A stretch of 64,000 nt of DNA from Cladocopium goreaui. Taxonomy: Eukaryota; Sar; Dinophyceae; Suessiales; Symbiodiniaceae. Below, in pieces: positions 1 through 64,000 of this stretch (positions are counted from its first letter, which is position 1; every line of letters starts with the position of its first letter). The DNA lies in contig CAMXCT020003402.1 in the NCBI GenBank assembly GCA_947184155.2, positions 124,001-188,000 on the forward strand. The letters run 5' to 3'. The position numbers and the translations under genes were made by a program. The notes under the pieces were generated by a model. The model ran no database searches. It saw nothing but the letters and a program-made list of their open reading frames with translations, and was not told where the DNA came from.

Positions 1-726
1 CAAGATGTGGATTGAACGAAACATTGGGGTTGCCCAACAATTGGCTGTGTAAATGTGGCTGAGAATGACACATCAAATCTGAAAATACCCTTTTCTCAGA
101 CAAACCCATTTGAAGGGTCATTTCAGCTACCCTGGATGTGCCCCTACATAAACCTTACACATGCCTTAAGGTAGATACCTCCAATCTCGTTATCTCAAAG
201 ATCCTCAAAGTCCGTTTCAATATGGGTAGTTTGAGGAGTTGATAGTATGACCCATACCCATGGTGGCCAAAACAGTCCAAGATAATGTGTTGAGTTAACA
301 TGGGCTTATATACTGCACTTACTTGGTTCTTCTTGCCCAATTAGGGAGAATATATTACAGAATCCCAAATTATCGATGAAAGAGAAGACGTTTTCCCAAC
401 AACTACGGTACGGGGGATGACTGACAGTCTATCGGTGTTACTACCCGCTGGTGGTTTCAAGCGCTTGGGCAGAAGCTGGTATGAACGGAAGCCTAACCTG
501 CGTGGAAATGGAGGGATTACAAAAGTGATTAATTGTCTAATTGTTCAATTATATAATTCCTTGCTGATTTTAAACCATTTGAATTGCAAGCAATTGATCA
601 CTTTCTGGTACCCTGGTAGATTTTGATCTTATGATAATCTGCCGGGGACATTCAACCGGCCAACAAAAATATGTTATGTTTTTTTTTTTTATGTGTTTTT
701 TACTACAAGGGACTCTAGACTTGCAG
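1..726. other. Host DNA upstream of the first recognised exon
   Basis: No exon can be supported here. The gene that follows begins within its catalytic domain, so its N-terminal exons should lie in this stretch or before the window. A T-rich run near 678-690 precedes the first recognised exon and could be an intron polypyrimidine tract. Confidence 0.4.
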
Positions 727-2885
727 GACAACATCCACTACCATGTCTCGTGGTTGAAGTGCATCAAGGCGGGTTACAGAAGAGGTTCTGGGGATGAACA
801 TTTCAGGATGTTCAGGCAAATTTTCTGGTTCACTGGTCATAAAACCAGGGTTTCTGACAGTTTCTGACGCGATTTTAACCTTGTCCTTTGTTCAAGAGTT
901 TTTTTTGGCAGTAAAGTATGCCACTATCATGCCAACACAAGTGCTTCTTATTGGAGATGGACGGATCAACAAAACCGTGCTTGAAAAAGCTGGCAGCCCC
1001 TGGCCTGCGAAGGAAAGGTACGACATTGACATTGATTACATGGGACTTTGGAATGAGATGCCCTGGGGTCTGGCACCCGGAGTTGGTGGTAGGTTCAATG
1101 GTGAGTTTTTGGGCCATAGATGGAGTTTTTCCACTTTCCACCATCCATGTACTGTAATGTTTGTTGATTGCATGTTTAGAACAACAGATCTTTTCCATAT
1201 GCTATCATATATGTGCACCATTTTGGTGGTAAATGTTGCTATTCCATCCACGGAGCAGATTGGGAAGGGTTTGTAAGGTCCGCACCACCGAGGTGACGTT
1301 TGGTACGTCTTTGATCTCGCATCTGCCATCAAGGAGAGCTGGGAGTTGTAAAATGGGGAGGATTCCTGAATTGCACAGTAAGATCAGTAAGGGGCCTGGT
1401 ACTTTTGTGTTTCCAGTGTTCCCATAGTTCATCATATTTCCGCATATCATATCTATACTGATATAATTAATTATACATATAACTTACAGTAACATATGTT
1501 ATTATATAATTATATATTTATATATGTATGTATATTTATGCACATATATATATACATTTATATACGTGTACCTATGTATATATATATCCCGATATTTCCA
1601 ATGTTTTGAGTAGTGAACTCCACTTTCGAAATAGAAAGCATTGATATAGGACATGTTTCCAGAACATAGAACAACTGTGGATTATTTTTGGACAAAGCTG
1701 TAATTCACTGAGTTCGACATCCAACTTGTACTTCATACCTTTTTTGTTGACACAGCGATGCGTTGTGCCCATGTGTGAGCGCAGGATGCCGAGCTAAGTA
1801 CCCAGCTGGTTCTTCTGGCGTTGACCTCAGGGTGTGACCAGTGACACCCTGGCCTCAACCCCTTGAAGGTCTAAAGATACCAACACCATACCCTTCCTCA
1901 ACACCTGGATTTGCCGAAGATGCCGGTGTTTTATTTTGGGGCATCAATTGGATGAATCATGATGAATCCATATAAATCCACTATTTGGGCACACTACTGG
2001 TGGATATTATATATCCTATGTAGGCATGCTTCATTTTCTTTGGCGGCCCAGATCTCCATGGGTCCAAGGATCAAGCCTCCAGCACCGCCAGTGCGGATTT
2101 TCTCTCCCTCTTTCGACGCGATGAACGTTTTCAAGAGCTGGTGGCAGCAGTGGGTTTGCATTACCCTTGCTGGAGCCCCAGGGAATTTTGGGGCACGGGT
2201 TTTGAATGGAAAAATGATACCCCGATGACAAATTTGCTACAATGAGACGGTAAAGATCAATACAGATCAGTCAAATGTAGCCTGGATGATCCATTGGGTG
2301 TGTGAAGCAATGGGGGTCAGGGCTGTGTGTTTCCCATAATTTCGATGCCCACTTTGTGACCTGGCGGCTCTTGACAGATGATCAGCAACATTTAGCAACA
2401 GCGTTTGAACATCGACAGGACGCGTAATTTATCAGGTTATCAGGTTCTATCCATTTTAGGGTTCGTTGCGATTTTCTTCCGCAAACGCAATGGAACATCA
2501 TAGTACTTGGAGAATAAACCTAAATGGGTTACCCCACTTAGGGGGCTTGCTAACCAGGGTTCGGTTAAGCACTGACCATTCGTGAGATGATCGAAGTAGA
2601 TGCTCCCTGTCAATTCTCATTGTATCATGTACTTAAAATCAAACATGGCAATTGAACGTCCTATAATTTACTGTTGGTTAGTTTAATATCCCATTATCAT
2701 TATATTTTCTATATTTTCTCATATGTTATCCCCACAAACAGGTTATTAAAAGCCCACCGAGACACTACTGACCAGTTCCGAAGCTCATTGGGGTTGCCAC
2801 CGCGTCCGCGCCATGAGGCGTTTCTGACCCAAAGTTGCTAGATGCCTTGGAAGCGCACCCGCACACACGATTTTGGTCTTCAGAG
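727..2885 (+). CDS. GALC: Galactocerebrosidase-like glycosidase (GH59), 5' exons
   Basis: Five exons encode the catalytic barrel of a GALC/GH59-type enzyme, which removes galactose from galactosylceramide-type lipids. Exons: about 727-768 (NIHYHVSWLKCIK, GC donor); 1013-1067 (ERYDIDIDYMGLWNEMPW, where the E of WNE matches the family acid/base); 1293-1347 (DVWYVFDLASAIKESWE); about 2092-2175 (RFQELVAAVGLHYPCW, matching the family V-G-x-HYP segment); and 2835-2885 (LLDALEAHPHTRFWSSE, whose final E sits where the family nucleophile follows W-S-S). Phases fit across the first three exons: 727-768 ends in phase 0, 1013-1067 leaves one base and 1293 supplies two. An exon is probably missing between 1347 and 2092. 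Family identity comes from recalled motifs; exon ends come from GT/GC..AG signals. Confidence 0.8.
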
Positions 2886-3299
2886 GCCGTGGCCGTGGGC
2901 GTGGCATGTGCACGAGCTGTTCTCCATGAAGTCCATGGTGGTGATCTCCTGGGATAGATGGGTTCTTTTACCGTTAGATCACCGCCGATTGGCCACACTT
3001 TTGAGATTTGTGAATTAGTTCAACTTGAATATATATATATATATATATTTATTTGTTTATTTATTTATATTGTTATATAATTCAAGATATATGAACAACA
3101 TCATGGGGCTTGCTGAGAAAAAATGGGAACGTGATTTCCAATATTTTGAGACCCTCCGGAAATTTAACAATAGCTAAGAAAAATACAAGTACGATATATA
3201 CCATAATATATTATATAGTTCTTAGTTATATACGTTGTATATTTATATGAGTAGCGCTTTTTTTCTGGATGCAAAAATGGAAATAGAGTGGGGACATGT

Positions 3300-3640
3300 T
3301 ATGCCCCTGGCGTAGGCTTCCATGCAGAGAGCGTAGGTTGCGTAGGCAGTCGCGTAGGCTTGATTTAGCCTACACGGCGTAGGCTTTGCGTAGACACTCG
3401 TTGACAACAGTTAGGACCCAGCATTCACTTTTGCATTGGTTAGTTGTAGTGTCAATCTTCTTCCTCCTCTGGATCGTCTTCGTCATCATCTACCAACGAG
3501 TAGCTCCCAGCATCCCATTTGCACAGCCAAACGTCATGCGACAATTGGAAACAAAAAGGAATCATAGCCGCGTAGGCAAAGCCTACACCGCGTTTGCGTA
3601 GGAACACCTTAGAAACCATACCCCGCGCAGGCTACCTCAT
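3300..3640. repeat. Cluster of GCGTAGGC words in both orientations
   Basis: GCGTAGGC/GCGTAGGCTT words recur at about 3312, 3338, 3352, 3378 and 3570. Reverse-complement copies (GCCTAC) lie at about 3368 and 3579, and a degenerate GCGCAGGC at about 3625. Neighbouring copies can fold, for example GCGTAGGCTT with AGCCTACACGGCG. The frame at 3386-3601 between the clusters encodes a hydrophobic stretch but has no family resemblance I recognise. It looks like a decayed structured repeat within an intron of the GALC-like gene. Confidence 0.55.
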
Positions 3641-3830
3641 GCAATTGGCCATGTTCATCCGTTTCCCACAGCTATGTTAAATTAGAAGAGGGTAACCCTG
3701 TTGCTGCGCTCCTGCCTGCGAGGAACTGTCAACCGTGGCAGACTGGGGTGGGGCTGGCTGCTGGGGCCGCATGATCAATCAGAACTATGTCGGGGTCTTA
3801 GCGGGAGTCTTACGAAAATGTGGGGTTGTC

Positions 3831-3922
3831 TGAAAATGGGGGTACCCCAAAATGGATCAAAATGGATGGTTTACAATGGAATATCGTATTGCATTGGATG
3901 ATTTGGGGGTATCCGTTTTAGG
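3831..3922. repeat. Fold-back repeat, family B copy 1 (GGGGGTACCCC ends)
   Basis: The copy starts AAAATGGGGGTACCCCAAAA and ends GATTTGGGGGTATCCGTTTT, so its ends are imperfect inverted repeats. The interior has repeated AATGGAT words. It matches the copy at 6537-6618 in both ends and interior. MITE-like, intronic. Confidence 0.6.
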
Positions 3923-4092
3923 AAAATTCTGTGTGAATGGCATGGGAGAATTTGAACAGGACATATGATGATTGTGATGGGAGTAGCTTGCAATGCCGAA
4001 TTTTTTTGGGAAGGCTGAGCTGGAAATACCATATTCTTCTCATACCACTCATTACATTACAATCCCCTGGTCACGTAGTGCAACAGCTGCAG

Positions 4093-7000
4093 GTGCGAAT
4101 GAAAGCAACCTCTTCAATCGCATGGTCTTTGATTTGGCACTGCCGGCTTTGCTTGCAGCATGTTGGTTATGTCGTTGTGCATTGATTGGGTCTATTCTGC
4201 TTCCACCTTCCCTGTTGCTTTGCGGGTTGTATAATCGTTGTTGGAACCATATTTTTGTTGTACCCTGGGCCGTGGTTTTCCGACCAATTTACGGGATGTT
4301 TTGTTGATGGTGTCCTGCCTTTGCTTCTCCCTTCGCCTCACCAATGGTTGGTGGCTGTGATGATGCAAACTTGACTTTCACGTTGTTTTGGACCCGGGTG
4401 GCACAACCACCAACCAATCTTTCTGTTCACTACAGTGATGACAAAGAAACAGGAAATGGTTTCCTGTCGGTTTCCCTCAAACCAAAGCGTTGATAGATAC
4501 TCCAAACTCAGATTAGGGGGCATTCAAATTTAACTGTCGGATGTGAAGCTCTTGGATTTGTTAAAGACCGCTAAGATACCCATACTACCCATACTATCCC
4601 ATACATGTCTTTGTGTTTGTCTTAATCACAGAAGACAGTTGGATAATTGTGTTTCACTTGGTTTCCCCATTTTTTTGTTCCATAGCACCATGGCCCATGG
4701 TTTTCTCGATCGCCAGGAGTGTGTATCCCAACCTGGAATGCTTCGGTAACGGCCTCCTGTATGCCTACGAACCCTGGAGCGGGCATTATGAGGCCGATAA
4801 ACAAGGGGTCGTGCAGGTTGACCAAAAAAATGTCATAGTGTGATCTAAGAATCTAAGAGCTGGATATGGAGCAGGATTGTGATGGTCGGTGGTTTGAAAT
4901 CGTTGGTTTAAGTACTGCAATTATTGGGACATTTATCATGGATGAGTATCATAACCCCAAAATGATGCATGAACATATATAATCCAATTCCGAATGGTAA
5001 ATTAACCCTATTTGCATTGTTTGGGATGATTATACTTAAGTGGAATTCATGAAAACAACAGATTCACCAGTCTTCAGTATTTCGATGGCTGGTTTCAAAT
5101 CTTGGCCCCAGCAACAATTATTTTAATGGGGACTTGGACTTAACTAACAATCAGTGCGAATATCACCAGCAATGATGGGGATAGAACCGATGAAAACAGG
5201 CTGATTGTTATCCAGTTGTAATTTCAAGCATATTATATAAATCACCATCTCATATGCTATTCTTTGGATGGGTTGAAACCACCAATCTCTTATGGCGAAA
5301 GAGAATTCTCCTGGATTCCTCATCCATGCGATTCTTCTAAGTTTACCCGCACGAATGTCTTACTGAATAGGTTCCAATATGAGAAAATAATGTAAAATAA
5401 TCAATAAATGGAATATTCTCCAGTGCAATGTTTCTTGGACAAAAGCACAATCTTCTCGCCACTTGGACTTATCTAAAACATCCACCATTTTGGGACAAAC
5501 CCATCTAAGTTGTATCAAATCCTATCCTCATAATACATATATATATAAATTAAAGCAATGTATATAATAATATATATAATATATATATATAATTTATATA
5601 TATATATAATGTAATGTGTATATATATATATATATTTATTCATTTATTTATTTATTTATAATACAACATATATATATATATATATGTATACCATATTTGC
5701 CGCTGAAATCCAACTTTTTGGTACCAGCATGTGTCACACTAAAAACACGACACCAAACGCTGCGACTGGAGCTGATCGCATTCTGCGAGGTGATGGCACC
5801 GCTGTGGACCTCCGCGCACACCACGCAGTTCACCAAGCTTGGTGCGGATGCTCGATAGTGAAGCTGAAAACATGGGGAGGTTTAGGTTGTTCCATGAACA
5901 TTTTTTGAGTAATCCCCTAAAATTTGATGGGAAAGATCTGTTTTGGCGTGATTTTTCCTCACCATTTTGAGAAGAACATGCCATGAATAGGCTGTGTGGG
6001 GACTAGCAGCACGTTGTACCATGGAGCCACCAGTGAAAGATAAACACATATACAAATACCTTATCAAATGTTGTTGGAAGAAAGGTGTTGGTGTAGAGGT
6101 TGTTGATGTTGGGGCGCTTGCCCAATTTTACCACTGCAATTCACAATGTTGACAGAAACCGCTGGAAGATGCCAAGGCCAGTCTTTCTTGTTGGACAATA
6201 CTTGCGAGACTTTGGAGAAGACTGTCCTTTCATAATGCCTTGGCAAGCTAGGTTCCATCATGTTCCATCATTTTTGTGAAAATAGGTGTTACCATGTTCT
6301 ACCACTATTCAACCATAATGGTTTGAAGTGAGTTTTCAAGCGTTTTTTCTCCATTGTTTCTAGCCATAACTTGGAGGTCCACGGGCCTCGCCATTTGGAC
6401 AGACATCAGGCTGGAACTACCTGCCCGTGGGCGATGCTGCCGGGCTACTGCCGGAGACGCTGGATATGGATGGTCGACTTGGGTGGCCTCCTGTGGGATC
6501 ACTGAGTTGGAACAGGTTAACAAATGGGGGTTTCCATAAATAGGGGTACCCCCAAATGGATGGCTTATAATGGACAATGCCATTAAAATGGATGATCTGG
6601 GGGTACCCCTATTTCAGGACACCACCAAATATGACCGGATTACTGGTTTCATGTTTTTTTCTCTCCCTGGAATTGGCAATGGAGTTTGAATCATGTTTGA
6701 ATGAGTTGCAACATTGAAAATCGGCCAATCTCTGCCACATTTTGGGGGGTAAGTTGGAGAGATGCACCAGGAGGGTGGCACCTATGTCACCATTGCGAGT
6801 TCCGACTTGAGCGACTTCACCATCGTCATCGAGACACTCACAGGTGACACCATGGATGTCCCCACCGGTTGATCCGCAGAGGGGTCACCAGCGTTCTCAC
6901 AACGGGCGATTCTGTACATGGTATACCAAACCAGCCCCTCTTCCAACAACCAGAAGGTCAAGGTTGGCCAAACTAGTTGAAGACCACTGACCATGCACAC

Positions 7001-7190
7001 ATATGCACACTAACGTTAAAAGAAAAAACGCCATGAATTTCCAGTAGGACCCCCGAAAAATCCCGCTGCAGTGGATCGATCCACTGCCAGGCCGCTGCAT
7101 GTACCACGACGGATGCTTTCACACGAAGACGCCGCAGGAGGTGCAGCATCTAGAGTTCCAGCTGAGTGGTCGGCAGCTCAGTGGACTCAA
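4093..7190 (+). CDS. GALC: Galactocerebrosidase-like glycosidase, central exons
   Basis: Exons: 4093-4136 (VRMKATSSIAWSLI, the family T-S-T-I-A-W-N-L segment; leaves two bases); 4717-4792 (LECFGNGLLYAYEPWSGHYE, the family EPWSGHY motif; supplies one base); 5790-5841 (VMAPLWTSAHTTQFTKL, the family SAHTTQF motif); 6410 to about 6430-6470 (GWNYLPVG); 6771-6843 (GGTYVTIASSDLSDFTIVI); and 7091 to about 7190 (GRCMYHDGCF ... LEFQLSG). Joins 4136/4717, 4792/5790, 5841/6410 and 6843/7091 keep frame. Donors are GC at 4136 and 4792, and GT at 5841 and 6843. The run completes the barrel and enters the beta-sandwich region. Fifteen or more conserved residues fall in the order known for GALC, so the assignment is strong, while the ends of the 6410 and 7091 exons are approximate. 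Confidence 0.88.
6537..6618. repeat. Fold-back repeat, family B copy 2
   Basis: Perfect terminal inverted repeat: ATAGGGGTACCCCCA at the left and TGGGGGTACCCCTAT at the right, with an interior of AATGGAT words shared with 3831-3922. It lies in an intron of the GALC-like gene. Confidence 0.7.
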
Positions 7191-8740
7191 TGAATTTGAT
7201 CAGCGGCAAATGTGTTTCGAGCTCTATTGATCCCTATTCGATAATTATTCATGATGGTGTTTTGCATATAGTTTGTTAGTGTGGTGCGCTTGCCGTCATC
7301 CACATCTTCCACCCATCCTGATCCTTTCAGTTTCCCAAGTTGGATCCACATTAACCTCTTGATGATGACATGGTCTAAGACTTCTGACGTTTGGGTTTCT
7401 CCAAAATCGTGGAGCCCCCAGTCTACGGTAGTTATGTCATGTTATGTCAATGAAAGCTTAAAACTACCTGAACTTTCCTTCGATACACTAAAAAGTGCTC
7501 AGAAACAAAAAACGCTCATTTCCAAAAAAAGTGCTACAAACCCTTAAAAAGTGCTCATTTGGTTGTTTCATTTTGTCGGGCACCCCCACATGTTCAAACA
7601 GCCGGATCCCCAAGGATTCTTGCAACATACACTGACACAATCACGCTATGCTTAGGATCACGCTGCTTAGGCTCTCCGCAACCAACATCGTTCGCCGCTG
7701 CTTCAAGTAAGTCATCAAATTCACTTGGATGGGCCGAACTAGACACTTAAGCTATTGAATATCCACATTTGGGAGGCAAGTGTCAGTAGTGCCCGTACAC
7801 TTTTTGAATTGCGCCCCGATTGCGCGAAATTGCGCCCTGATTGAGCGAATTTGCGCCCCGATTGCGGGGTACCAAGTTGTCCAAAACGTCAAAAAATGTC
7901 AAAACACAGACAAATGTGTAGAATCAATTCTTTTGAGTTTGGTCCCAATGTGCATCCTCCCCAGGAAGCATAAATTAGGAGATAGATGCTAATTTAGATG
8001 CAAAACTCGCTTCCAGGATTGGCTTCCACCAGCTTGAGTATGGGCTACTGTAACTTTGTGGATTTCTCCAAGAGTTTAATAGATACTACGAAGGTGTAAA
8101 ATGGGTTTGAACCCCAAAAATTGCTCATATCCATTGAAACCCCCAAAAAGTGCGCAGACCCTCAAAAAACGCTCAGGGATGGCAGAAAGTGTATCCAACC
8201 AGGGGGTTGCCAGAAAAAAGTGCTACAATGGAATCTCCAGGTAGATTGAAAATCCCTGGATTTGGAATTGTGAGCCAGCTTTTGAGCCAAACTTGACTTT
8301 GTCATACTTTGTCTAAGACAACCTCACTGCTGCAGCACGCGGCAGAGACTTGGAGGCGCCCTTTTCGGTGGGAGTTACATTATTTGCTTCAAGCCTTCTT
8401 GATTTCAGGCCTGTGGGTTTGTGAAACATTGTGAAATCATGGATTGGGACACCGCATTCTTAAATACATGCTGCTAAACTGTGATAACATGTGATAACAT
8501 GTGATAACCTGTGTATATTGGATCCATAGAATCTACAATGCATGGACCGCACATCAACCTTGGAAGCCGACTCTGTGCGCAGGTGTGGGCCACAAATGCC
8601 ACCCACTGGTGTAGAACTCAGCTATTTGTGGAAGTAGAGGTTAAGCTCCACTGGTTAGACCTTGGTTGGGTCGTTTAACAATTTATGTAATTTATACATA
8701 TTTAATCATATTTATGCATTTTATACCGTCTGAATTGTTG

Positions 8741-8848
8741 CCATAACATGCCATAAGATGCCATAACATGCCATAAGATGCCATAACATGCCATAAGATG
8801 CCATAACATGCCATAAGATGCCATAACATGCCATAAGATGCCATAACA
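8741..8848. repeat. 20-bp tandem repeat
   Basis: About five units of CCATAACATGCCATAAGATG, themselves two alternating 10-bp halves differing at two positions. The array is flanked by copies of TTCAGA/TTGTTATGGC-like sequence. A young minisatellite in an intron. Confidence 0.9.
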
Positions 8849-10031
8849 ATTCAGAACACGGGGCTACATATATAATACCCGGGCACCCAGCTACAGATCG
8901 CGTTTCTGCTTGATAAGATTGCCCATGAGATCGTATCGTCCAGAGTTGCCACATGTTTTGACCCCGTTACATCCCAGAACCTACGGTGACTTGCTCATCC
9001 TTATTCATCCCTATATCACCGGTGCTGATGGCATTCCAATAATATATAACAATATTATATATACAATATATATATATATAATATATATATATATATTATG
9101 TATGTGTACCCTTAACATCCAAAAACCTTGTAAGTCCGGGGGGGTTTCTACAGCAGTTTGTAGCAATGACGGTGGAAATCCCACTTGACCCCAAGCCATG
9201 CCGTCAAGGTTCCGGCGCCTCGAAGATCTACGCGTGGATCCGGAAGGAATCTTGAGGCAAGAGCGGCCCAAGTCGAATGGGTTTCACTGGGGGGTTTAAC
9301 CAAATCAAAAATGACAATGACAACGATGAGAACATTCAGAATATATATATGAATATATATAGGTGAACCTTGTATATTCATATAATATCGTATAATGTTA
9401 TATATAACAATATTACAGTATAATACATTGTAAGAACTATGTAACATTATGTAACACTAAGCAATGTTGAAGAAAGGAGGCTCATGGGGATTCAACTAAC
9501 CCTCGTAGCTGACTAATAATTTTGATAGGGCGGTTGAAATTCTGAAACCATTTGCCAGCTAGCATATGTTATGTTGTTTGCAGAACCCATTTTGGGAGGT
9601 TGAACAAAGACACAGCAACACTGTGATACCTTCTGGAAAAAATCCATGGGGAAGCCCTAGGAAAATGATCTATATACATATATATATATATACATGTACA
9701 AATGTTGTTTCTTGTTCCATACGTATCTTACTTGAGATGGAGATCATATGTTTATCGACAGATGGCTGTTTTGTTAGCATTTTGGGTGGTGGAAGCACTG
9801 CATTATGGCTCGTTGATGGTTGGTAAGGTACTGTAGTGGTTCACCGCTGGTAAACATCCCCGTAGATGTTTTCTTAAAGAACAGAAGGAACAGTAGGAAG
9901 CCTGGGGTTGGCCACCCCAAGTGCGGAGGTAAATCAACCTATCAAACATGGTTAGCCAGAAAGACTCGTGACCAGCAAAAAATGGCAAGTTTAAAAAGGC
10001 AGAAATCGAGATGCGGATGGATTTTAGGGGG

Positions 10032-10099
10032 ATGAACATCCACTTAGCAGCTATTTTGATGTTCACCAGGGGTACAAGGTTTTGACCCATCCCCATATG
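10032..10099. repeat. Family C interspersed repeat, copy 1
   Basis: GATGAACATCCA, a CAGCTATTTT core, then GGTTTTGACCCATCCCCAT. The same order is seen at 34521-34588 and, degenerate, at about 46745-46795. A short dispersed host repeat. Confidence 0.6.
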
Positions 10100-10495
10100 T
10101 CATATGCATGCAAGATGTTGAAACCATTGACATAGTCATGAGAGAATCAGGGAAGTGGGGCCCCTGGCGGTCCCATGGGGGCCCCTAAGGATGCGATAGA
10201 TCGATTGGATTTTCCCTTCCTGGACCTGACATAGGCCTTGATAGAATAGATATCTCCAGTTTAGTCGAGTAAGTTGGTTTATAAACCCATGTAACTCTAT
10301 ACACCAGTTGGAAGCCTACTTTGTTTTTTGTTTTAAAAATAGTCATGGAAAACTATCACTGTTTTCAGGTAAATATAGGTAGATCATCAATACATGGACC
10401 ATTTTCCAATGCTATGTTAAATTACTGGAGTGTATCCGTCAACAATCCATCCAACTGCAGGGTCTCCGCTGGAAATCCACAGGATTTCTATGGAG

Positions 10496-13400
10496 GTGGA
10501 TGCCATTCTCACCATCAGCACTCTGCATGAGGTGCCAACCCTGCGCCATGCAAATGTACCGGGGGTCTTTTTTAAACATATGTGTTGTTGTTTCTTCTGG
10601 AATAATTACTCGGATAATCCAACATGATCATTTTTTTGATCCAACAAACATGGGATATCCCAAAATTGATTCAAAACAAAAAACAACTACCCTCTGGTAA
10701 TTTAACATAGCTATTGAAAATGGCCATTTTTAGTGAGTTTTCCCAGTAAAAATGGGGATTTTCCATAGTTATGTTAGTTTACCAGAGGGTATATACTCGT
10801 GGCCAAAATGATCGATGTAATGTGTCCCAAAAGCAATCCCTGAATCCACTGCTTGATGATTGGCCACTGCCCGAAGGCCACAAAGCAAGGCCAAAGAGCC
10901 TCCAGTCCGAAGGACAGAAGTTGTGTCGGGTGGGTTGCCTATGAAATCTCCCCAGATTTGGGTAGAAATATCTCCAACTTGGAACTTTATATGAGAAATA
11001 TCATGGGGAGATATGAACTATGTACATGTAAACTCGGTAATTGGGCTGCAACAATGATAGGAAATCACGGGTTCAGCAAGGCCGATGAACGGGTACGAAA
11101 CGCTAGAAGATGGAAACTTTGTACATCTCTGTACATTTTTTTAGGCGGTCCTGCTAAGTGCATCCATTTAGTTACAGTATCTAAAATGGGCCTAATGATT
11201 TGGTGATACATCATTCCATTAAAACCAACATTTCAATTGGTTGAAGTTGCAGGTGAAGTTTGAATGGAGAAGCGTTTCTTTCTTGTCAAGGAGTGGATAG
11301 CCAGCCAGAACGGTTTCCCCTAAAGGATTCTAGATTCTGATGATTCTGAAAACATCAGAGTGTGGAATGATGTTTTGGCTGCATCAAGCTGTAGCCCTCT
11401 CTCTCTTTGGCGTATACCATCGTATACCCATTGGCGGTTCCCAGGACGCGCCTGAGATTCCTCAGCCAGCACCCTTTCCGCTTCCGTTTCAGGAGGCTGG
11501 GGCTAGGCCGGCTAGGCACAGTTGTAGCCAGCTAAACCTCTGAAATTCTACATGCAACCGGCATTGACAAGATGAGTGTGGAAAAGAACCTTCAAAATTT
11601 GCTACACCAATACCTCGGACTATCAACCCCATGGTCGGGTTCGGTTTCTAGCTGTGGTTTCACGGTTTCACCAATGGCAGGGGGCACTAAAGAACGAGTG
11701 TCTTGCTTTATGAAACTACCCAGATAACCACATACAGCGCCAAAGTGGCAGCAAAAAGTAACTTGGGGAGCTTCCATCATTTGTTTCTTCCAGTTTGTCG
11801 ATATGTTGGGCATCCTGGCTGGTTTCAACCAATGGCATGATGATCCTCAAGGACCACACCTCCCACTCCCACCTTAGGAGTTTGATGCTGTGGAGCTGCA
11901 TCGATCGCCTCCGTTCTTTGCAGATCAGGGTGGGACCTTCGAAGTCGTTGAGGCGCACGGGGAAGCTGGGGCCGATGAGCACCAAATCAGGGCTAGCCAA
12001 GCAGCCAAGGAGCCCAATGCTACCATCATTTACCCATCAAGATCATCAAGATCAATGGGTCCAAAATATGTGTTTTAAATATATGTATATAAGTATGTAC
12101 ATGTATTTATTTGTTTGTTTGTCTATTTTATATTGTGTTCAGATCAGTTTGATGTACACGTGTTGGAGCACCATTTGACAGAGCCTTTTTGAAACTAATT
12201 CTTTTTACCATGATGTACGGCCAGCTTCCAGACCTTAAAGCTTGTTTCCATATTCCCAAAAAGGGCCGAAGCCTGTAAGCATGAGGTCAGTTGAAAGGTG
12301 AGATCACCAGCTTGATTTCAAGCTTCAAAACTGTCAGTACTTGTCATCCTTCAAGACTTTTTTTTCGCTGGACCAATCGCAATCCAAGGATATCTTGAGC
12401 ATTGCATTTTGGGCGGTCATTCTCGGAGGAAGTCCTTTCCTCCCCTTGGAGCCAGGACATGGATTTGGTGAGGGGGACCAGGCAGGATCTGGATCTGGTG
12501 TGGATGACCCTTGGAGGAAACTTGGCCACCAGAAAAATGCCGATGCCGTTTGAGCCAAAATGTCAAAAACTGATACTGCAGTACATGAATCCACTTCAAT
12601 CCACTCACCTGTTTGGGATACGAAGTTTTGACCTGTCCCTGTCCCAGGTCTTTCTTCAGATTAAAGAAAGCGTGTTGGGAGATTCATGCTTCCCTCACTG
12701 TTTGAATTGGCAACATCAACATGACGAAGGGAATTTGCAAGAAGAACTCGTTGTCGCATTCCCACATGTTCCATCATTGTTCCCTTTTGCATTCATTCTG
12801 TTGACCTTCCGATTACCCTCTGGTAAAAACTAACATAGCTATTGAAAATGACCATAGAAATAGTGGATTTACCCATTCAAAATGGTGGATCTTTCCATGG
12901 TTACATTAGTTTACCAGAGGGTACAAAGCCCTATTTCCAGTAAAAATTCCAATTGCCATGTTTGATTACTGGATGGTATAAGGCATATCAGCCCCAGGCT
13001 GAACCGAGTCCTTCAACAGCAGGCGCATCTGTCCGAATGTGCGGCCAGTGGTACTTGAAAACACACAGTTCAAGTGTTACAACCCACAAACAATGGGATA
13101 AGTGGGCTTGGAAGCTGTGTTATTTTGTTCGATTCGATTACCGTTTGTGCAAAATGTAGTATCGAGTTGTTTCACAACTAGGGCGCACAGCCAAGTTGAC
13201 CCCTTCTCTACTTAGTTCGATGTATAGGTCTTCCATGTTCTTCCGAAAGGTGATCCAGTTCCGACCTTCGGCGCTACCAGGTGTTGCAGGTTCCAATCGG
13301 TTGGAGCGGTGCAGCCCCTGAGCCTCTCACGCTCTTTGGAGGTGGGGAAGATAGCTATGGAAAATGGTCTGCTTGTAGATTTGCCTATGAAAACATGTCG

Positions 13401-16400
13401 GTTTGCCATAACTAGATTACAAGAGTCTTAAGAGGAATAGAGGGTACCTCCAACTAACAGTTTTGCATCACCCTGGGCCTGGAACTGGTAGGACTAATTA
13501 TGTTAGTTTCTGAATGGCGGGTAAGATCCAGCATATTGCATTAGTATATTTCCCATTGTGAATAGGTTTTGTGGTGAGGAGATCCACATGTTACATGTTT
13601 CTTTTAAGGGATGACCGTGACCACCCCCTTCCTGGGTGAGTCACTCAGATCTTCCCAAGCAGGCACCAACTGGACAGATGTGGACGTGGAGGTATCAGCA
13701 CGTAGCAGACCAAGATACAAACCTGTTGTTTCCAATGGCCACTCAGTAGCTGGAGTTCGTTGCTTCCAATTATTCAGCGCAATTCTTCAGTCAGAATCCC
13801 CTTTGTAATTTTGCAGATGTTCGAAGAATTTGCGTAGTGTTTGTACTGCTATACCTCTGTCTTTCGTGGGTTATAGCATGCTCCGCCCTCTTTGAAGCTA
13901 GAAACGAGGTTTCCCTTGAAGCCAAGGGGCATGTATTCCAGTGCCTCCCAAGGCTTTGAAGGACCAACATCAGGAAAGTTTACGCCTCTACAGCCGTTTG
14001 GTCCGGAGACTTAATGGCTCAGAAGGGGCTCAGTGACCAATGTAACCATCTCAATTTCAGCATCCCCTACTTGATGGTAAATTCCGTGGTATACCAGGTC
14101 TAAGCTTTTTTTTTTTGTGTTACAGCTGGTTGACCCATCCATTATCCACCTGTATCCCAGTTCTGGGGATTGCAAGACTAAGACATCACCCATTTACATC
14201 ACATTACATCCATTTATCATTTATCGGTTTCCATTGTTTTCCGGTTGAATCCCTACATTTTTTGCTGGCAAAACCACCGGAATGTCCTGGTAAACACCAT
14301 ATCGTGACATGGATGAGAGCTACCATGGAGGGATCGTATTGTGCCCAAGGCCACCAGACGGTCCTCAGTCTGTTGGAGGAAGGCAAAAAGCGAAGTCGCA
14401 AGGCGACGCGGGAGGGACCTGAGTTCGTTGGGTTTTTGTCAGGCAAGTTGTCTTTTTTATTTACTAATATTATTTACTATTGTTTGCGTTTAATTTACTA
14501 TTATCTATTCTGAATTTACTATTGTTTGTTCTTATTTTACTATTATATGCTATTATCTATTCTGAATTTGCTATTGTTTATTCTTAATTGACTATTATCT
14601 ATTCTTAATCGGCTATTGTATTACTATTAATTACTATGTTCTATTATTCTCTTGTTTATGCATCTAGTCTTGTGTATTTGCTTCTTTATCTACATGTTAT
14701 TTTTGATGTGTTGCCTTGCTTCTGCACAATTTAGATCTTCAGGTATGACGCTAGTCTAGCTGGTAGATTGGAGTCATACCTGAATATCTAAATTGTGCGC
14801 AGGGATTGGAAGTATGTTTGAATCCTGTGTTCCTCTTTGCCGGTTTAGTAATGAAAATAGCTCTACAACCAAACTAACATCACAGGAATTATACCTAAGA
14901 ATAATGGACACATTGCTGCCAACTAGTTATACATATATATATAGTGCATATATATATATTGTTTGATTATTGTTCCATCACCAAGAAAGTTGATTTTTTT
15001 GGTGGTGAAGTCAAGCAGCAAGCGCTTCTTGTTTTTGTTGTGGAAGCGACCTAGCCTCCAGTAAACGACTAAGAATGTAATAGCTATGGATTCACCATTT
15101 TTCAATGGGGAAATCGTCTATAGATTGGCATTCTCCCATAGCTATGTTGAATCACGAGGGAATTGCTGTTTGCTGGGCCAGAGGCGTGTTGAGCATCAGC
15201 CCTGGAAAATCCTGGAAATCACATTGACATGATGAAAATACCCCGGCTGGGGACAACAGGCTCGCTATGTGGGTCTTTGCGCCAGGGTGCGACGCTAAAC
15301 ACAGATCTGTCTGCAGCTACAGTTTTCAGCCTCTCATCTCTGGTAGGTTTTATGCTTCATCTTGTCAGGGACTTGACAAGAGCATGTCAACCTCCCTGAT
15401 AGCAACGACATTTTGCTCGATGTTAAGTTGTACCCATCCCCAATCATCCCCAATCATCCCCTCATCCCATGCCCCAATCATCCCACTTCGCCATGTGAGG
15501 TTCTTCGCTATACCTTCTTCAACACCGGTGGCAAGTTGGATCCTTGAATTCTCCAGGATCCAGCAAGTTGGTCGATGGGCAAACCCACTGCATTCACAAC
15601 CAACCCTTGGGATCTCCCAGTCATCCACTGCCAAGAGGACCACTGAATGAAGAAAGAAAACATAGTTTGGGAAAAACAACTAAATACATGTAACACGAAT
15701 ATGATGAATATGCACAAATAACATTCAGTATCATTCAACAACAATATCTATATCTATATCTACGTCTTTATATATATATATACATACGCTCCATTTTAAA
15801 CATCACGTCATCACCAAAAGGGACACGGCTCCCGGTTTTTCATCTTTCGACCAAGGCCTCAAGGATATTGTCTCCAGGCCTGGATCGGTCATAAACCACC
15901 CACGACTGGGGGATGGTAACCATAGCACCATATATAGCACCTATAAAAATGGTGATGACTGGGGGATGGTGTATGAAATTGTTTTACCCACATTATATGT
16001 TTACCGTACTATACTGTACTATATACCATAAACTTCCAGCTACCGATCACAGGGTGCAGAAAAGGGACCTAGTCACCGGGTGTACCTCAATTGGATCTGC
16101 ATCCCAGTTCGGAAGTTGTCAGCATATAATCAAGCCAAGTTAGAAGGGATATACCCAGCTATACCCAGCTATACACTTGCGGACGCGCTTGCAAACTCTC
16201 CTAGACTTGGTTGAAGGGACAAATACCGGACCCACCAGCAAATTCTGACATGAAGAACCACGCTTTCCTATAAATGTTCTCTTTAATCAATCCAACTTTT
16301 GCATTTTTTGTTGACATTATTGACGTTAATTTATTGAAAACAACACTAATTTGGTTGATAGTAAGTCAATGGTTGCCTATCTTTGGTTAAACCAATAAAT

Positions 16401-16810
16401 TGTTCAATCCATGTTTAAATTCTTTTGTGTTGGTGACCTTCTGGTAAACCTTCACATAGACCTGGAGAAGCCACGATTTGTAGATCACTTCGGAAAACCA
16501 TGGGATTTTCCACATCTATGTTATCTGTTACCCTCTGGTAAACAGCCATATAACTATGGAAAATCACCATCGTGCTATTTTCATGGGTAAATCCACTAGA
16601 AATCGACTGGGCCATGGCTTCAATAGCTCTATATTCTATGTTTACCAGGCCGGTTAGCCATTCTTAGGGGCACCTGGAGGCTGCTCGGGTTTCGCTGCTC
16701 GAATCCCCAGTGGTCAGGTGACGGATGACGGGCTCAGTGCCATGTGGACACTGACGGCCTCGTCGGAGGTGGTGGCTGCGGGAGCGCTGAGTGCCTCGGT
16801 GGTTTCCACC
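10496..16810 (+). CDS. GALC: Galactocerebrosidase-like glycosidase, exons before the viral insertion
   Basis: Exons: 10496-10531 (VDAILTISTLHE); about 10877-10915 (ATKQGQRASSP); 11445-11495 (DAPEIPQPAPFPLPFQE); 11878-11991 (EFDAVELHRSPPFFADQGGT and on to HQIR, matching the family APxFADQxGxFE stretch); 13609-13635 (MTVTTPFL); 13663-13691 (TNWTDVDVE, the family G-D-x-N-W-T segment); about 15260-15292 (ARYVGLCARVR); and about 16660-16810 (DDGLSAMWTLTASSEVV). The 13635/13663 join shares a split glycine codon. These segments lead through the C-terminal lectin-like domain in family order. A candidate exon at about 14300-14440 (EGPEFVGFLS) is uncertain. Conserved exons between 11991 and 13609 were not found. 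Confidence 0.75.
10688..10791. repeat. Fold-back MITE family A, copy 1
   Basis: Ends TACCCTCTGGTAATTTAACA and TTAGTTTACCAGAGGGTA form an inverted repeat of about 27 bp. The interior has paired AAAATGG words. Intronic, non-coding. Confidence 0.85.
12814..12923. repeat. Fold-back MITE family A, copy 2
   Basis: Same TACCCTCTGGTAAA...TTTACCAGAGGGTA termini and CATAGCTATTGAAAATG arm as the copy at 10688, about 110 bp. A degenerate third copy lies at about 15080-15160. Confidence 0.85.
14724..14798. ncRNA. Near-perfect 75-nt hairpin (26-bp arms), possible small-RNA precursor or young fold-back element
   Basis: Left arm 14724-14749 begins GCACAATTTAGATC. Right arm 14773-14798 is its reverse complement with one mismatch, and the loop is 23 nt. 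The shape and arm length fit a miRNA-type precursor, but a tiny MITE would look the same. It lies in an intron and no second copy was noticed in the window. Confidence 0.4.
16529..16649. repeat. Fold-back MITE family A, copy 4 (degenerate)
   Basis: Begins TACCCTCTGGTAAACAGCCA and ends CTATGTTTACCAGG. The inner arms have diverged. It lies just upstream of the last GALC-like exon before the viral element. Confidence 0.7.
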
Positions 16811-16924
16811 ATGGGATGGGATGAATTGGGGCGGGTTACTGTACCCCCAGTTGGATGAATGGAATATATCCCCACTTATTTAAGTGGGATTATGGGAATC
16901 ACACACATACACACACACACATAT

Positions 16925-16955
<31 letters not shown>

Positions 16956-17760
16956 AATATATGGATCAAAAACCACTTACTAAGTGGGAAGCAATGATCT
17001 GGGTAAATGGTAAATTATAACGACCTCACTGCGACCGAACCCTGGAATGATGGTTCGGAGAGGGGGAATTATCCCAATATAGCCAAACTTTTCAGGTGAG
17101 TGAAATCTTACAATTTAATGGATTATTCTGGGATATCTGATATCTTAATCATTTACGATGATAGCCATTATTCAACCACTAACAACAGAGCCCCCAAAAC
17201 ATTATCTAATTGGCAGCAAAGGTGGGTTTCTACAAGATGGGGCCCCCAAACGATAGCAAAGTTGGTTTAGTTCACTCGCTGAATTCAATGCTTTGTGGTA
17301 GATCTATCAACCTATGGGGTTTATCAGCCAACTCACTCGGGGAATAGTAACTTAACCACTATGGGAATAACATGGCCATGGGGACATAGATGGGGAAACA
17401 TATGAGAATATATTTCAAGGGTCCTTGTCGAAGCAAGAACCTTCAAGTGAGAGGTCTCATCCTTGAATATGTATCGCAAACTATGGAGAGCGATATGGTG
17501 AACTTGAGGTGAAGCCAAAACGTTTTCTTGATCTCACCAGCCATATGTGGATTTCAGTCTGTGTGAAGCTTACTTAAATTAAAGCATCGGGAATTCGCAG
17601 ATCAGCCGAATCAGAAAGGCTGTTTGGTACCACTCCAAATTGGGAAACGCTAGTGGTTCCCACGAGACAAACAGAGCGATGCCAAAACAGTAACAAGAAA
17701 TGGTCAAGAGTAGTCTCGGGCAGCGGGTGACCCAATCAATCACAAACACAAGGCTGTGGA
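16811..17760. other. Intron DNA between the GALC-like exon and the viral element
   Basis: No coding segment is supported. It contains CA and TA dinucleotide runs near 16905-16960. This is the host left flank of the viral insertion; no target-site duplication with the right flank was visible by eye. Confidence 0.5.
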
Positions 17761-18090
17761 AATGGTGGGAAAAAATAGGTCAGGTGGGAGGCTGTTATGT
17801 TCTGTTCAATCTTGTAATCTGAAATGTTTGACTGTTTCTTTTTGGTTATATTGCTATATATATGTATATATATATATGTTTTAGGTTGTTGTAATAATGT
17901 TTGGTTTCAATGAGGGTAGGTTTTGTTGACGGTGTTTTGCCTGTTATGTTTTTTTATGTTCTTGTTCAATGTTTCTTCCTTCCCTTTGATGTTTTATGTG
18001 TTGTATGTTCTGTTTTTTGTTTGTCGCTAACTTTTCTGGGGCTTTCTGTTTGAATGTGGTTAGGATTTGTTGAGGTTGTTGTGATTTAAC
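17761..18090 (+). repeat. Left terminal inverted repeat of the PLV
   Basis: It starts AATGGTGGGAAAAAATAGGT and includes the shared block AAATGTTTGACTGTTTCTTT. Degenerate internal units (GGGTAGGTTTTGTTGA, GTTAGGATTTGTTGAGG) follow. The reverse complement of 27625-27965 matches along its length with scattered changes and small gaps. About 20 outer bases present at the other three termini (GGACAAGASAGGTTGGAGG) appear deleted here. Confidence 0.85.
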
Positions 18091-18417
18091 CATCTGGATA
18101 TGAGGGAAATGTTGCGTTAAGGTAGTCTATGATTTCTTGGTGTTTTATTCGTATGTAGCACCGACATAGGAAGCACTCAACAGTTCAATTGTAACATCCG
18201 TAGTGTTTGAAAAATCCGTCAGTCTTAAGTATAGGTTGCTGTTCAACCCCGCTTGAACTGGATAAATGGAATTAGGTATGGTGATTTCGTGGATGTATAG
18301 TTTGGTGTCGTTCCCGCATTCTTGACTTTCAGGTAAATAGATTTCAAAATCACTACTACCGTTGGAGTTCTGGGTTCGGTGGTGGCTGTCTATGTATATC
18401 TTTTTAAATCTACTCAT
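18083..18417 (-). pseudogene. Penton (minor capsid)-like protein, N-terminal fragment
   Basis: The 90-residue frame starts at 18417 (MSRFKKIYIDSHHRT) and ends at 18145. The opening Y-I-D-S-x-x-R-T followed by S-S-D-F-x-I-x-L-P-E and then I-x-x-I-T-I-P-x-S matches, from family knowledge, the N-terminus of Polinton/PLV penton (minor capsid) proteins, which are several times longer. After the stop, a frame-shifted stretch stays open to about 18083 and ends where the left terminal repeat begins. This looks like a gene cut off by the repeat, with the rest lost. It is divergent from the lipase-like gene, with a 73-bp AT-rich gap. Alternative: an unrelated short virion protein. Confidence 0.65.
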
Positions 18418-18490
18418 TTTTTATGATATAATAACTTTAGAAAATTATTTTTTATTCTATACATTATTATATATGCTTCAAAAAAGGTGA
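18418..18490. promoter_or_regulatory. Divergent AT-rich promoter region (penton-like / lipase-like)
   Basis: The gap between two divergent start codons is about 85% A+T, with TTATGATATAATAA and CATTATTATATATGC words. It lacks the box found upstream of right-arm genes, so it may represent the late-class leader. Confidence 0.45.
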
Positions 18491-19174
18491 ATGGATGATA
18501 TGAAAACACAGGGACGACTACAAAGAATAAATCCCTTTAAAGAGATTGACGGTAAAGAATACAACAAGAAACACTACAACAAACAGAAGGAATTGTTGGA
18601 GAAATTCAGTAAGGAGATACAACAGGGAAACAAATACTTGGAGGAATTCAGCAACATCAACGACGAGACGGGACTGAAGAGAGCATACAATAACAGAACA
18701 GATTTAGGACTATACCACCACCCAGAGAATAAAACCCTTTACATAGCGGGGACGAAAGATTTTCCGAGAGACATCTTGGACGACACACTCATACCTTTTC
18801 ATATGGTTCATAGGTCAAAGCGGTATAAGACCGCAAACGACTTCATCAGAAACAACATTGATAATGTTGATACAATCGTCAGTCATTCCTTGGGTTCAGC
18901 AACAACGATGAAACTGAACCAAGACTATAACAAAAGATTTACCACCAGAACCTACGGAACACCAACCGTAAGTTTTAATGACAACACTAACAGTAAGAAC
19001 ACGAGGTTCAGGGCAGTAGGCGACCCAGTCAGTATGTTTGACAGAGGTGTGGATATAACAGTCAATAAGAACAGTTATAATCCTTTATACAATCACGGCT
19101 TTCACGCCGTCCATTTTGGAGATATGGGGAAGTCAGAAAAGAATGTGGCAGAACCAATCAACAAGATAATGTAA
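18491..19174 (+). CDS. Lipase-like alpha/beta-hydrolase
   Basis: A 227-residue protein of class-3 lipase type. A nucleophile elbow IVSHSLGSA places the catalytic serine at residue 133 (S-x-S-x-G rather than the usual G-x-S-x-G). GDPVSMFD supplies a candidate acid at residue 178, and GFHAVHFG a candidate histidine at 205 or 208. A polar, Lys-rich N-terminus of about 60 residues precedes the fold. No signal peptide is evident. It probably acts on lipid esters, perhaps during entry or exit through host membranes (inference). Lipase-like genes are reported in some Polinton-like viruses. The frame is intact and lies 24 bp upstream of a small interrupted frame on the same strand. An in-frame ATG three codons later (MKTQGR) could also start it. 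Confidence 0.75.
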   Translation: MDDMKTQGRLQRINPFKEIDGKEYNKKHYNKQKELLEKFSKEIQQGNKYLEEFSNINDETGLKRAYNNRTDLGLYHHPENKTLYIAGTKDFPRDILDDTLIPFHMVHRSKRYKTANDFIRNNIDNVDTIVSHSLGSATTMKLNQDYNKRFTTRTYGTPTVSFNDNTNSKNTRFRAVGDPVSMFDRGVDITVNKNSYNPLYNHGFHAVHFGDMGKSEKNVAEPINKIM

Positions 19175-19198
19175 TTTTATTTATATAAGTCATATTAT

Positions 19199-19429
19199 AT
19201 GGAAGACATTGTAAGGGAATACTTGAAGAACAACAGACAGGAAATGAATAAGTTGAAAAACGAGAATACCAAAGAGAAAAAACATCTAACATAGAATGAA
19301 TTCAAGAAGGTCATAGAGAGTGGAAAAGACATAAAGAACAACGAAAATAAACCTATAGAAAACAAACCCCAAAACAAAGGGAAGAAAACCAAAAATACAT
19401 TTAAAAAATATAACTTTGATATAACTTAA
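19199..19429 (+). pseudogene. Small Lys/Asn-rich frame interrupted by TAG
   Basis: From ATG at 19199 a 31-residue frame (MEDIVREYLKNNRQE...) reaches a TAG at 19292-19294. The same frame then stays open for 44 more codons of identical composition (NEFKKVIESGKD...) to TAA at 19427. The matching composition on both sides suggests one gene of about 75 residues with a nonsense change, or readthrough. No family recognised. Confidence 0.45.
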
Positions 19430-19462
19430 TTTAATATAACCTAATCACCAAAAAAAATCTGA

Positions 19463-19522
19463 AATAAGTTTTCAAAAGAAAACTTATTAAAGTAAATTTT
19501 ATTGATTATATCAATAAAATTT
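19463..19522. terminator. Two tandem AT-rich hairpins before the capsid gene
   Basis: Hairpin 1: arms 19463-19473 (AATAAGTTTTC) and 19478-19488 with a 4-nt loop. Hairpin 2: arms 19494-19505 (AAATTTTATTGA) and 19511-19522 with a 5-nt loop. Both are perfect. They lie between the interrupted small frame and the capsid ATG at 19545, and may mark the 3' end of the upstream transcript or shape the capsid leader. Confidence 0.55.
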
Positions 19523-19544
19523 TCTATATAGAATATATACAAGT

Positions 19545-20945
19545 ATGGAAGCATTAGAAACTACAGATGTTCTCAATGAAAATGTCCTTCGGTATAGACT
19601 AAAAAGTGGAGCGTCCTACATTAGAGACAAACGCATTAAAACATTCTACCCTTCTTCGGTTTCTACTTACTCATCCAACTCAAACAGTGCCATCCGCTTT
19701 AACCTAACCGGTGGAGCAAACGAATGGATAAATCTGCGAAGTCTTTTGATAGGTTTTACCCTCATCAATGCCGACAATGACGGAACAAAAGAGTTAAGAC
19801 CTGCCTATAAACCATCTTCATTTTTTCAACGAATGCGAGTGATGGCGGGTTCAAATGTTATTGCTGAAATTCCTGACTTAAACCGCTATGAAGCAATGAT
19901 GGATATTTTACAAGATGATGGTTCAAGAAACTATACTGACAATCTTGGTTTTGGTGAGACCTTTTACAATGAAGGAAATAGATTTTTGACATATACGCAG
20001 TTGGCAACGAACCCAGGTTCAAACACAGTTCAGAATGTCATTGACCAAGCCAAACCTGACAATTTCGGTGGATTTAAAAACAAAAAGACTGTATATTACC
20101 GACCTTCTTGTCCCTTCTTCAATGTGTCAAACTTCATTCCTTTGTCATACTGTCCGATTGTCATTGAACTAACTTTGGTCAGTGATGCTAATGAACCCCT
20201 CGTTAATTTAAGTGGTGATTTCACCACAGGGAATACTTCATTCTTATGGAACATAGAGCAACCCATCATCACTTGTGATATTCACCGACTTGATGATGGT
20301 TTATTTGCGGGGTATGCTGAAATTTTGGAAAAGCAATCTTTACCTATAACCTTCAACAGTGTTTCCGTCCAAACCCAAACAACAAGTAGAAGCACCGACA
20401 TCTTCACGACAATAGTTAGAAATGTCAGTAAAGCAGACAACATCTTCATATCTTTCCATTCAAATTTTGGTTATAAGGGCGGTTTCAAAGAAGTGTTGAA
20501 ACCTCATAACCTTCTTTATCATCCCCTTTCGTGGGAAAGCGGAACATCAATTGCTCAAAGATACTATGAAAATATTGATTTGTCCTTTCAGTTGAGTATT
20601 GGTAATACCGTCATACCCGAAATGCCAACGATGGGGGTTGCTGACAACTATAAGCATCTACAAGAAACACGAAACAATCACGTTTCAATCAAACCTCATA
20701 TGTATGGGACGAATTCCTTTTTAGCGGGGTTCAACCTGAAGAAACTCAACAGTGCCAATTACACTGGACTGAATTTGAAGAACAATTCAAATATGGTTGT
20801 CCGTGTAAAGCCATTGTATGGAACAGACCTATATATAACAGACAACGGAACTGATACTGGACTGATGCCTGACAAAATGTATATCGTTATTGAACACGAA
20901 TGTATCTTGGAGATAAAAGCCCAATCTGCCATTTTCTATGACTAA
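19545..20945 (+). CDS. MCP: Major capsid protein, double jelly-roll (PLV type)
   Basis: This 466-residue protein forms the virion shell hexons. Features that fit PLV/Polinton capsid proteins are: an N-terminal strand region with YPSSVSTYSSNSNSAIRFNL and NEWINLRSLLIGF; the FFQRMRVMAGSNVIAEI turn at about residues 92-108, typical of the first jelly roll; a central acidic and aromatic linker with PIVIELTLV near residue 205; and a C-terminal strand ending MYIVIEHECILEIKAQSAIFYD. Length matches the family (about 450-600). The gene is uninterrupted, unlike most neighbours. Its leader holds CTATATAGAATATATAC close to the ATG. It converges on the structural gene at 20993. Fold assignment rests on recalled family patterns, so a structure prediction would settle it. 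Confidence 0.82.
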   Translation: MEALETTDVLNENVLRYRLKSGASYIRDKRIKTFYPSSVSTYSSNSNSAIRFNLTGGANEWINLRSLLIGFTLINADNDGTKELRPAYKPSSFFQRMRVMAGSNVIAEIPDLNRYEAMMDILQDDGSRNYTDNLGFGETFYNEGNRFLTYTQLATNPGSNTVQNVIDQAKPDNFGGFKNKKTVYYRPSCPFFNVSNFIPLSYCPIVIELTLVSDANEPLVNLSGDFTTGNTSFLWNIEQPIITCDIHRLDDGLFAGYAEILEKQSLPITFNSVSVQTQTTSRSTDIFTTIVRNVSKADNIFISFHSNFGYKGGFKEVLKPHNLLYHPLSWESGTSIAQRYYENIDLSFQLSIGNTVIPEMPTMGVADNYKHLQETRNNHVSIKPHMYGTNSFLAGFNLKKLNSANYTGLNLKNNSNMVVRVKPLYGTDLYITDNGTDTGLMPDKMYIVIEHECILEIKAQSAIFYD

Positions 20946-20959
20946 AAACGATAGTGGAT

Positions 20960-20994
20960 AATTAATAAAATTATAATGAATAATTTTATTAATT
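20960..20994. terminator. Bidirectional hairpin between convergent genes
   Basis: Perfect 14-bp arms (AATTAATAAAATTA and its complement) with a 7-nt loop. It starts 15 bp after the capsid stop and overlaps the TAA of the gene on the other strand. Symmetry and position suit a shared transcript end. Confidence 0.7.
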
Positions 20995-22319
20995 ATTTCG
21001 ATTTAAATTTTGGATAGATGATTGACTTGTAAAGTTCCTTCGCTTCCTTTAGATGTTGTTTCTTATCCTCTCCCTTGCTTGATTTCCATTTACCATATAC
21101 CTCTTGAAACCTTTGATAGTCTCCTGTGTCTATGCTTTTGCTGTTGTTCATCTCTTCAAACTTCTCTCTTATCACTTGTATTCCTACCTTGCTTGGCGAT
21201 ATTGCTTTGTTCATTGTTGGTTTCCTGACTGGTGCTTTTGATGAAGATGACGCCCCTGTTTCTTCCTGTGCTGTCTCTGCTTCATCTACATTGGGTGTCT
21301 TGTTGTCTTTGGGGATGTTGATTGTTGCTCCTAATGCTTGTGGTTGGGGTTGCTTTCCTCTTACTCTTCTTGCTTTGGGTGGTTTGGTGGTTGTGGATGG
21401 GTCTTCCTGAAATTCTCTCTTCTCCTGCGTTGGCGGTTTGGGTTTCTGCCTCTTTGCTTTGGACTGTCTCACGCTTAAGGGTTTCCTCTTTTCTGCTGTT
21501 GGTATTGTGGTTGTGTCGCGAAAGCCTCGCGAGGCTTCTGCCGAAGCGTCCATTGGTTCATTCACATCGGGCACTACATCCACGTTCATCTTTGATTTTT
21601 CCTCCTTTAACCTCTTTTGGTGATTTACCTTTTTGACTTGTTTGTTGATTAGTTTTTGTGTTGGTTTTATCTTGGACGGTTTCTCTTCCTCGTCTTCGTC
21701 GGGTATGATGGCGTCTGTCAGTTTTGATGCTATTAGTCCTCCTATTGACCCTCCCTTTGCTGTTCCTCCTGCTGTGGCGACTGCTTTGATGAGGTTTGGA
21801 TGATTTAAGGAATTTCTTTAAGATGCTTCTACTGCTTGAAGGCGGTTCTTCGTCTTCTTGTATCCCTGCCGATGCTGTTGCTCCAACGGCGTCGTATGCC
21901 CCTTTGTTTGCCATATAGTGGTCTTGTGAATGACTTAAGTTTGCTTGTTCTGCTACTCTCCTTTCGTTCTCTTCCCTCAACTCTGCCTCTCTGTCAAAGG
22001 ACATCTCAAAGTCGCTGATGGCGTCGTCCCTCAAGTCTGTCATATCTTCAAAGTCAAGGTTGGGTGTTTCTTCTTCCTTCCTCGCGGTCGCTTCCTCTGC
22101 CATCTTTTTGAAGTTCATTTGCTGTAAGTCTGCTGGGTGGATGTTGTTTGTGTTCAGTGCTTGACCCTGCGGACTTTCGTGAAAATACCAAGCGTTCCTA
22201 TCAAAGATTTTTCTGATGTCATTGGTTTTGAACTTTTCCCTGTTTATTTCCTTGATGAGTTCTGCGTAAGTGGGTATTCGTGTCAATCCCTGTTTTGCGT
22301 TGATTACTTCTGCTGTCAT
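20993..22319 (-). pseudogene. Structural-type hypothetical protein split by a frameshift
   Basis: Two overlapping frames, 22319-21558 (253 codons) and 21589-20993 (198 codons), look like one gene. The second frame stays open upstream of its first ATG to about 21796, and there encodes a Gly/Ala-rich stretch (AVATAGGTAKGGSIGGLIAS) resembling a membrane or packing segment. In the first frame the same bases give only Arg/Ser/Thr-rich noise. One extra base in the AAA at 21795-21797 (minus-strand sense) would explain it. The N-terminal part is acidic and helical (PTYAELIKEINREKF). The C-terminal part is Lys/Pro-rich and ends in a helix (LKEAKELYKSIIYPKFKSK). Position beside the capsid gene suggests a virion protein. 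No family recognised. Confidence 0.6.
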
Positions 22320-22349
22320 TGCTATATATTAATAGTTGAGATTTTTATA

Positions 22350-22832
22350 TTAATCTTGTGTATCGCCTCTCAACCACTGTTTATATTCATCAATTCTCTT
22401 TTTCATATTCTGGACGTTCGCCCCGTAATCTTCCAATCTGTGATTTTTCCTCACCTCCCTCAACCTTGTCATTTCGTTCTGTAGCATCTCATTCTCTTCC
22501 TTCATCCCCTGCTTTACTTGTAAGACCTTGTAGTCGTGCTCGGTGTTGTGATATTCAAGAAGGCGCTTTAGGTAAAGATGATGGTTGTGAGTTGGCATCC
22601 TTGCCGTGTTGCTGTCGTTTTGGTAGTAGTGGTCATAACTTCTATACACTTTTTTTCTTCTGTCTGGCATTTCGGGCGTTCCGCTCCGGTAGTTGGCACT
22701 TTTGTTTGAATGGACGGTTTGTCTTCTGCTGATGTCGCGCATAGCACGCGAGGCTACTGCCGTAGCGTCCTTGCGGACGTTTTCGTAGATGTCTGTTTTG
22801 TTGAGTTCCGTTTTCTGTTCCTTGTTGTTCAT
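22350..22832 (-). CDS. Basic coiled-coil hypothetical protein
   Basis: 160 residues. A polar N-terminal half with many Arg/Tyr (PEMPDRRKKVYRSYDHYYQN) is followed by a helical, heptad-rich half (about residues 85-150) with QVKQGMKEENEMLQNEMTRL. It lies 30 bp upstream of the split structural gene on the same strand and 16 bp downstream of the next, so the three form one minus-strand cluster. The leader TATTATATATAAAAATG is AT-rich. Possibly a virion scaffold or tape-like component (inference); no family recognised. Confidence 0.6.
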   Translation of the reverse strand: MNNKEQKTELNKTDIYENVRKDATAVASRAMRDISRRQTVHSNKSANYRSGTPEMPDRRKKVYRSYDHYYQNDSNTARMPTHNHHLYLKRLLEYHNTEHDYKVLQVKQGMKEENEMLQNEMTRLREVRKNHRLEDYGANVQNMKKRIDEYKQWLRGDTQD

Positions 22833-22848
22833 TTTTATATATAATACT

Positions 22849-23193
22849 TTATAAATTGTTTGATGCTAAAGATTTCAATTTCTCTCTCGTCGCTTTGTTC
22901 TTTTCCTCTTTGGCTTTGTTGTAGATGTCTCTGGCGGACATCGCACTTTGTAGTTCTTCCTTTATTTGTTTTACAAGGTCGCTTTTGAATGCCTCTGGGT
23001 CAAAAGGTGGTTTTGCCCTTGACGGTCTTACCCTTTTGGGCTTCGGCGCTGGTTGTGGTTTCTCTTCAACGGATGGTTCAATTATTTCTTCTGGTTTCTC
23101 CTCTTCCTTCGGTGCTTCTTCCTGTATTGGCTCTGGTATTGTTTCTTCCTTTGGTTCTTCATTATCAATCTCTTTTACGACTACCTCTGTCAT
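22849..23193 (-). CDS. Acidic/Pro-rich protein with C-terminal helix
   Basis: 114 residues: an N-terminal 50 residues of repeated Glu-Pro (EEPKEETIPEPIQEE), a basic hinge (PKPKRVRPSRAKPPFDPEAF), then a charged helix (SDLVKQIKEELQSAMSARDI). The first gene of the minus-strand structural cluster; the start codon is preceded by ATAATATTAATATATG. Low-complexity termini like this are common in small virion proteins. No family recognised. Confidence 0.6.
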   Translation of the reverse strand: MTEVVVKEIDNEEPKEETIPEPIQEEAPKEEEKPEEIIEPSVEEKPQPAPKPKRVRPSRAKPPFDPEAFKSDLVKQIKEELQSAMSARDIYNKAKEEKNKATREKLKSLASNNL

Positions 23194-23249
23194 ATATTAA
23201 TATTATAGATGTTTTTTCCCCACCTGCCAGGTGAGGGTTGTTAGATTTT

Positions 23250-23372
23250 ATGTCAGTTGCCTCCTCCTTCTCCTCCTCCTCCTCCTTCTCCTCCTCCTCC
23301 TCGTCCTCCGCCTCCTCCTGCCTCGTCCTCCTCTCCTCCTCCTCCTCTCGTTGTCCTCCTCGTCCTCCTGCT
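23250..23372. repeat. CCT/CTC microsatellite
   Basis: A near-pure pyrimidine tract of CTC, CCT and CTTCTC units on the + strand. It abuts the 40-bp array and is GC-rich, unlike the viral genes around it. Confidence 0.9.
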
Positions 23373-23395
23373 CAACTGCGACTCGCGATCCACAG

Positions 23396-23730
23396 TGTTC
23401 GCTGTCGGACCTCAACCACGACCATCCACGCCCAGTGTTCCCGGACCTCATCCACGACCATCCACGCCCAGTGTTCCCTGCCGGACCTCAACCACGACCA
23501 TCCACGCCCAGTGTTCCCTGCCGGACCTCAACCACGACCATCCACGCCCAGCGTTCCCTGCCGGACCTCAACCACGACCATCCACGCCCAGTGTTCCCTG
23601 CCGGACCTCAACCACGACCATCCACGCCCAGTGTTCCCTGCCGGACCTCAACCACGACCATCCGCGCCCAGTGTTCCCTGCCGGACCTCAACCACGAGTA
23701 TCCGCGCCAAGTGTTCCCTGCCGGACCTCA
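23396..23730. repeat. 40-bp minisatellite, about eight copies
   Basis: The unit contains TCCACGCCCAGTGTTCCCTG plus CCGGACCTCAACCACGACCA. Copies are nearly identical, with variants at the ends. The period is not a multiple of three, so all three frames stay open and give the same peptide in rotation; this argues against a coding origin. The GC-rich sequence resembles host rather than viral DNA. Confidence 0.92.
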
Positions 23731-23734
23731 TGTA

Positions 23735-24460
23735 GGAATGTCAGATAGACTGCCAGATAGAATGCCAGATAGAATGTCAGATAGGATGCCAGATAGAATG
23801 CCAGATAGAATGCCAGAAAGAATGCCAGAAAGAATGCCAGATAGAATGCCAGATAGAATGTCAGATAGGATGCCAGATAGAATGCCAGATAGAATGCCAG
23901 AAAGAATGCCAGAAAGAATGCCAGATAGACTTGCCAGATAGAATGTCAGATAGAATGTCAGATATAATGCCAGATAGAATGCCAACATATATGCCAGAAT
24001 GTATGTCAGATAGAATGCCAAAATATATGTCAGATATAATGCCAGATAGAATGCCAGAATATATGCCAGAATATATGCCAGAATCAGATAGAATGCCAGA
24101 ATATATGTCAGATATAATGCCAGATAGAATGCCAACATATATGCCAGAATATATGTCAGATAGAATGCCAAAATATATGTCAGATATAATGCCAGATAGA
24201 ATGCCAGAATATATGCCAGAATATATGTCAGATAGAATTGCCAGAATATATGTCAGAATAAATGACAGGTAGAATGCCAGAATATATGTCAGATGAAATG
24301 TCAGAAAATATGTCAGATAGAATGCCAGATAGACTGCCAGATAGAATGCCAGGTGGAATGTCAGGATATATGCCAGATAGAATGCCAGAATATATGCCAG
24401 AATATATGTCAGATAGGATGTCAGAATATACTAAATATATGTCCAAATATACGTCCTGAC
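23735..24460. repeat. 12-bp minisatellite, about 60 units
   Basis: Unit ATGCCAGATAGA (Met-Pro-Asp-Arg in one frame) with dispersed variants ATGTCAGATAGA, ATGCCAGAAAGA and ATGCCAGAATAT. Larger blocks repeat, for example about 23975-24060 against about 24100-24210. The array fills the gap between the structural cluster and the integrase. Confidence 0.92.
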
Positions 24461-24494
24461 ATGTCATGGTGGGGATCACACGAAGTAGAGTAAT

Positions 24495-25437
24495 TTATAC
24501 TTTCAAAATCTCGTGTCTCAAATACGGTTTGTTCAATCCTTCCAGTTTGAAGGTTCTGTTTCCAACATCATCGTATTCTATCTTGACGATTTTGTAGGAT
24601 TGATTGCTCCATTTTGGGTTATACTCCTTCCTCTCGGTGTAGTTGTCTTTTTTCTTCTCAAAGACCTTGACCATATCATTCACTTTGACCTCTGGATATT
24701 TGCGAGTGTTCTTTTCCCTCCTTGTCAAATTCACCCTGACGTCCATATGGTTCTTGTCGTCGTGGGCATCCTTGGGTTTCATTTTCGTGGATGAATGGAC
24801 GGTGTCATTGTATTTATCCAATGCTTTGGACAACAAAACAGTCCAACTACCACGATTAAACCTGACCCTGTCGTGCATCAGATTTTTCATTGTCCTTATG
24901 AAACGCTCCACAACATTAGCGTGAGTTAGGGTGACGACGTGAGTGATGCCTTCTTTCTCAAAAAAAGTCTTTTACCCCTGCTTGGAAGGCACGGTCATTA
25001 TCACTATAAACGGACATCGGAAAACCCATTTTGTTGAAACTCTCTTTCAGTGCCGACAGGGCATTTGTTCCTGACTTTTCTTTCATAGGGACAACATTAG
25101 CCAACTTGCTGAAGATGTCAATAACAACCATCGCATATCTTGGTTCATCATTCTTGATTGGAATTTTTGTCTCTGGTTCTTTGGTAAGGGGTTTCATATC
25201 CGTTATGTCAATCTGGAAATCAAACCTTGCGAAGGGTGCGGTGTAGGAGTTTGAACCCCTGTATTTTCTAATCTGTTTGTTGGGTTGTTTCCTCATAAAG
25301 TTTTCCACATCCACCCTGTTGATGGACTGGTCTTGTTCCTTGGCTTTCTTGAGGGTCTCATTGATTGAACCGAAGCCCGTTTCAAGATTGTAATAGACAT
25401 TGCTTATTATGTCATCTCTTGATAGTCTCCTTGCCAT
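24495..25437 (-). pseudogene. Retroviral-type (DDE) integrase, broken by one base
   Basis: The N-terminal frame 25437-24958 (159 codons) holds FDFQIDITDM (first Asp, about residue 77), YAMVVIDIFSKLANVVPMK (core strand) and VYSDNDRAF (second Asp, 146). The continuation to 24495 holds ANVVERFIRTMKNLM with the catalytic Glu. It ends in an SH3-like DNA-binding tail (VNDMVKVFEKKKDNY ... YNPKWSNQSYKIVKIEY). This is the integrase type of Polintons and PLVs, which joins element ends to host DNA. A run of seven T (minus sense) at 24960-24966 shifts the frame into a stop right after DFF; six would keep it open. Whether this is a real mutation, a sequencing slip or programmed slippage cannot be decided here. 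The missing bases do not touch the three catalytic residues. Confidence 0.9.
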
Positions 25438-25482
25438 ATATTATAATATTAGATTTTAAAAATTATCAGCAATGAAAAATAT

Positions 25483-25514
25483 ACTTAAAGAAAAAATACC
25501 TATATATAGTAAGA
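25483..25514 (+). promoter_or_regulatory. Right-arm promoter box, copy 1
   Basis: ACTTAAAGAAAAAATAC followed by CTATATATAGTAAGA, ending 9 bp before the ATG at 25524. Nearly the same 32 bases precede the ATGs at 26003 and 26687, and none precede the structural genes. Confidence 0.8.
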
Positions 25515-25523
25515 ATAGGTAAG

Positions 25524-25951
25524 ATGACTAAATTTGACTGTGGATGTCGTATTATGAGCGAGTGTATCACCTTAAACAATGGTGATTACAAAAACCTAAT
25601 TGGAATTATTTGTTAAAAACCTTCGTGAATGTTTGTGGAAAGTGTGGCAAGAAACAAATGAAATTCCAACAAATGGAAAACAAACTTTTGGAAATGGAAA
25701 AGCAACGAATGGAAATGTTTTTGGAAAATGAGGATGAAGAACACGACACATACTTTGACCTGACAGAGTTGAAGGAACATCTCAAAACCCTCCCGCCCAA
25801 TGAAAGACACAAAGTGAAGGATTTTGAGAGGTTAAGAAACCTCCGCAATGGACAAGACCCCAACGAAGGAATGAGTGAAATAGATACGGTTATAAAGGAA
25901 CTGGAAGAGGAGGAAAGGGAAAATAAAAACCAACCCGAACCCGAAAACTGA
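25524..25951 (+). pseudogene. Zinc-ribbon-like acidic protein split by a frameshift
   Basis: From ATG 25524 a 30-codon frame (MTKFDCGCRIMSEC...) stops at 25614. An overlapping frame, open across the stop, continues VCGKCGKKQMKFQQMENKLL to TGA at 25951. The first part has C-x-C, the second C-x-x-C, together a plausible zinc ribbon followed by a Met/Glu-rich coiled coil and an acidic tail. Stop and shift fall at TTGTTAAAAAC, a short A-run. It is the first gene after the promoter box and divergent from the integrase. No named family. Confidence 0.6.
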
Positions 25952-25968
25952 ACGAGCCCCCAAAAACT

Positions 25969-26000
25969 ACTTAAAGAAAAATTACCTATATATAGTAAGA
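25969..26000 (+). promoter_or_regulatory. Right-arm promoter box, copy 2
   Basis: ACTTAAAGAAAAATTAC then CTATATATAGTAAGA, ending 2 bp before the ATG at 26003. It differs from copy 1 at about one position. Such a short leader suggests that the AGTAAGA end lies at or near the transcript start. Confidence 0.8.
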
Positions 26001-26002
26001 GG

Positions 26003-26242
26003 ATGCTATTTACTTATAAAAACCGTGGATGTTGTAAAAAAGAAATGACTAACCTAAAGGTTTTACTAAACAATATTTTCCCCGCTGGAATTTGTGATGA
26101 GATATGTGATTACAACCTTCACTGTTCAAAATGTAAAGACTTAAACGATAGGGAGCGTAGATACATAGATTTCAATTATCATTTTGACTATTTTAATGAT
26201 AAACAAACTGACGAGAGTAGAAAAGACAATCTATTTTTTTAA
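26003..26242 (+). CDS. Small Cys-containing protein
   Basis: 79 residues with paired cysteines GCCKKEM, GICDEICDYNLHCSKCKDL. The spacing C-x3-C-x5-C-x2-C is compatible with a zinc-binding knuckle. The start is fixed by the promoter box. The C-terminal half is rich in aromatic and acidic residues. The next small frame begins 8 bp downstream. Function unknown; a regulator is one possibility. Confidence 0.55.
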   Translation: MLFTYKNRGCCKKEMTNLKVLLNNIFPAGICDEICDYNLHCSKCKDLNDRERRYIDFNYHFDYFNDKQTDESRKDNLFF

Positions 26243-26249
26243 AACAAGG

Positions 26250-26306
26250 ATGGAAAAAATCACATTTATTTATCCAACACGCACCGAACAAACACTCGGC
26301 AAATGA
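26250..26306 (+). CDS. 18-residue upstream frame overlapping the next gene
   Basis: MEKITFIYPTRTEQTLGK ends at TGA 26304-26306, overlapping the next ATG at 26303 (ATGA). The overlap suggests translational coupling or a remnant of a longer N-terminus. It is too short to judge as a protein. Confidence 0.3.
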   Translation: MEKITFIYPTRTEQTLGK

Positions 26307-26656
26307 AAAGAGAAATTGATGTTTTAATGGATACATTCAAACTCAAGCAAGAATTCAAACACGACAAACTGTTCTTAATGGCGATTAAGTCTTTTGTGAA
26401 AAGGGAGTGGGAAACTACCTATCACCTCCTTAAAGACTTTCACGACCTTACATATATGAAGTATTGTAAAAACAAGCGTGAGTGGTGGTTTCCTCAAAAC
26501 GATTGGACTCATACATTCAGAAATAGGGAGTTTCAGGTAAATGACATTTTGAAAATATTTTTGTGTGAATACACCGAAGAACTGTTCAACGGTTATGAGA
26601 AATATTTGAACATAGAAGAAATAAAAGAACGCCTACAAAAAGTGGTAAATACTTAA
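26303..26656 (+). CDS. Hypothetical protein, 117 residues
   Basis: A helical, aromatic-rich protein (REWETTYHLLKDFHDLTYMK, KNKREWWFPQNDWTHTF). No cysteine cluster, signal peptide or membrane segment. It probably shares the transcript begun at 25969. The stop lies just before the third promoter box. No family recognised. Confidence 0.55.
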   Translation: MKREIDVLMDTFKLKQEFKHDKLFLMAIKSFVKREWETTYHLLKDFHDLTYMKYCKNKREWWFPQNDWTHTFRNREFQVNDILKIFLCEYTEELFNGYEKYLNIEEIKERLQKVVNT

Positions 26657-26682
26657 AGAAAAAATAACTATATATAGTAAGA
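26651..26682 (+). promoter_or_regulatory. Right-arm promoter box, copy 3
   Basis: ACTTAAAGAAAAAATAA then CTATATATAGTAAGA, ending 4 bp before the ATG at 26687. It overlaps the last codons of the preceding gene. Confidence 0.8.
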
Positions 26683-26686
26683 GAAA

Positions 26687-26940
26687 ATGAGTAAAGCAAA
26701 AAATCAGGTTATAGATAGAAATAATATCGGTATATATGCTGACTTCGGTAGTGAAAGCGAGGACGATGACTGGGAAAGAAAAGCAATAGAAAAAAAAATG
26801 AAGAGATTAGAGACTTTGTAAAATGTCATCCCTTACCACCACGTGAAGACTTTGATTTTTGGAAATTTGTGCTTGATAGAGTTGTTAGTGAAAGTAATGT
26901 TGAACGGTTTAACATATTTATACACAAACTAACAACTTGA
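26687..26940 (+). pseudogene. Small acidic protein broken in a run of nine A
   Basis: The first frame (MSKAKNQVIDRNNIGIYADF, then SESEDDDWERKAIE) stops at 26819. A second frame, open from the A9 run at 26790-26798, continues EEIRDFVKCHPLPPREDFDF to TGA at 26938. The second part is compositionally protein-like and directly abuts the run, so a one-base slip in A9 is the simplest reading. The promoter box fixes the start. Total about 84 codons. No family recognised. Confidence 0.55.
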
Positions 26941-26953
26941 CATCATCAAACGA

Positions 26954-27157
26954 ATGTATGAAAACCTCACCAATAAAGATATAATCATACAATGCGGAAA
27001 AGAATTGAATAGAAGAGGTGGGTGTTTTTGTATGAGTGTTAATTTGACCCTTTTATCAATAGCGATGGATGAACTAAACGATACAAACAATCCCTGCTTA
27101 TCACAAATGAGAGTAATTGAACACTGGTGGGATGGAATAGGTGAATGGAAAGCATAA
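26954..27157 (+). CDS. WDGIG-family small protein, copy 1
   Basis: 67 residues. It shares MYENL...RRGG, the LTLLS helix and the C-terminal WWDGIG with the protein at 62669-62917 in the second element (IYENI, HHRGG, YTLLS, CWDGIG), so the two are homologous though diverged. The frame is open upstream of the ATG to the previous gene. It is followed by a hairpin. Conservation in both elements implies a useful role for the element, for example in replication or host interaction (inference). No known family recognised. Confidence 0.65.
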   Translation: MYENLTNKDIIIQCGKELNRRGGCFCMSVNLTLLSIAMDELNDTNNPCLSQMRVIEHWWDGIGEWKA

Positions 27158-27165
27158 AATATTAA

Positions 27166-27196
27166 TTCATAATATCTTAACAAAATATATTATGAA
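27166..27196 (+). terminator. Conserved 3' hairpin after the WDGIG gene
   Basis: Arms TTCATAATAT (27166-27175) and ATATTATGAA (27187-27196), 11-nt loop, 8 bp after the stop. The second element keeps the structure at about 62931-62960 (TCATAGTAT ... ATATTATGA), with one arm change giving a G-T pair. Confidence 0.65.
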
Positions 27197-27252
27197 GTAA
27201 TCCACCCTAAAAACCCCTTAAAGACATAACCCCTTAAACTTGTAGAGGTATA
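27197..27252 (+). promoter_or_regulatory. Conserved leader of the zinc-finger gene
   Basis: GTAATCCACCCTAAAAACCC, CTTAAAGACATAACC and CCTTAAACTTGTAGAGGTAT lead directly into ATG 27253. The second element carries the same block with two substitutions (62961-63017). CTTAAA occurs twice and echoes the CTTAAAG start of the other box. Confidence 0.7.
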
Positions 27253-27612
27253 ATGACTGACAAAAAACAGTGTTCTAAATGTAAAGTCTTTCAACCGTTA
27301 AACTATTACAGAGATGAATGTAAGCAGTGTAAAAACTGTTTAGAAGCAAAGCAACGATACAGAGAGAAAAACAGGGACAAATTAAGACAGTATGCCATAC
27401 AGTATCATCAAAGAAGAAAGGAACAAACAACAGAGGAAAAGAAAGACACTAATGAATTGAAGACTGAATGTCCCGTGTGCGGAAGTATCATAAACAAATA
27501 TCAGGTCAAAAGGCACGAAGAAAGCATCAAGCATCAAACCAAACTGAAGGGAAAGGAAAAACCGAAAGTTGTGAGAAATGGAGATGATGAAACTGGAATG
27601 TTAGGCATATGA
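27253..27612 (+). CDS. Double zinc-finger protein, copy 1
   Basis: 119 residues. The N-terminal QCSKCKVFQPLNYYRDECKQ plus CKNC gives four Cys pairs of a zinc ribbon. A basic helix follows (residues about 35-70, KQRYREKNRDKLRQYAIQYH). Then a C2H2-like finger: CPVCGSIINKYQVKRHEESI with the second His in IKHQ. The architecture suggests nucleic-acid binding. The homologue at 63018-63323 is over 60% identical by eye in both fingers and shorter at the C-terminus. It is the last gene before the right terminal repeat. Confidence 0.75.
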   Translation: MTDKKQCSKCKVFQPLNYYRDECKQCKNCLEAKQRYREKNRDKLRQYAIQYHQRRKEQTTEEKKDTNELKTECPVCGSIINKYQVKRHEESIKHQTKLKGKEKPKVVRNGDDETGMLGI

Positions 27613-27624
27613 AATCTCAATCCA

Positions 27625-27965
27625 AACATAAAACCCCAACAGCCTAAACAAATCCTACCCCCATTCAATCCAAACATCAACAGTGAAAGTTAAGACCCTA
27701 TACCACCCCTAACAATGTCCCAGTAAATCATCAAAACCAAGGAACACACATTGAACAACAACATAAAAACCACAACAACCAAAACACCCTCAACAAAACC
27801 TACCCTCATCCAAACTAAACATTATTACATCAACCTCAACAAACATTTAGCAAGATAATCAAAAAGAAACAGTCAAACATTTAGATTTACAATATTGAAC
27901 AAAAACATAACAACCTCCCAGCCAACCTCCAACCTCTCTTGTCCTAGTTTCCCCCTTTCACCGTT
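27625..27965 (-). repeat. Right terminal inverted repeat of the PLV
   Basis: Read inward on the minus strand it begins AACGGTGAAAGGGGGAAACT, then GGACAAGAGAGGTTGGAGG. It is nearly identical for about 130 bp to the left terminus of the second element (61177 onward), closer than to its own partner at 17761. Confidence 0.88.
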
Positions 27966-28684
27966 TTTTTGTGGGAGATGGATTGCCAAATCCACGGCTA
28001 TTGTATCTATTACCAAACATGAAAGGGATATGGCCAACAAAAAATGCATTCAGACCACCTTTGTGACCCCTAATGTTGGTCACTTCTCATAAAACGTCTA
28101 TCTATCTATATGCAGGGATTGAAATTCACTGGGTTGATTTATGGGAAAATCTACGGTTGACACTTGAAACAATCATTTTTGACCTCAAAATTGTTAGCCT
28201 TCCTGCAGATAGGTTAAAAGCCATGGAACCCGATAAACCCAAGTTGCTAAAATATATGACTGACTGGACTGGCACATGAACCCACAAATCTGGGGACTCA
28301 ACCAATGAGATTCACCAACATTTGGTGGTTGGCTGTTGGGGTCTTCCTTGCATTTTGAAAATTTATTTCGCATTTGCAGTGGAATTAATTACATGATCAC
28401 CATGCAGGAGATGTCGCTGCGCTCATGTTGAGATGTGTCTGAAACCTTTGCTAAGAATCATCGCAGCCGTTTTGGGGTGAAAACCAGAGGGCCAAGGGGG
28501 CCAGAGGGTTAACGTTTCGATCCAGTGTCACATTGAATGAATGCCATTGACTGCCATTGAATGCCATTGTAGTTGTGTTGCGACTTCCATCTTTGTGTTT
28601 GACTTCTTTGGATCCCCTTTGTACCCTCCTCTTCTTGGCATTTTCAGTGGGAAACGGCCCTGGGTCTGAGGTGATGCCAGCAAG
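27966..28684. other. Host intron DNA right of the PLV
   Basis: No gene. Host-like sequence with an ATGCCATTG repeat near 28540-28570. It leads into the next GALC-like exon. Confidence 0.5.
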
Positions 28685-30235
28685 GAAAAGATTGCGCGCA
28701 AGGGGTGGCTTCAGCTGCGATTGGAGGCTCCCAATGGTGAAATTTGTATCCCAGGTGGGTGGGTTTTTTCACATACAGAACTGTTTCATAGTGTTTCCCA
28801 AAATGGGGTATCCCAGTCATCCCCTATCCCTAATCATCATGAATCATCCATTTTTAATCATGTTCATCGGATTTTCCATTCTGAACCATCCAGCATTTGA
28901 ATTAGCCCTGTGTCTGTCGGGTGCACCTGGGGGATGAACCATGGGGAAGTGACAAACGAAGGTCCACGTGTGTTTGTGAACTCCATCTTGGAGGTCAAAT
29001 ATGGTGCTCATATTCCTGACCTTTTGGGGTTCCATGTGGGTTTTCATTCCTTTCACATATGTTTGGACATGTTTGGACGCAGTTATTTTGGGTTGTGTTT
29101 AAAATTTAAACATGGTTGATACCTGCAAATAGCACATTTAAATCTAAATGGATAACATCCTGTTCCACGCACATTTTTGGATACAGTACACCCAAAAATC
29201 ATATCAGTTAGATCTATCATGTTGTAGATGAGGAAATATCATTAATTATATACCGATATAGTTGGGTATATGATATCCCCATTGTGTCCCATGCATAATT
29301 ATAGACAATAATTGTTTCCCATGAAATATCCGATAATATACACGAATTCAATCATTAATTCCCAACAGAAGCATCCTAATCCCAACGTTGATGGATGTTT
29401 CATGGTTAAATCTGCATTTTCATGGGTTAATTCCTATTCTTGATGGTCCATGAGTAAATTCCAGATATAGCCATCCAAAATGGAACTTCATATTAGGGGA
29501 TTACCCCATGTGTTATGGTTCAATACACCTTACCTCTGAACATAGCTATGACAATCATCGTGTAATAGGGTAATAGGTAAATCATCTATAGATGAGTCAT
29601 TTTTCATAGCTATGTTAGTTTGCTGGAGGGTATATATTCAATAGTCAATAGATTTCAGGTACCTAATATAAATTGGAGGTACCTTCCATATATAAGGCCT
29701 ATGTAAGGGGATATTCCCTCAACATATTGCTTTATAATGTACGGTATACCTCCTTTTTAGGACCCTGGAATTTTCGTTGATATATCCCCATTGTTTTTAT
29801 ATAATCCCTTGCCACAACATCCCCGGCCCACAGGTCAGCAAGGCCCGCATCCGCGCTCTCATCGACGGGGAGACGGTGAGCAACATCATTGACACAAGCC
29901 TCCCCATGGGACAGGCGTTGGGTATGTCCAGGTTGGGGTAAGTAGGTGGCGAACTGGTTTGAAACTTTATTTTAGTTAAAATTTTGCTGCTCAATAATCA
30001 TATGAGGAGGGGAGAGACAGAGAGACCGAGAGAAAATAGTTATATGATATGGTCCCATTTAGTTAAAGGTTTTTGGACTACTGGATCACTCATCAATGGT
30101 CCATAGAGAGTAGCCCATGATCCCCAGAGTTTGTCAAGAATGGGTTCGTTGGGGTTGAAGGTGGCCTTGAACTGCGGCTACCACAAGTGCCAGTTTGACA
30201 ATATCAAGGCCTGCGTTGGCAGTGGCGCCAGGAAT
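28685..30235 (+). CDS. GALC: Galactocerebrosidase-like glycosidase, exons after the viral insertion
   Basis: Exons: 28685-28736 (EKIARKGWLQLRLEAPN, matching the family K-K-W-Y-T-L-T-L strand); about 29834-29921 (ARIRALIDGETVSNIIDTSL); and about 30140-30235 (VALNCGYHKCQFDNIKACVG, matching the family F-A-Q-F-D-N-F end). They continue, on the same strand and in family order, the exon at about 16660-16810, so the PLV lies within one intron of this gene. Exact phases at 29834 and 30140 did not resolve cleanly, so those borders may be off by a few bases. Whether splicing still spans the 10-kb insert is unknown. Confidence 0.75.
29531..29632. repeat. Fold-back MITE family A, copy 5
   Basis: TACCTCTGAACATAGCTATG at the left, CATAGCTATGTTAGTTTGCT and GGAGGGTA at the right. 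Diverged but clearly the same family. Confidence 0.75.
29653..29773. repeat. Fold-back repeat family D, copy 1
   Basis: Starts TTTCAGGTACCTAATA and ends TTTTTAGGACCCTGGAA, with ATTGGAGGTACC and ATATAAGGCCTAT inside. Matches 38660-38781 and 45838-45963. Confidence 0.7.
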
Positions 30236-30659
30236 CGTAAGTCGTAAGTGGTGATCAAAACCCATAGAATCCATGCATTACTTTGGCATCTCCATGTATA
30301 TCCTATATAACGAAGTTTCTCATATTGTGTTTATTACTCACTGATTAGCTGAAGAGGCGTGATTTTGTGACTTGCGTGGCTCGAAGTGCCCATGACCAGG
30401 GCAGAATCACAGCGGGAAAGTCGTGTGCAGGTTGCCAAAGAATCATGGCACAAAGAAGTTTTGAAACCTCCCACATCTACAATCGAAGCACCCCAGAATC
30501 TGAAAACCCAAGCCGAGAGAGACCTTGCCCCAAAAGCTTTGTTACAGCTTTGTTTCAAGGTGTTTAGGAAGCGACAGATCGAACTTTACTATGGTTTTCA
30601 CACGTTTTCGCTAGGGTTTTGTATTGAAGGCTAACAAGACAACTTGCTTTGGTGCTTGG

Positions 30660-32511
30660 TTTCAGGTCGCTTTGACCGCATTGCAAAACGTCCATCCTTG
30701 GTGAGCTGCACCGTCTTGGGAAGTATTGGTATCGCCATGCCCAGTATGTTTGATATATGTTGATACTAGATAGAAAGATAGATGGATAGATAGATGGATA
30801 GATGGATAGATGGATAGATGGATAGACGGATCGACGGATCGATGGATCGATGGATCGAAGGATAGATGGATAGTGGGATAGATAGGATAGATAGGATAGA
30901 TAGGATAGATAGGATAGATAGGATAGATAGGATGGATAGGATAGATAGGATAGATAGGATAGGATAGGATAGGATAGGATGGATAGGATGGATAGGATGG
31001 GTAGGATGGATAGGATGGATAGGATGGATAGGATAGATAGGATAGATAGGATAGGATAGGATCGGATAGGATAGGATAGGATAGGATAAGGATAGGATAA
31101 GGATAAGGATAAGGATAAGGATAAGATAGGATAGATAGATAGATAGATAGACAGGCAGATAGATAGACAGACAGACAGATAGATAGATAGATAGATAGAC
31201 ACACCACACCATAGATACAGTATACTATAGAGATACCATAGATATGCCATAGATATAGTAAAGATATACCATACGTATGCCACAAATGTCATGACATTTG
31301 TGGATAGGTCCTGCCCTCGAGCAAAAACGTCACCTCATTCCTGGCGACGACGTCTCGCGAGCTGCTGAAGATGTACAGTCCTGCGACTCGGCCGTGAGTA
31401 TTCCACGGTAGTCATTCCTACATTGGATGAGGCAATGGGTCTAGGAAGAAATTGTTGTAGGGATCACATATCTAGATTTTTTCATGCATATCTATATATA
31501 TCTATCTAACATACGGTAACGACATTAAATATGTGGAGGGCGGGCCAGACCGCGAGGACCCGGAGGTAGTATGAAATACCAGTTCGTATATTTAAATGTA
31601 GTTGCAGTACAGTATGTTGAAATGAATTGGATTCCGTATGTTTAAATGGCTGGGCGGGCCAAGGAAAACCTTCCCGGAGGTAGTCTAAAATACCTGTTCG
31701 TATATTTAAAAATCCGTATATTTAAATGTAGTTACCGTATATGTGTGCGTGTAGAAGGAGGGAGAGAGGGCCAGGATATGCCAGGATATGCCAGGATATA
31801 TCAAAAAACATCCGGCGTATCAATGAGCAGATCCAGTTGCTGAGTTGCTTCAGCAGTTTCTCCTTGCCGAATTGGAAGGTGACCTTCCACTACGACGCCC
31901 GCAGCCCCTGGCATGCTTGGAGTGGCCACGAGCGCCCAATGGAAATGTGTTTCTTTTGTTGGGGGAGTGACACACCCGAAATGTAGCAAGTGGTATTTAA
32001 ACAAGAAAAACACATGTTGGGGGAATTACACCCAGAATCTAGTGAATACTTTAAAGCATCAGTGGCATGTTGGTGAGTATGGCTGCTACTGGCTGCTCAA
32101 AGATATGCCTCCCAAAGATATCAACATATACCAACGTCTGATTACCAGATGTGATCAAGCACTTCTGTTGGATTCTTGGGTGGCTCTTAGCTTTTCACTA
32201 GCCAAGCTGAAAAGTGGAAAACAGAGCCTCCTACAGCACAGTGCAGTATCTCTTATATTTACCAAGTTTCGCCGGACATATTCCGGTCCATCTCCCTACA
32301 TTGCCCTACATGATATTTGAATAGTTAATGTTATATTGTTCTATTAATTGATTAATTGATTAATTAATCAGTTTCATATAACTAATGATTGTCCATCCCC
32401 TAATTTAATGTTTTTCTGTTCCACCCATTTTGCATTTCTTTGTTGGCTGCAATCATCTACAACTGGACATGGAAGCACTCCAGCACCCCAGGGCACCAGG
32501 GTCATATCAAA

Positions 32512-32546
<35 letters not shown>

Positions 32547-35500
32547 TATAGGATTAGATTAGATTAGACAGATAGATAGATAGAGTCACACATATATATA
32601 TATATATACATACCTAGTATACAGTTTTTTTTTTTCCGGCACAGCCATTGAATTGCTCCATTGGTTGAAGGTGGTATCCCGCTATGGCGTGTTGCCAGGC
32701 ACCTGCGACCCTTCCCCAGCGCAGACGCCCAAGAGGGACGACTTTACCGGCTTCGTGGGCTTGGCCTTTGTGCCGCTGCGGAAGATTGGAGATTTGAAAT
32801 CCATTATAATTATAGTTTTGTATAATATGTTTTGTTTCATATGATTATGATTACACTATAATATGATTGGAGATTATACACTATACCCATTATGATTTTG
32901 CTTCATATGATTATAGTGTATAATCCGGTCCTTCTAGTTATGGGGTAAGGGCAAACCTTTGATGGTAATACTTGAGTCGTTAGTCACATGTGTTTTTTGC
33001 CAATATATAGGGGAAAAATATAAACCAAAACTTAGCCAAAAGCTCCATACGTGGAGCTTTTCTGGCAATGGGATTGCGCCAGCAGATAGGATGGAATGGT
33101 CTGATAAGATCTAATAAGCTGGCTTGGGTAGTTCGTGAGCTGTCAAACATTGGAATCCACCAGCGATACAGCAGTAAACGGAATTTCTTAATGTTTCGCC
33201 GTCAACTTCTATAAATATGTCAATGATCACCCCTTACATCCCCATTGAATTGGATGATATTTTATGGGCATTATATCCCACATTAAATTTCCAGGGCGAG
33301 GGTATATTTTTTTGCATGAACAACACCGGCGCTGGCCGGGCAGGTACCCCAAGTTCCAGTGAGGCTAGCGGCCTTGGGCCGTATGGTGCTTCGTGGAGGC
33401 AGGCGAACGTTCGCCGTTCCCTCCCCCGGGGAGGTCATGTTTTTTTTTCCCGTCCTGTCAATGGTAGGAAAATATCGAGTTATTGTCATTACATGGTAGT
33501 ATATGGTAGTACGGGAATTATAATTACTATAGTTCTTACTAGTTAGTAAGTGCCACGTGTTTTTTTAATGGATTTAGTTAAAAGCTAGTGAAAATAAGTT
33601 TGGATGATTTTGGATGGTATTGTGGTTTAAAGTGTGATTGGTGTTATTTCTTCATCAAATAATAGCAATGATACTAACTAGACATCCCCAAACTTCCAGG
33701 CACGCCTGTCAGAAATCACCCCGGTGACCTACCTCAATGGTAACTGGAAGGTTAGGGTATGGTAAGTGGCTAAAAAAAACACAACTCATAGATATGTTGT
33801 GTTGTTTTAAATTAAAAACAATCCACAGTGGACCCAAATGATGTTAAACGATACAGCTCACTTGCACAATCACATCCAAACTTCAAAAGCTATATGGGCT
33901 AACTCCATCTTTCCATGATGGCACTCCCGTGCCTGATGCGAGGTGCATTTTGTATTTGCTAAACCAATCCTCTGGAGTTCATTGGAAGTACGGGTGTCCT
34001 CCTAACTTTTCAGGAAAACCCCCGTTAAACATACCGTTCTGTGCCGTTCGACATTGGGCCCCGAATCCAAGTATCTGGCCCAACAGAAATTTGCTGGAAA
34101 TTCCCGTCCCACGCCTGCTTGGGGCGGTAGAAGATCCGTGTTCAACCACATAATATATATATATACATACCACATATATATCACGGATATACCACGGCTT
34201 GGGCATCACAGAAAACCCCATGGGTAATTGCTGGCGCTTTTGATAACAAAACTATAGTCATAGTAATCGGTATAGTCGAGTTGAACATGTCACCAGCACC
34301 ATCATCCTCTGCATTACCTGTACATATGCCAGCAACTTTGCTTTGCCAACCTGAGAATCTCAGAATCGGCTAAAGAGAAGCGAATGCAGGAAAGACCTTA
34401 CCTTTGACGGAACAAGAGCTGATTTCCTGCTTATTGTTTCCCCTTAATCCAATCCATTGATACAACCAATGCAAACAATTAATGTGGGTATGGGTCAATA
34501 CCTATAGATACATTTTAGTGGGATGAACATCCATTTACCAGCTATTTTGGGGTTCACTAGGTACCAGGGTTTTGACCCATCCCCATGTGGTCTACAATAT
34601 GAGTCTGAACATGTTGCATACCTTCAAACATGGCCATAGAAATATGGAAAACGATGAACCAATGGATTTCGCCAGGCCCCCCGGTGGCTGCAGTGCACAA
34701 TGTGGAACTGCTGGAAGTGGTTGGGGGGCCTTGCCTTGGGGCCTTGTATGACCGAGGAACTGCAGATGGGGACTTCACCAACAAAGAAAACGGGGAAGAC
34801 CCCTTTGAAAACGGGGACTTAACATGATTTAACCGTCAGATTATGTAACATGGTTAGGAGTTATATATATATACATATAATAAATATATACTGTGAAGAT
34901 CATCCAAAGATGTGTAAATCATAATGGCCTCAATGCGACGTCACCATAGATTGTGCTAAGGGGAGTCATATCTACACATTGGCCTCATTTCAGCTTGGTA
35001 TCCTTGGATCATTCAGCCAGATAGGATGGTGAACATCATTTTACAGATTCTTCCATGCAGTCATGCTGAAGAGATGAGCGCAAGATGGACTCACTTACAT
35101 TCGGTTTCCCAATCCAATATGATAGAAGCATATAGAAGCTGCCTAACCAGGGTTATTGAGCAAGCTGTATTTCCAAACTTTTTGATCTTTAAAGATGTTT
35201 AATTTAATGTGGTAAACCCAGCAATGGTATGGTTACCGTTTGCCCGGAATGAATTAGATCATGTCTCGACGAAAGGCTGAAACCAAGGTATTTCCTGTAC
35301 AAGATCACTTTCCCCTCACGTTTTGACATGCTATGGTGCTTCATCGACGAGGGCTTTGCGAAATGACAGTCGTGTAAGGGTCCACGAAAGCTTGTTTTCC
35401 AAAATCCTGTTTTTTTCCTCCCACCTCTTCATAGCTTGAAGATCTTCAATCAGTGATAATCAGTGTAATAGTTTACCGGGGGTCGGGGATTTGGTCCCGC

Positions 35501-37000
35501 ATTGAACATCAACACGAAAATCCAACATCTCAAGTTCAAGTTGGAGTCTGGGCGAACGGCGCCACGACTGGTCGGCCGACTTCATCCTTCAGATGTGGAA
35601 CATGATTTTCCAACCATGGAACTCACCAATGTTTCTAGGAAAGATCTGCACGAAAGCATGGATTTTGCCGAAAAGATGTTGGGGTTTTGCTGCAGATTTT
35701 CCCTTCAAGCCACAGGACCTCCCCAGTCGCTAGTTGGTTTATAACCCCCATCAACTATAGTTATATATAGTTATCATAGACCATAAGTTATTGGAGTTAT
35801 GTTCACCAACTTAGCTAAAGTTTGGGGGCCCCACATTGTGAGGATGGGGCTGTTGCCACCCTCAGGACGGCAAGCAGTTGAGATACTTGGCTTCTGCTGC
35901 AGTTCCGACCACCCCATCTCAGCAGGCTTTTGCGATGGCGCCAGCGGCGTTGTTTCAATGGGGAAATCATAGGGATTTCATGGGGATCAAAGAGATGTTA
36001 TTTGCCAGAGGCTATGAATCAAACATTCCCATTGGTATAAGTGGTAAAGAACTATGACCCTAGAATCAAACTACAACTCAACATGATGCAACATGTACAA
36101 CTATCTCTTTACATCTCTTTACTGTAGCACATGTACACACACACATATAGATATATACACACCGCGTATAGAAGAATATACATTAAATATGATTATATAA
36201 TATATACAGGTAGCAGTGTTTCTTTTGTGTGTGCGTGTGCGCGTTGTCTCTCGTTTCTTCCCTGGCTTATGTTTTCTCTTGCATTAGTGTCTCGTGTCGC
36301 CTTATGTCGCCTCCGTTCAACCAACCATGCATCAATTTATCCATTGGTAGAAAGCAATGAAAGAGTATTACTGTAAGGATGTACTGGGTGACACGGTTAC
36401 AAGAAATATTGACCTGATTCACTTCTAAATATTCGGCTTCTGCTATGTGTTTTCTCTCAGGGCTGTGTATTATACCTCTCATGCCCCACTCAAGAAACTG
36501 CAGGGCCAGGAAGGGATCATGGTTTCTTATCCTAGCATCCTAGTTTTCTTCGTCACAGACCGGCATTCGTGGTGCACTCGTTCAGTTTCACGCAGAAATC
36601 TCGCACCTTCCCAGTCCGTCAGGTGGGAATCATCTCCACGGATGAAGGCTTTCAGTATGCGGAGCTGCGAGAAAGTGTGCTCTTGGAGCCTGGTCACAAG
36701 TACGTGTGGCCCTCACTCCATCTTAGTCCAAGGTGGTGAGTCTCGTGAGTAGCAGGGGCACATGTCCAGCTTGGGGATGGGGTTCGAATGCCATCACCCT
36801 TGGTGATTGACGTTGCTGCGGGAAGATGCTGCATGTTGGGATTGATGGGAACTTTGAATACAGGTCTTATCAGATGGATATGGCCCACAGCATAAAACAT
36901 CAATGGGCAACTGCCATTTTCCATCATTTTTCCAGTCTAAAAAGCTTAGGTCCTGGCGTCTTCTGAGATCAGTGGTGGGGACTTCTTTTATGACAAGGCG
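30660..37000 (+). CDS. Scattered unnamed host exons
   Basis: Likely exons by open frame and AG/GT context: about 30668-30702 (RFDRIAKRPSL); 31313-31391 (LPSSKNVTSFLATTSRELLK); about 31800-31880 (NIRRINEQIQLLSCFSSFSL, then PNWK); 32646-32790 (LLHWLKVVSRYGVLPGTCDP ... FVGLAFVPLRK); about 33703-33752 (ARLSEITPVTYLNGNWK); about 35870-35960 (KQLRYLASAAVPTTPSQQAF); and about 36590-36700 (VGIISTDEGFQYAELRESVL ... LEPGHKY). They may be a C-terminal extension of the GALC-like gene or a separate gene. I recognise no family. Single exon borders are uncertain. Confidence 0.4.
30772..31200. repeat. GATA/GGATA microsatellite array
   Basis: Runs of GATAGATG, GGATAGATA, GGATA and AAGGATA grade into each other over more than 400 bp. 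The long open frames on both strands are by-products of the repeat. A related short GATA run lies at about 32508-32585. Confidence 0.95.
34521..34588. repeat. Family C interspersed repeat, copy 2
   Basis: GATGAACATCCATTTACCAG, then GGTTTTGACCCATCCCCATG, as at 10032-10099. Confidence 0.6.
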
Positions 37001-38659
37001 CATGGCGTGGAGGGTGGAAGACCCTCCTCTAAACCAATCGATTGATCAATGGGATGTTCCCTTACCTTAAACCAATGCTGGGACATGCTGAGACCTAAAT
37101 GGACCTAATCCATCCTAATCCCTATATTGTTGTTTGTGTTACAGGAATTGTACCCCCATTTTGGTAACTGTGCATCCTTTTTTTTTATGTTTTTTTGGTC
37201 ACTCAAATTCATTGTGTCTTTGGACTTTGGTGTTTATCATTGTATATGTTCAATATCGTTTGTTTACATGTATTAAGCACCATTTGTTTCTCGGGTATGG
37301 CCCCCATGTTGGTCTAGTTTGTTGGTTTATGATTGTTTATACTATAGTTTCTTCATATCCCACTTCCTCTATAGTTTATCCAGATGTCAAGCATGACAAG
37401 CAAACATTTAGTTGTACATGTTCTATCCAGATTGTGGGATTGGTTTTGTTCACCCAGATTGTTGCAATTGACATTGTTGAATGTAAGCCACGTAAACCAA
37501 AGCTACCAACCATTGGTTGATGATATCACGCCAACATTAGCGAACATAAAAACCATTGAGAGCCATCACCACATAAGATCAGATGACGGAGGGATTTAGA
37601 CGAAACAAAAGCTTGTCACTATCCATATATATATATATACATATATAATGTTATTATGTTATACATTATATAATTGATACACATGTTTGTATATTTATCC
37701 ATATCACATCTTAACCAGTTGTAAAGCAAGGCTGTGGTGGCCGAAGCCACCGAAGGAGTTGAGATCTTGGGCCCTGCGTGGCTTGGCGAGACTTGAGGCG
37801 TCCAAAGAGAATGTATTGCAATGGTACAATTGTTGCTAAAATCACAATATGTTATCTATAGTATAGTATAGCAACTAGTAAAATCACCATATTAATCTGT
37901 TGTAATTGCCAGATGGTATAGCAGATAGTAGTTTGATTTCGATTGTTTGAACACTGCTTGAACACTATTTCACCAATTTAATCTATTTTATGGTAGTAGT
38001 TTCAACGCTAATTTTATCCATATTCGCTGATGAACAGGAATTGGAAATCAATTTCATGATGTATAGGTGTTTTGGCGTGGTTCTAATATGTTCTAATAGC
38101 CACCAAGCATGGCGGGTGCAGACGGGTGAAAGACACGTTGGACAAATTTTGCCGCTGATGCACAAGGTATTCCAACCAGAGCGGTTGGATCTTTGACTCC
38201 GAACCAAATTTGTTGTTTGGGCCTTTGACACTTGGTGGCATGGTGGCTGGTCAGGCGCTTGTGTGGCTGAGGAGTTGGGAGGCAGTGCCAGAAGTAGTCA
38301 GCCAAGAGAACCCTGCAATTGGATGAACATTTCAACTTCCTTATATGCCATATGCTTCATATGTATTCATGTGTACATTTCGCATCATTTACCCTACGTT
38401 TGGGTCTTTTGGGGTGGAACATGTGGTACATATTCCATCCACAGAGCATATTGGTTGGACCATTCTGAGAACATCATTCAAACCAAAGCACAAGAAAGTA
38501 TTGCCCCATAACTAAATTGGTTGATAACTGACGGTCAACTATTGAGTTTCTGCTAATGATGAGGTAATCAGGTAACATTAATCAATCTATTTACCATTGG
38601 CATATCTATTTACCAAAATTATTTTACAATTAATCGAATCGATATAATATCAATGGGAA

Positions 38660-38781
38660 TTTCAGGATCCTAAAATGGAGGCACTGTGCCATATGTTTGG
38701 CCATATTTTGTGGGGACATTCCCTTACATAGGCCTGAAAAATAGGCCTTATATATGGTAGGTACCTCCGATTTAGGTACAC
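38660..38781. repeat. Fold-back repeat family D, copy 2
   Basis: TTTCAGGATCCTAAAATGGA at the left; TACCTCCGATTTAGGTACAC at the right. AGGCCT words inside. Confidence 0.7.
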
Positions 38782-39769
38782 CACCTTGCAGGATCTTGAT
38801 GCTCTGAGGAATGCCCTGCTGATCCCTGAGGCTTGGAAGGTTTTGGAAGCCCAAATGGCATGATACCAACTATAGGATAGCTATTTTCTGCACCCATTTT
38901 CTCCGGTTCCATGGTAGATGTGAATTTTGTTGCTCCCAAGGGTCTTGACCCACCATGGCGAAATGTAGAGCCATCTTGGGCGTTGATGTATCATGGTGTA
39001 TCGCAATACTGGCTTCAGAACGATGGTTAGTTGCTTCAAAGGAGCAGCCAAGATTCGATGCCAAATTCCACTGCATAGTGCATATGCCAAGTCACTGGAG
39101 CGACGCTAAAACCAGCATTTTCAGCTGCTCTATGCTGATCAAGAACCAACAAATGCAGAAACACATGCGGACAATGAAAGCAAGCTGTTTCAGATAAGAT
39201 CTTCAAGTCTCAGATCGCCAGATCGCAGTTTCAGAGTTTCAGCTGCATGCTATTTGCTAAAGATTGGATCTGTCAGCCACTTGTCATATCTCTGGATATC
39301 TCTGGCATGCATGCAGCGGTTGCGCCGGAGATGCGGCCGCCGACACAATGACATGCCCGATGCAAAGTCTGGTGATGCAGCCCCAGCCGTGTCAGGCGCT
39401 GCTTCGGACATGTTGGTGACGAAATGTGACGAAACATGATGAAACCAGTCTGACCCCTGCACAATGTATATGCATTTCATATCGCATTATATGTATAAAT
39501 ATATATACATTATACATGTGTGTGTGAGTCACCGTCACAATGGTTGAAGGCCACTTTAGTATTGCAGGAGTTTTTAAACGCTGTAAAGCGATAGGGCCCC
39601 ACCCAAAAGCGATAATCTGGGACCATACACGACAGTCCATTAAACTTGGCGTAAACCAAGAAAATACTGTTGTGCACATTCACAGAACGGGCAAAACCGA
39701 TGAGGGAAATTTAACCTGTGGTGCCCTCTTTCCTGCAGTTACCATATCATTTGGCATCCAACTGGCTCG

Positions 39770-39800
<31 letters not shown>

Positions 39801-39934
39801 CCGCTCTCTGTCGTTTTTGTGGCAAATTTCCTTCAAACAATGTCATATGTTGGAGGGGTTATTTAGCGATAACTTAGCGATAACCATTTGTTGCACTTGG
39901 TCCCCTGGCCAAGCCATAGAGCCATTTCCATAAC

Positions 39935-40235
39935 CTTGGAAATGAAAGGACATGAATGCAAAATGAAAGGAACATGCATGCAAATGAAAGGAAGATGAAA
40001 GGACATGAATGCACATTGGACTTACACTGAAAGGAATATAAAAGGAACATGAATACACATTGGACTTAAAATGAAGGAATATGAAAAGAAAATGAATGGA
40101 TATGAACACAAATGAAAGGAAAATAAGGAGAATGAAAGGCAAATTAAAGGTTAATGCAAAATGAAAGGAAGATGCATGCAAATGAAAAGAAAATGACGGA
40201 ACATGCATACAAATGAATGCAAAATGAAAGGAACA
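39935..40235. repeat. AATGAAAGGAA-type degenerate tandem repeat
   Basis: More than 15 copies of AATGAAAGGA(A) interleaved with CATGAATGCA/CATGCATGCA words. The minus strand gives a Phe/His-rich open frame that is a repeat artefact. Confidence 0.85.
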
Positions 40236-41386
40236 TGGTTCGGAGCCTCTTTAGGAATGGATTTTGGCTTCATGTTGGGTCTCGAATATGCTGATTTCCA
40301 CAAAACCCTGGAAAGTGATAGGGGGCCCCCCAACAGCGACAACCATAACAATAGCAACTACTAAGATGTACTGTAAAGGATTTTGACGGGAACTCATATA
40401 TATATATATATATTTGATGTTCTACAAATTCATTATTATATCATTATTATGTGTGGAGTTATATAGTTATACCATTATTAATTGTTGGAGTTGCTGATAA
40501 TATATTTATATATTTCTAGCACGCCATTATATCATCATGCACCACGTGTGGAGTTCTTGAAAGACCTTCGCCGGCGCCAGGGCATCCCTCAGAAAGACCC
40601 AACGGAGAGGGCACCCTTCGGAGGTGCTGCCGGGTGCATTATGCGATGGTTGTGGCACGGATCAACATTTTGAGATTCAGAAGCCAAAGAAAAGGTGGTG
40701 GCCCATGTTTTGGTGGAATGTGACATGAGTATTACATGAGTTGAATTTCTGGAATTTTTTTGGGTGGTAAACCTAATGGTGTCCTGATATTGATCACATG
40801 TCTGCATCATTGAATGTTTTGTGAATGTTTTTTGATTCATGTTCATCTCTAATTGGGCATCACTTTTATGATCGACAGGCCTACTCAAGCTGGCTGGAAT
40901 GTGGCCAAGCTGTCGGAACCTTGCCAGCATCCTAACGTTTTTTGTGTTCCAAAGCCCCCCACTGGACGATCTTGCAACACACATAATAATCATCTGTATA
41001 ATCCGCGAAATATGGTTCCCACAAATCTTTCACCCTCGCATTCCATGTCTTTCCAGCCAGCCCTTTTTCATCCTTTTACCATCAAGAGGCCAGTGTGAGC
41101 AAAGCGCGATGGCCTTTGCTCCTGGCTTTCGCTTCTATTTGGGTGCTGCTGATCGTTTCTAGTCGATGGTTTCATCCATAATTATGTTTCACCCATAAGC
41201 TTTAAAAGATAATACAGTGTTTTTTCATATTCATAACTCTCATGATCCCTACCCTCTTAAAAATGAAATTTGAGGGGGGGAGTCGTACTGAAATTTCATT
41301 TTAAAATTCCATTCTTGCATTTATTGTTCTCAATGATCAACATTCCTCGTCATTCCATATCATTGGCAAACAGATGAAAATTAAAT

Positions 41387-41500
41387 CCGGAGCTAAGCGC
41401 ATGTCAGACTGAAGCAGCACGTGTGTAGGGGTGGCATCCCTCCAAAAATTGCGTTGCTATCATCATACTTGCGCTTAGCTCCGGAGGAGCTAAACGCAAG
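41387..41500. repeat. CCGGAGCTAAGCGCA inverted/direct repeat trio
   Basis: CCGGAGCTAAGCGCA at 41387-41401 is exactly complementary to TGCGCTTAGCTCCGG at 41470-41484. A near copy, GGAGCTAAACGCAAG, follows at once at 41485-41499. It may form a large hairpin or be tandem ends of a short element. A separate AAAATGAAATT/AATTTCATTTT hairpin lies at about 41259-41303. Confidence 0.7.
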
Positions 41501-42025
41501 TATTTTCTTACCAGTGCCCAAGGCTTGTCAAGAAATGTTACTTTAATATTCCATTTGAGCAATTGGATCACTACCCCAGGGTTTCCAAGCAAAAAAAAAG
41601 TGGAATTCGACAGGTTGGTTTTGTCCCCCCCCCCCCGCCCTCCCCTCTATAGGGGTCGGGTAGGGATCTCTCATGCAAGTCATTGCAAGTCTTATCTATA
41701 AGTTTATGTGTCGAGAATCAATCATGGAGATGGGAGAATCATCCCCACTGGATACTGATGTCGTAATTCATGGAGACAATTGTCCCCACTATGTTCAACC
41801 AAATATATGGTCAGACTGTTATTTCAAATATGCCATATGTGGTATGTATATGTATATTGTAATATATAAATAAATATATATATATATATATATGTATGTA
41901 GTTGTGTGTGTGTGCGTGTACATTTATGTACACCACTTTTGCCCCATGACTGTTCACTATGTTCTTTTCAAGAGCTGACTCTCCAGTACATCCTGGAACA
42001 AAAAAAAATCCATCGCCAGAGCCAG

Positions 42026-45000
42026 GTTTGGAGCCAGAGCTCCTCAACGAGCTTCATGACTTTCGAGGCTTCACAGCTCTTCGTGAGTAACGTCTTCACC
42101 GGGAAGACCGGCGCGGACCCGTGCAGTGCCCTGAACGCTTGTTGGATGAAGCCGGCGGGGAATCGTTGACCAGATGGCGAATCCACTCCAAATCTATGAT
42201 ACTTGTATATAATATAGCAGAATATACATATGCATAAATAGATAAATAAACAAAAACATGTACACACACAGACATATTATATATACATAATTACTACAAG
42301 TGCTCACACTTTTGTATGAGATACAGTATAAACAATTATTTGGATATGTGGAAATGTTGCAGGTTTTGTTTCTTCATGGGTCGCCTTTTTCTTTCGTAAC
42401 TTCCAGGTGGTCAGGCTGTAGATGAAGCCTTGGGAAGCCCTGAGCACGTGGTGAACGACACGGTCTTGGTGACCGGTGGCAGTGGCTTCATCGGCAGCCA
42501 CCTGGTGGAGATGCTTCTGGAGCTGGGATACAGGGTCAAGGTCTATGACAATCTGGAGACTGGTGGCCCTGGCCTGGGTTGGCTGGAGATTTTTGAGGAT
42601 TTTTGGCTTGTTTCCGAAAAATGGGAAATCCGCAAATGGGAATCGATGAAGGGAATTTGGCATGATTTTTTTTGGGGGGTCCTGAAGGAAATCCAAGATG
42701 GAAGGCTCAACCTTGCGATAGGATTTCTTTGATGTTCCGTGGTTCATCGCTAAAACTTGGATGATGATCCCCGAAAAGCAGTATGTTTCAAGATGACTTG
42801 GACCGAACTTGGAGGATTTGACGACTCAACAAGTGGATAAAACATGAGTGAAACGTCATAAAATCAATGAACCCGTGATTGACCCCGAGCAACAATGCAT
42901 GCTTTGATCGTGTTTGATATCACAAAAATGGACCACTTTTTGGGGTAGCCTATAGTGACTTCAATTGACTTCAATAATAATGGCAATCTGATGCCATAAT
43001 TCATAATGGGTAATGTCAGTCACTAATAGGTAATAATAGAAGTAGCCTTCCATTCTGCCAAGCCAAAACATGGCCAGGCAACCTGCTGTTTCTGAACTTA
43101 CGCCATCCTCGCTTGGAGTTTATTTATGGCGATATCATGGACATCGACTCGTTAAGGCCGGGATGAACAGAACTCCAACAACTGTGGGTTTTTTTGATGG
43201 GTTTATGCATATTATATATATATATACATATATGGTGTGATGGTGTGTATATGGTTAAGAATTAATAACTCATAAAAATATTCTAAAACTATAGTTGCTA
43301 GGGGATGTTAGGGGTTTGAAACAAAGTGATTGGGGTTTATAACTCCAAAAACTATGGTTAACTTATAACTATAGCATTCATGGGGTTTAGAAACCAGCTT
43401 TATAACCAGTCTCCCATGCTGGAGGAAGGCGATGGTGGATGTGAGAGGAGTGTTTCATCTTGGTGCAGCCAGCAAAGTGCTACCCTCCTTGAAGTTGCCT
43501 GGCCTTTGCAGACGACTCCCTGGATTTCGCTGGGCCAAGGGTAGGGATTGAACTGATTTAACATGTTTTTTTTTAGTGTAAAAATCCTGGCATATGATGA
43601 TGAGACAGTTTATCTCCCAAATGGATCCAAATGGTCAATTCATTATTTGGTGGATCCACTGTTTTTTTTTGGGTGGGGCACATCTTAAGCCAATCCCAGT
43701 TGGCTTGAAACACTATGGCCGCTCATGTGTATGTGTCCCTCTTACAACAATCCCCAAATCGGAAGTTGGATCCATTAGGGTACCAGGAGCGCAGAATGTA
43801 CCGTCAAAGGTCACTGTGAACAGCCTGATTGCTGGGTGATTTCATAGATGTTCCCCACACAAAAATTGCGACAATGATTGAAGGCACCTTACAATTGGAC
43901 AGGACAGTAATCAGAGTTGAAACGACATGTGAACTACTGACTACTGAGCGTTTTCTTTGAATGCATCAAAATCATCTCAAATCAAGCCAGGTTGGAATCC
44001 GTTTGCGGATGTTGCTGTTTGGTTCTGATGTGTCCAGCCCTTTTTGGCCAAGGAACCCACAAATGGGCACCTTCAACGTGGAAAGAAATTCCGTTGGAAC
44101 AAGTCGTGTGTTGGAGGCCACTTGGTGCTGGTATTGCTTCCGAAATTATGGCAGCATGAAAATATATATATATATATATTTAATTTAAATATGCACAAAA
44201 CATATATGCATTACATATTAGACACACCTTGATATTCTTGTCAGGTGATATGCTACACTGATACACGCATCAAAAGATCAAACATCAATCTTGAAGAATG
44301 ATTCAACAATGTTTGAGAGATCATGAGCCAGCACGTACATAGTGCATGATGCCAATCCAACTGGGTACTTGAAATAAATTCCTTTCCTCCCCTATGACAT
44401 AATTTTATCCACGTACCCAGGTTGGCCCCCTGGTTCACCACCAGGCCCCAGTGGTTTCTCCAAGCGTCAGGCCGCCAATGAGACCAAGCTGGTGCGGAAG
44501 GTGGTTTATGCGGCCTCCTCGACCTACTATGGGAATCAAGCGGTGCCCTTCGCGGAAACGGATCCCTTCATGCCTACTTCGCCCTATGCAGCGTCCAAGT
44601 ACATGGGTGAACTGGTCATGTTGACCAATGACAACTTGTACAAATTGCCCACCTTGAAGCCTGAAATTGCTGAAAGATCTGAAGGTGATTTTTTGGTGAT
44701 TTTCACATTGATTTATCAGGTTTATCAACCCTGGGGAATCTCTAGTGACTATTTCTTATTTGTTCAGGGCCCCTTCAGCAACCAAGGAACTTGCGCTTCT
44801 TTATGGTCTACGGCCCTCGCAACCCCGCGCAGGGCGCCTATGCCATCATCACGGGGAAGTTCATCCATCGCCTGAAGAACGGTGAGCCGCTGATCATCGA
44901 AGGAGATGGATCAAACTTCCGGGACTTTGTTCACGTGGAGGATGTGGCCAGAGCGCTCATTCTGGGCTACCAAGGTGGGAAGATTGGGAAGGTCGAAACT

Positions 45001-45695
45001 ATATATCTTTGTTGTTTCTGAAGGATTGACTCTACTGGCTGGTCGACGTTTGACGTTTAGCCGTTCCAACAAAAACAGGACAACCAATGGTCTTGGCCAA
45101 CCGATGTCCCAGACTACATCGGATATAGAACATGATAGAACTATGTTTCCCAACAAAACACTGTGGTGATGTAGTGTTCCAATTTCTTGGGAGCATTGAG
45201 ACTCCATCATTCCGAACCGTAAGACCTCACCTTCATGGAACCTCATTTTTTTCACAGATCCACGCCAGGAGACGTCCACGGTACATCCATCAACATTGGC
45301 TCAGGGGAGAAGCACTCCGTCAAGGCACCGTTTGTATATTTGAACAGTATTGTTTTGATTTTTTTTATAGTTGTGGTATAATTTGTAGTGATAACAAAAA
45401 GACATTATATGGCGCGTGTTTTGTAGTCACTGGCTTGACTTAGGGAGCATACAAGGAAATAATCAGTGTGTTCTATCTTATTTTGGATAATCACTTTGGT
45501 TTTCCAGCAACATTTCCAGAACCGTCCTGGAAGGAGGTTGCGGATTTGATCTCCCCGCATCAACAGCACGTCGCTGCCCGGAAGAATGATCTGCTTGGAA
45601 CCTTGGCAGATACCTGTCGTGCACGACGTATGCTGAACTTCCAAACGCGCCATGACTTCATTGCCACAATGAAGGCGGGTTGTGTGCCCAAATGA
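42026..45695 (+). CDS. NAD-dependent epimerase/dehydratase (extended SDR), multi-exon
   Basis: A sugar-nucleotide epimerase or dehydratase. Exons: 42026-42082 ([17 protein letters not shown], upstream start uncertain); 42407-42562 ([12 protein letters not shown], the NAD-binding GxxGxxG, then DNLETG); 43078-43156 ([15 protein letters not shown]); 43425-43493 ([13 protein letters not shown]); 44053-44124 ([17 protein letters not shown]); 44452-44658 ([12 protein letters not shown] and the catalytic YAASK); 44787-44974 ([33 protein letters not shown]); 45269-45324 ([11 protein letters not shown]); 45534-45695 ([10 protein letters not shown] ... TLADTCRAR), ending in TGA. Frames and phases join exactly at all eight junctions. 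Donors are GT five times and GC three times; acceptors are AG|G except AG|T at 44452. The closest type is UDP-glucose 4-epimerase-like, but substrate is not fixed by sequence. The gene probably starts further upstream. Confidence 0.92.
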
Positions 45696-47629
45696 TTGGT
45701 GATTATTACTGTAGAGTTTAGCTTTAGGGTGAGTATATGGGGGAGTAAGAGTGAGTATATATACATTGTACATACCCTCCGGCAACGAAACATAGCCGCT
45801 GTGCCATTCCGATAATTTTCCCATAAGATCAATGGCCATTTCAGGAACCTACAGTAAATTGGAGGTACCTACCATATATAAGGCCTATAGGCTATTGTAA
45901 GGGAATATCCCAACAACATATGGCCTTAGATGGTAGAGTACCTCCATTTTAGGATCCTGAAATTCCCATTCATAAAAACCTCCATTTAGTTTGGTGATTT
46001 CCCAGCTAACTCAGCCCATGATTAGCGGAGCGCAGGGGCTCTTCATATTTAGATTCTCGGACCGAGATGAGGCTGGGATTTAGTGCGATTCTTCTAGATT
46101 TACAGCGACCCCTAAAAAGATAGAACAGTGTTTCCAGGATAGATGATATATGATGATATATTTACTTCATATTCCCAGGTTTCCCACTTTTCTACTTGTA
46201 TCATCTTGTATCTATTTTGAGGTTGCTATAAGGCATACCCTGGGATGGCATGATGCAACATATTCTGCGACGTTCCTTGCTGAGAGGTGATGATTGCAGA
46301 TGCTTTGGCTGGAAAATCAGACTACTTCGCACCCATGTGGGGGGAAGCTGTAGTGGAGGCTATGCAGAAAAGCATGTTGAGCCGCTTTTTTTTGAGGTGA
46401 ATGAGGATGGTAGAATCTACGGTAGATCTGTTTATGTGAATACGCACACCATGTACAGGTTGCATATGCAAATAAATGCAAACAATGGTAGTCCATGTAC
46501 TTTGCTTAATCATGAACATCCCACACATGGGTCACTGCTGGTTAGCCCAATTCGAAGACATTGGACAGGACACGCTGGAGACACTTCTGCCTGGCTGGAA
46601 GGGTTTGACTGGGCCAGAACGAGTCTTTGCTCAAGATTAGTGCTGTTTGCAGGCATATGGGGATGGTCAAAACCTATGGATTAACATGGATTAACCATAT
46701 TTCGGGGGGAATAAATGGAATAACCATTCATCATTAACCAATATTATTAAGCAGCTATTTTTGGGTACCATCCGGGTACCAGGGTTTTGACCCACAACCA
46801 TATCAGCGACCATTCTTGCTTCCAATTCTGCCGCAGCCTCAGGAAATGCCAGGCTAAAATCAGCCCTGGCGGCCAACCAATCCTTCCAAGAGAGCTTGCA
46901 GAAGTTGTGAGATGTTGGTGTGTGTGTGTCTGAAAATGGAATATATACTAGTATACCACCATATACGACCCATAAAATTGCAAGCTTAATAGAGGAATTG
47001 ATGATGAACAATTGGATTTTGGGGGTATCTCATTTTCAGACAAACTCGTGTTGTGAGGGTTGAGGATTTGCCGTAACTAAAATGCAGTTGCGGTCACGGC
47101 GGCGGAAAAAACAAGAGCGCTGCGTCACGCCATAATGCTCATGATATGTCCAGCCAACCAAGTGGTGCATTTGGGTAAATGAGTTGTGGTTTACTAATCC
47201 CATTCCCCAAAACAATAGAATCCCCTAAGTATGGTCCCAAGTATGTGTAAACCCTGCATTAAACCATTGTTTTCTTTTTTTTTGGGGGGAGTGTTTAATA
47301 CTAGGGTGAAGTCAGATGGCCGACCGGTTCAGGCGCAAACTCAGCAGTTGTTCACCCCTGACCCTTGGAAGCATATGGCGTGCGTCAACCCTGAAGTGTT
47401 TGATACAGCGGAATTTTAAAAGGAGAAATCACCCAAATTGTGAAATGTGCATAACTGTGTGACTGTGTCTATGTGTACATATGAATATGATATAATATGA
47501 TATAATTATACGTGTATATTTATATATAATTATACATATATATATATATGTATATACATTATGCAGTAGATATCGTGGTGGTACCACCATTTTTTCCATG
47601 AATCTGCACTCTGATCCAATATGTCAGCA
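45696..47629. other. Spacer after the epimerase gene
   Basis: No exon is supported. It includes family D copy 3, a degenerate family C copy near 46745-46795, and a possible family B relative at about 46930-47043 (GTCTGAAAATGG ... TTTTCAGAC). Confidence 0.4.
45838..45963. repeat. Fold-back repeat family D, copy 3
   Basis: TTTCAGGAACCTACAGTAAA to TTTTAGGATCCTGAAA, with GGAGGTACC/GTACCTCC pairing in the arms. It starts about 140 bp after the epimerase stop. Confidence 0.75.
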
Positions 47630-50600
47630 GTATCGAGGTTGCTGACCCTGAGAAGGCTGAGAAGAATGCTGCTTCAGCGCTCCTCGACCTGGGGGAAGTA
47701 CTAAAGGACCTCACTGGGCAAAGTCACTTTAGAGATCAGAATGGTTTAAGATTAGGGGGAAATTATAGTATCCCAAAATTAAATGTTTGATTTTGTTCTT
47801 AAGTTGGTGAATGTAGTTGAATTCATCCAGAGCACATTAGTTGAACTGGTGACAACATAGTTTTTGGGCCGTGTTGGACACCCTGAAAAAGTAATATTGG
47901 AGTAGAAATCGTAGCTGAAAGCCTATGAGAAACGATGAGAAACAGGCAAATACAGTCAAGTTTCCGGTTCTTAACCAATCAGATGCAGCCAGCAACTTGG
48001 ATATAAGAATCTCACGTTGGATTCTCCAGCTGAAACTGGGATCGTTGTAAGTTATAAATAGTTATAACTTATAACACTTTACAACAGTAGAGAGTCTATA
48101 CAATGGCTGCTTGACTGACTGGCCAAAAAAGCTAGTCTGGGTGTATTATATATATATGTGTGATATGGTTGTGTGCTGGAGCCATGCTGTATACAACTTT
48201 TATGGGCTTCGTGTCGGTGATGGTGCTTGTGGGACTGCCATTGCTTGTTGGCCGGTGCTGACCACATCAATTGCTCCGACATATCATCAGAATTGGAGGG
48301 GTCAGTTAAATCATCAGAATGAAAGGGTCAGTCAGGGTCAGTTACAGCTTACGTCTTTGTATCGCCTCTGTTGTTTGTCATCCCTTCTTTGTGAAGATGA
48401 CCGAGTTACATACTCATGCGGGTGTTGATGCCAACACATATCATCCGAATATCTCCAAACCATTGGACACGTGTTGTTTTCTTTTGTTTTGACTCAGTGC
48501 CCCTGATAATTCATGTGTGATAATCTTAGTGAACATTGCCCCAAGCTTGAAAAATACAAGAATATTAATCACATACGCACACATATATACATATATATAC
48601 ATATATACATATGTACATGGCATATATATATATGTATGAATAATGATGTATATATAGAATATAAGTTCAATCATCACTTGCCCATTAAGACGTGTAATGT
48701 TCAAGACATTTGCTCACAGCAAGGCCAGCCTTAGTCATGAAGTCACAAGAGTCGAAGGTGCGTTTCGCCATGGGGCTGGACTGGGCTGGAAGATGTTGCC
48801 AACATTTACCCCAAATTCCATGGGTTTTTACCAACATTTGCTGTAAAAACCATAAAAAGCCATGGAATTTTGGGGTAAATGTTCCGAATCTGTACTCCCA
48901 AAGCCATACAACACGACCTGTACGGGCCGCATAACAGTGACGTCTCCTGGAGGCCACCTCTCGGACAGCTGAAGCTTCAGACGCGTTTCCTGTTCCAAAC
49001 GAAGAACGGATTCTCAGGGTCAAGTGTTGGGAAGCTAAGTCTATATTCACAGACACACGCACGCATATGTATATATATATATATACACTGTATACATACA
49101 TTATATATATATACTGTGTATATATATATATGCGTGCGTGTGTGTGGGCGCGTTTTATTTATAACCTAATGATAATTTCAGAACTGCTGAGCATCACTAT
49201 AAGTTTCTATTTCAAACGGTGAATCCATGACGCGGGGGTGTGCCTGGAGGACGAGGCTTCGACTCAGTGGCAGGTGGAGGTCGTGGAGGTCGAGTGACAG
49301 ATGGAGGGTCAATGGGCACCTCAAAATTCTACTGGTAATTTAACATAGCTATTGAAAATGGTGATTTATAGTGGATTTTCCCATTGAAAATGGTGATTTT
49401 CCATAGCTATGTTAGTTTACCAGAGGGTACTGTTGATCACTCCAACTGTTGGAAAATGATAGCGGGTAGCCACAAGGGCGAAGGGACATGTTGCCAATTT
49501 GCCATTTTGTTCTCCTATTTGGAGTGTTCAGGCGCAACCCCGCGTTAGGGGATTGAAGTGAACGCGATGAGAATTGATATCAAGATTGCACCCCTAAGAG
49601 CCATGGCTGGAGTACAACTACCATCCTTAAGCCTAGTTAAGGTGGTTGTATCCCCAGTGATCTTAGGATAGAAATGGGTGCAACCGCTAGGTGCTGCTAT
49701 ATTTAACTGTATAGATTGCATAGATGGATGTTTTTGGGTTTCCTGTATGCTATCCATGTATGAGACAGTTGTATATGTATATCTACCTGCATTTTCGCAC
49801 GGTATTGTTTGGGTAAATAAGGCAAATATGATAAATATGCAATACCTTAGGCCGTGGTGATTTGGGTACCCTCTGGTAAACTAACATAGCTATTGAAAAT
49901 GGTGATTTATAGTGGATTTTCCCATTAAAAATGGTGATTTCCTATGGTTATGTTTCAAACTCTATAAGACAAAGGGACCCTGTTGTTCCATCGTAGCAAC
50001 CTGGTCCCATGTCAACTTCGGCCGGTAAGACGACCATGCAAGTGTTGATGTAGCCGGCTGTGCGAAACATGGCCGCTCTTCTGTGACGCTTACCAGTATC
50101 CTATGGGGATCTGTGGGGTGCTGCCAGGTTGCTACCAGGCTCAGTTAGGATTGCAGAAAGAACATCATCAAAAGTAAAAGTACTAAAAGGTCCAAGAGTC
50201 CAATCATATATAGGAAGCAGAATTAGAATAGACTAGAGATATTTGTCACTCTTCATCCATATGCCTGGCAGCCAAGATAGCCAAGCTTTCAGGTGTCACA
50301 GATCCCTCTTGTAGTGCAATGTAGTACTTAAGTAGATAGATGGTTGTCGATGCGGTGGCATTTGGGTTTGTCTCAGAATTCAGTGCACCCCAAAATCCCA
50401 TGGTGATCATGGTGTCTCCCCATTAACATAGTATTCTTGGGTCATCCCGCATCCATTTTCAAACGTTTCAAACGGCCAGGACCAGACACTGAGCGCGCTG
50501 GATCTCCTATCGCCTTGACGGCCGAAGATCAGCAAACAGCTCGTTTTTTCGATGTTTTTGTTGACTTGAAAGAAAGCTGTCTCTGGAAAGCTGTGACTAC

Positions 50601-53600
50601 TGAGCTTTTCTGATTTGTTGGCATCCTTGGATGAACTTTCCTGAGGCATTTGGCTCAACGGGCTCAACGGACTCAACATGACATCTAAGCTCAGAAGCAA
50701 AATACATCATTTACATACTTTACAGAGAATAAACAAATGTACGCGCAAACAGAGAGTCACAGATGTATACATACATAATTACATAAGTATATATATATAT
50801 ATACAATGCATATATGTACACAATTGTACACATATGTATATACATGTATATACTCTATATTATATATAAATTACAATTAGATCACAAGCATGGCACGCAC
50901 ATCTCAAACACGTCCAGGTTCAGCGCTCTGTTGGTCAAGGTATCCAGCAATGTCCAGCATGGTGAACGAGGAAGTCTCCACATGCCATGCCTGATTTCAG
51001 TTGCAAGCACTGGGCCTTGTTCTGGGGATAAGTTCTGGTATGGTTCCAAATTCCAAGTGAAATCAAGTGAAATCCGTACCTCAAACATTGGGGCCGGCAT
51101 ACTTGATACGTGTTGACAATACATAATATAGATAGATATTATGTACACACAATAAGTATGCATATATGTATTTCTACGCGAAATACACACACACACATTA
51201 CCGGGATAGTATCGTGCCGTCCGTTCCACAGCAGTTGAACACAAACGTTTTTAGGGGGCTTGTGCAACGATGACGACTTCTGTGAAGCCTGGACAACTTC
51301 CTGGAAACGTGGACAACTTCCATGAATCCAATGACACGTTCTGAAACACTGCATTTAATCTCTTGACCGGACTGCAATACCCACATACCTATATCCTATG
51401 ACATGTTTGCACACAAAGAAGAAACATATAGAAACATTTGTGATAACACAGAATGAGTGTACAGATAGATAGTGATATAATCTGATATAATAAAACTATG
51501 GAGGTTTCCTAAAGTCATGGCTGTACCCCAACTCCATGGCCAGGAAGTCGAGGCAGTGACTGCAGCGAAGGACATGGCCAAGGCGGCCAGGAAAGCAGAA
51601 GAGGTGCTGCAAGCCCTGAAGATGTGGGAGGGCTGGGGTGTGGCCCTCAGTTGCTGGGACTTCTGGTGATTTTTGTAAGGAGTTTTCTGGAATTTTGAGA
51701 TGGAAACCCCAGAAAAAAAAAAAACAAGGATTTGATGAGCAACGAATAAACTTCTGTAAGTTTCCCTTGGGATGTGGGATGATATTATTAAATATCATTA
51801 AATGTGTTTTTTTGTTTTTATTAAATATATTATATTTGATATGTTTGGCTCGGCTTGAGACATGTGCCTCTGGGGTCCACCATGTTCCGTGTTCGTAGCT
51901 ATTACATTCCTTGGCCCTCCAGATGCTGTTGTAACCAAAACAATGCAATATCTACTGTGAAACCAACTCCATTGACCAACTTTGTAACACACAATAATAA
52001 CAATGACCAAATAATTGCATCAGAACAATAACATCAAACATACTGTTATAACTACTCAAAACTACATGTGACCAACTTAGGTCATAATGAGTTAATTTAT
52101 GTTCTGACCAACTTTGCAGTCACAGCTTTTGAGCTTTAGGATCCCCTGCTGTTGTTTTTCGGAGGTTTTCTAGGGTTCCCCAATGTTGCTCGTGGATTTG
52201 AAGCATCATGTTTTCCAACATTTCACTTGGAAAACCCCATGTATTGTTCACTCAAGTTTATCATCAGAAAATCACACAGAGTCGAAACCCAATGATTTTC
52301 ACATCAATATCAGAAATATATAGACATATCCAAAGGAGTGTTAACCCTTACAATGTCCCCCACTATTCCCCATTCAAATGACATGGCTAAGGCAGATACC
52401 ACAGTGCTATCGCCTTGGGACCTGATCAGGAGCTCTGATTAACAACAATGGATTTCTGGTGTAAACCATGTATCTATCATCATTTTCCCCATGGATTTCT
52501 AGTGTTTGTATGTCTTTATCATCATGGAAACTTCATCAAACTGGTGATTTTCTAAATGATTATTCTGAGTTATGCATCAATACACGCACATACGGAGGGA
52601 GGGAGGTACGGAGGGAGGGAGGGAGGGAGGAGGGAGGGAGGGAGAGGAGAGAGAGAGAGAGAGAGAGGAGAGGGGAGAGGGAGAGAGGAGGGAGAGGGAG
52701 AGGGAGAGGGAGAGAGAGAGGGCGAGAGAAGGAGAGAGAGAGTGAGAGAGAAAAACCATTGTAGACAGACACAGATTGTTTCTCCGCATTGATGATGAGT
52801 AGTTGAATCGAACAATCCTCGAAAAATGGGCTGATCTCGGCTTTGATCAATCGATCCTTGAGATGCAAAGGAGATTGTTCTTCCAGTGCAAGAGGAGCCC
52901 GACCCGGATACCGCCACTGGGATTCATTGTTTTTCTTCTGTATTTGCGGCTGGCAGCATCAGATGAATGATAGATCTTATGAAGTGTACTTTCAAAGTCT
53001 TGCACATGTATTTAAAGGCAACACTTTTTTCAAATCCTTGAGCCATCACTATTATTTCGAGGTAATTCTCGTTCAGCTCAGGTCGGTTTTGCATATCCTT
53101 TGCCACCTCTGGAGCTGCCTGTCTTGGTCTTGCTTTGCCTCCGTGGTCTGTGATGCGGTAAAACTTGGCCAATGTTTCCGAATGCTTCCAAGGTCTATCA
53201 AAAAACAAATGGATCCAAATGCTGACATTCACCTCACTATTTGGGTGAGTCTAAGTGTTATTTAGCCTCCAGAAAACAATGCTTAATCTGTAAAAACGAT
53301 CTGGAAATACCTGTATCCTCAAAAAAAACAGAGATAAATGCTCGTTTGAGAGATATCTGTTTTTTGAGCGGTTTTTATCCAAATGAGCATAACTGCACCA
53401 CTTTTGGCATTTTTGCACTTCATGGATTTTGAAGCCAAAATTATGAGCATATTTTCCCGGGAAATAAACGTAAATATCAAAGAAAAAATGTAAATACCCG
53501 TCCGTCAAGACACGAATGAACATTTTTTGTTAAAGCGAACATAAAAAGTCAGAACGAGCGTATATCCAAGAAAAACTGCGAGCAGAAAAAAGTGCTAATC

Positions 53601-56600
53601 GAAGATCCAGGTGTGGAAAGCATAACGGTTATCCCACGAGATATTCCCAAAAAAAGAAAGACATCCACGGAATATCCACAGAATTAAAAACTGAATGATA
53701 CAAACTAAATGATACTGTATTAATTGATCCCAAACATATTGTACATGTTCGTGCCTCATAACCCCCTTTCGTATCCTTTCGTTACAAATTCTGTAGTTCG
53801 CCCTGCCATCTTTGGTCATCTCCCGTGCTTCAGGTTTAGCCTGCGAAACAGCCGAAAGTTTCCACCCCCGACTGAAGAGGTCATTGGCCAGGGTTTGCGG
53901 CTGTGGTGAAAGGCTGCGAACGTATCATTCCCAATGGCAGGCAGCCCTACGTGAGATGTTCAAACTCTTGCACTACGCCTGCATCCCAGTGGTTTTTTTT
54001 TATGCGCCTTGAGTCTTGGCGGAAGGCTCGGTGAATTGAGGTCTGCAAAGAGGGGCTATGTACCAAAAACTATGTCTTGAGCGTGACGCCCTCAGAAACT
54101 GTCAGATTCATGTCAGATCTCATGATGGTGTCCTCTGCTTGATCCCTAGAAAGATGCAATAGTATCAAGCTAGACTAGCTATATCTAGCTTTGGTCCCTT
54201 TAAGAAGCTCCAAGTGTGTATGAATCCGTATCAAGACACTTCGCGGGGTCAAGTTTCAACTCTTTGCGCTCTATATATACCCCGCAAAGCACTTAGATGG
54301 TGACTGTTGGTCCTTCTCATATTTGGAGGGTTGGATTCGATGTGTGGATTTATGTCCTCTTCTTCCTGACTTCTTTTGACACCTTTTTTGGCTGCTTTTC
54401 AGTGAGATGGATTTCTTGCTGCTGGTGAATACAAAAAATGTTGTCCATTTCCGGTCCCTACTTTTACTATTTTTTCTTCCAGTTGCCTAGATTCGGCGAT
54501 GGTTTAAAACCGTCACTAGCTCACTAATTTAATGTAGGAAACCCAGTAATAAACCCACCACTTGGGGATGGTTTATACTACCCATGTATGGTGATTTTGG
54601 GGATGCGTTTCTTATCTTATCTTTTAATTTCTATAGATCCCATGGGTATCATTCTACCGGTGCTCCCGTCCTGAGGTGATTTACAACTGGATCAACAGCA
54701 ATCGTCGAGACAGTCCCATTTGGCAGCGCGGCTTTTTGACCGCCGGCGGAGCCGACAAGCTCAAAGAGTTCTGGGACGAAGAAGGTTCAGATCAGGAGCC
54801 AAAGGGGGGGGTCTCAGAAGTTCTGGAATCCCGGATGGCCCGAAATACTGGTACCATGGTTTAGCAGAGTAGCAGTTTAGATATCAGTTTATATTAATTA
54901 GTTTGCATCAGTTTAGATCAGTTTACCATATATATGTTTCACTTTCAAAAATGGGCCATGTTGTATCCATGGTGATGGTGAAGACACTTTGCGGCATATC
55001 CCCAGCAAACATCGGCAAACTATATGCAGCTTCGGTTTTGGGAGACTCCTCCAGCTTCGTCCTGGTAATCCAACCTGGCAACGGAATCCGCAACAGAAAT
55101 TCGGCTTGGTGATTCCGGATAGGAGTTGGACGAGGAATATTCGGTGAGATACTGGGCCTGGACCTCGGGTTGGCACGGTTGATCGAAACGGGAAGCTGGA
55201 AGTTCAGAGGGAAAAATAGGGAAAACTCTTGGACACATGATAGGAACACGAGTCAAATCTTGAGATGTTTTTTTTGGCAAAGACATGCAAAGACAGAAAA
55301 CATTAGAAAAAAAAATGCTAAGACCATTCAAGACCAACTGATGTGTATAAAACCCTCCCATTGCTTGCAGGTTCTGGCCATCATCGGCAGGATGATGGGC
55401 ACATCACAAGAGCTCGCAGCTGAGACGACCCTAGGATTGGGCAGTGAAGGCTGGTAGGATACCACCATATTTTGCGATCAAAATGGCAGTTTCTAAAGGG
55501 ATATATATATATTATATGATATATAATGTTGGTAAAACAATAATACACATCGCATTCGGGAATGGTTTATACGACCTATTTATGGTGATGTGGTGGATGG
55601 TTTATTATTGTTTTACCCACATTAATGATGATGAACTGATGGATTTAGGGCACCCTAGTTTAAAATGAGAAACTTCTTCGATCAGATTGAATTTAGATGA
55701 ACTTGCATAGTTTTAATTTCGTATGACGTCATAGAAATTCTTGTTTGTTTGGGGTGGTTCAAAAGTTAAGTTCATATGAAACTTGTCAGTGAAGCCTTCA
55801 TTTAGTATGGCAAATCAGGGCACATCCTGAAAATTCATGAAAATTCCTCATCACTGCGACTGAGGTCGCGTGCGCATTTGGTGAAGGAGGGCTTGGTGAG
55901 TTTGATTCTGGAGGCTACCGAAATGTCCCGCGATGTGAGTTCCATAAGTTTGCCATGTTTGGTCAAGGGATGATAGGATGATGACAATACTCCCATGATT
56001 GTTATACAATTAGATACAATTAGCTTGTTTTGCTGCTTATTGCATAATGCTATTTAATGCTCATTCATATTATCCACCTATTTCCATTTGTTCTTGAGTG
56101 ATCCCTTCTGGACCAATTGACATATGTAATAATAATAGACATATGATTACCACAACCTCACCTTCCGACAGATCGGGGACAGTGGAATTATCCCAAGACT
56201 GTCCAACCTGTGATTTCGGAACATTCGAGTTTGCCATGTTCTAAGTGCATATGTGTAGAATATGATGAAAGTGTATATGAAAACTAAAATAAACTAAACC
56301 CTTCCTCCATTGGTATTAAGATGTAAGTATTAAGCACATCTTAAACCCCAAAAAAATCCATGGTGGATGGGGCATGAAATCAGGAATCACCTCATGGGGC
56401 TCCTTAAAGGACACCCGCGGAGCCAGGGCACGAAATCCGACCAGACGGAGATCCGCGAGTGCGCGGTCTGTGCCTTGAAGGGCTTGATTCAACATCCAGA
56501 GGCTGCCGGGATCCCTTCGGGATCCAAGGGATGGTGTACAAGACTACCGCATTTGGTATACCCTCTGGTAATTTAACATAGCTATGGAAAATCACCATGA

Positions 56601-59600
56601 TTAATGGGAAAATCCACTATAAATGGTCATTTTCAATAGCTATGTTAAATTACCAGAGGGTAGCTGGTGCTAGAGTTGGAACATGGAACCAATCTCCTTC
56701 GAAGAGTTTTGGTTGAAACGCGAAGGAAAGGAATGGACGGTGGACAATAGAATCGACAGCTGGAACCAAGGTTCCATGTGTGCCCCAAAGAACATGGTAG
56801 GACATGTATCAAAATAATACAATACGTTGGTGCGTACAACTAGTTTCTCTTTTTCTTAAGGCCGTTCGAACAGCTTAAGAAACAAATATAACATAACCGG
56901 ACGAGACCCCTGCCTATCTTTAACTGATGGTAAAAGTTTGTTATTCTTGGACATATTCCCAATATGAATAACCATGAATAACCCATTATAACCCCCTAAA
57001 AAAGGAAATGATTAATAGATCCTGGTCGTACTAGATTCGTGATACATGACTTCTCTACAGCGGAGGGGCCTTTTATTGAATCTGACGGTCGCGCCAGGGC
57101 CGTGAAGTGGTGACCTACAAGACGCTGATCGAATGCTTAGCGCGCTAAGTTCAGCCAGATGTTTTGCTGGGAAAGTCACAGGTCTTAATGGGAGAAACAT
57201 CCACATTTGTTGTTAGGTGGTGAATGTATTGTGTATACATGTAGTACTGTTATACACATGTTTATTTACAATAGATGTATGACGATGTATATATGCATTT
57301 ATATATATATAATTATATGTTACATACACACACATATATATATAATGCATCCATGCCTATATATATATAATATGCATCCATGCCTATATATATATATATA
57401 TGTATGTACGTGTGCGTGCTTTTTACACATATATTTACATTACATTTGTATGAACCGTTTTACATTTAAATGAAAATATACATACATATTGAGTTTTCCC
57501 ATGTGTCCGTTGTTGAGTTGAGTCATTTTTTTTGTGATATTTGGAGCGTGTGGTAGCCAGTGCAGCTTGCTTTGATTAACTCCAGTTTCTTCACCAGTTC
57601 AGCTGGGCAAAAGAAGTTGCCGAAGTCACTTTCCCCTGAGGCAATGGTAGAACTCTTTAGCTAAAGTTTAGCCCGCTCTGGCTATCTTTAGCTGTCTTCC
57701 TGTTGCACTTGTGACAGTTCAAGGCAGTTTTGCTGACCTTGCAGCTTCATGTGATCGTTTTAGGATGATAGCTCGTGGCAAAGCATAGCACAGCAGCAAT
57801 CAGTTCTGCTTCTTAGCAGGTCGCCAAACATACATAAGGTGACCATGGAATCTGGCACAAGCTTGCGTTACCAAGAGAAGGTTGTTCTCAGCCGCATCCA
57901 TTTGGTAGAACACAGAAAGCAAAAGGGCTGCTGCTGTTGGGTCCCGGGTCAGACATTTGGATGCGGACAAACCGCCATAAAAGGCCCGCAAGCACCGCAC
58001 AACTCACTTGCAACTCAGTTCTTTTCTACGTTGTGCTACCTTAAGATACCTAAAGCCCAAGATGAACTTTGACAAGTAAACATCAAATAACCTTTGTAGC
58101 CCAAAATCGAAAAAGTCACAGTTCCAAGGACTTCCACACCTTTGGACCTTGGAGCCCCGTGGTATGCCGTGGTTTTGGTTCAGCCTGGGTCACCAGCCAT
58201 TTCCCCTGGCAGTGCTGAAGAACAGCATGGGCACCGGAGTACTGGTCTCAGGCGCAGGCGCCATGGTACCCTAAGATCCCTTGGCGTCATTGGTGGTGGA
58301 TGTCTCACCAAGGCTACTGAAAAAACAGAGGTTTCGACATATGCCCATATCACATCATAGATGTCATAGATCATCATGTTTATCATCTCTCAATTTGTCA
58401 ATGAGCCATCTATATATAGCTGTTAGAAATCACCGGAGGGTATTTTTTTGTGTATCCAAAGGGAATTTTCAGGGTGAAATCATGGGATATTTTGATTGGG
58501 TAATCGTAACCCTGGATTTTCCTAAACCCGTAGTGAAGCCACAAGTGTATCCCAGGGGGATCTTGAAACAAGATGCTTCTACTGTTGCACTTGAGTCACT
58601 TGAGTCTTGTGTTTCTTGGATGTCGCTGATATGGTGCTCACGGATCCTGGCAGGCCACCCAACAGATGAAAGGAGTGGCCTTTGTAAAGTGGCACCCTGC
58701 AGTCTCTGTCTCAGGGGTCAACCCACGGCGACTTGATGTACATTCCATCAGAGACACAACTGGTTGATATTGATTGATGCTTTCGATACTTTTCCCCATG
58801 TTTCCTCCTCTCCTGGTATCATGATCCCAATTGACTCTAGGGGAAGAACATGGAAAAACATCCAATGCTTTCAATATCTTTCAGGGGGCTGAAGCCAAGC
58901 AGTACTGCAGTCGATAGTCAAAGTGGCAGCCAGAAATTGCCTCCTTAGCTAATTTGTCACCTCTATCTGAGTCGTACAGAGAATTTGGTTGTTGGTGTCA
59001 TTTCTTTATTTTCAACCATATTTAAGGACTCAAAGAACTTTCAAATCACAGAAACACTGTTCATCATTTGTTTGAAGAGGTCACCAACCTCAACACTGGA
59101 TTCCTTCCAAAGGTGGATCCAATCATCCATACCCGTGAAGAAATTGGAGTTGTGATCATCTGAGCCTCTAAGCTTTTGTTGGTGTTCGGTGAAATTGTGG
59201 GCAGCAAGAACTCAACTGTTGAGAAGACCGCCCAAAAAACCACCCACGCTTGAGGTAGCATCTCAAGCGCTCGGCAAAGCTTTGTGGGGGCTATCTCGCA
59301 GGACAGCTTTGTGGGGGCTATCTCGCAGGACAGTGTTGACACATGATTTCTCACCTAAAATGGGATCGTTGATCCCGGTCGGTGGTGTGGAATACTGAAT
59401 ATAGTGATCGTACGCGGTTGTTGAAGTGCCAAACCCTAAACCACCAGTGAAGCATTCCCATAGGCCCCAGATATGACACATTCACCAACATGTACCCCAA
59501 ACAATGACCCAGTCCTGTACTGTAGGTAAATTCATCTAATCCTGTGGTGCTTCCGGTTTTCCCTTCAACCAACGTCCCTAGATTTCCCAATCATGGTGAA

Positions 59601-61025
59601 TTTGATGCGACATTTTGCCGGAAACACACATATCAATTGAATGTAAAAGGCAGCCAGTTTCCGGGTTTCATCGGTTTTCACATGTCCCTTGAATCAATCC
59701 ATTGAGTAGTTCATTATTGCTGCTTAATGCTGCTTAAGATATGCCACATGTTTGTTTTGCTTATCAATAAATGTCCTATTCAAAATCCGTCAATCCGTCA
59801 AAAAATCGACCACAAAGAAATTTGCACGTCTATCACCGTCTATCTACATGTATATATATATATATATATCTGTGTATATATATATATGAATTCCACATGG
59901 ATATGTGTATAGGATATGTTCCATGAAAGTTCCATATTCCATATCAAAATGTTCCATCCAACAACCCAACACCCCAGGATGTTGGCGCCATGCTGGTGCT
60001 CGAACTCCTTGGAGGTGGGCCATTTTTCTTCGCCATCTGAAAAATATCCAGAGGGTATTCGATGGTATCCACTATGGTTATCTATGGTTGGTATGAGTTA
60101 TATGGTGCCATTAGTGGTACCTTAGATCGTCTTACTATTAGATGGTATGAGATGCTATGAATGTTATTAGTTGATATTGTTCCATCATACTGATAGGGGT
60201 GCTGTATGGTGACGATACTTGTAATAGGGGCGATGTATGTTGATGTTATGTGATACAAGTTTATAACCCAAGTGCGCCCCAAGTGTTATAATCCCATGGT
60301 GACCATCTCCCCAGACCATGGTTAACCCTTTATTCTTCCATGGAAATCCCATTAAAGTCTGATTGATTCCTCAAGTTGAGGAACTAATTATTGTTTTTTA
60401 ATTAGTTAATTATTCTCCATTGTGTCAATTATCATCCTATTATTTGTTAAAGCCCCCATGAATGTGGCAAACCCATTGCCATAAACCTCCAAAGTTTGAT
60501 GGTTAATGCCAACCCATTTCTAGTACAATTGAGGATCCAGTATTGTGAAAAGCTCTATTGTTCCATTGATGGTTATTAACTACGGGTTAACCACATTATT
60601 TTTCCATTGGTTTACCAGATTCGTTCTTCTTTAGATTTACCTTAAACTCCATGAAACCCTCAATAGATCCCATTAAACCCTATTTAATGTTCGACATTAA
60701 TCCCGGGTTAGTACATCATTCCATTAAATTCCATTGTAATTTTTCCAGTGTACTGCAATTATCATTCATGGTTCTTTCCAAGTATCATCCCATTAAAGTC
60801 CCAACAATTCCATTGAAGTTTCATGGGTTTACCACACTAAACATCCCATGAACTCAAAATAAACCTCAATAAACCCTATGAAAACACCACTAAAATCCCA
60901 CTAATTTGTCACATTGCCATTGAAATTTCAATGGCAAAATGTCAACAACTGCCTGCAGGTCCACAGCCCGTTGCAGCTCTCGCATGCACCTGCCGGGAGC
61001 TCTTGCAACAGCTGCGCGATCCAAG
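47630..61025 (+). CDS. Unidentified helical (ARM-like) host protein, dispersed exons
   Basis: Likely exons: 47635-47740 (EKAEKNAASALLDLGEVLKD); about 51515-51630 (EVEAVTAAKDMAKAARKAEE, then VLQALKMWE); about 52830-52915 (FDQSILEMQRRLFFQCKRSP); 53830-53985 (LRTYHSQWQAALREMFKLLH); 54637-54785 (EVIYNWINSNRRDSPIWQRG); 55372-55450 (VLAIIGRMMGTSQELAAETT); 55860-55935 (AHLVKEGLVSLILEATEMSR); about 56425-56515 (IRECAVCALKGLIQHPEAAG); 57105-57148 (REVVTYKTLIECLAR); about 59979-60016 (DVGAMLVLELLG); 60957-61025 (VAALACTCRELLQQLRDPR). Helical segments with Ala/Leu spacing recall armadillo-type repeats. All are on one strand, but whether they form one gene or more is not shown. Confidence 0.4.
48801..48883. 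repeat. 83-nt near-perfect hairpin
   Basis: Arms AACATTTACCCCAAATTCCA+TGG (48801-48823) and its complement (48860-48883), one base bulged. The loop contains a second pairing, GGTTTTTAC with GTAAAAACC, so nearly the whole 83 nt is paired. Either a very young fold-back element or a small-RNA precursor. Confidence 0.6.
49329..49429. repeat. Fold-back MITE family A, copy 6
   Basis: CTACTGGTAATTTAACATAG to GTTAGTTTACCAGAGGGTA. The interior is almost identical to the copy at 49867, 440 bp away. Confidence 0.85.
49867..49955. repeat. Fold-back MITE family A, copy 7 (right end lost)
   Basis: TACCCTCTGGTAAACTAACA at the left. The right arm decays after CCTATGGTTATGTTT. Confidence 0.8.
52592..52754. 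repeat. GGGA/GAGA purine tract
   Basis: About 160 bp of almost pure purine on the + strand (GGAGGGAGG, GAGAGAGA, GGGAGA). It yields Arg/Glu/Gly and Ser/Leu/Pro open frames that are artefacts. Confidence 0.95.
56559..56662. repeat. Fold-back MITE family A, copy 8
   Basis: TACCCTCTGGTAATTTAACA and TTAAATTACCAGAGGGTA, perfect outer arms. The interior is in inverse orientation relative to the copies at 49 kb. Confidence 0.9.
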
Positions 61026-61176
61026 GTGACGACAGACCGACTGGAATCTTTCAAGGGATTTGGACGGATTTGGGATAGAAAATCCTGAAAGATCACCTGG
61101 AAATCATGGAATATCATATTCAAACCATGGTTTAGTACGGGAATGTATTTATTTTCCGGGGATGTAGGGGAAACAA

Positions 61177-61450
61177 AATGGTGAAAGGGGGAAACTAGGA
61201 CAAGAGAGGTTGGAGGTTGGTTGGGAGGTTGTTATGTTTTTGTTCAATATTGTAAATCTAAATGTTTGACTGTTTCTTTTTGATTATCTTGCTAAATGTT
61301 TTGTTGAGGTTGTTGTGATAATGTTTGGGTTGGATGAGGGTAGGTTTTGCTGAGGGTGTTTTGGCTGTTATGGTTTTTAGGTTTATGTTCAATGTTTGTT
61401 CCTTGGTTTTGATGTTTTTCTGGGGCTGTTTTTGGACATTTTAGGTCAAA
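61177..61450 (+). repeat. Left terminal inverted repeat of the miniature element
   Basis: Nearly identical for about 130 bp to the right repeat of the large element, including GGACAAGAGAGGTTGGAGG and GATTATCTTGCTAAATGTT. Similarity continues with gaps through GGATGAGGGTAGGTTTTG to about 61425. Confidence 0.85.
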
Positions 61451-61879
61451 GTGTTCATGCTTACCTTGTTGATATTTTTTTGCTTGATTTATGTTTTGGT
61501 TAGGTTGTTGGGGCTATATTCTGAAGCAGTCCTTCTTATGCTCTCAGGTTTCCTTGTCTTGGTTTCCCCAATCACCAACACCTGTGTCAACGCCAAACAC
61601 ATGCATCGTGACTGCTTCTTTTCTTTTAGGAGGTTGCCAAGTGTCCCATCTGCCTTTGTCGTTTTTTCCGTTGTCCTTCCTATGCTTCCTGTTCTTCGCT
61701 GACGCCCTCATTTTCAATACGTCGGGACGCCCAAAGCTTGGAGAAAGGACTTGTGCGAACTTGTCCTGTGTCATCTTGTGTCATCTTGCGTCATTGTGCA
61801 GACTTGCTCTCATGTTGTTTTTCTGGTGATGTTATGTGATGGTGTTGATTTTGGACATTCGTGTCTGCCATCTTTGTTT

Positions 61880-62490
61880 TCTCCAGCAACCATGGGGGCT
61901 CAAGACCCCACAACAGTCAGAGGATGTTGGGTTCGTGGGCGAAATGGATTGGGGAGAGAAGTGTGCCCCTCATCTTTGGTAGTGGGGTCAGCGGCTCTCT
62001 CATGGCCGTTGTGTGGAATGCCACCGAGCAAGACCGGATGGCTCGTGCCATCCAAAAGGGGCGCTTCCGCCCAAAAAAGTTTGAGGAGTTCCAATTGGAG
62101 TTCCTGAACTTTGACCTCCCAGCCATCCACCGAGGTCTTGGCAAGAATGGCATGGTGGCTCTCATTGGCATGCAAGCCACTGGGAAGACCACCACACTCC
62201 AGCATGTTCTGTGGGAGGCCGAGAACCCTTTTTTCCTGAAGGTCTCCCACGACGATGTGCATCGAGCCATCCACAATCAAACTCATAGGGGATGAGCCTT
62301 TCAGTGTGAGGGGGTGTTGCGCCCATTCCGAGGTCAAAAAATCATCACTGACGAGACCTTCGTTGAGGGTTGGCTGGGTTTCAAACAAACATTGTGGAAA
62401 AATGTTCAACGCTTTTTATGGAACAAATCCGTTCAAGTGAAGATCACAAGAACAATTGCGGGTAGCCTTCAAAAGCCCAACTTTCAGTGA
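61880..62490 (+). pseudogene. P-loop NTPase fragment with in-frame TGA
   Basis: The frame reads WAKWIGERSVPLIFGSGVSG, later KFEEFQLEFLNFDLPAIHRG, then GMQATGKT, a Walker A motif (62167-62190), and ENPFFLKVSHDDVHRAIH. A TGA at 62293-62295 interrupts, after which the same frame is open for about 64 more codons (RGQKIITDETFVEGWLGFKQ) to TGA at 62488. Codon use is GC-rich and host-like, unlike the two AT-rich genes downstream. It resembles AAA/STAND-type NTPases found in large protist families, but the family cannot be fixed. Upstream limit uncertain; truncated at both ends. Probably captured or inserted host-type sequence. Confidence 0.6.
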
Positions 62491-62668
62491 GGAGTTCAAC
62501 CAACGCGTGTAGGGAGTGTCGATTTCGGACAATTCCTAAACTGTATATTCATTGGTTTTACACCCGTTCTTTGAAGATGCGATATATGATACATCTATAG
62601 TCTAAAATCCTAAGCAAAAACAATCTTTAGAGCAATACGCGGAGTATGGAGAGATAAACCACGACCTT

Positions 62669-62917
62669 ATGAAAGAAATTTATGAAAACATATTTGATAA
62701 ATATTTAATCAAAAAACACGGTGAGAGGATACACCATAGAGGAGGAATGACAGCATTACGACAAAACTATTATACACTATTGTCAGTGTTGGGATACTTG
62801 ATTGACCAACGAGGACTTGATAGAGACACAATCATTTTGGTGTTCTACAACATCAAAACAATTGTTTCTCAATGTTGGGATGGAATAGGTAGTGGTGATG
62901 AAAAGTGGAGACACTAA
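62669..62917 (+). CDS. WDGIG-family small protein, copy 2
   Basis: 82 residues (MKEIYENIFDKYLIKKHGER ... HHRGGM ... QNYYTLLSVLGYLI ... IVSQCWDGIG). Homologous to 26954-27157. The frame is open about 20 codons upstream of this ATG without an alternative ATG, so the 5' end may be trimmed. No promoter box is seen upstream, unlike the right arm of the large element. Function unknown. Confidence 0.65.
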   Translation: MKEIYENIFDKYLIKKHGERIHHRGGMTALRQNYYTLLSVLGYLIDQRGLDRDTIILVFYNIKTIVSQCWDGIGSGDEKWRH

Positions 62918-62924
62918 ACCTAAC

Positions 62925-63017
62925 GATTAGGTCATAGTATCTTAATAAAATATATTATGATGTAATCCACGCTAAAAACCCCTTAAAGACATAACCCCTT
63001 AAAATTGTAGAGGTATA
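62925..63017 (+). promoter_or_regulatory. Conserved hairpin plus leader before the zinc-finger gene
   Basis: TCATAGTAT / ATATTATGA hairpin, then GTAATCCACGCTAAAAACCC, CTTAAAGACATAACC and CCTTAAAATTGTAGAGGTAT up to ATG 63018. About 90% identical to 27160-27252, higher than the flanking protein genes, so selected or recently shared. Confidence 0.7.
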
Positions 63018-63323
63018 ATGACTGACAAAAAGCAGTGTTCTAAATGTAAAGTCTATCAACCGTTAGACAACTACAAAAATGAATGTAAGCAGTGTAATAA
63101 ATGTTTAGAAAACAAACGCAGATACAGGGAACAGCACAAAGAAACTTTAAAACAATATGCTCAACAATACTACGAAAGGAAAAAGGACGAATTAAGTGAT
63201 AAAAAGAAAGAAACGTTGGAATGTCCAATTTGTAAATGTGAAGTAAGGAAATATACAATGAAACGACACGAAGAAAGCATCAAACATCAAATGAACATTA
63301 ATGGACACTATCTCATACAGTAA
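63018..63323 (+). CDS. Double zinc-finger protein, copy 2
   Basis: 101 residues: QCSKCKVYQPLDNYKNECKQ + CNKC, a basic helix (RYREQHKETLKQYAQQYYER), then CPICKCEVRKYTMKRHEESI with His in IKHQ. All zinc-ligand positions of the 27253 copy are kept while linkers differ, which indicates selection on the fingers. Probable nucleic-acid-binding protein. Confidence 0.75.
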   Translation: MTDKKQCSKCKVYQPLDNYKNECKQCNKCLENKRRYREQHKETLKQYAQQYYERKKDELSDKKKETLECPICKCEVRKYTMKRHEESIKHQMNINGHYLIQ

Positions 63324-63513
63324 AACCACAACAACCTCAACATACCCTACCCTCATCCAAACCAAACATTAATCAAACAGCTCCGACGAAACATTTAGCA
63401 AGATTAACAGAAAGAAACAGTCAAACATTTAGATTTACAACATTGAACAGAAACATAACAGCCTCCCACCTGACCTCCAACCTGTCTTGTCCCAATTCCC
63501 CTGTTTTACCATT
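63324..63513 (-). repeat. Right terminal inverted repeat of the miniature element
   Basis: Read inward it begins ATGGTAAAACAGGGGAATTG, GGACAAGACAGGTTGGAGG, then CAGGTGGGAGGCTGTTATGT. The last block is shared with the left, not the right, terminus of the large element. About 190 bp recognisable. Confidence 0.85.
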
Positions 63514-63879
63514 ATTTTAGGGGGAATGAGAGTTGTTACTGTAGCAGGAAGGATTTTGGGATGCAATGCCCAGGATTCGGAGTATAATAGCCCTGAGGCT
63601 CTGAGATCATAAACATGGCCTGTTTAAAGATGCCGAGGAGATACGGTAAATATATAGATACAGATATATGTATACTGTCTTTCTCTCTATATATATATAT
63701 ACACATCAACTATATATATATGTATGAAGATATCCAAAGTTTCAGACCCAAGCTAACCATTTGGGTGGCTGCGCCAGGACTGGCCAGCTTCGCGTGTCGA
63801 CCGCTAGCTTGAGTGGCTTGCTTTGGAAACCGGTGGTTTCCATATGTTTCCATGGGGGTATCCCAATAGCTGGATGTTT
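63514..63879. other. Host DNA right of the miniature element
   Basis: A weak exon candidate at about 63750-63812 (LTIWVAAPGLASFACRPLA). Otherwise TA-rich spacer. Confidence 0.3.
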
Positions 63880-63987
63880 TACCCTCTGGTAAACTAACAT
63901 AGCTATGGAAAGATCCACCACTTTTAATGTGTAAATCAGCTATTTCTATGGCCATTTTCAATAGCTATGTTAAATTACCAAAGGGTA
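63880..63987. repeat. Fold-back MITE family A, copy 9
   Basis: TACCCTCTGGTAAACTAACA to TTAAATTACCAAAGGGTA. The interior matches the copy at 12814 in inverse orientation. Confidence 0.88.
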
Positions 63988-64000
63988 TACTGGAAAATCC

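Follow-up and report, generated by a model that had tools for sequence, protein, structure and literature searches.

An internally deleted Maverick/Polinton-like element in a predicted intron of a galactocerebrosidase-like gene of Cladocopium goreaui

The data argue that a galactocerebrosidase-like (GALC) gene of the dinoflagellate Cladocopium goreaui holds a probably immobile element derived by internal deletion from a ~20-kb Maverick/Polinton-like endogenous virus, which would have integrated once into an intron of this gene and later have been duplicated, with loss of the left half from one copy (probability of about 0.8). The stretch of DNA analysed (64,000 nucleotides, hereafter the window) contains no N and belongs to a contig of 570,865 bases, and the flanks of the element are contiguous in the assembly, as a preliminary description of this DNA had required. 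The assembly, probably that of a coral-symbiont-type alga, would then show one insertion twice next to the same exons, once long and once deleted, and the many short TIR-bounded relatives indicated would allow provirus decay to be studied together with gene tolerance and helper dependence in a single genome.

The GALC-like gene continues on both sides of the element

The GALC-like gene (GH59) occupies positions 1..37039 of the window on the + strand and extends over at least 55 kb: the first exon found lies 18.4 kb ahead of the window (C3402:105551), and the last at window positions 36953-37039. Joined pieces of its catalytic exons matched PF02057 at 7e-16, which passes the cut-off and reveals a GH59 catalytic domain, and PF17387 at 4e-4, below the cut-off; a longer exon chain matched galactocerebrosidase in the PDB at 4.7e-24, the catalytic part being aligned and nothing else. 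On this evidence, the presence of GALC left of the element is certain. A genome search with PF02057 had returned contig C5993 alone, where a second GALC-like gene is found; nine candidates were scored in that search and the exon chains of the window match GALC strongly, so that absence of GALC from the window was rejected.

The lectin-domain exons that adjoin the element have no Pfam or PDB match by themselves and rest on four close homologues, P0001 (Symbiodinium), P0003, P0005 and P0006. In tblastn, these four gave one collinear series on the + strand, with matches left of the element that include 13662 and 16727-16828 and matches right of it at 29843, 30158, 32701, 34666, 36614 and 36953. 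Right of the element, the chained matches reached 178.2 bits for P0005 and 100.2 bits for P0006, the highest values among 100 shuffles being 30.8 and 26.6, respectively, and chance resemblance of the exons was ruled out by this control. Closer to the element, the chain in 27971-31400 scored 61.6 and 64.0 bits, where 100 shuffles gave 0; it includes the next two GALC exons (ARIRALIDGETV... and KVALNCGYHKCQFDNI, 29843..30205, + strand). The left side is thinner when taken alone: in 14,500-17,776, P0006 gave one match of 28.1 bits (shuffle maximum, 25.0) and P0005 none. The lectin domain is nevertheless found on both sides, collinear with P0005 and P0006 and shuffle-controlled, with a left exon that is weak alone. 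The earlier proposal that GALC-like exons follow one another on the same strand and in family order across the element, with GALC similarity in both flanks, is therefore borne out.

The element lies in a predicted intron at 16799..28684 (+ strand), which opens with a GT at 16799 and ends with an AG|G acceptor before 28685. The left flanking exon, part of the lectin domain, has predicted bounds 16667..16798 (+ strand, ending before the GT), and residues 376-412 of P0006 aligned to 16727-16828 (tblastn, E 0.048). The right flanking exon (EKIARKGWLQLRLEAPNG, predicted bounds 28685..28736, + strand) gave no tblastn match with the four homologues and was placed by eye against P0005 and P0006, between matches. 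By our own count, nine residues separate the conserved blocks across the predicted junction, two fewer than the 11 in both P0005 and P0006, so that the true intron bounds may lie a few codons away. Splicing across the element is a prediction from the arrangement of exons and splice signals. The predicted intron measures 11.9 kb, or ~1.7 kb without the element. That the element itself made the intron was rejected, because part of the predicted intron falls outside the terminal inverted repeats (TIRs), ~1.0 kb before the left one and 0.7 kb after the right one.

A shortened element with a candidate capsid gene

The element is bounded by TIRs and runs from about 17,777 to 27,974 (10.2 kb). The repeats share 75% identity over 319 columns (17777-18087 against inverted 27631-27928); the left one, together with an internal-deletion joint at about 18,142-18,155, occupies 17777..18142, and the right one, with the element end at 27,970-27,974, occupies 27631..27974. 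No target-site duplication was seen by eye at the approximate ends of this element or of a second element in the window, which is 2.35 kb long and has matching TIRs (61172..63518). An NTPase-like frame lies inside the 2.35-kb element. The search for an empty site found none: full matches to the flank from 27975 occur at just two places in the genome, here and in an upstream duplicate, each beside the element, and the comparison for the left flank covered the 80 kb upstream.

Of the ORFs listed, 42 are at least 45 aa long, and 14 ORFs of the element were scanned with Pfam. From left to right, the element carries a 90-aa ORF (18145..18417, - strand) without a Pfam match, which by a motif only is a candidate for a truncated minor capsid (penton) gene; its reading continues in the upstream duplicate. 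A 227-aa ORF (18491..19174, + strand) has a lipase-like HSLGS stretch and only a weak lipase match of 0.0061, far below the cut-off. The candidate major capsid protein (19545..20945, + strand) is an intact frame of 466 aa with genome matches and 39 homologues; it has no profile, PDB or IMG/VR match, its profile search returned no named viral relatives, and an IMG/VR scan with its alignment gave 40 pattern matches and 0 relatives. Four lysine/glutamate-rich ORFs (20993..23193, - strand), without confident family matches, and tandem arrays of 40-bp and 12-bp units (23231..24455, repeat families D1 and D3) precede a candidate rve-type integrase (24495..25437, - strand), which matched PF00665 at 3e-5 and NF033577 at 1.3e-8, both below curated cut-offs, and whose frame is broken by a change near 24,955. 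Three promoter-like sites (WACTTAAAGR followed by TATATATAG; repeat family D8) stand at 25482, 25968 and 26650 (25476..26683, + strand), and the 53.8 kb of the window outside the element contain none, the pattern having been derived from the repeats themselves, without a shuffle control; this motif hints that the element may be transcribed on its own. Finally, a 119-aa zinc-finger-like ORF (27253..27612, + strand; PHROG endonuclease VII, 0.0011) is common to the second element.

The 10.2-kb element first described is bounded by TIRs; its capsid and integrase genes are candidates, the integrase being frame-shifted with matches below the cut-offs and the capsid having no profile match. The idea of a virus resident in a single host intron stands for a Polinton/Maverick-like element in one predicted GALC intron and not for an intact virus: the left half is missing, just 90 aa of the candidate penton remain and the integrase frame is broken, and this copy is a deletion derivative and probably defective. 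Among the 14 ORFs scanned, Pfam found neither an A32-like packaging ATPase nor a protein-primed PolB. Because the A32 ATPase is missing here but present in the upstream duplicate, we class the window copy as a deletion derivative rather than a complete member.

A longer, near-identical copy upstream

The assembly contains a near-identical duplicate ~70 kb upstream, in which the right junction recurs together with 3.4 kb of GALC flank and its exons. It differs from the window copy at 0 of 1306 aligned capsid bases, 1 of 3463 in the right part and 10 of 3369 in the flank, and it retains the A32 ATPase (PF04665, 2.7e-10) and a fibre chaperone (PF13884, 4.5e-10). Two further matches are below cut-off, PF00145 (3.1e-4) and PF03175 (3.2e-4), the latter marking a PolB candidate with putative motifs; its larger piece, P0173, has no Pfam, PHROG or PDB match. 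The joint of the deletion is absent from 25 of 29 other copies, in which the match ends at 18142-18181 (the other four are uninformative, the match ending earlier in three and the sequence compared running out first in one). A copy on contig C346 is collinear with the duplicate over 2.95 kb at 94.5%, and the lost part therefore belongs to the element family.

Following the single integration, a piece with the provirus and the following GALC exons would have been duplicated upstream, and the GALC gene's own copy would then have lost its left half, both TIRs being retained. Misassembly is possible because the duplicate has a 100-N gap next to it and no left TIR: another version of the same locus may have been placed twice, the real intron then containing either the long or the short form. 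The near identity of the copies also speaks for such an artefact; however, there is no N from 74005 to the end of the window and the two forms are set apart by the deletion, a 10-base repeat and a 1.23-kb insert, while left of the gap 6 of 801 bases disagree. We consider it a possible but somewhat improbable account of the duplicate.

A family of long and short copies

The capsid candidate has at least 96 matches in the genome; 48 of the 96 are full length, 43 of these being free of in-frame stops. Among 29 copies dN/dS is 0.028, and 0.079 for the window copy against them, in a sample of the best 30 of 96 protein matches that favours conserved copies. The 466-aa ORF is under selection in the family, which would have spread via copies with this gene. 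The right TIR has at least 41 matches genome-wide (40 of 330 candidates scored), and another seven pairs of facing TIRs, on C740, C413, C3001, C5327, C90, C2968 and C1856, have spans of 3-7 kb. Copies that are shortened but retain both TIRs seem common and may be moved in trans. It is tempting to speculate on a layered system, although we regard it as rather unlikely: full viruses with a selected capsid gene would coexist with TIR-keeping mini-proviruses of 2-10 kb, the window copy included, which would be provirus satellites dependent on a helper for replication, packaging or integration. Some of them may carry non-viral genes, as the NTPase-like frame in the 2.35-kb element hints.

Proposed tolerance of the insertion

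The insertion was presumably tolerated because the element lies in sequence that would be spliced out. Alternatively, the GALC gene may be decaying and the insertion tolerated because the gene no longer works: the genome holds the second GALC-like gene on C5993, some homologue blocks were not found here (e.g. P0005 317-375 and 449-479), and at 11.87 kb a stop falls within one alignment, perhaps marking a splice joint. We consider this improbable, as most homologue blocks, EPWSGHY and the lectin blocks among them, are collinear across 55 kb or more. That introns are a favoured niche, the integrase or selection steering viruses into them to ride on host transcription, is very doubtful, for it has one clear intronic case and a capsid candidate on the strand of the host gene in its favour, but the promoter-like motifs of the element are missing from the nearby host sequence examined and introns make up ~52% of the C. 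goreaui assembly (our arithmetic from Table 1 of PMC9412976), so that a single case is near chance and weighs little. Persistence of the element and its transcription together with the gene, first proposed as consequences of intron residence, are hypothetical.

Relation to known elements

Intronic residence has a precedent in the EMALE virophages of Cafeteria, which are likewise integrated small DNA viruses; they encode an rve integrase, for which the window element has a candidate, and have their own promoter motifs. Intronic virophage insertions are already published, two of 15 sites in predicted host genes being intronic and 13 exonic (PMC8547959). EMALEs differ from the elements of the window in a virophage capsid set, another host group and reported target-site duplications mostly of 3-5 bp. 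By description rather than sequence, the window element resembles the 'Dino group' of endogenous PLV/Maverick elements of Bellas et al. (2023), which also have a dinoflagellate host and many copies; as characterised in the sections drawn on, they measure 15-30 kb, often with TIRs, PolB and an rve integrase or tyrosine recombinase, whereas the window copy has lost internal sequence and measures 10.2 kb, and introns as insertion sites are not treated in those sections (PMC10120064). OmPLV of Oxyrrhis marina shares, in the excerpted account, a dinoflagellate host, TIRs, an A32 ATPase, PolB, decayed copies and no target-site duplication seen, but has a tyrosine recombinase instead of the rve integrase, a helicase-PolB fusion and a GC content much lower than its host (PMC12721341). 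Maverick elements of Breviolum minutum, also Symbiodiniaceae, are of the same kind; the portion of that study consulted treats them as 5-hmU-rich repeats enriched at dinoTAD edges and not as gene residents (PMC11071213).

The host gene

The genome that holds the window (C3402:124001-188000) comprises 1.166 Gb in 6202 contigs. The homologue set of its galactocerebrosidase-like (GALC) gene includes at least 74 proteins (8000 candidates scored), the closest among the matches listed being Symbiodinium necroappetens galc (P0001) and Skav215341 (P0002), which suggests that the genome probably belongs to the Symbiodiniaceae. tblastn with four close homologues (P0001, P0003, P0005 and P0006) yielded a collinear plus-strand exon series through the window; this series starts at C3402:105551, and the gene thus spans at least 55 kb. 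Joined catalytic exon pieces from the six-frame list match PF02057 in Pfam (7e-16) and, below the cut-off, PF17387 (4e-4), and a longer exon chain matches the catalytic part of galactocerebrosidase in PDB (4.7e-24). The lectin exons alone had no match in the Pfam or PDB libraries, and P0005 317-375 and 449-479 had no tblastn match in the GALC region. One alignment near 11.87 kb runs across a stop, which may be a splice joint. A second GALC-like gene (C5993:431951-435073, minus strand) is the only one among the PF02057 genome-search matches listed, and exons resembling NAD-dependent epimerase were noted by eye at window 42400-45018.

The preliminary description held that same-strand GALC exons continue in family order on both sides of the viral element, and the tblastn series bears this out: (i), the last blocks on the left lie at 13662 and 16727-16828. 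(ii), those on the right lie at 29843, 30158, 32701, 34666, 36614 and 36953, and their chain scores 178.2 bits (P0005) and 100.2 bits (P0006) against maxima of 30.8 and 26.6 in 100 dinucleotide shuffles. The exon closest to the element's left end scores poorly when taken alone (28.1 bits with P0006 against a shuffle maximum of 25.0; no match with P0005), and the case for it depends on its position in the exon order.

A GT at 16,799 and an AG/G before 28,685 would connect GALSAS with EKIARKGWLQLRLE in phase 0. Across this predicted junction, 9 residues separate the conserved blocks versus 11 in P0005 and likewise in P0006, and the splice-site positions are therefore approximate. In C. goreaui, 96.1% of acceptors are AGG (PMC9412976). 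A short dispersed repeat at 28840-28894 has matches on 15 other contigs. Protein P0073, read from 28067-29116, has 3 member sequences (longest contig 13,967 bases), indicating that this flank also occurs in some other, smaller assembly.

The provirus and its upstream duplicate

The element, bounded by terminal inverted repeats (TIRs; left 17,777, right 27,970-27,974), contains, for the capsid and integrase genes previously claimed, a 466-aa capsid candidate and an rve-type integrase, but the integrase frame is broken and, as judged from sequence comparison, the copy is shortened. It also carries a 90-aa remnant of what we take, by its motif, to be a penton gene, several ORFs of unknown function and tandem arrays of several repeat families (40 and 12 bp; 23231-24455).

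A near-identical provirus copy lies about 70 kb upstream: C3402:71626-85739 aligns to window 18174-31341 at about 99% identity, with breaks, and includes GALC exons at C3402 84243 and 84558. The two differ at 6 of 801 bases left of the gap, 0 of 1306 in the capsid stretch, 1 of 2259 after the capsid (with 52 gap columns), 1 of 3463 in the right part and 10 of 3369 in the flank. The common right junction implies a single insertion event. The duplicate, which holds a 100-N gap (C3402 73905-74004) and a 1.23-kb insert within the candidate penton gene, may be a misassembly.

Virus-like sequence of the duplicate reaches left to about 61.08 kb (C3402:61080-85739 overall), and no left TIR was found down to that point. 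This left part matches an A32-like ATPase (2.7e-10) and an S74 fibre chaperone (4.5e-10) and, below the cut-off, contains a methylase-like frame (3.1e-4) and a PolB candidate (3.2e-4), the larger piece of which had no match in Pfam, PHROG or PDB. For 25 of 29 other copies, similarity to the window copy stops at 18,142-18,181, where the window enters its TIR; it stops before 18,142 in three, and in one the fetched stretch runs out before the joint. A copy on contig C346 stays collinear with the duplicate for 2.95 kb (94.5%).

The promoter-like motif WACTTAAAGR (a pattern derived from the element's own repeats) occurs three times in the element and six times in the duplicate, as the same three plus three at the left end, one of which falls inside an open frame. 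It is absent from the remaining 53.8 kb of the window and from 55 kb of upstream sequence outside the duplicate.

The provirus in the predicted intron is a sound new example of such an insertion, its best feature being the paired long and short forms of one insertion. The literature reports two EMALE insertions in introns (PMC8547959) and the detection, in Polarella glacialis alone, of 2,535 capsid genes from elements of this kind (PMC10120064). For C. goreaui, taken here as a stand-in, genes cover 713.6 Mb of a 1.2-Gb assembly and coding sequence 91.5 Mb (PMC9412976), from which we calculate that about 52% of the assembly is intron.

Relatives across the genome

The capsid candidate has at least 96 matches in the genome (91 of 289 candidates scored), and in some cases several rows belong to a single gene. 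The full query is spanned by 48 of the 96 rows, 43 of these without in-frame stop. Beyond this genome there are 39 homologues, and the closest cluster has 412 member sequences. dN/dS is 0.028 among 29 other copies (median dS 0.12) and 0.079 between the window copy and these (median dS 0.15), in a sample biased towards conservation because it takes the best 30 of 96 rows (one of the 30 copies holds a stop). Even allowing for this bias, silent change is far above protein change.

A second element (61172-63518, 2.35 kb) shares its TIRs and zinc ORF with the provirus and lacks WACTTAAAGR. Between its left TIR and viral right end, an NTPase-like frame (61849-62292; weak matches to AAA_33, 0.006, and RecA, 7e-5) may be captured host sequence. 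The provirus's right TIR has at least 41 matches genome-wide (330 candidates, 40 scored), and facing TIR pairs spanning 3.1 to 6.8 kb occur on at least seven contigs.
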